Shown here one piece after another: positions 1 through 38,296 of a DNA stretch of 38,296 bases. The notes beneath the pieces are model-generated. The model was not told the origin of the DNA and made no database searches. It was given only the letters and a program-made list of their open reading frames with translations. Position numbers and translations under genes: made by a program. Each line of letters starts with the position of its first letter. Positions within the stretch are counted from its first letter, which is position 1. This DNA comes from Polaribacter sp. (GTDB lineage Bacteria > Bacteroidota > Bacteroidia > Flavobacteriales > Flavobacteriaceae): NCBI GenBank assembly GCA_030731625.1, contig JANQTQ010000201.1:1-38296 (forward strand). Direction: 5' to 3'.

Positions 1-74
1 TAGTTCCAGCAAACACTAATAAACCAACTATCAGCAAAAAAGGTCATTTTTCATTATTGAGGAAATAGAAAACT

Positions 75-2786
75 ATGAAAATTTATAGCACTTTACTTTT
101 TTTGCTACTAACTGTTTGCATAAGTGCTCAAAGAGAAGCTGATAACTGGTATTTTGGAAACAATGCTGGTCTAAATTTTTCAACATCTATGCCAACTGTT
201 ATTCAAGGCAGTAGTATTTTTAGTACAAAAGGATCTAGCGCTATATCAGACAAAAATGGGAATACTGTATTTTATAGTAATGGAACTTTTCTTAAAAACG
301 ATAAGAATTTTGATATTGCTACCACTTTTGGAGGATCAAATGGAGGACTTACTCAGTCCGCCATATTTATCCCAACAAATAATGAGCATATATATCATTA
401 TTTTACCATAAGTATTGAGTCTCAAAGCCCAGGTCCAGGAGGTCCAAATTTTGCCCCCGGGCTTTACCATTACATGTTAGATAAGAGACTTAATAATGGC
501 AATGGTGGTGTTATTCCACAAAGAGATTCACATTTAATAAACACAGGTGGAATGTCTGGAAAAATGTCTGCAATACATCATTCAGATGGAAAATCTATAT
601 GGTTAGCAGTTTTAGGAAATGAAACTAACCTAAATAATTCTTTTGATACTTTTTTTATTTATAAAATAAATGAAACTGATGTAAGCAACCCAATAATATA
701 TAAACTAGAAACCCCATTAGATTATGGTGATGGGGCTATTAAATTTTCTCCTGATGGCGAAAAATTAGTTTTGACTGGATATGAAAGAAAAGTAATTTTA
801 TTCGAATTTAATAAACAAGATGCTTCAATTAAAAAAGAAAATGAGTTTGGAACTTTTGTGGACTTAGGTGTTTGGGCTATTCCTTATGGAGTAGAGTTTT
901 CACAAGATTCCAAACTGTTATATTTGACTGGTGTTGATCAAAATAGTTTGACATATTTATTTCAGTTTGACATTGAAGAGACAGATTTAAATAAAATAAG
1001 AACGGAGCTCTATACTGACAACTCTATTATTCCTGGTGGATTACAAATTTCTTCTGACGGAAAAATATACATGGCAATTGCACAAAAATCTCAAGTAAAT
1101 AATCAAAGTAGTTATTTAGGAGTTATTAACTCCCCAACTACCATAGGGATTAGGAGTAATTATGATCATAATGCTATTAATTTAGAAGAAGGAAAATCAA
1201 TTAGAAGTCTTCCAAACTTTATTCAATCATATTTTAGAACGAGAATTTTAACTGAAAAAGGCTGTTTAAATAGTGATATTTTTTTTGAAGTTGATACGTA
1301 TGCAAACATTACTTCTGCTGAATGGGATTTTGGGGATGGTAACAAATCAACCGAAATTACGCCAAACCATATTTTTACAACCTCAGGTGAATTTAATGTT
1401 ACAGTAACTATTACCATAAATAATAGACAAATAACTGTTAACAAGAAAATAACTGTTTTCTCTCCACCAATAATTTACACTGATAAAAAAATAATTCAAT
1501 GCGGTATTAACAATGATGGCATTGATTATTTTAATTTAATGAATATAAATGATGAAATAACTGACAATAATTTAACTTATGAATTTGCTTTTTTTGAAAA
1601 CTCAATAGATGCTTTTAACAATAGTAATAAAATAGATGATCCAGAAAACTACCAAAACCTAAGTAACCCACAAACGCTATTTGCAAGAATTGTTAATCAA
1701 AACGGTTGTTCAAGTATTGCTGCTTTTTCAATAGAATCTGTTTTTGTTCAATTAGGAAATATTAATTCTATTTATACTTGTGAGGACTCTGATAATATTA
1801 TTGGAAATTCTGAAGGGCTTTTTAAATTGAGAGGTAAATTAGAAGAAATAAGAGAACAATTTAATATAAGTTCTACTTCAATAATTAGATTTTACAAAAG
1901 TCAAATAGATGCGCAAACTACAAACGACCAACTTCCTCTAAATTTTAATTCTCCAACAAGAATAATATGGGTAAGAGTAGATAACGATTTAAGTTGTGGA
2001 GGCATAGAACCTGTAAATTTAATTGTAAACTCTAATCAACCAATAAACCTACAAGACACTTATACAATATGTCACAAACCAGAAGAAAAACCTCCTGTTA
2101 TTGTTTCTGCAGATGCAAGTAATGATCGTTTTGAATGGAAAAATAGTACAGGTGCAGTTATAAGTACAGAAAAAGATTACACATTAAATACCATTGGCGA
2201 ATTTTCTTTAACAGTGTACAAATCTGAAAATGGTATTGCCTGTTCTGTTAGAAAAGATTTTGTAGTTGTAAATCCTGAAATAGCTGTTTTCTCTCAAATA
2301 GACGTAAATACAGAAGATGAAACGAACAACACAATTTCATTAAATGTTATTGGAAATAGCAATTATGAATTCTCTTTAGACAATACAAACTTCTCTGGAA
2401 ATGGAACCTCTTTCACATTTACAAATGTAGAAGCTGGTTTAAGAACAGTTTACGTAAGAGATATCAATAATTGCGAAGAACCAATTCAAACAAATGTTTC
2501 TGTGATTGGATTTAAAGAATACTTTACACCAAACGGAGATAATAACAATGATTTTTGGAATGTAAAAGGGTTGGATCCTGTTTTATTTAAATCTATAAAT
2601 GTGCGTATTTTTAATAGATATGGAAAACTCATTGGCTCTATAACAGATTTTTCTTCGCAAGGTTGGGACGGAAATTTTAACGGAAAACCAGCAGCTCCAA
2701 ATAACTATTGGTTTACAGCAAAAATTATAGATAAAGATGATAAAATAATTCAAGAATCTGGAAATTTTAGTTTGATTAGAAATTAA
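75..2786 (+). CDS. Type IX-secreted PKD-domain protein with type B sorting domain
   Basis: 903-residue secreted protein. A signal peptide (residues 1-18, ending CISAQ) is followed by about 380 residues with beta-propeller-like repeats, visible as recurring FSPDGEKL, FSQDSKLL and ISSDGKIY segments. A PKD domain near residues 405-460 carries the WDFGDG motif. The last ~90 residues (FTPNGDNNNDFW, then FNRYGKL, GWDGNFNGKP and NYWF) are the gliding-motility-associated type B C-terminal domain recognised by the type IX secretion system, so the protein is probably exported and surface-attached or released. The substrate or adhesion partner cannot be told from sequence. It ends 29 bp before uvrB on the same strand, but a functional link is unlikely. 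The start is supported by the signal peptide. Confident on secretion class, not on role. Confidence 0.85.
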   Translation: MKIYSTLLFLLLTVCISAQREADNWYFGNNAGLNFSTSMPTVIQGSSIFSTKGSSAISDKNGNTVFYSNGTFLKNDKNFDIATTFGGSNGGLTQSAIFIPTNNEHIYHYFTISIESQSPGPGGPNFAPGLYHYMLDKRLNNGNGGVIPQRDSHLINTGGMSGKMSAIHHSDGKSIWLAVLGNETNLNNSFDTFFIYKINETDVSNPIIYKLETPLDYGDGAIKFSPDGEKLVLTGYERKVILFEFNKQDASIKKENEFGTFVDLGVWAIPYGVEFSQDSKLLYLTGVDQNSLTYLFQFDIEETDLNKIRTELYTDNSIIPGGLQISSDGKIYMAIAQKSQVNNQSSYLGVINSPTTIGIRSNYDHNAINLEEGKSIRSLPNFIQSYFRTRILTEKGCLNSDIFFEVDTYANITSAEWDFGDGNKSTEITPNHIFTTSGEFNVTVTITINNRQITVNKKITVFSPPIIYTDKKIIQCGINNDGIDYFNLMNINDEITDNNLTYEFAFFENSIDAFNNSNKIDDPENYQNLSNPQTLFARIVNQNGCSSIAAFSIESVFVQLGNINSIYTCEDSDNIIGNSEGLFKLRGKLEEIREQFNISSTSIIRFYKSQIDAQTTNDQLPLNFNSPTRIIWVRVDNDLSCGGIEPVNLIVNSNQPINLQDTYTICHKPEEKPPVIVSADASNDRFEWKNSTGAVISTEKDYTLNTIGEFSLTVYKSENGIACSVRKDFVVVNPEIAVFSQIDVNTEDETNNTISLNVIGNSNYEFSLDNTNFSGNGTSFTFTNVEAGLRTVYVRDINNCEEPIQTNVSVIGFKEYFTPNGDNNNDFWNVKGLDPVLFKSINVRIFNRYGKLIGSITDFSSQGWDGNFNGKPAAPNNYWFTAKIIDKDDKIIQESGNFSLIRN

Positions 2787-2803
2787 TAATCTTTAACTAT
2801 CCG

Positions 2804-2811
2804 TATTTTTG
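2804..2811 (+). promoter_or_regulatory. Candidate -7 box of uvrB promoter
   Basis: TATTTTTG fits the Bacteroidota -7 consensus TAnnTTTG and ends only 4 bp before the uvrB ATG. No TTG lies at the usual 17-23 bp upstream; the nearest (TTTG, 2771-2774) is 29 bp away. If used, the transcript would be almost leaderless. Weak. Confidence 0.3.
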
Positions 2812-2815
2812 CAAC

Positions 2816-4804
2816 ATGGAATTTAATTTAGTATCAGAATTCTCTCCTACGGGAGACCAGCCAGAAGCAATAAAACAACTTACACAAGGAGTTTTATCTG
2901 GCGAAAAATTTCAAACTTTACTAGGTGTTACCGGCTCTGGAAAAACATTTACAGTAGCAAATCTTGTAAAAGAAGTACAAAAACCAACCTTAGTTTTAGC
3001 GCATAATAAAACACTAGCCGCTCAATTATACTCAGAATTTAAACAGTTTTTTCCTAAAAATGCTGTAGAATATTTTGTGTCGTACTACGATTATTATCAA
3101 CCAGAAGCCTATATTCCTGTAACAGGAACCTATATAGAAAAAGATTTATCTATTAATGATGATATTGAACGATTGCGAATTAGAGCCACTTCTTCTCTAC
3201 TTTCTGGTAGACGAGATGTTTTAATTGTAGCTTCCGTTTCTTGTTTATACGGAATTGGAAATCCCGTTGAATTTAAGAAAAATGTAATTCCGATTCAAGT
3301 AAATCAGCAAATTGCAAGAACAAAATTTTTACATCAATTGGTACAAAGTTTATATTCTAGAACCGAAGTAGAAATTAAAAGCGGGACTTTTAAAGTGAAA
3401 GGCGATGTCGTTACCATTTATCCATCTTATGGAGATCATGGATATCGAGTGCATTTTTTTGGTGATGAAATTGAAGAAATAGAATCTTTTGATTTAGAAA
3501 ACAATACAGTTATAGAAAGTTTTAATGAACTAACTATTTATCCTGCAAATCTGTTTGTAACTTCTCCGGATGTTTTACAAAATGCCATTCATCAAATTCA
3601 AGAAGATATGATGAAACAGGTAGATTATTTTAAAGAAATTGGCAAACATTTAGAATCAAAACGTTTAAAAGAACGTACAGAATTCGATTTAGAAATGATT
3701 CGTGAATTAGGCTATTGTTCTGGAATTGAAAATTATTCACGTTATTTAGATGGACGTCAACCAGGTACAAGACCTTTCTGCTTGTTAGATTATTTTCCTG
3801 ATGATTATTTAATGATTATCGATGAAAGCCACGTAACAGTTCCGCAAACACACGCAATGTATGGTGGCGATAGAAGTAGAAAAGAAAACTTAGTAGAATA
3901 TGGTTTTCGTTTACCTGCCGCTATGGATAATCGTCCTTTAAAATTTGATGAATTTGAAGCCATTCAGAATCAAACTATTTTTGTTTCAGCTACTCCGGCC
4001 GATTATGAATTGCAAAAAACAGAAGGTGTTTTTGTAGAACAAGTAATTAGACCCACAGGATTATTAGATCCAATTATTGAAATTAGACCAAGTTTAAATC
4101 AGATTGATGATTTAATTGAAGAAATTCAAATTAGAGTAGAAAAAGACGAACGAACTTTAGTAACTACTCTAACAAAAAGAATGGCAGAAGAATTGACAAA
4201 ATATTTAGCAAGAGTTGATATTCGTTGTAGATATATCCATTCTGATGTTGATACTTTAGAGCGTGTAGAAATTATGCAAGATTTGCGTAAAGGTTTGTTT
4301 GATGTTTTAATTGGAGTAAATCTATTAAGAGAAGGTTTAGATTTACCCGAAGTTTCATTAGTAGCCATTTTAGATGCTGATAAAGAAGGATTTTTAAGAA
4401 GTCATAGATCTTTAACACAAACCATAGGTAGAGCCGCGAGAAACGTAAATGGCTTGGCAATTTTATATGCTGATAAAATAACAAACAGCATGCAAAAAAC
4501 CATTGATGAAACGGATAGAAGACGTGAAAAACAAATTGCATATAATACTAAAAATAACATCACTCCTACTCAAATCAATAAAAAAATAGATGATACTTTA
4601 TCTAGAAGCGCTGTTTCTAGTTACCATTATGACAATGCAAAACAAGTTGCTGCAGAACAAGATTTACAATATTTACCAAAAGAAGAAATAGAAAAACGCA
4701 TACGAGACAAACGCAAGCAAATGGAAGCAGCTGCCAAAAGTTTAGACTTTATTGTTGCGGCAAAACTGCGTGATGAGATTGCCGTTTTAAAAGAAAGTTT
4801 GTAA
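2816..4804 (+). CDS. uvrB: UvrABC excinuclease subunit B
   Basis: 662-residue DNA helicase-like subunit of the nucleotide excision repair complex. It receives damaged DNA from UvrA, verifies the lesion and recruits UvrC. Visible features: Walker A GVTGSGKT at residues 37-44, the beta-hairpin region YFVSYYDYYQPEAY near 90-104, helicase motif II as IDESH, motif III region FVSATPADYE, motif VI TIGRAARN, and a C-terminal UVR domain (residues about 622-660) that contacts UvrC. Length and motif order are normal for the family and no defect is seen. The ATG start gives the canonical N-terminus (FSPTGDQPEAI). It is a housekeeping gene with no evident link to its neighbours. Confidence 0.98.
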   Translation: MEFNLVSEFSPTGDQPEAIKQLTQGVLSGEKFQTLLGVTGSGKTFTVANLVKEVQKPTLVLAHNKTLAAQLYSEFKQFFPKNAVEYFVSYYDYYQPEAYIPVTGTYIEKDLSINDDIERLRIRATSSLLSGRRDVLIVASVSCLYGIGNPVEFKKNVIPIQVNQQIARTKFLHQLVQSLYSRTEVEIKSGTFKVKGDVVTIYPSYGDHGYRVHFFGDEIEEIESFDLENNTVIESFNELTIYPANLFVTSPDVLQNAIHQIQEDMMKQVDYFKEIGKHLESKRLKERTEFDLEMIRELGYCSGIENYSRYLDGRQPGTRPFCLLDYFPDDYLMIIDESHVTVPQTHAMYGGDRSRKENLVEYGFRLPAAMDNRPLKFDEFEAIQNQTIFVSATPADYELQKTEGVFVEQVIRPTGLLDPIIEIRPSLNQIDDLIEEIQIRVEKDERTLVTTLTKRMAEELTKYLARVDIRCRYIHSDVDTLERVEIMQDLRKGLFDVLIGVNLLREGLDLPEVSLVAILDADKEGFLRSHRSLTQTIGRAARNVNGLAILYADKITNSMQKTIDETDRRREKQIAYNTKNNITPTQINKKIDDTLSRSAVSSYHYDNAKQVAAEQDLQYLPKEEIEKRIRDKRKQMEAAAKSLDFIVAAKLRDEIAVLKESL

Positions 4805-4887
4805 GTTTTTCATTTTAAATTACGCTTAACTTACTATATAAAGTATTGTAATAACAAGTTTAAAAAGAACACAAAATCTAAATAATT

Positions 4888-5796
4888 ATGAAATTTAACA
4901 ACATTTTAGAGACTATAGGTAACACACCAACAGTAAAATTATCTAAATTATTTCCGAACGCAAATGTGTGGATAAAACTAGAAAAAGTAAATCCTGGTGG
5001 AAGCATTAAAGACAGAATTGCCTTAGCAATGATAGAAGATGCAGAACAAAAAAACCTAATTACTAAAGATACCGAAATTATTGAGCCTACTTCTGGAAAT
5101 ACAGGTATAGGTTTGGCAATGATTGCCGCCATAAAAGGCTATAAATTAACCTTGGTAATGCCAGAATCTATGTCTGTAGAACGACGAGCATTGATGACTG
5201 CATACGGCGCAAATATTGTATTAACGCCAAAAGAATTAGGTTTAGGCGGCACAATAGCAAAAGCAAATGAAATGGTTGCCAATACTAAAAATGCTTGGAT
5301 GCCATCGCAATTTACAAATCCTTCAAATCCTGAAATCCATCGTACAACTACCGCTTTAGAAGTACTAAATGATTTTCCTGATGGACTAGATTATTTAATA
5401 ACTGGTGTTGGTACTGGTGGACATATTACTGGAATGGCAGAAGTTTTAAAAGAAAAATATCCTACTTTAAAAGTATTTGCAGTAGAACCTAACGATTCCG
5501 CAGTAATTTCTGGAGACAAACCCGGCCCTCATCCTTTGCAAGGTATCGGACCTGGCTTTATTCCCGAGACTTTTAATATTAAAATCATAGACGGCGCTAT
5601 TAGAATTACAAAAGAAGAAGCTTTTGCAGAAGTCAAAAACATTGCAAAATCCGAAGGTATTTTAGTAGGTATTTCTACAGGTGCATCATTAGCCGCTGTT
5701 AGAAAACAATTGCAAACTTTAAAAGGTAATGAAACGATCCTAACCATGAATTACGATACGGGAGAGCGTTATTTATCTATTGAAGGACTGTTATAA
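4888..5796 (+). CDS. cysK: Cysteine synthase, O-acetylserine sulfhydrylase family
   Basis: 302-residue PLP-dependent enzyme forming L-cysteine from O-acetylserine and sulfide in the cytoplasm. The PLP lysine is K41 in GGSIKDR; the substrate loop PTSGNTG, the phosphate-binding [10 protein letters not shown] and the C-terminal GISTGAS segment are all present. Length is typical for CysK/CysM. CysM-type (thiosulfate-using) specificity cannot be excluded. It starts 83 bp after uvrB. Downstream lies the convergent intergenic region with the shared palindromic terminator. Confidence 0.93.
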
Positions 5797-5878
5797 TTAT
5801 TAAGAACATCAATTTTACTGTTAAAAGAAACCGATTGTATTTTTAAGTTTCACATCGGATAAAATTAAATACAAATAA

Positions 5879-6121
5879 ATAAGAGGCTTTAGCTGTAATT
5901 GCGTCAAGGAGGAACTTTGTCTCGCATCAGGCTGCAGTTCAACACGGGTCAAGGTGCAGTTTGTATCGGGTCAAGATGGATTTTTTAAAAGTACTAGTAT
6001 AGTTCGTTCAAAATACTAGTATAACCTATGAAAAGTACTAGTATATATTTTAAAAAAATCTAGTATTTTTACAATATAGTGAAGCAACCCTTAAATGCGG
6101 GATCAGTGCAAATCTTGTTTA
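5879..6121. repeat. Degenerate tandem array with 22-bp period
   Basis: About eleven diverged units in 22-bp register (one step is 23 bp). Equivalent core positions fall at 5904, 5927, 5949, 5971, 5993, 6015, 6037, 6059 and 6103. Two unit types are seen. The left units (5901-5989) carry GTCAAGG or GCATCAGG followed by TGCAGTT. The right units carry TACTAGTATA at 5992-6001, 6014-6023 and 6036-6045, with the diverged ATCTAGTATT at 6058-6067, exactly 22 bp apart. A unit resembling the left type returns at 6100. Twenty-two base pairs is about two DNA helical turns, so the TACTAGTA cores would lie on one face of the helix. The unit is not a multiple of three and the spacers are not CRISPR-like. Function unknown; an iteron-like binding array, an RNA or a decayed element are all possible. 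Confidence 0.65.
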
Positions 6122-6215
6122 AAGATATAAAAAAAAGGGAATTACAAGGTTCATCTTTATGAAAATAAATGAACTTTATAAAAATCTTGACAATTAAGTT
6201 TCAAATGCCTAAAAT

Positions 6216-6249
6216 CAAAAAAACCAAGCAAATTTGCTTGGTTTTTTTG
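6216..6249. terminator. Perfect palindromic bidirectional terminator
   Basis: A 34-bp perfect palindrome with core CCAAGCAAATTTGCTTGG flanked by A7 and T7 runs. It starts 13 bp past the guaB stop codon and serves guaB on the minus strand; the symmetric T run could also stop read-through from cysK. Confidence 0.9.
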
Positions 6250-6262
6250 TCTAAGTTTTAAA

Positions 6263-7738
6263 TTATCTTCTGCTATAATTCGGAGATTCTTTTGTAATCA
6301 CCACATCATGTGGATGACTTTCATTAATTCCGCTAGCGGTAATTCTTATAAATTTACCCGTTTCTTTTAATGTTTCAATATCTTTTGCTCCACAATATCC
6401 CATTCCTGCGCGCAAACCTCCAATAAATTGATGAATACTTTCAAACAATTCTCCTTTATAAGGTACACGACCCACAATTCCTTCTGGAACTAATTTTTTA
6501 ATATCGTCTTCTACATCTTGAAAATAACGATCTTTTGAGCCTTGTTTCATGGCCTCAATAGATCCCATTCCTCTATAAGATTTAAATTTTCTTCCTTCGT
6601 AAATAATAGTTTCTCCAGGAGATTCTTTTGTACCCGCCAATAAAGAACCTAACATTACGGTATCTGCACCAGCAGCAATTGCTTTAGGAATGTCACCAGT
6701 ATAACGAATTCCACCATCAGCAATAACAGGAACACCACTTCCTTTAATGGCTTCTGCAACTTCTAAAACTGCAGAAAACTGAGGAAAACCAACACCTGCA
6801 ATAATTCTAGTTGTACAAATAGAGCCAGGACCAATACCAACTTTTATAGCATCTGCACCAGCAGCAACAAGAAATTGAGCAGCTTCTGGAGTTGCAATAT
6901 TACCTACCACTACATCTAAATTTGGAAATTTATCTTTTATTGCTCTTAAAACATTTACTACACCTTCTGTATGCCCATGAGCTGTATCAATTACAACAGC
7001 ATCTACACCAGCATTTACCAAAGCCTCTGCTCTTTCTACAGCGTCATTTGTTACACCTAAAGCAGCCGCAACTCTTAATCTACCAAAAGAATCTTTATTT
7101 GCAATTGGTTTTTGAGTAACTTTGGTAATATCTCTAAACGTAATAAGTCCTTTTAATTTATAATCTTTATCAACAATTAAAAGTTTTTCTATTTTATAAT
7201 TTTGAAGAATTTTCTCGGCATCTGCTAAAGAGGTTCCAACTGCTGCAGTAACCAAATTTTCACTTGTCATTATTTCAACAATTGGTCTATTACCATCATG
7301 TTCAAATCGTAAATCTCTATTTGTAACAATTCCTTTTAGAATTCCTTCATTATCAACAATAGGAATTCCTCCAATTCCGTGTTCCCTCATGTTATTTTTT
7401 GCATCAGAAACAACAGCAGTTAAAGGTAAAGTTACAGGATCTAAAATCATACCGCTTTCTGCACGTTTTACTTTTCTAACTTCTTGAGCCTGTTTCTCAA
7501 TAGTCATATTTTTATGTAAAACACCTATACCGCCCTCTCTAGCCATGGCAATAGCCAAAGCCGATTCTGTAACTGTATCCATAGCTGCGGAAACTATAGG
7601 AACATTAATTGTAATATTTCTAGTAAATTTTGTTTGAATACTTACTTCTCTTGGAAGTACTTTAGAAAAAGCAGGAACTAATAATACATCATCGTATGTT
7701 AGCCCTTCTCCTAAAATTTTGTTGTTGTGTGCTGTCAT
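6263..7738 (-). CDS. guaB: Inosine-5'-monophosphate dehydrogenase
   Basis: 491-residue enzyme oxidising IMP to XMP with NAD+, the committed step of GTP synthesis. The catalytic TIM barrel is interrupted by a pair of CBS domains (about residues 98-215), where purine nucleotides regulate many family members. The active-site cysteine is C308 in GPGSICTT; the mobile flap region near [13 protein letters not shown] and the C-terminal [10 protein letters not shown] segment are present. Length is standard. It is monocistronic, with its own terminator downstream and a candidate -7 box upstream. Confidence 0.98.
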
Positions 7739-7740
7739 GT

Positions 7741-7771
7741 TGCAATTAAGGTATAATTGCGAGCAAATTTA
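7741..7771 (-). promoter_or_regulatory. Candidate guaB promoter with small palindrome in leader
   Basis: On the minus strand TAAATTTG (7764-7771) matches the -7 consensus TAnnTTTG, 25 bp before the ATG. No TTG lies at the usual N19 distance. Between box and start codon is a 7-bp inverted repeat, GCAATTA/TAATTGC with a 5-bp loop (7742-7760), of unknown significance. Confidence 0.4.
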
Positions 7772-7962
7772 CAACTTATTAATGAATTATAAGCTTTTCA
7801 TTTTTAAAATATTATAAAGACAATTATTTTAATATACTATTGTATTCTTTTCTAAAAAGAATATTGATAAATAATTTCACAAAAAACAAAACGTTATAAA
7901 GCCCAAATAAATAACAAAATGTTCGTTTTTTCTTGAAATTAAGACTCCGTATTTAACTTCTT

Positions 7963-10362
7963 TTAAATTTTAAACTCTAAAGTAATATAATAATTTCTGG
8001 GAGCAGAAGGTATAATTCCTGGTCCTGGATATCCTGTTGCTCTTCTTGTAAAGTAATTTTCGTTTAAAAGATTATTAATTCCGGTTTCTATTTTTGCAAA
8101 TTTGTATTTGTAAGAAGCCGAAAAATCTAAAATACCATATGCAGGAATTTCTCCTGTAACGCCACTTAAACTGCCACCAATTGCATTTGTTGCATCGGAA
8201 AATTGGCTAGATAAATAAGAGTATTGTAAGCTGCTTAAAAAGTTTTTATAGCCAAACCTTATACCCGTCTTAAGGTTGATATTTGGTATAAATTCAACTT
8301 CATTTCCAACGACTCCGTTTATTTGAGATTTGGTGTATTCTGATGTAATAAAAGAAGAATTTATAAAGTAATTAAGCACATATTCAGCATTATTTGTAAA
8401 AAGCTTTTTCAGATTAAAATCGATTAAACTTTCTATACCTAAAATTCTAGCATCACCAATATTCGCTCTTTCTGCTTTTCCATCTGCTCTAGTATAAATA
8501 TTGATTCTATCATTATAAAATAGCCCAAAAAAATTGGCATCATAAGAGAAAAAATTATCATAATTACCTCTAATTCCTGCATCAATAGTAAAACCGTTTT
8601 CATCAGTAATATTTGGTGAAATTTCAAAAGCAGGATTTGCTGTACTTATATCAGAAAAAGTAACCGACCTATAGTTTTGAGAAATATTACCATAAAATTC
8701 TACTGATTTATTTAGTTTATAACTTGAACCAATTCCTAATAAAATAAAATTTCTGATGTTCGTTTCCTCTTCATCGCGTAAATTTTCATTGATAACATTG
8801 CCAGCAGCATCTGTAATAATATCTTTTATAATTTCATCTCTTTCTGTTTTAATATACTCAAAACGAAAACCTGGTGTTATTGAAAAATCATCATTAATAT
8901 AAAAAATATTTTCTCCAAAAAGGGACATATTTAAGTTTGGAAAGATACTATTTGATTGATTTGGATAATTTGGATAATCATCTAATCTCAACTCAAAATC
9001 GGCATCAAAACCGTTAGAACCTGGTCCTTGTATATTGGTGTTATTGGCTTTGTAAAATTTTGTTCCGATTAAAAAAATAGATTTTTTATCAAAAATTTTA
9101 TAATTACTTAACAATCTCGTTTCAAATCCAAAATTTTTAAACGTTCCTTTAATCAAATCTCTTTCTGTATTTGGGTCAATTTGATTCACTCTATTGGTTC
9201 TAAATCCGATGGCATCTCTAGAAGCATCCAATCCAAAAAAGTTAAAAGAAAAATTTGTCTTCTCAGAAAAAGAATATTCCCATTTTAAGTTGTACAAAAA
9301 CCATTGAACCTGAAACCAATTACGTTCTCGATTACTTTGATTTGAGTCTTCTAAAAACATTAGATCTGTTAACCCTCCCGCTTGTTGTGCAACATAATTT
9401 AACCCCGTAAATTCTGCAGAGAGTTTGCTTTTATCATTAATCTGATATCCTATATGTGCAAAAACATTTTTAGATTCGAAGTTAGAATTTGGTCTAAATC
9501 CATTCCCTTTTTTGTAATTTAAGTAGGTGTAATAACTAAACTTTCCTTGTGTATCACTCAAACTCGTAAAATTAGTATACAAACCAAAACTACCTATTGT
9601 ATTTCTAAAAACTATTTCTTGATTTTTGGTTGGTTTTTTTGTGATAAAATTCACCAAACCACCAAATTGCGTTCCATATTGTAATGAAGCAGCTCCTCTA
9701 ATTACTTGAATTTCTTGCAACCCTTCGGAAGCTGGCGTGTAATAACTTTCTGGATACCCTAAAACATCTGCAGAAATATCATATCCGTTTTGGCGCGTAT
9801 TAAAATTTGCAGTTCTATTTGGATCTAAGCCTCTACCACCAATATTTAATTGCAAACCTGCATCGTCATTTTGATAAATATTTAAACCCGCAATTTGATT
9901 AAAAATTTGTCTGGCATTGTTCGACGCCAAATTTGCAGTAGATTGATTTATTAAAATAACTTCTGTCTTTTTACCAGCATAAATGGCTGTTCCTTCTACA
10001 TCTTGTAATCGTTTTAGTTCGAAGACTTTTTCTCTTCTTGTTGTAATTTGTATTTCAGATAATTCCTCTGAAAAAGGTTCTAAAACAATCTGAGCATTTT
10101 CATATCTATCAATCTTTAAATAAACATTTTTTATTTTATAATTTTCAATATAAAAAATTAACGGAATTTCTTTTTTATTTGTTGAAAATGTAAATTTACC
10201 TAAAGGATTTGTTTCTGTTAACAACCCCCCATTTTCACTGTAGATTTGTACTTTATCTAATGAACTATTTTTAGAATTTACAACCGTACCAGAAACTTTA
10301 TATTGACTAAAAATAACGGTTTGAAATAATAAGAGTAAGATGAATAATATTTTAAATTTCAT
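7963..10362 (-). CDS. TonB-dependent outer membrane receptor, iron-complex type
   Basis: About 799 residues from the ATG at 10362, chosen because it gives a proper signal peptide (MKFKILFILLLLFQ...FSQ); the longer reading to 10446 overlaps the preceding gene. After the signal comes a carboxypeptidase-D-like regulatory domain (roughly 20-100), a plug domain with the FecA-like run IRGAASLQYGTQFGGLVNFITKKP, and a beta-barrel ending in the aromatic-rich NYYITLEFKI. The plug resembles siderophore/ferric-citrate type receptors rather than SusC, and the protein lacks SusC length. It is the last gene of an operon with DUF4856, imelysin and HTTM proteins, a context that points to uptake of iron or another metal complex. 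Substrate not determinable. Confidence 0.85.
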   Translation of the reverse strand: MKFKILFILLLLFQTVIFSQYKVSGTVVNSKNSSLDKVQIYSENGGLLTETNPLGKFTFSTNKKEIPLIFYIENYKIKNVYLKIDRYENAQIVLEPFSEELSEIQITTRREKVFELKRLQDVEGTAIYAGKKTEVILINQSTANLASNNARQIFNQIAGLNIYQNDDAGLQLNIGGRGLDPNRTANFNTRQNGYDISADVLGYPESYYTPASEGLQEIQVIRGAASLQYGTQFGGLVNFITKKPTKNQEIVFRNTIGSFGLYTNFTSLSDTQGKFSYYTYLNYKKGNGFRPNSNFESKNVFAHIGYQINDKSKLSAEFTGLNYVAQQAGGLTDLMFLEDSNQSNRERNWFQVQWFLYNLKWEYSFSEKTNFSFNFFGLDASRDAIGFRTNRVNQIDPNTERDLIKGTFKNFGFETRLLSNYKIFDKKSIFLIGTKFYKANNTNIQGPGSNGFDADFELRLDDYPNYPNQSNSIFPNLNMSLFGENIFYINDDFSITPGFRFEYIKTERDEIIKDIITDAAGNVINENLRDEEETNIRNFILLGIGSSYKLNKSVEFYGNISQNYRSVTFSDISTANPAFEISPNITDENGFTIDAGIRGNYDNFFSYDANFFGLFYNDRINIYTRADGKAERANIGDARILGIESLIDFNLKKLFTNNAEYVLNYFINSSFITSEYTKSQINGVVGNEVEFIPNINLKTGIRFGYKNFLSSLQYSYLSSQFSDATNAIGGSLSGVTGEIPAYGILDFSASYKYKFAKIETGINNLLNENYFTRRATGYPGPGIIPSAPRNYYITLEFKI

Positions 10363-10400
10363 TAAATTTAATTTTAATATTTTTAAAAACATAGTTGGAT

Positions 10401-11768
10401 CTAAATGCCATTTATTTCTATTTCTGATGAAAATGGAACAATCCAATCTTTGTGTTTAAAACTTTCTTTTTGTTTATATAAATCTATTTTAGGATTGATA
10501 AAAATAGTACTTAATCTTCCATTTAAAGCTACATAACTTTCCGCAAAAACTTGTACATTTTTATGACCTTGTTGTGTAAAATGATTTCCTAAAAAATGAG
10601 CATATTCTAAAATAAAATCTGGTTGATGACTCATTTGTTTTTCTTGAAAAGAGGTTAAAAAGTCTTTATTATCAACATAAAAATAGTTCTTAGTTTCTTT
10701 ATCAACAATTTTAAAAGTAGTAGCACCTGCTTTTTCCATTAACATTACTCTCCAAGAAAAACGATAACCTTCTTCTGTCCAAAATAATTCTCCTGGATAT
10801 AATATATAACGCCAAGGAAATATCAGTTGTATCAGTAAAAAAAAACCAAGAATTGATACTATAATTCTTTTCCTATTTTTAGAAAAAGTAAAATTTGTTA
10901 TCGTTTTTATTTCCTTTTTCTTCGGTAAAAACTTAGTAATTATTCTGATTATATTTTGATGAAAATCAGCATCAAAAAAAATAAATGCAGAAATAATCAT
11001 AATAAATGGAAACATGCCAATAGGAAATAAAACTCGGGTAAAAACATGAAAGAAAACCACTAAAAAAAATGCAAAAAACCTAGTTCTTTTATAGATTAAC
11101 AAAAACGGAATGGACAAATCATACAACATTCCTCCCCAACTCATTGCAAAATGAAACCACGTTTCTTGCATGAAAGAATTACCTATAAAGGGTAAATCGT
11201 ATTTAGATGGTAACCAGATTTTTAATGGCATTGCTCTTAACAACCAATCTGAATTTATTTTTGCCAAACCTGCATAGAAATAGACAATTCCTAAAAGTAA
11301 TTTTATGCTATCTATGGTCCATTTAGGAACTTGTACAAACTTTTTTTTATTAAAATAAGCATCTAAAGAAAAAGAGGCATTTGCTGGTAAAAATATCAAC
11401 AAAAAACTTAGTACACTTATAAAATAATAATGATTTAAATACGTGGTTTTATCCATCAATTCTATATACGTAAATGACAGAAAAAAAATACTAATTGCAA
11501 TTCTATATTTGTAGCCTAAAGAAATAAAAAGGGCCGAAATTCCGCAAATTGCAAATAATAAATACGTGTAATTTCCAAGAGGTTTAATCCAACTAAAACC
11601 ATCATAAGAAAAGAAAAATTTTGGTTGAATGTATAATTTATGAATCCAACCATTTGCCCAAAAGCGAATAATGCTTGCAAATAGCATCAACCCAAAAAAA
11701 CAACGAAAAACTGCCAAAGGAGCAATATTTGTTTGAGTTTTGAAATATTTTGAAATTAGGTTTTTCAT
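10401..11768 (-). CDS. HTTM domain membrane protein (vitamin K-dependent gamma-carboxylase-like)
   Basis: 455-residue protein with several hydrophobic segments in the first ~320 residues (for example ISALFISLGY, LSFLLIFLPANASF, FHVFTRVLFPIGMFPFI) followed by a soluble C-terminal part. The opening FRCFFGLMLFASIIRFW and the FYAGLAKINSDWL segment match the HTTM (horizontally transferred transmembrane) domain, related to animal vitamin K-dependent gamma-glutamyl carboxylase. Whether the bacterial protein carboxylates anything is unknown. It begins 66 bp after the imelysin gene and ends 38 bp before the TonB receptor start, so it is very probably co-transcribed with both and acts in the inner membrane on the same metal-uptake system. 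Confidence 0.8.
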   Translation of the reverse strand: MKNLISKYFKTQTNIAPLAVFRCFFGLMLFASIIRFWANGWIHKLYIQPKFFFSYDGFSWIKPLGNYTYLLFAICGISALFISLGYKYRIAISIFFLSFTYIELMDKTTYLNHYYFISVLSFLLIFLPANASFSLDAYFNKKKFVQVPKWTIDSIKLLLGIVYFYAGLAKINSDWLLRAMPLKIWLPSKYDLPFIGNSFMQETWFHFAMSWGGMLYDLSIPFLLIYKRTRFFAFFLVVFFHVFTRVLFPIGMFPFIMIISAFIFFDADFHQNIIRIITKFLPKKKEIKTITNFTFSKNRKRIIVSILGFFLLIQLIFPWRYILYPGELFWTEEGYRFSWRVMLMEKAGATTFKIVDKETKNYFYVDNKDFLTSFQEKQMSHQPDFILEYAHFLGNHFTQQGHKNVQVFAESYVALNGRLSTIFINPKIDLYKQKESFKHKDWIVPFSSEIEINGI

Positions 11769-11834
11769 TTTTAAATACTAAAAGTTACTCTCAAATTAAG
11801 AATAACTTTTAGCAATATTTAGTGTTTGCATTTA

Positions 11835-12938
11835 TTAATCGCCATCGGCATCAACATAATCTACGTTAATATTAAAGGCTTGTAACATATCAACTTTTAA
11901 TAAAATAACCACTTTTTGTAGTTCATCAAAAGAAAGAGTCATTTTTGTGTTATCAGAAATAACCTGATTATAAAAATTGGCATCCAAAGAATTTATTTGA
12001 GTTTTTGCGGCATTTAATTGGCTTATAATTTGTTCTCTTATATCTGTTCTTTCTAAACTTATTAAATACGTTGAAAAACTTTCTCCAGCATTTAAACTGT
12101 TGTAACCAATACCTTTAAAAAAATTTGTGACTGCATTTAAAGACTCAAGTGCTAATTCTTTAGAAATATCTTTATTATAAAATGCTTCCACTTTTTCTGG
12201 TAAAGGATTTGTAGAAAAATTACCAGCAGGAATTCCGAATTTATTTGCTCTTAACCCTTTTTCAAAATAAAAAATATAATCGTTTACCAATTTATTTACA
12301 GCACTTGTAGCTGTATTAGAAGTGCTATTTACAAAAGTATTTCTGTAAGTGTCCCAATCTAAAACTACTTGTTGTGTTAACCCATCCATTTGATTTAAAA
12401 CATCATTTACATATTTTTTATAACCCGTTGCTTTTGCATCTGTAGTATATTTTTCAATAATTTCAGCATCCGAATCTGCTAGTCCAAATAGCAAATAATC
12501 TAACGCAGGAAAACCTTGTGCATCTTGATAATTTACATTGTTTAAATCGTAATTTCCCGAACTAACATTTGCCTCCACATCTGCAACTGTTAAGGGATAA
12601 ATATTCATGTAAAACTTATATTGTAGCTCTTCTGCTTTGCCAATATCAAACATTTCTATTTGTTGCCAAACTTTATATGCGTTTATCCAAGAAGTTCTAA
12701 AAACATTTAATTTTGTTTGATTTGGAGTTGATGTAAAATCATTTCCAGTGGTTTTTAAAATTGTTAATTTAGCAGCAAAATCTTTCGTTGCAGGAATAAT
12801 AATATTGTCTGAAATGTTGATTAACATCTCTGTTCTATCAAAAGTATCAGTTATTATTGGCGTATCTGTTGAGCTTGATGAACTGCAAGAATTTAAAAAA
12901 GCCATTGACAAAATAAGTAATAATATTCTTTTAAACAT
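11835..12938 (-). CDS. Imelysin-family lipoprotein (EfeO/ICMP-like)
   Basis: 367-residue lipoprotein; the lipobox cysteine is C18 (AFLNSC) followed by a serine-rich linker. The mostly helical body with TSWINAYKVWQQIEMFDIG and GFPALDYLLFG matches imelysin, a periplasmic iron-regulated family related to EfeO and insulin-cleaving membrane protease. The family motif GxHxxE is read here as G142-F-P-A-L-D147: the histidine is proline and the glutamate is aspartate, so classical metal binding at this site is doubtful. It sits 30 bp after the DUF4856 gene and 66 bp before HTTM in one operon. Probable role: metal or metal-complex handling at the cell envelope (inference). Confidence 0.85.
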   Translation of the reverse strand: MFKRILLLILSMAFLNSCSSSSSTDTPIITDTFDRTEMLINISDNIIIPATKDFAAKLTILKTTGNDFTSTPNQTKLNVFRTSWINAYKVWQQIEMFDIGKAEELQYKFYMNIYPLTVADVEANVSSGNYDLNNVNYQDAQGFPALDYLLFGLADSDAEIIEKYTTDAKATGYKKYVNDVLNQMDGLTQQVVLDWDTYRNTFVNSTSNTATSAVNKLVNDYIFYFEKGLRANKFGIPAGNFSTNPLPEKVEAFYNKDISKELALESLNAVTNFFKGIGYNSLNAGESFSTYLISLERTDIREQIISQLNAAKTQINSLDANFYNQVISDNTKMTLSFDELQKVVILLKVDMLQAFNINVDYVDADGD

Positions 12939-12968
12939 GTCTGTTATTTTTTAAAATAATTTGTAAAA

Positions 12969-14159
12969 TTAGTCAATAAATTGGGAAACCGTAAAATTAA
13001 ATTTAGATGCAATTGCCGTAGAAATTTCATCTATAGTTGTTTCAGATATATCCCAAAAGCCATTTCCACTAGACAATTGTACTAAATAATTATCTACTTC
13101 TGCTTTTGTTACATAAGGTACATTTGAAGATGGGTTTCTAGTAAATTGCAAACTATAAATAAACCCATAAGCTTCAGACAATGCATGAAATGCTCTTGCA
13201 TTATCTATTCCTAAATTTGCTTTCGATGCTTGTAAATAATAAACAGCTCTAACAGCAGGAATTAAAGAAATTTTTTCTTTAATAATATCAGCTTGTTCGT
13301 TTCTAACTATATAATTTTTTTGAACAATTGCAGCTCTTCCCTTTTTAAAAGCATTGTAAATATCTGACGCAAAAGTTGAAAAATTTGAGTTTCCATTTAC
13401 TCTTTCTAAATATTCGCTTAAAAATGAATCTACATCTAGAACAGGAGCTTCTATGTTTACTTCATTTCCATACAAATATCCAAAACCTTCATCCCATTTA
13501 TGTTCCATATTAGTGTAATTTTTTCCACTTACAAGCACTTCATTGTCATTTTCTTCTTGGTTTGATGCTTCATCTAAAACAGCAGGACTTAAATAGTTGT
13601 TTAAAATTTGGTCTATCATTAAAGCACCAAGTAATCCTTTTTTAATTAACTGGTCATATTCCATACCTTTAGCATTTACATATCTAATCGTTCCTCCGCC
13701 ACTTTGTTGGATTTGACCAGCAACTCCTTGAGAAGCAATTGAATTCCAATTCGGAAAAACTTCAGATACCTGATTAGAAATCCAACCATCAAAATCTGCT
13801 TTTATAGCATTTGAAGCTGTAGAATTCGTTAAAAAATAATCTGTAGAAGCGGCTACTTTACTACGTATGTTTTTATCTGATGCATTCAAGTTAGCATCTA
13901 AAAAATTAGTATCACCCTGATTATGAGCAAACATATTGCTTAACTCATTTTCCGTTTTTGTGTTCTCTTTTAGTGCAGCTCCAAAAGCTTCTGCCATTAA
14001 AATTCTTGTGGTTTGACCATTAAAATCTACTGTAGAATTTCCATTTCTATTAAAATTATAAGTTTCAGGAACTTCTAAATTTATATTTTCAAGATCTGAA
14101 TTATTACATGATATGAATGCTAACGTTGCTATTGCTATTACTAAGATTGGTTTTCTCAT
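12969..14159 (-). CDS. DUF4856 lipoprotein
   Basis: 396-residue lipoprotein with lipobox LAFISC (C18). The N-terminal YNFNRNGNSTVDFNGQTTRILMAEAF segment is typical of DUF4856, a Bacteroidota family of unknown function that is usually found next to imelysin and TonB receptors. No catalytic motif is recognised. It is the first gene of the operon, directly downstream of the promoter and direct repeats at 14163-14256, so expression is probably metal-controlled with the rest. A cell-surface or periplasmic partner role in iron uptake is an inference from context. Confidence 0.8.
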   Translation of the reverse strand: MRKPILVIAIATLAFISCNNSDLENINLEVPETYNFNRNGNSTVDFNGQTTRILMAEAFGAALKENTKTENELSNMFAHNQGDTNFLDANLNASDKNIRSKVAASTDYFLTNSTASNAIKADFDGWISNQVSEVFPNWNSIASQGVAGQIQQSGGGTIRYVNAKGMEYDQLIKKGLLGALMIDQILNNYLSPAVLDEASNQEENDNEVLVSGKNYTNMEHKWDEGFGYLYGNEVNIEAPVLDVDSFLSEYLERVNGNSNFSTFASDIYNAFKKGRAAIVQKNYIVRNEQADIIKEKISLIPAVRAVYYLQASKANLGIDNARAFHALSEAYGFIYSLQFTRNPSSNVPYVTKAEVDNYLVQLSSGNGFWDISETTIDEISTAIASKFNFTVSQFID

Positions 14160-14162
14160 TTT

Positions 14163-14256
14163 TATTTAGATTAACTTTAAATAGTGTATTAATTTTCTGC
14201 AAATATACTACTCAAAATGAGTTTTACAAATATTATTTAGATTAAATTTAAATAAT
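14163..14256 (-). promoter_or_regulatory. Iron-operon promoter flanked by paired direct-repeat operators
   Basis: On the minus strand TTTG (14227-14230), a 19-bp spacer and TATATTTG (14200-14207) form a model flavobacterial promoter. Two 23-bp direct repeats that agree at 21 positions flank it: 14163-14185, just before the ATG, and 14234-14256, upstream of the -33. Their core TTTAGATTA-AATTTAAA is itself near-palindromic. The upstream copy lies within a longer perfect inverted repeat, AAATATTATTT (14228-14238) and AAATAATATTT (14250-14260). This fits a metal-responsive repressor (Fur or DtxR type) bound on both sides of the promoter; the regulator is not identified. Confidence 0.6.
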
Positions 14257-14436
14257 ATTTCAAATAATTAATTATTCTGTAAATAGTAGTTTCTAAGCAG
14301 TTTAGAAAGTTTGCAAATAGAAAACGAGAAAGTTATTTTATTTTAAACTGATTTTTATTAAAATGAATACCATTATAAAATTAGAATAAAAACATACATT
14401 GCCTTCTTATTTTTTTCTGATTAAAATTTAAAACAA

Positions 14437-14468
14437 AAAAACCAGTGAATCTAATTTCACTGGTTTTT
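14437..14468 (-). terminator. Terminator of the MFS-SDR operon
   Basis: 13-bp stem AAAAACCAGTGAA / TTCACTGGTTTTT with a 6-base loop, 44 bp beyond the SDR stop codon, with the T tract on the minus strand. Strong intrinsic terminator shape. Confidence 0.85.
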
Positions 14469-14512
14469 AAAAAGTTCAACCAATTAAAAATTGATCGTAT
14501 AAAAGGATATAC

Positions 14513-15277
14513 TTAAATACCTAAAGCTTGTCCACCACCAACTTGAATAGTTTCAGCTGTAAGGAAAGCAGCATCTTTACTTGCCAAGAAAGAAACAACA
14601 CCAGCCACATCTTCTGGCTGACCTAATCTACCTAACATAATGCTGTTTGCCCAAGAAGCAAAAACTTCTGGCTTAGTTGCTTTAATTTGAGCATGAAAAG
14701 GAGTATCAATTGTACCTGGAGAAACTGCATTTACTCTAATACCATATTCTGCTAAATCTTTTGCTAATGCTCTTGTAATTGCATGAACACCTGCTTTAGA
14801 TGTACCATAAATACCTGCTCCTGGTCCACCTGCATTCCAACCTGCGTTAGAAGTATAGTTTATGATTGATGCATACTCACTTTTCTTAAGAAAAGGTATT
14901 GCTGCTCTTGAAGCAAAAAAAGTTGAATCAAGATTTAAAGCCATAACAAATCTATAAAATTCAGTTGTCATTTCTTCGAATCTAGATCTACCACCTAAAC
15001 CACCAGCATTATTAACTAATACATCAATTTTTCCGTATTTTTCTCCAATCTTATTGATATTTGCTGTTACTTCTTCATCTTTAGTAACATCAAAACCATA
15101 ATACTCAGCAGTGATACCTTCTGCAGTTAATTCTTTAACTCTTTCAGCTCCTGCTTCATCTTCAATACCGTTTAAAATAACAGTATAACCATCTTTACCT
15201 AATCTTTTTGCTACTGCAAAACCTATTCCTCCTGTAGCTCCTGTAATAACAGCTATTTTATTTTCTAATTTACTCAT
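14513..15277 (-). CDS. SDR-family reductase, probable DEH reductase (2-keto-3-deoxygluconate forming)
   Basis: 254-residue short-chain dehydrogenase/reductase. Cofactor motif TGATGGIG at 12-19, NNAG at 89-92, catalytic S143, Y157 and K161 (YGTSK), and the PG motif of the NADVSPGTID-type loop as NAVSPGTID. Family members in alginate loci reduce 4-deoxy-L-erythro-5-hexoseulose uronate (DEH), the alginate monomer product, to 2-keto-3-deoxy-D-gluconate. That assignment rests on its position 33 bp after the MFS gene in a locus with PL6, PL17 and KdgF, since SDR specificity is not readable from motifs. The KDG kinase and aldolase needed next are not in the window. Cytoplasmic. Confidence 0.85.
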   Translation of the reverse strand: MSKLENKIAVITGATGGIGFAVAKRLGKDGYTVILNGIEDEAGAERVKELTAEGITAEYYGFDVTKDEEVTANINKIGEKYGKIDVLVNNAGGLGGRSRFEEMTTEFYRFVMALNLDSTFFASRAAIPFLKKSEYASIINYTSNAGWNAGGPGAGIYGTSKAGVHAITRALAKDLAEYGIRVNAVSPGTIDTPFHAQIKATKPEVFASWANSIMLGRLGQPEDVAGVVSFLASKDAAFLTAETIQVGGGQALGI

Positions 15278-15310
15278 GACTTTATATAATTGTTTATTAT
15301 TCTTCTATTT

Positions 15311-16597
15311 TTATTCTACTGATTTTATTTCTCTCGCGAAATAATAAATTGCTCCTAAACCAAGTGGAACTGCTGCTGCAATTGCAACGAATATTGGTGT
15401 ATAAGAAAATTTCTCTTGTATAATTGGTACTAAAAAATTCATAAGAATTACAGAGAATACACCAACCATACCAGCTAAACCAGCTAAAGACCCTACTGAT
15501 TTACCACTAAATAAATCACTTGGTAACGTTTGTACATTTCCAATTGCAAACTGAAAACCAAATAATACAAAGAAAACAATTGCTACAAAACGTTCTGGTG
15601 AATCACCAAATAACACAGTTGCAACAAGTCCTAAAAACATGATAATACCACCAATTAAAATTGTATATTTTCTTCCCTTATCAATTGAATTTGTTTTCGT
15701 AATAATTTTTCCAGAAAATAATCCACCAGCAATACTACCAAGAGCTGCACCTACATAAGGAACCCAAGCAAACATACCTACTTCTTTTACATCAAAACCA
15801 TAAACGTCTGCTAAGTAAAGTGGCATCCAACCTACAAACAACCACCAAATTGGTTCCAAAAAGAAACGCCCCATAACAATTGCCCAAGATTCTTTATGAG
15901 ATAAAATTTGTTTTAAACTTAATCCTTTAGTTTCCGAAGTTGCTTCTTGGTCTGCTTTACTTTGACCTTCAATAATATGTTTTTGTTCTTCTTTTGTAAT
16001 CCAAGGATGCGTTTTAGGTCCTGATTTATTTACCAATAACCAAGGAATAATCCATAATAAACCAAATGATCCAATAATCATAAAAGTAGTTCTCCAACCA
16101 TAGGCAACAAATAAAGTTGCAATAAATGGTGGTGCAATTACAGACCCAATAGAAGCTCCTGCATTAAATAAACCTTGAGCAAATGCTCGTTCTTTAATTG
16201 GAAACCATTCTGCATTACTCTTAACACCTCCTGGCCAATTACCTGCTTCAGAAAGACCTAAAGTACTTCTAAAAATTGTAAGACCTACTAATCCTCTAAC
16301 AGTTGAGTGTAAAAATGAAGATAAACCCCAAACACCTATACTGATAACATATCCAATTCTGGTTCCAACCTTATCAAATAATTTACCAGAAAACAATTGA
16401 CCTAGTGCGTAAAACACCATGAAAATATTTAAAATTAAACCATAATCACTTTTGGTTAAACCCAATGATCCAGAAATAGAATCTGGTTGATCACTACTTC
16501 CCCACATTATTGCTAATGCACTTCTATCAATGTAATTAATTACAGTAGCTAAAAATATTAACCCTATGATAAACCATCTTAATCCTTTTACTTTCAT
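15311..16597 (-). CDS. MFS transporter, probable uronate/DEH uptake
   Basis: 428-residue major facilitator with about twelve membrane spans. The start NYIDRSALAIMWG, the loop-2 motif GKLFDKVGTRIGY and the SEAGNWPGGVKSNAEWFP segment are typical of the anion:cation symporter branch that includes hexuronate transporters such as ExuT. In the alginate locus it most likely moves DEH, or other unsaturated monomer, across the inner membrane. It precedes the SDR gene by 33 bp and follows the GntR gene by 191 bp. No TTGGTWWACCAA operator and no clear TAnnTTTG box were found in that gap, so it may be read through from the regulator gene. Confidence 0.88.
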   Translation of the reverse strand: MKVKGLRWFIIGLIFLATVINYIDRSALAIMWGSSDQPDSISGSLGLTKSDYGLILNIFMVFYALGQLFSGKLFDKVGTRIGYVISIGVWGLSSFLHSTVRGLVGLTIFRSTLGLSEAGNWPGGVKSNAEWFPIKERAFAQGLFNAGASIGSVIAPPFIATLFVAYGWRTTFMIIGSFGLLWIIPWLLVNKSGPKTHPWITKEEQKHIIEGQSKADQEATSETKGLSLKQILSHKESWAIVMGRFFLEPIWWLFVGWMPLYLADVYGFDVKEVGMFAWVPYVGAALGSIAGGLFSGKIITKTNSIDKGRKYTILIGGIIMFLGLVATVLFGDSPERFVAIVFFVLFGFQFAIGNVQTLPSDLFSGKSVGSLAGLAGMVGVFSVILMNFLVPIIQEKFSYTPIFVAIAAAVPLGLGAIYYFAREIKSVE

Positions 16598-16788
16598 TAT
16601 TATTATTTAATTAAGGTGCTTAATAATCTAAAAACTAAATACTTAGCACGTTTTGCATCTAGTTTTGGCATTTAAATAAATCTTTATTAAACTATTTAAT
16701 AATTTATTTTATTGATAAGAACTTGTAAATTGTTCTATGTCTAGTAATAAATTATAAAATTATTATTCTTTAAAAATTAATTTATTTT

Positions 16789-17493
16789 TTATTTAATGTT
16801 ATAGCAATACTGATACAATTCTTTAAAATGTTCTTTCATTTTTAGTTTTGCTAATTGAGGATTTTGATCTTTAATGGCGTCATAAATAGCTTTGTGATCA
16901 GCTATTCCTCTTTTAGTTAAACCAATATCACAAACATGATGTTTTTTAAAATTGGTAATAATTCCTGGTGTTATAATCAGCATAAAAGTATTCATTGTAC
17001 TATTACCACATGCCTTAGCGATAGCTAAATGAAATAATAGATCTTCTTGAACTGCATCTTCACCATTTAAAACTTTACTATCATAAGCATCTAGTGCTTC
17101 TTTAATTTTAATTAAATCGTCTTCTGTTCTATTTGTAGCGGCTAATCCTGCTGTTTTTAACTCGAGTAAAATTCTAGTTTCTACCAAAGATCTAAAATCT
17201 GGTATTTCTAATCTTAAAATATCCTCAATCATACCATTTAAGGCTATTATACCTATGTTAGCTACAAATGTTCCACTTTGCGGAATAGAAACTAATAAAC
17301 CATAAAATTCCAACTTTTGTATTGCTTCTCTTAGAGCATTTCTAGACACTTCAAACTTTTCTGAAAGCATTCTTTCAGATGGTAATTTATCACCTGGTTC
17401 TAAATTCTTAAAATTTATTAAATCTCTTATTTTAGAAATAATTTCTTTTTGAAAGCTAGAACTATCCGATTTTGTAAGTGTCTCTAATTTCAT
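16789..17493 (-). CDS. FadR-type GntR transcriptional regulator
   Basis: 234-residue regulator. N-terminal winged helix (about residues 12-80) with the GntR signature GDKLPSERMLSEKFEVSRNALREAI; C-terminal FCD ligand domain (about 95-225), all-helical, with an acidic/histidine pattern (LLFHLAIAKACGN) typical of organic-acid sensing. The FadR/UxuR branch often recognises TTGGT-ACCAA-like palindromes and uronate ligands. Such palindromes occur in pairs at four promoters of this locus (23345, 26381, 27613, 32854), so this protein is the leading candidate repressor, relieved by DEH or KDG (inference). No such palindrome is in front of its own gene. A -7-like TATATTTG lies at 17517-17524. Confidence 0.88.
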   Translation of the reverse strand: MKLETLTKSDSSSFQKEIISKIRDLINFKNLEPGDKLPSERMLSEKFEVSRNALREAIQKLEFYGLLVSIPQSGTFVANIGIIALNGMIEDILRLEIPDFRSLVETRILLELKTAGLAATNRTEDDLIKIKEALDAYDSKVLNGEDAVQEDLLFHLAIAKACGNSTMNTFMLIITPGIITNFKKHHVCDIGLTKRGIADHKAIYDAIKDQNPQLAKLKMKEHFKELYQYCYNIK

Positions 17494-17556
17494 TTTTTTT
17501 GTATTTTATATATCTACAAATATAAAAAACTATTTAATGTTTGTACTTGTATTGAT

Positions 17557-17598
17557 TAACACACATTTCTAAAACTTTCATAATAGTAATGTGTGTTA
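17557..17598 (-). terminator. Hairpin downstream of the SusCD operon
   Basis: 11-bp perfect stem TAACACACATT / AATGTGTGTTA with a 20-base loop, 33 bp past the PKD lipoprotein stop and 64 bp before the GntR start. There is no T tract, so it could instead be an operator or leader structure for the regulator gene. Confidence 0.4.
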
Positions 17599-17630
17599 TT
17601 CTTTTAAACAGTTTTTATTTTTACCTTGAA

Positions 17631-18578
17631 TTAATTTACAGGATATACTTTTACATTATCAACATACAATTCATCATTTGTAATTGCATACATCCAAATA
17701 GCTATTTCTCCTGTTGCATTTGATGAAAATACTTTTTTAACAACTTTAAAATTACCTTTACCATTTGCTTCGTCTCCAACAGTTTGAACTAAAGGAGTAC
17801 TAACTTCAGCGTCAGCTCCGTCATCATACCAACCATCTAAAATTTCAACGATAACTCTATCTCCTCCATTAATATCATCCTTATCTGTTTTAATTGCATA
17901 ACTATATTCTATAATATAGTTAGTATTTGGAGTAACCGTAATTGCTTGATAAGCAAATCTAGTAGAACTACTTAATAATGGTCCGGCAGATGTAGAACTT
18001 GTATATTTAGCGCCAGGTGTTTTAGAAGAACCAGAAGGTGTACCATCGTAATTTAGAGGATCTCCATCAGAACTAGCATTAAAAGCATTTGTATTTCTTC
18101 CTGTAAAGCTAGAAGGTTTCCAGTTACTTGTCCCTTCATCAAAATTTCCATTTAAAATTTCTGGATAAATTGAAGGTGGAACAATTGGTTCAATAACTTC
18201 TACGGTTGACGTAAATGTACTTATAACACCTAATTTATCTGATGCTGTTAAGGTTACTGAATAAATACCTTCACCTGGAAACGTATATTCTGCATCAAAA
18301 GTTGAAAACATATCTATCTCACCATCACCATCACTATCTAAACCAAAATCCCAAAGATAAGTAGTTGCACTTGTTGATAAATTTGAGAATGTATATGTTA
18401 AATAATCTGTAGTTACAGTAGCTTTAAAATTAGCTGCTGGTGGTGTTAAATCTGGCTTTGAATTTGCTTCTGGCAATTCAAATTCAAACAAATCACTACA
18501 AGATGTAAAAGTAGCGCCAACTAAAATTACAAACACAAATAGAAAGATTTGTGAAACTTGTTTTTTTATTTTTTTCAT
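17631..18578 (-). CDS. PKD-domain surface lipoprotein at the SusE/F position
   Basis: 315-residue lipoprotein (C27 in TFTSC). A PKD domain (about residues 48-130, with YLWDFGLDSDGDG) is followed by a beta-sandwich carbohydrate-binding-like domain (about 137-315: ILNGNFDEGTSNW, QAITVTPNTNYIIEYSY, DELYVDNVKVYPVN). It follows susD by 20 bp and occupies the place of SusE/SusF proteins, which bind polysaccharide outside the cell. It is expected to bind alginate or its oligomers on the outer membrane surface. The second domain shares layout and the x-V-x-x-N-T-N-Y segment with the type IX-secreted protein at 26653-27570. Confidence 0.8.
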   Translation of the reverse strand: MKKIKKQVSQIFLFVFVILVGATFTSCSDLFEFELPEANSKPDLTPPAANFKATVTTDYLTYTFSNLSTSATTYLWDFGLDSDGDGEIDMFSTFDAEYTFPGEGIYSVTLTASDKLGVISTFTSTVEVIEPIVPPSIYPEILNGNFDEGTSNWKPSSFTGRNTNAFNASSDGDPLNYDGTPSGSSKTPGAKYTSSTSAGPLLSSSTRFAYQAITVTPNTNYIIEYSYAIKTDKDDINGGDRVIVEILDGWYDDGADAEVSTPLVQTVGDEANGKGNFKVVKKVFSSNATGEIAIWMYAITNDELYVDNVKVYPVN

Positions 18579-18598
18579 TTTTTTTGTTTTTAATTTAA

Positions 18599-20065
18599 TT
18601 AATTATACCCAGCGTTTTGTTTCATTACACCTTTACTCAAGTTTATTTCATTTTGAGGAATAGGTAATAATAAATCTGTTGTTGAAAAATTGAAACCGCT
18701 AGCACTCGCAAATACAGAAAGTTTTGATGGTGCTTCTCCAAATCTGATTAAATCAAATAATCTATGATTTTCAAAAGCAAACTCAACTCTTCTTTCTAAT
18801 AATAAAGCTTCTTTTGTAAGTTTTGATGGACGATCAGTAGCAGCATCAAAACCTGCTCTAACTCTAACCTTCATATAAGCATCAATTGCTTTTGTGTTTG
18901 AAGTTTCTGTACCACCAGCTAAAATAGCTTCTGACTCCATTAACAATACATCTGCATAGCGTAATACAATAAAATCATTACCCGCTAATTGTGGTAAACC
19001 TGTAAATGTTTGACCATCACTTCCTCCAGTTTCTCCATCAGGAAAAAATTTAGCTACTTGGTATCTTACGGTACCTCCAAAAAGTGTTAAAGGATCTGGT
19101 CTATAAGAATCAGCTATTCTATTTCCACCATTAGCATCAATTGCTGCTACGGCGTCGGTTGTAACATAATTAACACCACTAGTATTACCAACAGCATTCA
19201 TAAATTCTGCAGAAAATATTTGACTATTATCTTGTACATTACTATTGTAACCTATTACAAAAATAATTTCGTTACTACGTTCTGAATAAAACACATCATG
19301 GAAATTATTCTGCAAAGCATATTTATTACTATTTATAATTTCTTCACATAAAACTTGTGCCTTAGCATACTCTGGTGTATCTAAAGATAAATAAACTTTG
19401 GCTAATAAAGCTTGTGCAGCAACTTTAGATGCTCTTGTTTTATAAGGAAGATCTAAATAATTAACAGCTGTTAGTAAATCGCTAACGATTAAATCATAAA
19501 TTATACTTTTATCAACTCTTGTAAATTGAACTTCAGTCTCAGATGGAGAAATAACACGGTCTATTAATGGCAAATCACCAAATAATCTTACTAAATTAAA
19601 ATACGCGTACGCTCTTAAAAATTTTGCTTCTGCTTCAATTTTATTTGCTGCTGTTGCATCTTCAACAACACCAATATTAGCTAATACAACATTTGCTCTG
19701 TAGATAGCTTGAAAATAACTAGTATAATAATTTCCTACAAAGTTGTTTGTTGGCAATACATTTAAACTTTCAAGTTGACCTGCATCAGAAGCATCTTCTG
19801 AATCTGGACTTTTAGTACTTGTATTGTCACTTCGCATTTCTGTTACATAAAATTCCCATTGAACTCCATGATTATCATTTTTACTGTTACTATTAATTCC
19901 TTTAATAGCAGCGTAAACACCAATTAACCCCGTTTCTAATTCATCTGCATTAGAATAATAGTTATCGGTTGTAATAGAAGAGCTTGGCACAGGCTCTAAA
20001 AAGTCGCTACAAGAAAAGAATACATTTCCTATTAAAATTATAGCGATATATTTAAAATATTTCAT
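18599..20065 (-). CDS. susD: SusD-family alginate-binding outer membrane lipoprotein
   Basis: 488-residue RagB/SusD protein with lipobox NVFFSC (C19) followed by SDFLEPVPSSS. TPR-type helices, the YFNLVRLFGDLPLI segment and the C-terminal VEFAFENHRLFDLIRFG and LLLPIPQNEI motifs are family hallmarks. SusD lids the SusC barrel and captures oligosaccharide at the surface; the locus identifies alginate oligomers as the ligand. It starts 31 bp after susC and is followed by the PKD lipoprotein, a conventional SusC-SusD-SusE/F unit. Confidence 0.95.
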   Translation of the reverse strand: MKYFKYIAIILIGNVFFSCSDFLEPVPSSSITTDNYYSNADELETGLIGVYAAIKGINSNSKNDNHGVQWEFYVTEMRSDNTSTKSPDSEDASDAGQLESLNVLPTNNFVGNYYTSYFQAIYRANVVLANIGVVEDATAANKIEAEAKFLRAYAYFNLVRLFGDLPLIDRVISPSETEVQFTRVDKSIIYDLIVSDLLTAVNYLDLPYKTRASKVAAQALLAKVYLSLDTPEYAKAQVLCEEIINSNKYALQNNFHDVFYSERSNEIIFVIGYNSNVQDNSQIFSAEFMNAVGNTSGVNYVTTDAVAAIDANGGNRIADSYRPDPLTLFGGTVRYQVAKFFPDGETGGSDGQTFTGLPQLAGNDFIVLRYADVLLMESEAILAGGTETSNTKAIDAYMKVRVRAGFDAATDRPSKLTKEALLLERRVEFAFENHRLFDLIRFGEAPSKLSVFASASGFNFSTTDLLLPIPQNEINLSKGVMKQNAGYN

Positions 20066-20096
20066 AATATTATTTGTTAAATCGTTTTAAAATTTA

Positions 20097-23000
20097 TTAA
20101 AAATCTAAATTTAAACCAAGAGATATAGTGCTATAAATTGGAGAACCACCTCTTTGATACCCATATTGTGTAGGGCTTGTTTTGTCTAATGCTTCTGGAT
20201 TCCATCCTGTATAATTAGCTGCAGTTATATACATTAAGTTTTGACCTGTTGCATACACATTTAATCCTGAAATACCAAGGCTGTCTAAAACATCTTGTGA
20301 AAAATTATAGCCAATATTTACATTTCTTAAAGCAATATATGATGCATCTTGAACAATACTATTTGTAAAATATTTGTCTACTAAAAACTCTTGATTAGGT
20401 GCTGATTCTAAAACTGTTCTATTGTTATTATTACTAAACAAATAGTGGTCAGCAATATTTCTTACTTCTGCCCCATGAGATCCTTGAAACATAAAAGAAA
20501 TATCAAAATTTCCAAGTTTAAAATCATTTGTAATACTCCAAATAAATTCTGGATAAGGGTTCCCTAAAACTGTTTTATCTTCACCATCTAAAACACCATC
20601 TCCATTTAAATCTTTTACATAAACCAAACCAGCTTCTGCACCAACATGTCTCCACGGTCTATCTCTATCTTCAAATTCTAATTCTTTATCTACCACATAC
20701 CCATAATATAATGATATTGGTTGACCTTCAAGATTAATCCATTCTGCAGGTCTACTAGGATCTAAACTTGTAATTTGACCATCTGAATCTGCAAAATCTA
20801 CTAACGTATTTTTATTCGTTGTTGCGATAAAAGATGTGCTCCATTTAAACTTTTCTTTACTAATATTTTTAGTTCTTATTTCAAGTTCCCAACCTTCGTT
20901 TTTAACTTCACCTAAGTTTACTAAAGCTCCTGTAAAACCTGTGGTAGATGATATTGGATTGTTAAGTAATAATTGATCACTTGTTCTTCTATACCAATCT
21001 AATGAACCAGATATTTTATTGTTAAATAAACCAAAATCTACACCTGGATTTATTTCAACTAAACGCTCCCATTTTAATTCATTATTCGCAATATTTACAG
21101 GAGAAAAACCTGCTTGAATACTACCGTCTACAGAATAACTAGAATTTGCAGCACCTAAAAGCGCTAAATGTGGATAATAATCTACCAAAATATTACCTGT
21201 ACTTAAAGTTGGCTCACTACCTTGTGCATCTGCATCTGTTGAACCAGTATTTAAACGGTCATTACCAGTAACACCATAACTAACTCTAAGCTTTAAATTT
21301 GTTACCGAATTACTATTTGAAAGAAAGTCCTCTTTAGCTATATTCCAACCAATAGAAGCAGCAGGAAAATTACCATATTTAGTTTCTGATCCAAAAATTG
21401 AACTTCCAGCTCTTGTTAAACTTAAAGAAGCTAAATATTTATCATCAAAAGCATAATTTACTCTTGAAATTAAGGCTACGTAACGTTTTTGCCATTCAAA
21501 ACCATCAAATTCAGAAATAGCAGTTGCGTTTGTAATTTGTTGCACTACATCGTTTGTATATCCTGTTCCTTTAAATCCTGAGTAGAAATAATTTCTACTT
21601 TCAAGTGAAGTACCCGCTGTAAAACCGATATCATGTTTACCAAAAGATTTGTCATAGTTAAAGAAATTATCTACAATAATATAATTTTCTTTTTGAGAGA
21701 TCTCTTGCATATAAGCATCTGTAATACTTTCTCTTGCTTGAGTCCCCATATAATCTATTCTCTTAGTATCATTATAAGAACCAGCAAGTGATGTTTTAAA
21801 ATTTAAATCATCTGTTATTTCATATTGTGCGTATAAACTACCAAATAATTGAAACTTTTTATCTGATCTATTTCGCTCTACAATTCTGGCATACGGATTT
21901 GCATTGTTACTATTACCAATATTTGTTAAAATATTATCAATAACACCATCTCCATCTAAATCAAAAATTGTAAAATGATCTTGTCTTGCATAATCACCAA
22001 CTTGCATACTTGCATAAGCACCGTTTGGATTTATATATTGAAGTGATTGTTCTGTATGATAAATAGGTAACCAAGGCTGATGTCTTGCTACGTTATGAAT
22101 ATTTTCTGAGAAACGTCTTCTATCAGTAAAAGTTGGGCTAAAATTAGCACCAATTTTAAATTTGTCACTTATTTTACTATCTATTTTTAATCTTACCCCT
22201 AATTTTTTATAATTATCTACTAACAAAACACCTTCGTCATTAGAATAATTTAAACTTACAGTAAATTTTGTTTTATCATCACCACCTCTAACTGATAATG
22301 CATGATTGGTAATTGTTCCTTGTTCAAAAAACACATCTTGCCAAGAACGATCTGTTCCTATTTGTAATTGTGCTTGCGTATATGGAGATAATTCTAAACC
22401 TAAAGCAGTTTGTTTATCTGCCCATCCTTGCGTTGTAAAACCATAAGCAGAGCTCTTTCTTGGAGTTTTTACACCTGTAAAAGTACTATAGTTAATTCTT
22501 GTTTTACCAGAAACACCAGATTTCATAGTAATCATTATAATACCATTAGAACCCTTTGGTCCAAAAACAGCAGAAGAAGCTGCATCTTTTAATATTTCAA
22601 ATGACTCAACATTATTCATATTTAATGAACCTAAGAAACTTGAATCTACAATTACACCATCAACAACTATTAACGGAGTAGAATCTCCAGCCATAGAACC
22701 AACACCTCTAATAGTAATCGTTGGTGCCGAACCTGCTTCTCCATCCGTTGCTTGGATGTTTACCCCAGATACCTGACCTATTAAGGCATCATCTACCCTA
22801 GATACTGCAATTTGATCTAGGTCATCATTTGTAACTTTAGAAATAGAACCTGTTAAGTGACTTTTTTTCTGTGTACCATAACCAATAACAACGATTTCAT
22901 CTAATTGACTAGCACTCTCTTCTAATATAACATTTATTGTTTTTTGATTTACTATAGCAACAGTTTTAGTAGCATATCCTAAATAAGAAAATTCCAAAAC

Positions 23001-23210
23001 TTGACCGGAAGCTACCTTTAAACTATAAACCCCGTCAAAATCTGTTTGCACACCCTTAGTAGTATTTAGGATTCTAATTGTCACCCCTGGCAAAGGAGTA
23101 TTATCGCTTTTAGAAGTTACAACACCTGTTATCGTAGATGTTGTTTGTGCATAAAAGCAAATGTTTACTAACATTACCATTAATAATGTTAATTTAAATT
23201 TTAATTTCAT
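20097..23210 (-). CDS. susC: SusC-family TonB-dependent transporter for alginate oligomers
   Basis: 1037 residues, normal SusC/RagA length. Signal peptide ending CFYAQ, carboxypeptidase-D-like domain (about 28-105, GVVTSKSDNTPLPGV), plug with VIGYGTQKKSHLTGSISKV and VSGVNIQATDGEAG, then a 22-strand-type barrel ending STISLGLNLDF. Two calcium-type loops appear (DLDGDGVIDN and DLNGDGVLDGED). It imports oligosaccharides delivered by SusD using TonB energy. It is the first gene of the SusC-SusD-PKD operon, with promoter and double operator 135 bp upstream, leaving an unusually long untranslated leader. Confidence 0.96.
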   Translation of the reverse strand: MKLKFKLTLLMVMLVNICFYAQTTSTITGVVTSKSDNTPLPGVTIRILNTTKGVQTDFDGVYSLKVASGQVLEFSYLGYATKTVAIVNQKTINVILEESASQLDEIVVIGYGTQKKSHLTGSISKVTNDDLDQIAVSRVDDALIGQVSGVNIQATDGEAGSAPTITIRGVGSMAGDSTPLIVVDGVIVDSSFLGSLNMNNVESFEILKDAASSAVFGPKGSNGIIMITMKSGVSGKTRINYSTFTGVKTPRKSSAYGFTTQGWADKQTALGLELSPYTQAQLQIGTDRSWQDVFFEQGTITNHALSVRGGDDKTKFTVSLNYSNDEGVLLVDNYKKLGVRLKIDSKISDKFKIGANFSPTFTDRRRFSENIHNVARHQPWLPIYHTEQSLQYINPNGAYASMQVGDYARQDHFTIFDLDGDGVIDNILTNIGNSNNANPYARIVERNRSDKKFQLFGSLYAQYEITDDLNFKTSLAGSYNDTKRIDYMGTQARESITDAYMQEISQKENYIIVDNFFNYDKSFGKHDIGFTAGTSLESRNYFYSGFKGTGYTNDVVQQITNATAISEFDGFEWQKRYVALISRVNYAFDDKYLASLSLTRAGSSIFGSETKYGNFPAASIGWNIAKEDFLSNSNSVTNLKLRVSYGVTGNDRLNTGSTDADAQGSEPTLSTGNILVDYYPHLALLGAANSSYSVDGSIQAGFSPVNIANNELKWERLVEINPGVDFGLFNNKISGSLDWYRRTSDQLLLNNPISSTTGFTGALVNLGEVKNEGWELEIRTKNISKEKFKWSTSFIATTNKNTLVDFADSDGQITSLDPSRPAEWINLEGQPISLYYGYVVDKELEFEDRDRPWRHVGAEAGLVYVKDLNGDGVLDGEDKTVLGNPYPEFIWSITNDFKLGNFDISFMFQGSHGAEVRNIADHYLFSNNNNRTVLESAPNQEFLVDKYFTNSIVQDASYIALRNVNIGYNFSQDVLDSLGISGLNVYATGQNLMYITAANYTGWNPEALDKTSPTQYGYQRGGSPIYSTISLGLNLDF

Positions 23211-23344
23211 AATATTATTTTATGTTTAAAAATATAATTCATTAAATCATAATTGTGAATTTTTAAAAATATTTCAAAAGAGAATTGATTTTTTAAAAAA
23301 CACATTTATAATAAATACTAAAAATTGTTATGGTTAAATAATTA

Positions 23345-23397
23345 TTTGGTTAACCAAATTGGTTAACCAAAAATAAATTATTTTATTTATAAAACAA
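23345..23397 (-). promoter_or_regulatory. susC promoter with double TTGGTTAACCAA operator (site A)
   Basis: Two perfect palindromes TTGGTTAACCAA at 23346-23357 and 23359-23370, starts 13 bp apart. On the minus strand the distal one runs into the -7 box TATTTTTG (23368-23375); TTG at 23395-23397 gives a spacer of exactly 19 bp. A repressor here would cover the transcription start. Confidence 0.85.
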
Positions 23398-23420
23398 AAA
23401 AAAATGTTAATTATTTTATA

Positions 23421-23450
23421 AAACCTTCATTATTAGTAGTAAAAAGGTTT
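23421..23450 (-). terminator. Candidate terminator of the PL17-kdgF operon
   Basis: 7-bp stem AAACCTT / AAGGTTT with a 16-base loop and a short T run on the minus strand, about 100 bp beyond the kdgF stop. Moderate. Confidence 0.45.
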
Positions 23451-23552
23451 CAATTTTGTTAAAAATATTTAAATCTATCAAATTAAGAAATGATAAAATT
23501 ATAAAATATTATAATAACTCTAATTTATACCCTTTATAAATATTGTTTCTTA

Positions 23553-23927
23553 TTAAGCTTTATCACCAAAATAAGATACTGCTCCTCCACTTAAAAAATC
23601 TTCTCTTACTGGACTAAAAGTGTCAATTAACATTCCTTCTTCTAGGCAAATTGCGCTATGCAGTAAATTAGGCTCAATGTAAACACCGTCTCCTGCTTCT
23701 ACAATTTTTTTCTCACCATTAATTTCAAATTCAAATTTACCTGAAACACAATAAGTAGCTTGTGTATGAAAATGTTGATGAGGAGAACCTAAAGCTCCTT
23801 TTTCAAATTTTACTTGAACCATCATAATTTGGTTGTCATAGCCCAAAAATTTTCTTGATACTCCTCCACCAAGAACTTCCCATTCCATATCTTTTGTAAT
23901 GATATACTTTTCGCTAAATCTATTCAT
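23553..23927 (-). CDS. kdgF: KdgF-like cupin, unsaturated uronate ring-opening enzyme
   Basis: 124-residue single-domain cupin. Metal-binding residues visible: H50 and H52 in PHQHFH, Q56, and H90 (NLLH), the H-H-Q-H set used by KdgF. KdgF converts the 4,5-unsaturated monouronate released by alginate or pectin lyases to its open 2-keto form, feeding DEH reductase. It lies 22 bp after the PL17 gene and is certainly co-transcribed, linking monomer release to processing. No signal peptide, so cytoplasmic. Length is typical. Confidence 0.9.
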   Translation of the reverse strand: MNRFSEKYIITKDMEWEVLGGGVSRKFLGYDNQIMMVQVKFEKGALGSPHQHFHTQATYCVSGKFEFEINGEKKIVEAGDGVYIEPNLLHSAICLEEGMLIDTFSPVREDFLSGGAVSYFGDKA

Positions 23928-23949
23928 TTTTTCTATTTTTATGATTAAT

Positions 23950-26226
23950 TTAATTGTAATAATAAGAACCTTTCCAATTATATTCTTTATTATCTATTGT
24001 AATTGTATGATTTTTTTCTTTTGAGTTATCCTTATTAGAAATAATTAAAACTTTAGTTTTTTTGTTTACCGTTGTAATTTGTACAGCCGTATAAGTATCT
24101 GTATCTAAAATAATTTTTAATTTTTCAATATTAGAATATGCATTTAATGCAAGTTCAGTAATAGGGCTATAACTACCATGAGATTCTATAACAGTAGCAA
24201 AAGTTGTATTCTGTGCATTTTTTCTTCTAATAATTAATGATGGTTCTCTTCTTAAATTATAATCTGGATCGTGGGCTCCTATTCTAGCCAATATTAATTC
24301 ATCAGAGGTATTAGATGTGGTTGTTAATGAATAAAATAAATTATTATTGATCCATGAGAACACACTATTTTCTGAAGAAGGATTTCCTAAACCTTCTTTC
24401 CATAAATGTTGATACCCATTCTTTGTTCCTAAACTTTCTAGCTGAGAAAATGATTTATAATCAAAATTTGCAGTTATAATTTGACCTAAATAAAAATACG
24501 GTAAATCATATTGATTTTTAGTTGCTGATTTCACTTTAAAAAGATCAACAATAAAAGGTTTTTCAAATTCTTCATCTTTGATGATTGCAAATGTTCTAAG
24601 CATTTCTGTACCAGGATACGCATTTACTTCTGTTGCACTTACAATTTTAATATTTGGATTTTTATCATCATAGAAATATAAATCTGAATGATGTTGGCTG
24701 CCTATTTCAAATTCACCTTTAAAATGATTTTCTTCATTTACAGAAAGTGTATTATGCGCAATGGTTTGTTTTGCCCACGTTTTATTTTCTTTTAAATAAT
24801 TTCCACCACCTTTCTGTTCAATGTTTACAAAACGTGACAATCCGTAATCTTGAATTATTTCATTTCCGTTTTCGTATAAAGAAAAAGATAACTTGTCATA
24901 ATGTCCATGACTAGATCCTTGAGAAGCATATTTAAAAACTAACTCTAAACTTTCGTTTCTTAAAATACCTACTCCGCCTTCATCGCCATTTCTTCCATCA
25001 GATAAATTAATAGATTTTTTTGTAAAATTCTTTTCTAAACCCTCTTTAATTCCGATGGCAATTGACAACCCTGTATCATCTAAAACAACTTGATCTTGTT
25101 TTTTGGCAATACTTAATAACTCAGGATTATTTCCACCATAATGATATGCTATATCCACCGCAGAAACCAATGCTGCTGTATAATATGACATTCCTTTTTG
25201 ACCATCGTTTAAAGGAAAAAATTCTCCATCAGCATCTGTTAAATTTATCAATGCATTCACAGCTTTTAATAAAACGCCATCTTTATACTCAAATATTTTT
25301 AATTCTGGTTTTACATTATGCATAGCCTGTGCAAAAATCAAAAACGGATACATTGCATATCGCTGATAATAAGGACCTTCATTATAATATCCATCTGGAG
25401 AAAATGGTTCATCTAAGTTACCAAAGAAACCTAATCTCTGTCCTTCAATTTTAATAAAACCACCATCATTATCTTTCATATCAGCAGTTAAATTGTCTGT
25501 TTTTAAACCATTTAAAGCATTTTCTAAAAGTTCATCATTATCCATCACTAAGGCAATCATACCTACAGCTACATTACCCCAAGTACTATGATTATGAACT
25601 CTATTAAAAAACTGTGGATTTCCTTCAGAAATAAACTTTGCAAAAGGTATAAATAAATCGTTCTCTAAAACGTCTCTTTCTTCTTTTGATAACCAATCAT
25701 AAATACAATCGTAAGCTTGAGCAGTATAAACTAACCAGTTTGAATCATTAAGACATTGCCAAAATAATTTACCTCTTGCATAAGATCTTGTTTGAGGATG
25801 AACTGGTAAAGTTGGATATAATTTTGCATACGCAAACAGCATGTCTTTTACATACGTTGCATATTTTTCATCATTTAAAATCTGATATAAAACGCCTGCC
25901 TTTTGCATTAATAAAAAGTTACTTTTATGTCTTTCATGGGTATAACCTCCAGAAAAATCTTGCGGAACGGGAACAAAAATACCTAACTCTATTTCTGCAT
26001 CCACTTCTGCTTTTGTTGTAGCTAATGATCTATCAAAAATTGGCACATTTCCTAAATGCTTTCTAATATTATTTACACCCTCTTTTGTTAATATTAATTT
26101 AGGATGAGCACCTTGTATTGCTACTTCTTTATTTGAAGTACTTTGAGATGTTGTTTTACAAGAAACTAAAAACATAAATACTATTAAAAATAGTACGTTT
26201 TTTGCTGTATTTTTTTTAAAATTCAT
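23950..26226 (-). CDS. PL17 oligoalginate lyase, lipoprotein
   Basis: 758 residues. Lipobox FLVSC with C23; N-terminal alpha/alpha toroid (about 40-390) and C-terminal heparinase II/III beta-sheet domain (about 400-700, with SSHGHYDKLSFSLYENGNEII). Catalytic N212 and H213 lie in the NHSTW motif and the tyrosine in DGYYNEGPYYQRY (280-287), matching exolytic PL17 enzymes such as Alg17C. It removes unsaturated monomers from alginate oligomers, probably in the periplasm after SusC import. First gene of the two-gene PL17-kdgF operon with operator site B 155 bp upstream. Confidence 0.94.
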   Translation of the reverse strand: MNFKKNTAKNVLFLIVFMFLVSCKTTSQSTSNKEVAIQGAHPKLILTKEGVNNIRKHLGNVPIFDRSLATTKAEVDAEIELGIFVPVPQDFSGGYTHERHKSNFLLMQKAGVLYQILNDEKYATYVKDMLFAYAKLYPTLPVHPQTRSYARGKLFWQCLNDSNWLVYTAQAYDCIYDWLSKEERDVLENDLFIPFAKFISEGNPQFFNRVHNHSTWGNVAVGMIALVMDNDELLENALNGLKTDNLTADMKDNDGGFIKIEGQRLGFFGNLDEPFSPDGYYNEGPYYQRYAMYPFLIFAQAMHNVKPELKIFEYKDGVLLKAVNALINLTDADGEFFPLNDGQKGMSYYTAALVSAVDIAYHYGGNNPELLSIAKKQDQVVLDDTGLSIAIGIKEGLEKNFTKKSINLSDGRNGDEGGVGILRNESLELVFKYASQGSSHGHYDKLSFSLYENGNEIIQDYGLSRFVNIEQKGGGNYLKENKTWAKQTIAHNTLSVNEENHFKGEFEIGSQHHSDLYFYDDKNPNIKIVSATEVNAYPGTEMLRTFAIIKDEEFEKPFIVDLFKVKSATKNQYDLPYFYLGQIITANFDYKSFSQLESLGTKNGYQHLWKEGLGNPSSENSVFSWINNNLFYSLTTTSNTSDELILARIGAHDPDYNLRREPSLIIRRKNAQNTTFATVIESHGSYSPITELALNAYSNIEKLKIILDTDTYTAVQITTVNKKTKVLIISNKDNSKEKNHTITIDNKEYNWKGSYYYN

Positions 26227-26380
26227 TTAATCTATGTGTTAAAACTATTCCTAAATATTATTCTCTATTCAATTTTACTTATGCTTAACTTATTACAACC
26301 TTAAATTTAAAACTAGTATGTAACTAATTCTATAAACACTTTAATTTTTATACAAATAAGATAAAAAACACAACTTAAAA

Positions 26381-26432
26381 TTGGTAAACCACTTTGGTTT
26401 ACCAAATATAGCCTTATTTAAGTTTTTATCAA
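26381..26432 (-). promoter_or_regulatory. PL17-kdgF promoter with double operator (site B)
   Basis: TTGGTAAACCAC (26381-26392) and TTGGTTTACCAA (26394-26405), 13 bp apart; together they also form a larger palindrome. The minus-strand -7 box TATATTTG (26403-26410) overlaps the second site and TTG (26430-26432) lies exactly 19 bp upstream. Confidence 0.85.
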
Positions 26433-26599
26433 AAAAATAACTTAGAAATTTATAAAGTATAAAATTATAGTTGTGAATTTTAATTCAAAAAAAAGCAATT
26501 AATAATAACCTCTAACAAATAATTATGAAAACAATAGAGTTTACTACATACTATTGTTAAAAAATTAACTTTACTAATGTATAAAATTTAATTTTACAA

Positions 26600-26630
26600 A
26601 AAAAGCCCATTTTAAAATAATGGGCTTTTT
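26600..26630 (-). terminator. Terminator of the type IX-secreted beta-sandwich gene
   Basis: 12-bp stem AAAAAGCCCATT / AATGGGCTTTTT with a 7-base loop, 23 bp past the stop codon; strong intrinsic terminator. Confidence 0.88.
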
Positions 26631-26652
26631 AAGATAAAAAATATGATGCTAA

Positions 26653-27570
26653 TTACTCAATAATAACTTTTCTTGAACCTACAAGATCGTTACTAGTTAC
26701 TTTTAAAATATAAACTCCTTTTGATAATTTAGAAGTATCAATTCTGTCATTTGTTAATGAAGAAGCGCTTAAAACTTTTTTACCAATTAAATTAAACATT
26801 TCTACACCAGTAATGTTTTCATTTGAAGTAATTTGAATAAAGTTTTTTGCAGGATTAGGATATACGCTAATTTTAGATGAGAAAATATCATTTACAGAAG
26901 CAATTCCTCCTGTGTTAGTTAAAGATACTTCGTCAATTCTAATTTCAGAACTTCCATTAGACCAAGAATAACCTTTACCATCTGCATCTGCAGTAGTTGG
27001 TCTACCAATTCCTCTACCAAAAATAGCGATACTAGTATTATCACCTGAGTTAAAAGTTAACTCTCCTGTTCTATAATCTTTATCTCCAGGATGTGCAATA
27101 GTAGCAGAAACTAAATTATTAGAAGCATTTTCAACACTCGCAATTAAAGTGTATCCGAAACCAATAGATTTTCCATTAGCAGGATCTTCATAAGCAGGTG
27201 TATAACCAGAATCATAACCAGAACCTTTTAATATTCTCATTTCTAATGAAGAAGCTTCTGTAGCAGTAGCTTTATCATCAAAATTATAAACATAAGTAAA
27301 TTTGTAATTTGTATTTGCTAATACAGCAACTTCTTGATACATAATATCTGCTTCAAGATCATCAAATTTAGCACCGTAAGAAGTAGAAGAATTCCAAGAA
27401 GAAGACTCCAATTGATCTCCTAAATCTTTATTCATCCAACCTGTACAAGAACAAGCACTAGAACTACCCTCTCTAGTAAGAGGATCTAAAGTTGCATTAA
27501 TAACTGTAGGTTGTTGTGCAAATAAACTTGCACTTGCTATTAAAGCAGCAAAAAGTAATGTTTTTTTCAT
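26653..27570 (-). CDS. Type IX-secreted beta-sandwich protein of the alginate locus
   Basis: 305 residues. Signal peptide (ASASLFAQ), a single beta-sandwich domain (about 22-222; cysteines in SSACSCTGW), and a type A sorting domain (about 232-305: ISVYPNPAKNFIQI, VEMFNLIGKKV, LSKGVYILKV) that directs export by the type IX system. No lyase motif is recognised. The domain resembles the second domain of the SusE/F-position lipoprotein (17631-18578), suggesting an alginate-binding module. It has its own operator/promoter (site C) 43 bp upstream and its own terminator, so it is a single-gene unit in the same regulon. Role inferred. Confidence 0.78.
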   Translation of the reverse strand: MKKTLLFAALIASASLFAQQPTVINATLDPLTREGSSSACSCTGWMNKDLGDQLESSSWNSSTSYGAKFDDLEADIMYQEVAVLANTNYKFTYVYNFDDKATATEASSLEMRILKGSGYDSGYTPAYEDPANGKSIGFGYTLIASVENASNNLVSATIAHPGDKDYRTGELTFNSGDNTSIAIFGRGIGRPTTADADGKGYSWSNGSSEIRIDEVSLTNTGGIASVNDIFSSKISVYPNPAKNFIQITSNENITGVEMFNLIGKKVLSASSLTNDRIDTSKLSKGVYILKVTSNDLVGSRKVIIE

Positions 27571-27612
27571 AATTGTAAATTTAAATATTAATTATTGATT
27601 ATTGATTATTGA

Positions 27613-27664
27613 TTGGTCAACCAATCTGGTTTCCCAAATTTAAGTTTTTTTTTTGTATCCTCAA
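27613..27664 (-). promoter_or_regulatory. Promoter with double operator (site C)
   Basis: TTGGTCAACCAA (27613-27624) and the weaker CTGGTTTCCCAA (27626-27637), 13 bp apart. Minus-strand -7 TAAATTTG (27635-27642) overlaps the second copy and TTG (27662-27664) is exactly 19 bp away. It lies in the 146-bp gap before the type IX-secreted gene. Confidence 0.82.
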
Positions 27665-27716
27665 AGACTTTAACAAAAAATAATTTTAAAATTTGATTTT
27701 CAAATAGTTAAAAATC

Positions 27717-29942
27717 TTAATTAAGTGTAAAATTATCTAAAGGATTTATTTTTAAGGGATCTTTAATACTCCCTTTTATTGATGAATTCATGTAAAAAGA
27801 TTTATAAAATAAGGATTGGCAATACATTTTATCTTGTTCAATTTCCATGAAAAAATCTACTTTTTCATTGAATTCTATATCTGAATTCTTAATCTTTATT
27901 TTTTTAACGCCAAAAAAGAATATTTTATTTCCTTTTGATATCGTAGTATTTGCATCTGATTCGATAGTAGATTCATTTACTTTCCATCCTCCCACATTTG
28001 GATTCTTATTAGTTTCATCTAATCGATCATCAAATTTAGAAAATGGAAACAAAACTGTAATAAAATTAAAATATTTACTGTTATTTTTTGAAACAACAAT
28101 CCATTCTTTTCCGCGAGCTCCATCAGTTAAAATTGTATCAACTTTATGTAATTGATAAATATCCAAACCAGATCCATTTTGAAAACTTGAACGCAATAAA
28201 TTTGGGGAATTTTCTATACTAAAGTGTCCTTGCCAAACTTGTTTATAACTATGGTTTTTATCTGATGAGAAATTGTCTTTTACAATCCAAAAATCATTTT
28301 CTACATGTAGAACTTGTCTAGAATACTGTACTCCAACATTTTCAAATCCATCATGATTGCCTATAAAAACTTCTAACTCTTTCTCTTTTTGAAACGCAAC
28401 AACTTTAGGGTTTGGTAACTGCAAAAACTTACCAAAACCACTTCCTCCTTTATTAGATGCATACTTTTTACCTTGTAATTCATCATCAACCAATGCAACA
28501 TTTTTAGTCATTGAATTTTTAAATAATTCTAAATCACTTAAAGAATACCGCACTTGGTAATTTGGTAACACAACATTACCGTTTGCAAATGCTTGAATAC
28601 CCAACATATCGCCATGTTGATGATCTGGTTTTTTAGCATCTACGCCAGCTGAAATAACTAACATTTTATCGTTATTTCGCCAACCTTCTCTCATTATATA
28701 ATAACCCGTTTCAGGAAAACTAATAGAATTAAAACTCGGTTTTTCTTGTTGTATATTTTGTAAATTTTCTAACTGATTTTTACTCGTATACCAATACATT
28801 TTTTCGCTAACCTTATTATTTGCAAAATAACCGAAAGACTTATTTTCAAAAAGTAAATACCCTAAAGTAAGTGCTTCTGAAATATCATTTTTTTCTGCCC
28901 AAGGAGTGTCTGTATCATCAGAAAAAACAGGTGCAGATGTATCTGGAAAAGCAATTTTTGTTAAGGTTGTAAAAAGCGATTCTAATTTATTTTTCCAAAA
29001 ATCATCCACTTTAATAGTACTATTTTTAGCCAATTGATATACATAAAAATAATTACCAATATCGCTTATATGATAATGAACAGTTCTTTCAAATTGAAAT
29101 CCGTCTTCATTAATTTCTTTTCGTAAATGCTCTTCTAACAATTTCATGGAATGTGTATACCACAAATCTGTATCAACAAAATCTCTAAATAAAATAGATA
29201 TCATTGCTAAAGCCGATAAACCTCTTGTTTGATGATTGCCAGAATGAAATTCTTGATTTGTTTCAAATAAATTAGCACCATGTTGCAGCAAAGTTGCAAT
29301 AGTTGTTAATTGTTCTTCGTCTGAATATGCTTTTTCTCCTAAAAATAGATTGTGAATTTCTAACCAATTTAAAACCCTGTAACCCGATCTAAAAGCCTCA
29401 TAAACACCATTTCCATCTTCTATAGTTTCAAACTTATTTTGAGATAAAGCTATATTTAAAGACGTAACTTGTTCTGTAAAATAATCTATATATTGAGGAT
29501 CTTTTTGCTGATAAAAATATGAAAAAGCAATATCAACCATTTTATGTTGACGCGCTAAATGTCTTAACGCATAGGCATTTACCGCTTCTCCATTTTTGTA
29601 ATTAAAAGGTAGTTTCCAAACTGTATTTGCAGGAAATTTTTGTAAATGATCTACACCTCTTGAAATATGATTTGCTGACGCATTTGGATACAATTTAGTA
29701 TATTCTTCAAAACGATCATTTACCGTTTTGTAGTTATAAAAATATCTCTCAGAAAATTTTTCTCTAAAATAACTAGCTAATTTCTCTGTTGATATTTTAT
29801 CATTTTCTGAAACATTTTTTTTAGCTGTTTCAGTTAAGTAATGCTGTAGTTCTGTAATTTTTAAAACTTTAGTACTTGGTATATTTTGCCCGAATCCGAG
29901 AGTAGAAAAAAAAATTAAAAATAGCGTTTTTAGTAGTTTCAT
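27717..29942 (-). CDS. Heparinase II/III-type polysaccharide lyase, probable alginate lyase
   Basis: 741 residues with signal peptide (STLGFGQ). The alpha-toroid N-terminal half carries FHSGNHQTRGLSAL (N and H near residues 240-241) and FERTVHYHISD (possible catalytic Y); the beta C-terminal half has KKPDHQHGDMLGIQAFANGN. This is the PL12/PL15/PL17/PL39 fold group, and the locus makes alginate or oligoalginate the likely substrate. The exact PL family is not decided; it is clearly not a close copy of the PL17 enzyme next door. No lipobox, so probably periplasmic. Unlike its neighbours it has no clear TTGGTWWACCAA pair upstream. Confidence 0.78.
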   Translation of the reverse strand: MKLLKTLFLIFFSTLGFGQNIPSTKVLKITELQHYLTETAKKNVSENDKISTEKLASYFREKFSERYFYNYKTVNDRFEEYTKLYPNASANHISRGVDHLQKFPANTVWKLPFNYKNGEAVNAYALRHLARQHKMVDIAFSYFYQQKDPQYIDYFTEQVTSLNIALSQNKFETIEDGNGVYEAFRSGYRVLNWLEIHNLFLGEKAYSDEEQLTTIATLLQHGANLFETNQEFHSGNHQTRGLSALAMISILFRDFVDTDLWYTHSMKLLEEHLRKEINEDGFQFERTVHYHISDIGNYFYVYQLAKNSTIKVDDFWKNKLESLFTTLTKIAFPDTSAPVFSDDTDTPWAEKNDISEALTLGYLLFENKSFGYFANNKVSEKMYWYTSKNQLENLQNIQQEKPSFNSISFPETGYYIMREGWRNNDKMLVISAGVDAKKPDHQHGDMLGIQAFANGNVVLPNYQVRYSLSDLELFKNSMTKNVALVDDELQGKKYASNKGGSGFGKFLQLPNPKVVAFQKEKELEVFIGNHDGFENVGVQYSRQVLHVENDFWIVKDNFSSDKNHSYKQVWQGHFSIENSPNLLRSSFQNGSGLDIYQLHKVDTILTDGARGKEWIVVSKNNSKYFNFITVLFPFSKFDDRLDETNKNPNVGGWKVNESTIESDANTTISKGNKIFFFGVKKIKIKNSDIEFNEKVDFFMEIEQDKMYCQSLFYKSFYMNSSIKGSIKDPLKINPLDNFTLN

Positions 29943-30013
29943 ATTATTATTTTTAATTGCCTACAAAATGGCATTACTCTACAATTTGGTATCTTTTAAT
30001 AATACAAGCAATC

Positions 30014-30127
30014 CAAAAAACAGGTGTTTTTTGAATTACATATATCATATCTGAGGGACAATCTATATTTTTGCTGCTTTTGTTCTAAGTTAATTTTGCT
30101 GATGATTTTTTTGCCAATAGAACAAAA
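30014..30127. repeat. Two inverted repeats upstream of the heparinase-type gene
   Basis: CAAAAAACA / TGTTTTTTG with a 2-base loop (30014-30033), then TTTTGTTCTA (30078-30087) with its inverse TAGAACAAAA (30118-30127). They lie in the 241-bp gap where the promoter of the 741-residue lyase should be; no TAnnTTTG box could be placed. Possible regulatory sites. Confidence 0.35.
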
Positions 30128-30183
30128 AACAGATATGCAATTAATTACAAATAATTTAAGAGACCTTTTAAAATCATATAAAA

Positions 30184-30216
30184 AAATCCTGCAAAGTTTA
30201 AAACCTTGCAGGATTT
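30184..30216 (-). terminator. Terminator of the PL6 unit
   Basis: 11-bp stem AAATCCTGCAA / TTGCAGGATTT, 8 bp beyond the PL6 stop, followed on the minus strand by a T7 tract. Strong. Confidence 0.9.
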
Positions 30217-30223
30217 ACAATGA

Positions 30224-32524
30224 TTAATACATTAATTTTAATTTCAAATTTTGAACTATTTCTACAGAACCAGAATTAGTAATCGTATTATCTACAGGAG
30301 CTTGCCCTTTTTCTCCCCAAAGAGTTGCAATTACTTTAACAGGATTATTGTTAAACATATTATTTTTAAATTCTACATTTACAATACCTCTATTTTTAAT
30401 TAAGATTTTTTCTGATGATAATTTACCAGAGTTTGTTACTAAATTATTATCAAAAACCAAGTTACCTCCTATTGTAGATTCATCATAACCGCCTCTGTAA
30501 TAATCTAAAATAGTTTCTGATATATTAAAGAAAGTTGTTTTTGTAATTAATACAAACTCAGCATTATAATCTCCACCATCGTTTGTTTCTTTATTTAAGT
30601 TAATACCACTTAAACAATTTTTAATAGAAGAATTAGCTACAGAAATTGTATCTGCAAATGATCCTTTTGAAACTTCTAAAACCGCTTTAAAGTCTAAAAT
30701 CTCAGAATTATTGATAAATAAATTATAGGCTTTAGACATGTTTTTATCTAAAGTAGTAAATGCATTTTGGCTGTTATCTCCTTTAATAATTACATTTTCT
30801 AAACGCAAGTTCCCTTTTGGCTCCATTAAAAAAGCAGTATTTACTGATGTAAAATTAAGGGTTGCTTTGGTGTTTTTATCCGAAGAAACAATTTTAATTT
30901 CTTTGTTAATTGATATTGATTCAGAAACAGCGTATTCTAATGCACTTAATTCAATGATATCTCCAGATTTTGCATCTTTAATTGCTTTTGATAATTCTGA
31001 TGACGTTGCCACTTTAAAAATTGTTGCTTCAACTTTTACTTTATCTGATGAAAACCAAGTTGTACCATATTTTGTTTTATCAATTAAAACAGTTTTTGCA
31101 GCTACCGGATTTATAATTGCACCAATAGTATTTGCCGATGCTCTTTTTGCACCAAATAAATCTGAATGGATTTTATCAAAATTAAATCCATTATAAACTT
31201 CAGAAATATTAGCAGTTGGTACAAATAAATTTTCTGAAATTTTGTTTACAGTGAACTCTTGTTTTGTAATTCCGTCTGAAGTAACATCACTTTTATTTTC
31301 ATTATTGGTAATGTTGTTTTTAAAAGTAACACCGTCAACTTTGTCGTAATTATAAATAGGATATTCTGCTTTTGTAGCATTATAAATAGAATTATTAGAA
31401 AAAATGGTTCTTTCTGGTCTTGCAGAACGAATTTCAGAAGCTGGTAAAACATCACTTTTATCAACATTAGAACCTACACTAAAATACCAAGGCGTTGGGC
31501 AATCTACCCAAGAATTATAAGCAACAACAACATCTGTAACTTGATTATATCTATTTAAAGGAGATTTAGGTATTCCGTTCATTACAGCAATTGCAGCTCT
31601 AAATTCTTCTCCTTTTAATTTATAGAAATAGTTATTTGTAATCCAATGTCCTGTATTTACAACCCTTACACCTCCAATAAATTTAGAATTATCATTACCA
31701 ATAAAAACGTTTCCATCAATCGTTGCATAATTACCATGTCTTAAAACTAAAGAACCTTCACTTTCAAAGAAAACATTGTTTTTAAAAATATTAAAATTAG
31801 ATTTACTAGAAATTATTTCTACTTCACCATTACAACGATCAAATAAGTTGTTTTCTATGTTTGTATAAGAAGGCGTCATTGATGTTCCGCTATCACCTAT
31901 TTGTAAAGTTTCGCCATGAGGGCCACCTTTTCTTGGTCTTGGTCCAAAATGATTATTTATAATTTGATGATGATTATTAATATGCTCATTCCCTTTTAAA
32001 ACAACCATAACTGTTGGTCCAAAATTAGATTTCCCAGCAATATAATTATTACTTAATTCATTATTTTGCCCCCAAAATTCTACCCAATGATCAGAAACAT
32101 CTCTGTCTAATTGTGTAAACTCTTCTATAACACAATTGGTTACCTTAGAGTGAAAAGCAATTTTTTCATCATCAATTTTAAAACGGATTAAAGCTCTTGT
32201 TGGTGAATATCCATTTCTAAAATGAAGGTCTTTTACTACTAAATAAGTTCCTCCAATTTGCAAGTTTGATTTTCCTTCAATAAAAACTTTACCTGGCGTT
32301 TCTGCTCTTAAGGTTATTGGTTGTGCCTCAATCCCTTCTCCAAAAAACTCAATTTTAATGTCTGTATAGGTTCCGTCTTTAAGAACAATATCATCCCCTG
32401 CTTTTGCTTTCTGAATTGCTGCTGTTAACTCAGACTCATTACTTACTAAAATAGTATTTGTTACCTTTTCTTTACAAGAAACGAGTACTAAAAATAAACT
32501 GATAATTAAAAATGATTTGTTCAT
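30224..32524 (-). CDS. PL6 alginate lyase, lipoprotein
   Basis: 766 residues. Lipobox VLVSC (C17). Two parallel beta-helix parts: the catalytic one at about 25-400 and a second right-handed helix at about 500-760, the two-domain PL6 layout. The Bronsted base lysine is K241 (ISSKSN) and the acid arginine R262 (LRHGN), as in chondroitinase B; the calcium-type acidic patch is the nearby CNGEVEI. It cuts alginate, often MG or poly-G/poly-M stretches, at the outer membrane. It starts 20 bp after the PL7 remnant and has no promoter of its own in that gap, so it depends on promoter D at 32854. Confidence 0.93.
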   Translation of the reverse strand: MNKSFLIISLFLVLVSCKEKVTNTILVSNESELTAAIQKAKAGDDIVLKDGTYTDIKIEFFGEGIEAQPITLRAETPGKVFIEGKSNLQIGGTYLVVKDLHFRNGYSPTRALIRFKIDDEKIAFHSKVTNCVIEEFTQLDRDVSDHWVEFWGQNNELSNNYIAGKSNFGPTVMVVLKGNEHINNHHQIINNHFGPRPRKGGPHGETLQIGDSGTSMTPSYTNIENNLFDRCNGEVEIISSKSNFNIFKNNVFFESEGSLVLRHGNYATIDGNVFIGNDNSKFIGGVRVVNTGHWITNNYFYKLKGEEFRAAIAVMNGIPKSPLNRYNQVTDVVVAYNSWVDCPTPWYFSVGSNVDKSDVLPASEIRSARPERTIFSNNSIYNATKAEYPIYNYDKVDGVTFKNNITNNENKSDVTSDGITKQEFTVNKISENLFVPTANISEVYNGFNFDKIHSDLFGAKRASANTIGAIINPVAAKTVLIDKTKYGTTWFSSDKVKVEATIFKVATSSELSKAIKDAKSGDIIELSALEYAVSESISINKEIKIVSSDKNTKATLNFTSVNTAFLMEPKGNLRLENVIIKGDNSQNAFTTLDKNMSKAYNLFINNSEILDFKAVLEVSKGSFADTISVANSSIKNCLSGINLNKETNDGGDYNAEFVLITKTTFFNISETILDYYRGGYDESTIGGNLVFDNNLVTNSGKLSSEKILIKNRGIVNVEFKNNMFNNNPVKVIATLWGEKGQAPVDNTITNSGSVEIVQNLKLKLMY

Positions 32525-32544
32525 AATACTTTATAATAATTTGA

Positions 32545-32824
32545 TTAATGTGTAATTGATAAATTGTAATATTTAATTCTAGAAAAAGCATTTGCTTCTG
32601 TAGATCTTAAATAATTACCTGCTTTATAATAATATTCAAATGGCCATTTTGCAAGACTTACATCTTTGTAATTATATGGCGTATCGTTATTTAATTGTAA
32701 CTCAATTTTACCTTTAGGTGCGGTAATTCTAAAATCGTAAGCATTAAAATCTTCATTAATTTCAACATGAAAATACAAATAAAAAGGAAATAAAGAGAAA
32801 TAAAAACCTGAATTTTCTATTCAT
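32545..32824 (-). pseudogene. Remnant of a PL7 alginate lyase lipoprotein (internal deletion)
   Basis: An ATG at 32824 opens a clean lipoprotein signal (MNRKFRFLFLF...FVFSC, 20 codons) whose lipobox cysteine is followed at once by TGA (32762-32764). In another frame, running to 32545, about 75 codons encode the C-terminus of a PL7 lyase: KWPFEYYYKAGNYL matches the YFKAGxY motif and RIKYYNLSITH the usual ending. The RxELR and QIH catalytic motifs and roughly 200 residues are gone, and the junction shifts frame. The only start for the C-terminal piece is a TTG at 32778. Reading: a deletion fused signal and tail, leaving promoter D to serve PL6. Confidence 0.8.
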
Positions 32825-32853
32825 TTAATTATTATTTTAAAGCAAATAAACGA

Positions 32854-32905
32854 CTGGTTTACCAAATTGGTTTACCAAATATAAGAACTAATTTTGGAAT
32901 AGGAA
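32854..32905 (-). promoter_or_regulatory. PL7-remnant/PL6 promoter with double operator (site D)
   Basis: CTGGTTTACCAA (32854-32865) and TTGGTTTACCAA (32867-32878), 13 bp apart. Minus-strand -7 TATATTTG (32876-32883) overlaps the second copy. At the N19 position the -33 reads TTC instead of TTG. It lies 30 bp before the ATG of the PL7 remnant. Confidence 0.78.
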
Positions 32906-33106
32906 AAAATATTATTTTAATCTCTGATAAAGAGCAGAAAACACAATAATATAAAATAAATTAAGATGATTAAATCTGATAGAAAGATGTGTTAATGTAC
33001 TCATAATCACCACAAACAACATGAATCAAATAAAAATTTTAATTGATCACAATAGCAAAAAAGATAAGTTAATTTTATTTGATGAGGATCAGCAATTACA
33101 TTGAAA

Positions 33107-33142
33107 TAAAAAAAACTTCCCATTAAATATTAGTAGGAAGTT
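33107..33142 (-). terminator. Terminator of the GT2-like gene
   Basis: 7-bp stem AACTTCC / GGAAGTT with a 15-base loop, 29 bp past the stop codon, followed by a T8-9 tract on the minus strand. Confidence 0.8.
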
Positions 33143-33171
33143 ATAAATTTTAAAAAAAGTAATATAAATGA

Positions 33172-33609
33172 TTAAACAACAAACTGTTTTTTCATTACTT
33201 CATTAATAGAAAATACATCATATAATACATTTCTACTAGACCTCGTTGGTAATGATGTATAGTCTTGTTTATTGTCTTGAAAATTATTTAAAAATACAGC
33301 TAAGCCTGTTAAAGAATCTAACATATTTGATTTTAAATATACAATAAAATCAAATTCAGATTCGCTTAATAGCAATCTAGCACCAGATTTTATAGCTGCC
33401 TTTAGCCCTTTATCTAATTTTATATCTAAAATAGAAATATTCTTTTCTGATTTAAATTGTATTTTTTTTAAAAGATTTAATGTATTGTCTGAACTAGCAT
33501 TATTAACAAAACAAATTTTATTTGCATTAATATTTGCTAAGTATTCATTATCAAAGCTGCTAATTTCTGTTTCGTTATTCGAAAAAACAATAATTACTCC
33601 TGAATTCAT
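33172..33609 (-). CDS. Small GT2-like protein lacking the catalytic DxD motif
   Basis: 145 residues, no signal peptide. GVIIVFSNNETEI, then FVNNASSDNTLNLLKKI and KLDKGLKAAIKSGARLL followed by DFIVYLKSN track the nucleotide-binding half of family 2 glycosyltransferases (there xVDNxSxDxT, NKGxxxAxxxG, and then a D-x-D). Here the D-x-D position reads K-S-N and the chain ends soon after, so catalysis is unlikely. It is either a decayed transferase or a small regulatory/binding relative. It is transcribed alone with a terminator. The 22-bp near-palindrome at 33651-33672 (TTATCATTATTGATAA core) may control it. Function unknown. Confidence 0.6.
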   Translation of the reverse strand: MNSGVIIVFSNNETEISSFDNEYLANINANKICFVNNASSDNTLNLLKKIQFKSEKNISILDIKLDKGLKAAIKSGARLLLSESEFDFIVYLKSNMLDSLTGLAVFLNNFQDNKQDYTSLPTRSSRNVLYDVFSINEVMKKQFVV

Positions 33610-33650
33610 TTAAATAGAATTTTATGCACTATTAAACCCAAAACAACAAT

Positions 33651-33672
33651 TAATTATCATTATTGATAATTA
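33651..33672. promoter_or_regulatory. Near-perfect palindrome upstream of the GT2-like gene
   Basis: TAATTATCA-TTAT-TGATAATTA, a 22-bp inverted repeat with one internal mismatch, about 40 bp before the ATG. Candidate operator, AT-rich so chance is possible. Confidence 0.35.
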
Positions 33673-33835
33673 TTAACCATTAAGATTAATTATATGTAAC
33701 TAAAAATTAATTTTAAGGCTATTTTTTGGGTATTTATAGGATAAAAATATAAACTTTTGAAGTTGATTTTATTGATTTTCGTTCTGTACAATTTAACTGT
33801 AGACAAAATGCATTGTTACTATAGATGAAAAAGAA

Positions 33836-34537
33836 TTATAGTAAATCTAATCGTTTCATTAATTCTGGTCTTTTAGATCTGCTAACAGGAATTACGTCCT
33901 TTTTAATTAGCACACTATTATCTTCAATATCAATGATTTTTTTTATGTTTATAATAAAAGAACGATGAATTTTTAAAAATAAAGCATCTGGTAATTTTTC
34001 TTCAATTTTCTTTAATGTAGAATGAACCACATAATTTTTATCTTCTGTTTTTATATGAATATAATCTCCTTTTGCTTCTACTAAATAAATACTTGGTAAA
34101 TCTATTTTTATTAATCGTCTATCTATATTTACGTAGAAGTCGTTAGAATTATCTTGTGGTTTTATACTCGGTGAAGTTTTTTCTAAAATCTTATTCCTTG
34201 CTTTTGATATTGCTTTTTGAAAACGAGATAATTCGATAGGTTTTAACAAATAATCAATAATAAAGTCATATTCAAATGCTTCTATAGCAAATTTAGGATC
34301 TGAAGTGGTTAATATTATTTTAGGTGGATTTTTTAAAGATTTTATAAAATCTAACCCATTAAAACCAGGCATATGAATATCTAAAAATATTAAATCTACC
34401 TTGTTTTCATTTAAAAACTTCATTGCCTCAATGGCACTAGAAAACTCTTCAATAATACTTAACCCTTCAATATCATTGGCTAGTGTTTGAATTATAACCC
34501 TCGCCATTTTCTCATCATCAATAATAATGCTTTTCAT
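33836..34537 (-). CDS. LytTR-family response regulator
   Basis: 233 residues. Receiver domain 1-120 with acidic pocket D7/D8, phospho-acceptor D53 (FLDIHMPG), T77/T78 and K98 (LLKPIE); LytTR DNA-binding domain about 133-233 (YLVEAKGDYIHIKT, FLKIHRSFIINIKKI, IPVSRSKRPEL). Such proteins activate promoters by binding direct repeats and normally work with a histidine kinase. The gene follows the kinase by 103 bp on the same strand and could be its output regulator, although the spacer leaves room for a separate promoter. Confidence 0.92.
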   Translation of the reverse strand: MKSIIIDDEKMARVIIQTLANDIEGLSIIEEFSSAIEAMKFLNENKVDLIFLDIHMPGFNGLDFIKSLKNPPKIILTTSDPKFAIEAFEYDFIIDYLLKPIELSRFQKAISKARNKILEKTSPSIKPQDNSNDFYVNIDRRLIKIDLPSIYLVEAKGDYIHIKTEDKNYVVHSTLKKIEEKLPDALFLKIHRSFIINIKKIIDIEDNSVLIKKDVIPVSRSKRPELMKRLDLL

Positions 34538-34640
34538 AAAAATTTGTTGTTAAATTTAATATTTCTTTAAAACGGAAAATTAACAATTTAAAAACATGAA
34601 TTTAAGAAAAAAATAGATTTTTATAGCGTTTTTTTAAACT

Positions 34641-36359
34641 TTATTTTTTTATTGTAAAATAAAAGGTGGTGCCTTTATCTATTTCAGATTCTAACCAAAC
34701 TTCACCTTTATAAATATTTACAATTTTTTTTACAATTGATAGGCCAATTCCTGATGAATTCTGATCCTTTTTTAAAGATTGAAATATTTTAAAAATGCTA
34801 TCGAAATGCCTATCTTGAATACCAATACCATTGTCTTTAATTGAAAATTTATAAAAAGAGTTATAATCTTCAACATCAATATCTATAACACCATTTTCTT
34901 TATTATTAAACTTAATTGCATTGCCAATTAAATTTTGGAATAACTGTTGAAACTTCGTCTTATCTCCTTTTAAATTAGGTAATTTATTTAAAATATTGAT
35001 CGTAATATTTTCTGGTACGTATAATACAAGAATTAAATTTTTAATTAAAGAATCTAATTCTACCACTTCATCTTCAGAAACAACTGCATCTAAGCTAGAA
35101 TATTTTAAAATATCAGAGATTAAATTCTCCATTGTTTCTAAGGTAATTTCAATATCCTTAAAATTTTGGAGACTTGCTTCGTCAAATGCAGATAAATTAT
35201 CTATTTTTATCCATGTTGTCAAGGCTGCCAAGCTTCTAAGTGGAGATTTTAAATCGTGTGAAACTATATGAGCATATTCATGTAATTCTTCGTTACTCTT
35301 TTCTAACTTTTTTAAAAGTTCTATGTTTAAGGATTCTGTTTTTTTCCTTTCTCTTAAATTAATAGCACTTTTTATCTTAAAAGACACCAAATTAGCTATA
35401 TTTTCAATGGTATTTAATTGTTCTTTTTTAAAGTAATTCTCATTTTTATGTTCTGCATCAATTACAGCAATAACTTTACCTTCACTAATTATTGGTACTG
35501 TTATTTCTGATAATCTTCTTTCATCATCTAAAATATATCTTTGATCTTTGTCTGTATTTCCTATAATTTCTGCAACTCCTGTTTGTGCCACATTTCCAAC
35601 AATTCCTTTTCCAAATGGTATAATGACTTTGTTTAAAACTTGATTATCTGGTAGTGCTTTATTATGATACGCTGCAATTTGCTCTAACGCATTTTCTTGG
35701 TTATTTACTAAATATATAACACAGTCGTTTGTACCTAAATAAGTAGCAATACTACTCGATATCTCCCAAGCAATTTCATAAATATTTTCTTTTCCTAGAA
35801 TAGACTTCATGATATTATTAATCATATCAACAATTAAACGTTTTTCTCTTTCAACTGTTATATCTCTAATAATACCCTGCGCTGCTATCGGTTTTTTTAA
35901 TTTATCATAAATAATACTTCCATTAATATGTACCCATTTAACCTCTTTACTTTTGGTAATAATCCTTGCTGTATAATCCGTAAAATGCCCCGTTTTTACA
36001 AGCTGCGAAAAAGATTTCAATGCATACTCATGATCTTCGTTATAAATAAGTTTTTGAACATTTATTGGTTCTGAATGAAAGTCGTATCCAAAAAAACTTT
36101 CGGCTACGTCATTCATTTTTAGAACCTCCCCATGAAGATCTATAACAACATAAGAATCATTTATATTTTCAAAAACACCCTTTAATTGCGATGTTTTTTC
36201 ATCTAAAAGTTCAGCCAGTTTTATATTGGCTTTATTTAACTCTTGAGAAGCATAAAACAAATCAAGGGATTTCTGCTCTAAAATTAATTCTGCCTGTTTT
36301 CTTGCTTTTTTTTGTCTTTCTAAAGCCCTTTCAAGTATGTCTACTTTTTCTTGCTTCAT
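34641..36359 (-). CDS. Soluble PAS-GAF histidine kinase, partner of H-NOX
   Basis: 572 residues with no membrane segment. An N-terminal coiled coil (1-60), PAS domain (about 60-172, ending GIIRDITVE), GAF domain (about 190-335), HisKA with phospho-acceptor H368 (HIVSHDLKSPLR), and HATPase with N box (LIGNAIKFNN), G1 (DNGIGI), F (FKIFQSL) and G2 (SSGIGLSIVKKI). A cytoplasmic kinase immediately after an H-NOX gene (stop and start overlap as TAATG) is the arrangement of bacterial nitric oxide sensing pairs, where NO-bound H-NOX controls the kinase. Expected phospho-targets are the receiver protein at 36898 and/or the LytTR regulator at 33836. Confidence 0.9.
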   Translation of the reverse strand: MKQEKVDILERALERQKKARKQAELILEQKSLDLFYASQELNKANIKLAELLDEKTSQLKGVFENINDSYVVIDLHGEVLKMNDVAESFFGYDFHSEPINVQKLIYNEDHEYALKSFSQLVKTGHFTDYTARIITKSKEVKWVHINGSIIYDKLKKPIAAQGIIRDITVEREKRLIVDMINNIMKSILGKENIYEIAWEISSSIATYLGTNDCVIYLVNNQENALEQIAAYHNKALPDNQVLNKVIIPFGKGIVGNVAQTGVAEIIGNTDKDQRYILDDERRLSEITVPIISEGKVIAVIDAEHKNENYFKKEQLNTIENIANLVSFKIKSAINLRERKKTESLNIELLKKLEKSNEELHEYAHIVSHDLKSPLRSLAALTTWIKIDNLSAFDEASLQNFKDIEITLETMENLISDILKYSSLDAVVSEDEVVELDSLIKNLILVLYVPENITINILNKLPNLKGDKTKFQQLFQNLIGNAIKFNNKENGVIDIDVEDYNSFYKFSIKDNGIGIQDRHFDSIFKIFQSLKKDQNSSGIGLSIVKKIVNIYKGEVWLESEIDKGTTFYFTIKK

Positions 36360-36898
36360 TAATTTTTATTTATAATAAATCGAACTTCTGTTCCATCTTC
36401 TTTAATTTTTTCTAAAATTATTTCAGCAGTACTCTTAAAATGTTGGAAAGTTTTATTCATTAACCCCAAACCAAAATGATGCATAGCTCTGTTAGATTTA
36501 TAAATCATAATTAAAGAATTTTCCTTTTTTTCTTGTACAATAAATGTTGGTAATTCCGCATCAGGATATATCTTTCTTACTTCAACATGTATATGATTTT
36601 CTATAGATGATAACATTTCTATTGGATCATTATAAGTTGCTAAAAGCCCGGGATAACTTCTTTCTATAACACTAAAAAAATGTTCGCCGTAAATCAGCAA
36701 TAAATCATCAATTGAAATTTTCGATTTACTACTTAAATGACTAACTAACTGCAACATTTCAGAAAAACTGTAAGTACCAATAGAAGTGTATACACCTTCT
36801 GATGCTAAAGTTGAATTAGAAATAATATCATCTACCATTTCTATACCAAATTTTTCTTCTACTAAATCTAAAAACTCTGTAAAAACTATTCCTTTCAT
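36359..36898 (-). CDS. H-NOX heme-based nitric oxide sensor
   Basis: 179-residue stand-alone heme NO/O2-binding domain. The start MKGIVFTEFLDLVEEKFG is characteristic. Proximal heme ligand is in NHIHVEV: H104 aligns with the sGC proximal histidine by spacing to IYP (H102 is the alternative). The heme-propionate motif Y-x-S-x-R is Y133-K-S-N-R137. No distal-pocket tyrosine is obvious, which would favour NO over O2 (weak inference without a structure). It shares an A with the neighbouring genes on both sides (TAATG), so it is translationally coupled to the receiver upstream and the kinase downstream. Confidence 0.93.
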   Translation of the reverse strand: MKGIVFTEFLDLVEEKFGIEMVDDIISNSTLASEGVYTSIGTYSFSEMLQLVSHLSSKSKISIDDLLLIYGEHFFSVIERSYPGLLATYNDPIEMLSSIENHIHVEVRKIYPDAELPTFIVQEKKENSLIMIYKSNRAMHHFGLGLMNKTFQHFKSTAEIILEKIKEDGTEVRFIINKN

Positions 36899-37308
36899 TA
36901 TTTATGTATAAATTCGTTTAAACTCCAATATTTTAAAATTGCATTAATTTTAATTTCATAATCTTCATATTTTAAAGATTTTACAAGATAACCAGAAATT
37001 CCTAATCTATAACATTCTTTAATATCTATACTATTATTAGATGTTGTTAATACAATAATTGGAATATGTTTTAATTTAGGAATGTCATTTACACTTTTTA
37101 AAAAATCAATTCCATTTGTATCTGGCATATTCAAATCTAGTAAAATAATATCAGGAATACTAGTTTTTAATAAAGAAAGAGCTTCTTTACCATTAGATGC
37201 TAAAGAAATAATAAAACTACTAAATTCCGAAGAAATTGCTCTGTTAAATTTAATAACCTCTATTCTATCATCTTCAATTAATAAAATTTTAATTTTTTTT
37301 TGCAACAT
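36898..37308 (-). CDS. Single-domain response regulator (Rcp1-like receiver)
   Basis: 136-residue receiver without output domain: acidic pair E12/D13/D14 (LLIEDDRIEV), phospho-acceptor D58 (ILLDLNMPDTNG), TT in IVLTTS and K in YLVKSL. First gene of the receiver/H-NOX/kinase operon. It would take phosphate from the H-NOX-regulated kinase and act through protein contact or as a phosphate sink or relay. A -7-like TAACTTTG lies at 37330-37337, about 22 bp upstream, without a matching -33. Confidence 0.9.
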   Translation of the reverse strand: MLQKKIKILLIEDDRIEVIKFNRAISSEFSSFIISLASNGKEALSLLKTSIPDIILLDLNMPDTNGIDFLKSVNDIPKLKHIPIIVLTTSNNSIDIKECYRLGISGYLVKSLKYEDYEIKINAILKYWSLNEFIHK

Positions 37309-37427
37309 TTGACCTTTTATTTAATGAATCAAAGTTAAATCAAAAAAATAATAATAAAGATTTTAATGGATGAGCTTGTTTATTCTTTAGTTGAAATTCT
37401 ATTTTATAAAGATGAAGTAAAAAAAAA

Positions 37428-38132
37428 TTAATGACAACCTTTTATGGTTGTATCCACAGCATCCAAAACAGGTTCTAAAGGAGAAACAAAAGGAATTCCT
37501 AAACCTAAACCTCTTAAAATAAAAAGAGTACCAATAAGAACAACCATAATTGGGATTGCTTTTTGAATATTTTTTCTAAAGTTTCCTTTTGCAAAACTTC
37601 CTAAATAAACAACTGCAGTCATTAATGGGATTGTTCCTAAACCAAATAAAAACATATAAAGTGCTCCAGAAAACGCATTGGAAGTAGCTAATGCGCCAAA
37701 AATAGCCATGTAAACTAACCAGCAAGGTAAAAAACCGTTTAAAAAACCTATTGTAAAAAAAGTATCGTTTCCTTGCTTTTTAAGTTCTTTCCCTAAACTA
37801 TTTTTAATTTTAAAAATAATTTTACTAATATTTTTGGAAAAGCTAATTTTTTGGAAAATTTTTGGAAACAATACTACTAATATCATAGTTAAACCAACAA
37901 TTATAGATAATTGTTGCTGAAATCCGAAAAAATAAAACCCCTTACCTAAAAAACCAAAAAGCAAACCTATTAAACTGTAGGTAAACAATCTACCTAAATG
38001 ATAACTTACTATTTGAAAGAATCTTTTTACGGGTTTATTTCTATCTACTGGTAACATAAAAGCTATTGGTCCACACATTCCTATGCAATGAAAACTACCC
38101 AATAAACCAAATATAATTGCAGATAAAAACAT
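37428..38132 (-). CDS. TauE/SafE-family (UreH-type) membrane protein beside fixH
   Basis: 234 residues, about six membrane spans. It opens with GSFHCIGMCGPIAFMLP, the H-C-x-x-x-C-G-P motif of the sulfite exporter TauE/SafE-like (UreH domain) proteins encoded next to cbb3 oxidase assembly genes; NGFLPCWLVYMA holds another conserved cysteine and proline. In that setting it is thought to serve copper or maturation steps of the cbb3 oxidase, but the transported species is uncertain. The start overlaps the fixH stop (TAATG), confirming one operon. Confidence 0.85.
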   Translation of the reverse strand: MFLSAIIFGLLGSFHCIGMCGPIAFMLPVDRNKPVKRFFQIVSYHLGRLFTYSLIGLLFGFLGKGFYFFGFQQQLSIIVGLTMILVVLFPKIFQKISFSKNISKIIFKIKNSLGKELKKQGNDTFFTIGFLNGFLPCWLVYMAIFGALATSNAFSGALYMFLFGLGTIPLMTAVVYLGSFAKGNFRKNIQKAIPIMVVLIGTLFILRGLGLGIPFVSPLEPVLDAVDTTIKGCH

Positions 38133-38296
38133 TAATATTCAATTTCTTCTTTAATTAAATATTCTTTATTGTTATATTTGAAAGCTATATTAATGTTCCA
38201 GCGACCATCTAATAAACGTTTCTCAGGCACGAGCAAATATGTATTAGAGATTGAAATAGGTATTTCAAAATCTAATTGTTTATTAGATGGTCTATA
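38132..38296 (-). CDS. fixH: FixH/CcoH family protein, C-terminal part
   Basis: The last 54 codons of a gene that runs off the window end. The reading (YRPSNKQLDFEIPIS, LLVPEKRLLDGRWNINIAF, NNKEYLIKEEIEY) matches the periplasmic C-terminus of FixH/CcoH, a small membrane protein needed to assemble cbb3-type cytochrome c oxidase. The other ccoNOP/ccoG genes should lie beyond the right edge. Confidence 0.85.
   Translation of the reverse strand, partial: YRPSNKQLDFEIPISISNTYLLVPEKRLLDGRWNINIAFKYNNKEYLIKEEIEY

Follow-up and report, generated by a model that had tools for sequence, protein, structure and literature searches.

An alginate locus of Polaribacter with a probable PL7 lyase pseudogene between a conserved operator and an intact PL6 gene

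The region described here is in the alginate locus of a marine Polaribacter species that degrades seaweed sugars (GCA_030731625.1, contig JANQTQ010000201.1). We refer to the whole stretch of DNA analysed, 38,296 nucleotides, as the window. On its minus strand, positions 32762-32824 hold a lipoprotein signal peptide, MNRKFRFLFLFISFLFVFSC, complete with its start codon. Translation of this frame gives 20 codons ending FSC. The lipobox cysteine codon is at 32765-32767 and TGA is next, so the reading frame is disrupted after Cys20. A second minus strand frame, hereafter the tail, spans 32545-32778 and encodes 77 amino acids from a TTG codon; it contains no ATG. Just 20 bp past its stop is the start of the next gene in the operon (30224-32524, minus strand). 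This gene is intact and specifies a PL6-type lyase of 766 amino acids that matches PF14592 along its whole length (1-426 of 426, E 2e-199). The PL6 protein is 79% identical to that of genome G026 and 76% identical to that of G152.

The PL7 family has three active-site motifs: RTELRE, QIH, and YxKAGxY. The match of the tail to the Pfam profile PF08787 (Alginate_lyase2) passes the curated cut-off (E 1.7e-7) and covers positions 150-225 of 225, so that PL7 profile similarity is confined to the C-terminal third. The closest PL7 C-termini from the same genus are 68-74% identical to it (E 1e-28 to 4.5e-32). At this level of identity, the resemblance to PL7 is not due to chance. The catalytic domain is incomplete: of R(T/S)ELR, Q(I/V)H, and YxKAGxY, only the last is present, as YYYKAGNYL.

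We searched 166 Polaribacter genomes for PL7 (E<=1e-30). There were matches in 26, and 11 of these hold close orthologs, which are 62-78% identical to the G026 protein (G026 being counted among the eleven). The set comprises G026, G152, G019, G005, G064, G068, G121, G122, and G141, with G094 and G136 more distant. A preliminary description of the locus had pointed to orthologous loci, where an intact PL7 gene should precede PL6. This was found in all 11 genomes. The PL7 genes encode 301-312 amino acids and, 9-59 bp further on, there is a PL6-family gene. Nine of these are close orthologs of the PL6 gene in the window, while those of G094 and G136 are distant. Hence, relatives have an intact ortholog at the equivalent place. 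The same operator pair as in the window is just upstream of PL7 in nine of the 11; the exceptions are G152 and G064, in which PL7 is internal to its gene series and no operator pair is directly upstream. The intact orthologs therefore share with the window the PL7-PL6 order, mostly the same operator and, in the members compared, a C-terminus 60-74% identical to the tail. They differ in being full lyases with RTELRE and QIH motifs.

The distance from the signal peptide start to the tail stop is 280 nt in the window, compared with 906-939 nt in the 11 intact orthologs. The net loss is 626-659 nt and, in every comparison, has the form 3n+2. Hence, the deletion shifts the reading frame. Both RTELRE and QIH fall inside the lost part. 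The 5' section matches the signal peptides of orthologs through the cysteine codon, and close orthologs align to the tail only from a phenylalanine codon at 32746-32748. Between these points, on the minus strand, is a joint zone of 16 nt (32749-32764) that matches neither side confidently. Assigning this zone to one side was tried and abandoned; the tail-frame translation, EINED, fits an acidic linker or a native PL7 strand, as found in distant PL7s. Since TGA follows the cysteine codon, and the tail frame has no ATG, no lyase can be made. We conclude that the remnant is, very probably, a PL7 alginate lyase pseudogene resulting from internal deletion. Three elements of the preliminary description are borne out by these results: a full lipoprotein signal with an immediate TGA at the lipobox cysteine, a PL7 C-terminus of about 75 residues in another frame, and an internal deletion of about 600 bp that removed the catalytic core.

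Upstream of the signal peptide, on the minus strand, is a double palindromic operator, TTGGTAAACCAA T TTGGTAAACCAG (32854-32865 and 32867-32878), identified by a palindrome scan of the window and by comparison with relatives. Allowing up to two mismatches, the palindrome occurs 24 times in the window, where 13.3 occurrences are expected, and none of 100 shuffled sequences reached 24. Four pairs of the palindrome, TTGGTWWACCAA, with a spacing of 13 bp, are present (23346-23370, 26381-26405, 27613-27637, and 32854-32878). In the pair at 27613-27637 the second half (27626-27637) is degenerate, CTGGTTTCCCAA. The -7 promoter consensus of Bacteroidetes is TAnnTTTG. A match, TATATTTG, is at 32876-32883 on the minus strand and overlaps the operator. 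No clear -33 element accompanying TATATTTG was seen. The preliminary description had considered operator and promoter to be intact, with no other promoter before PL6. Consistent with this, the operator pair is present and, within 32480-33000, TATATTTG is the sole TAnnTTTG on the gene strand.

A GntR-family regulator is encoded within the same locus (16789-17493, minus strand), and an 88% identical copy is found in the related genome G154. A study of Zobellia describes AusR, a GntR repressor, as controlling the alginate system of that organism (PMC8073546). By analogy with AusR, the GntR protein of the window is a candidate reader of the operators. A PL7-PL6 unit under a GntR-type, AusR-like repressor would be expected to have a conserved operator before it and a gene for a GntR protein nearby in the locus, and both are found here.

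The preliminary description had stated that the PL7 promoter was 'now serving PL6'. The operator-promoter does serve PL6, as far as gene order can tell, but there was no switch after the deletion, since intact relatives already have PL7 and PL6 in tandem, in most cases behind the operator. The phrase therefore needs rewording. Furthermore, 30 PL6 loci were read, and 19 of them have no PL7 gene directly before PL6 and carry the operator 33-165 bp before PL6. Because PL6 stands behind the operator with or without PL7, we take the promoter to have been retained, rather than recruited, for PL6. In three of the genomes with no PL7 before PL6 (loci L057, L059, and L067) the leader between operator and PL6 is similar, about 140 bp long, and not recognisably PL7. 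No PL7 remnant was recognisable in the leaders of G099, G034, and G128 (137-139 bp), which had been considered as possible sites. Note also that the PL6 ortholog at G065:C1:3051816-3053984, in a single-contig genome, has three in-frame stops (two TAG and one TAA) and is likely a PL6 pseudogene.

A second remnant is found in G154, whose genome of 3.95 Mb is assembled as one contig. Its alginate locus has a chromosomal position equivalent to that in the window, with genes flanking beyond the operator 68-89% identical and the same gene order (Por-tail, PL17, cupin, SusC, SusD, and GntR). Here, in locus L082, approximately 165 bp separate an intact operator from an intact PL6 gene. Translation of this stretch gives FFLLVFSYSNKDKELEPVV, which resembles a PL7 signal peptide and linker without a start codon. 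This is followed, in another frame, by TFSSVIY*NLSVSH*, which is like a PL7 C-terminus. The 3' fragment and intergenic stretch align to those of the window with a score of 85, compared with a shuffled maximum of 41. The 3' remnant is therefore strong. The 5' remnant is weak at the DNA level, near shuffle scores for most orthologs, and rests on the protein reading FFLLVFSYSNKDKELEPVV and its position. The G154 remnant is thus like that of the window in chromosomal position, operator, reduction of PL7 to its 5' and 3' ends, and an intact PL6. It differs in its breakpoints, and is more eroded. Hence, 68 codons of the tail are kept in the window, compared with the last 17 or so in G154, where there is also an internal stop. 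Conversely, linker codons kept in G154 are seemingly lost in the window. Since the breakpoints differ, neither remnant state derives from the other; an earlier lesion shared by the two lineages is possible. The PL6 proteins of the window and G154 are about 50-74% identical in the N-terminal half and about 40-55% identical in the C-terminal half. Set beside the greater identity of the neighbouring chromosomal genes, this may mean that PL6 has been exchanged in one lineage. The alginate locus itself looks like an island (14513-32883). In G075 and G072 the neighbours from both of its sides are close together and the alginate genes are absent. Orthologs of the 7963-14159 genes, and of those from 33172 onward, flank an unrelated gene of 743 amino acids (L186 and L187).

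Could the real gene be intact, with the contig skipping its middle because of misassembly or strain mixture? The genome is a draft of 290 contigs, estimated to be 86.7% complete, and the exact joint is present in only one genome. Against this, the joint sits within a 38 kb contig, and a search of the other contigs did not turn up the missing middle: no intact copy of the PL7 ortholog was found elsewhere in the genome at E<=1e-30, and the other PL7-family genes are distant. Moreover, G154, a genome that is a single contig, shows a similar loss at this locus, and differently placed deletions in two lineages make an assembly artefact unlikely. We consider this explanation quite improbable.

Alternatively, selection might maintain the short form as a real product, either a small lipopeptide or a PL7 C-terminal domain that is anchored to lipid by way of a frameshift. 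In favour of this, the open tail frame retains most conserved residues, with two departures at 23 near-invariant positions. This is, however, more than in most orthologs, for which the median is 0. In addition, TGA comes straight after the cysteine codon, the tail frame has no ATG, and the G154 remnant has lost its start codon and gained a stop in the tail. The preliminary description had recognised that relatives might carry the same short form; named genomes yielded 80 orthologs of the tail, with no such case among them, and all were in full-length frames. This argues against a conserved short protein, and such a product is the least credible of the explanations. Only marginally less remote is the possibility that the remnant is kept as a leader because it helps to express PL6, perhaps through translational coupling from the signal peptide ORF or through a leader effect. 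The start codon and 20-codon ORF before PL6 are intact, and the operator is conserved across relatives. Conversely, about 240 bp separate the stop of the signal ORF from the start of PL6 and, in genomes without PL7 at this place, the variable interval between operator and PL6 contains no shared ORF.

Our preferred explanation remains loss of PL7 by deletion. The ancestor would have had operator, PL7 lipoprotein, and PL6 genes as one transcription unit, as relatives suggest. A single internal deletion, perhaps accompanied by small changes where the ends met, would then have removed the net 626-659 bp and, with it, two catalytic motifs out of three. As the sequence shows, the shifted frame halts translation at the lipobox cysteine codon, and the enzyme is not made. 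With operator-promoter and PL6 intact, PL6 should still be expressed in response to alginate, from the original promoter but with a shorter leader. The tip branch of the window tail ranks 6th of 51. Selection on the tail thus appears slightly relaxed at most, which is compatible with recent loss. Because the tail can still be read through without a stop and contains few unusual residues, we judge the loss to be recent and possibly a variant of one strain. It is ordinary gene decay, affecting a known family in a known type of operon.

Loss of this surface PL7 is probably tolerated, because five other PL7-family genes, all above the family cut-off, remain in the genome alongside other alginate lyases, including a second PL6 gene (G000:C129). 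Three of the PL7-family genes, one on contig C77 and a pair on C187, have frames of 320-375 residues that carry lipobox-like signals. That PL7 at the operon head has been lost repeatedly in Polaribacter because loss is favoured, for instance by bringing PL6 nearer the shared promoter, and not merely tolerated, seems unlikely to us.

In alginate locus II of Zobellia (zgal_4130-4132), PL7 is also collocated with PL6 (PMC8073546). The likeness is that a PL7 lipoprotein gene adjoins PL6 genes in a flavobacterial alginate system; the difference is that PL7 is broken in the Polaribacter window. Among the papers covered by our literature search, none linked PL7 pseudogenes with Polaribacter, or with gene loss from alginate polysaccharide utilization loci. 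Annotators should take care not to list the tail ORF among PL7 enzymes. More broadly, the remnant captures a stage in the loss of a gene from a carbohydrate utilization locus, where the lead gene is dead and the control region is kept for the next. The second, different break in the related species G154 suggests that the operon can repeatedly do without the PL7 gene at its head, a point relevant to niche adjustment among alginate degraders.
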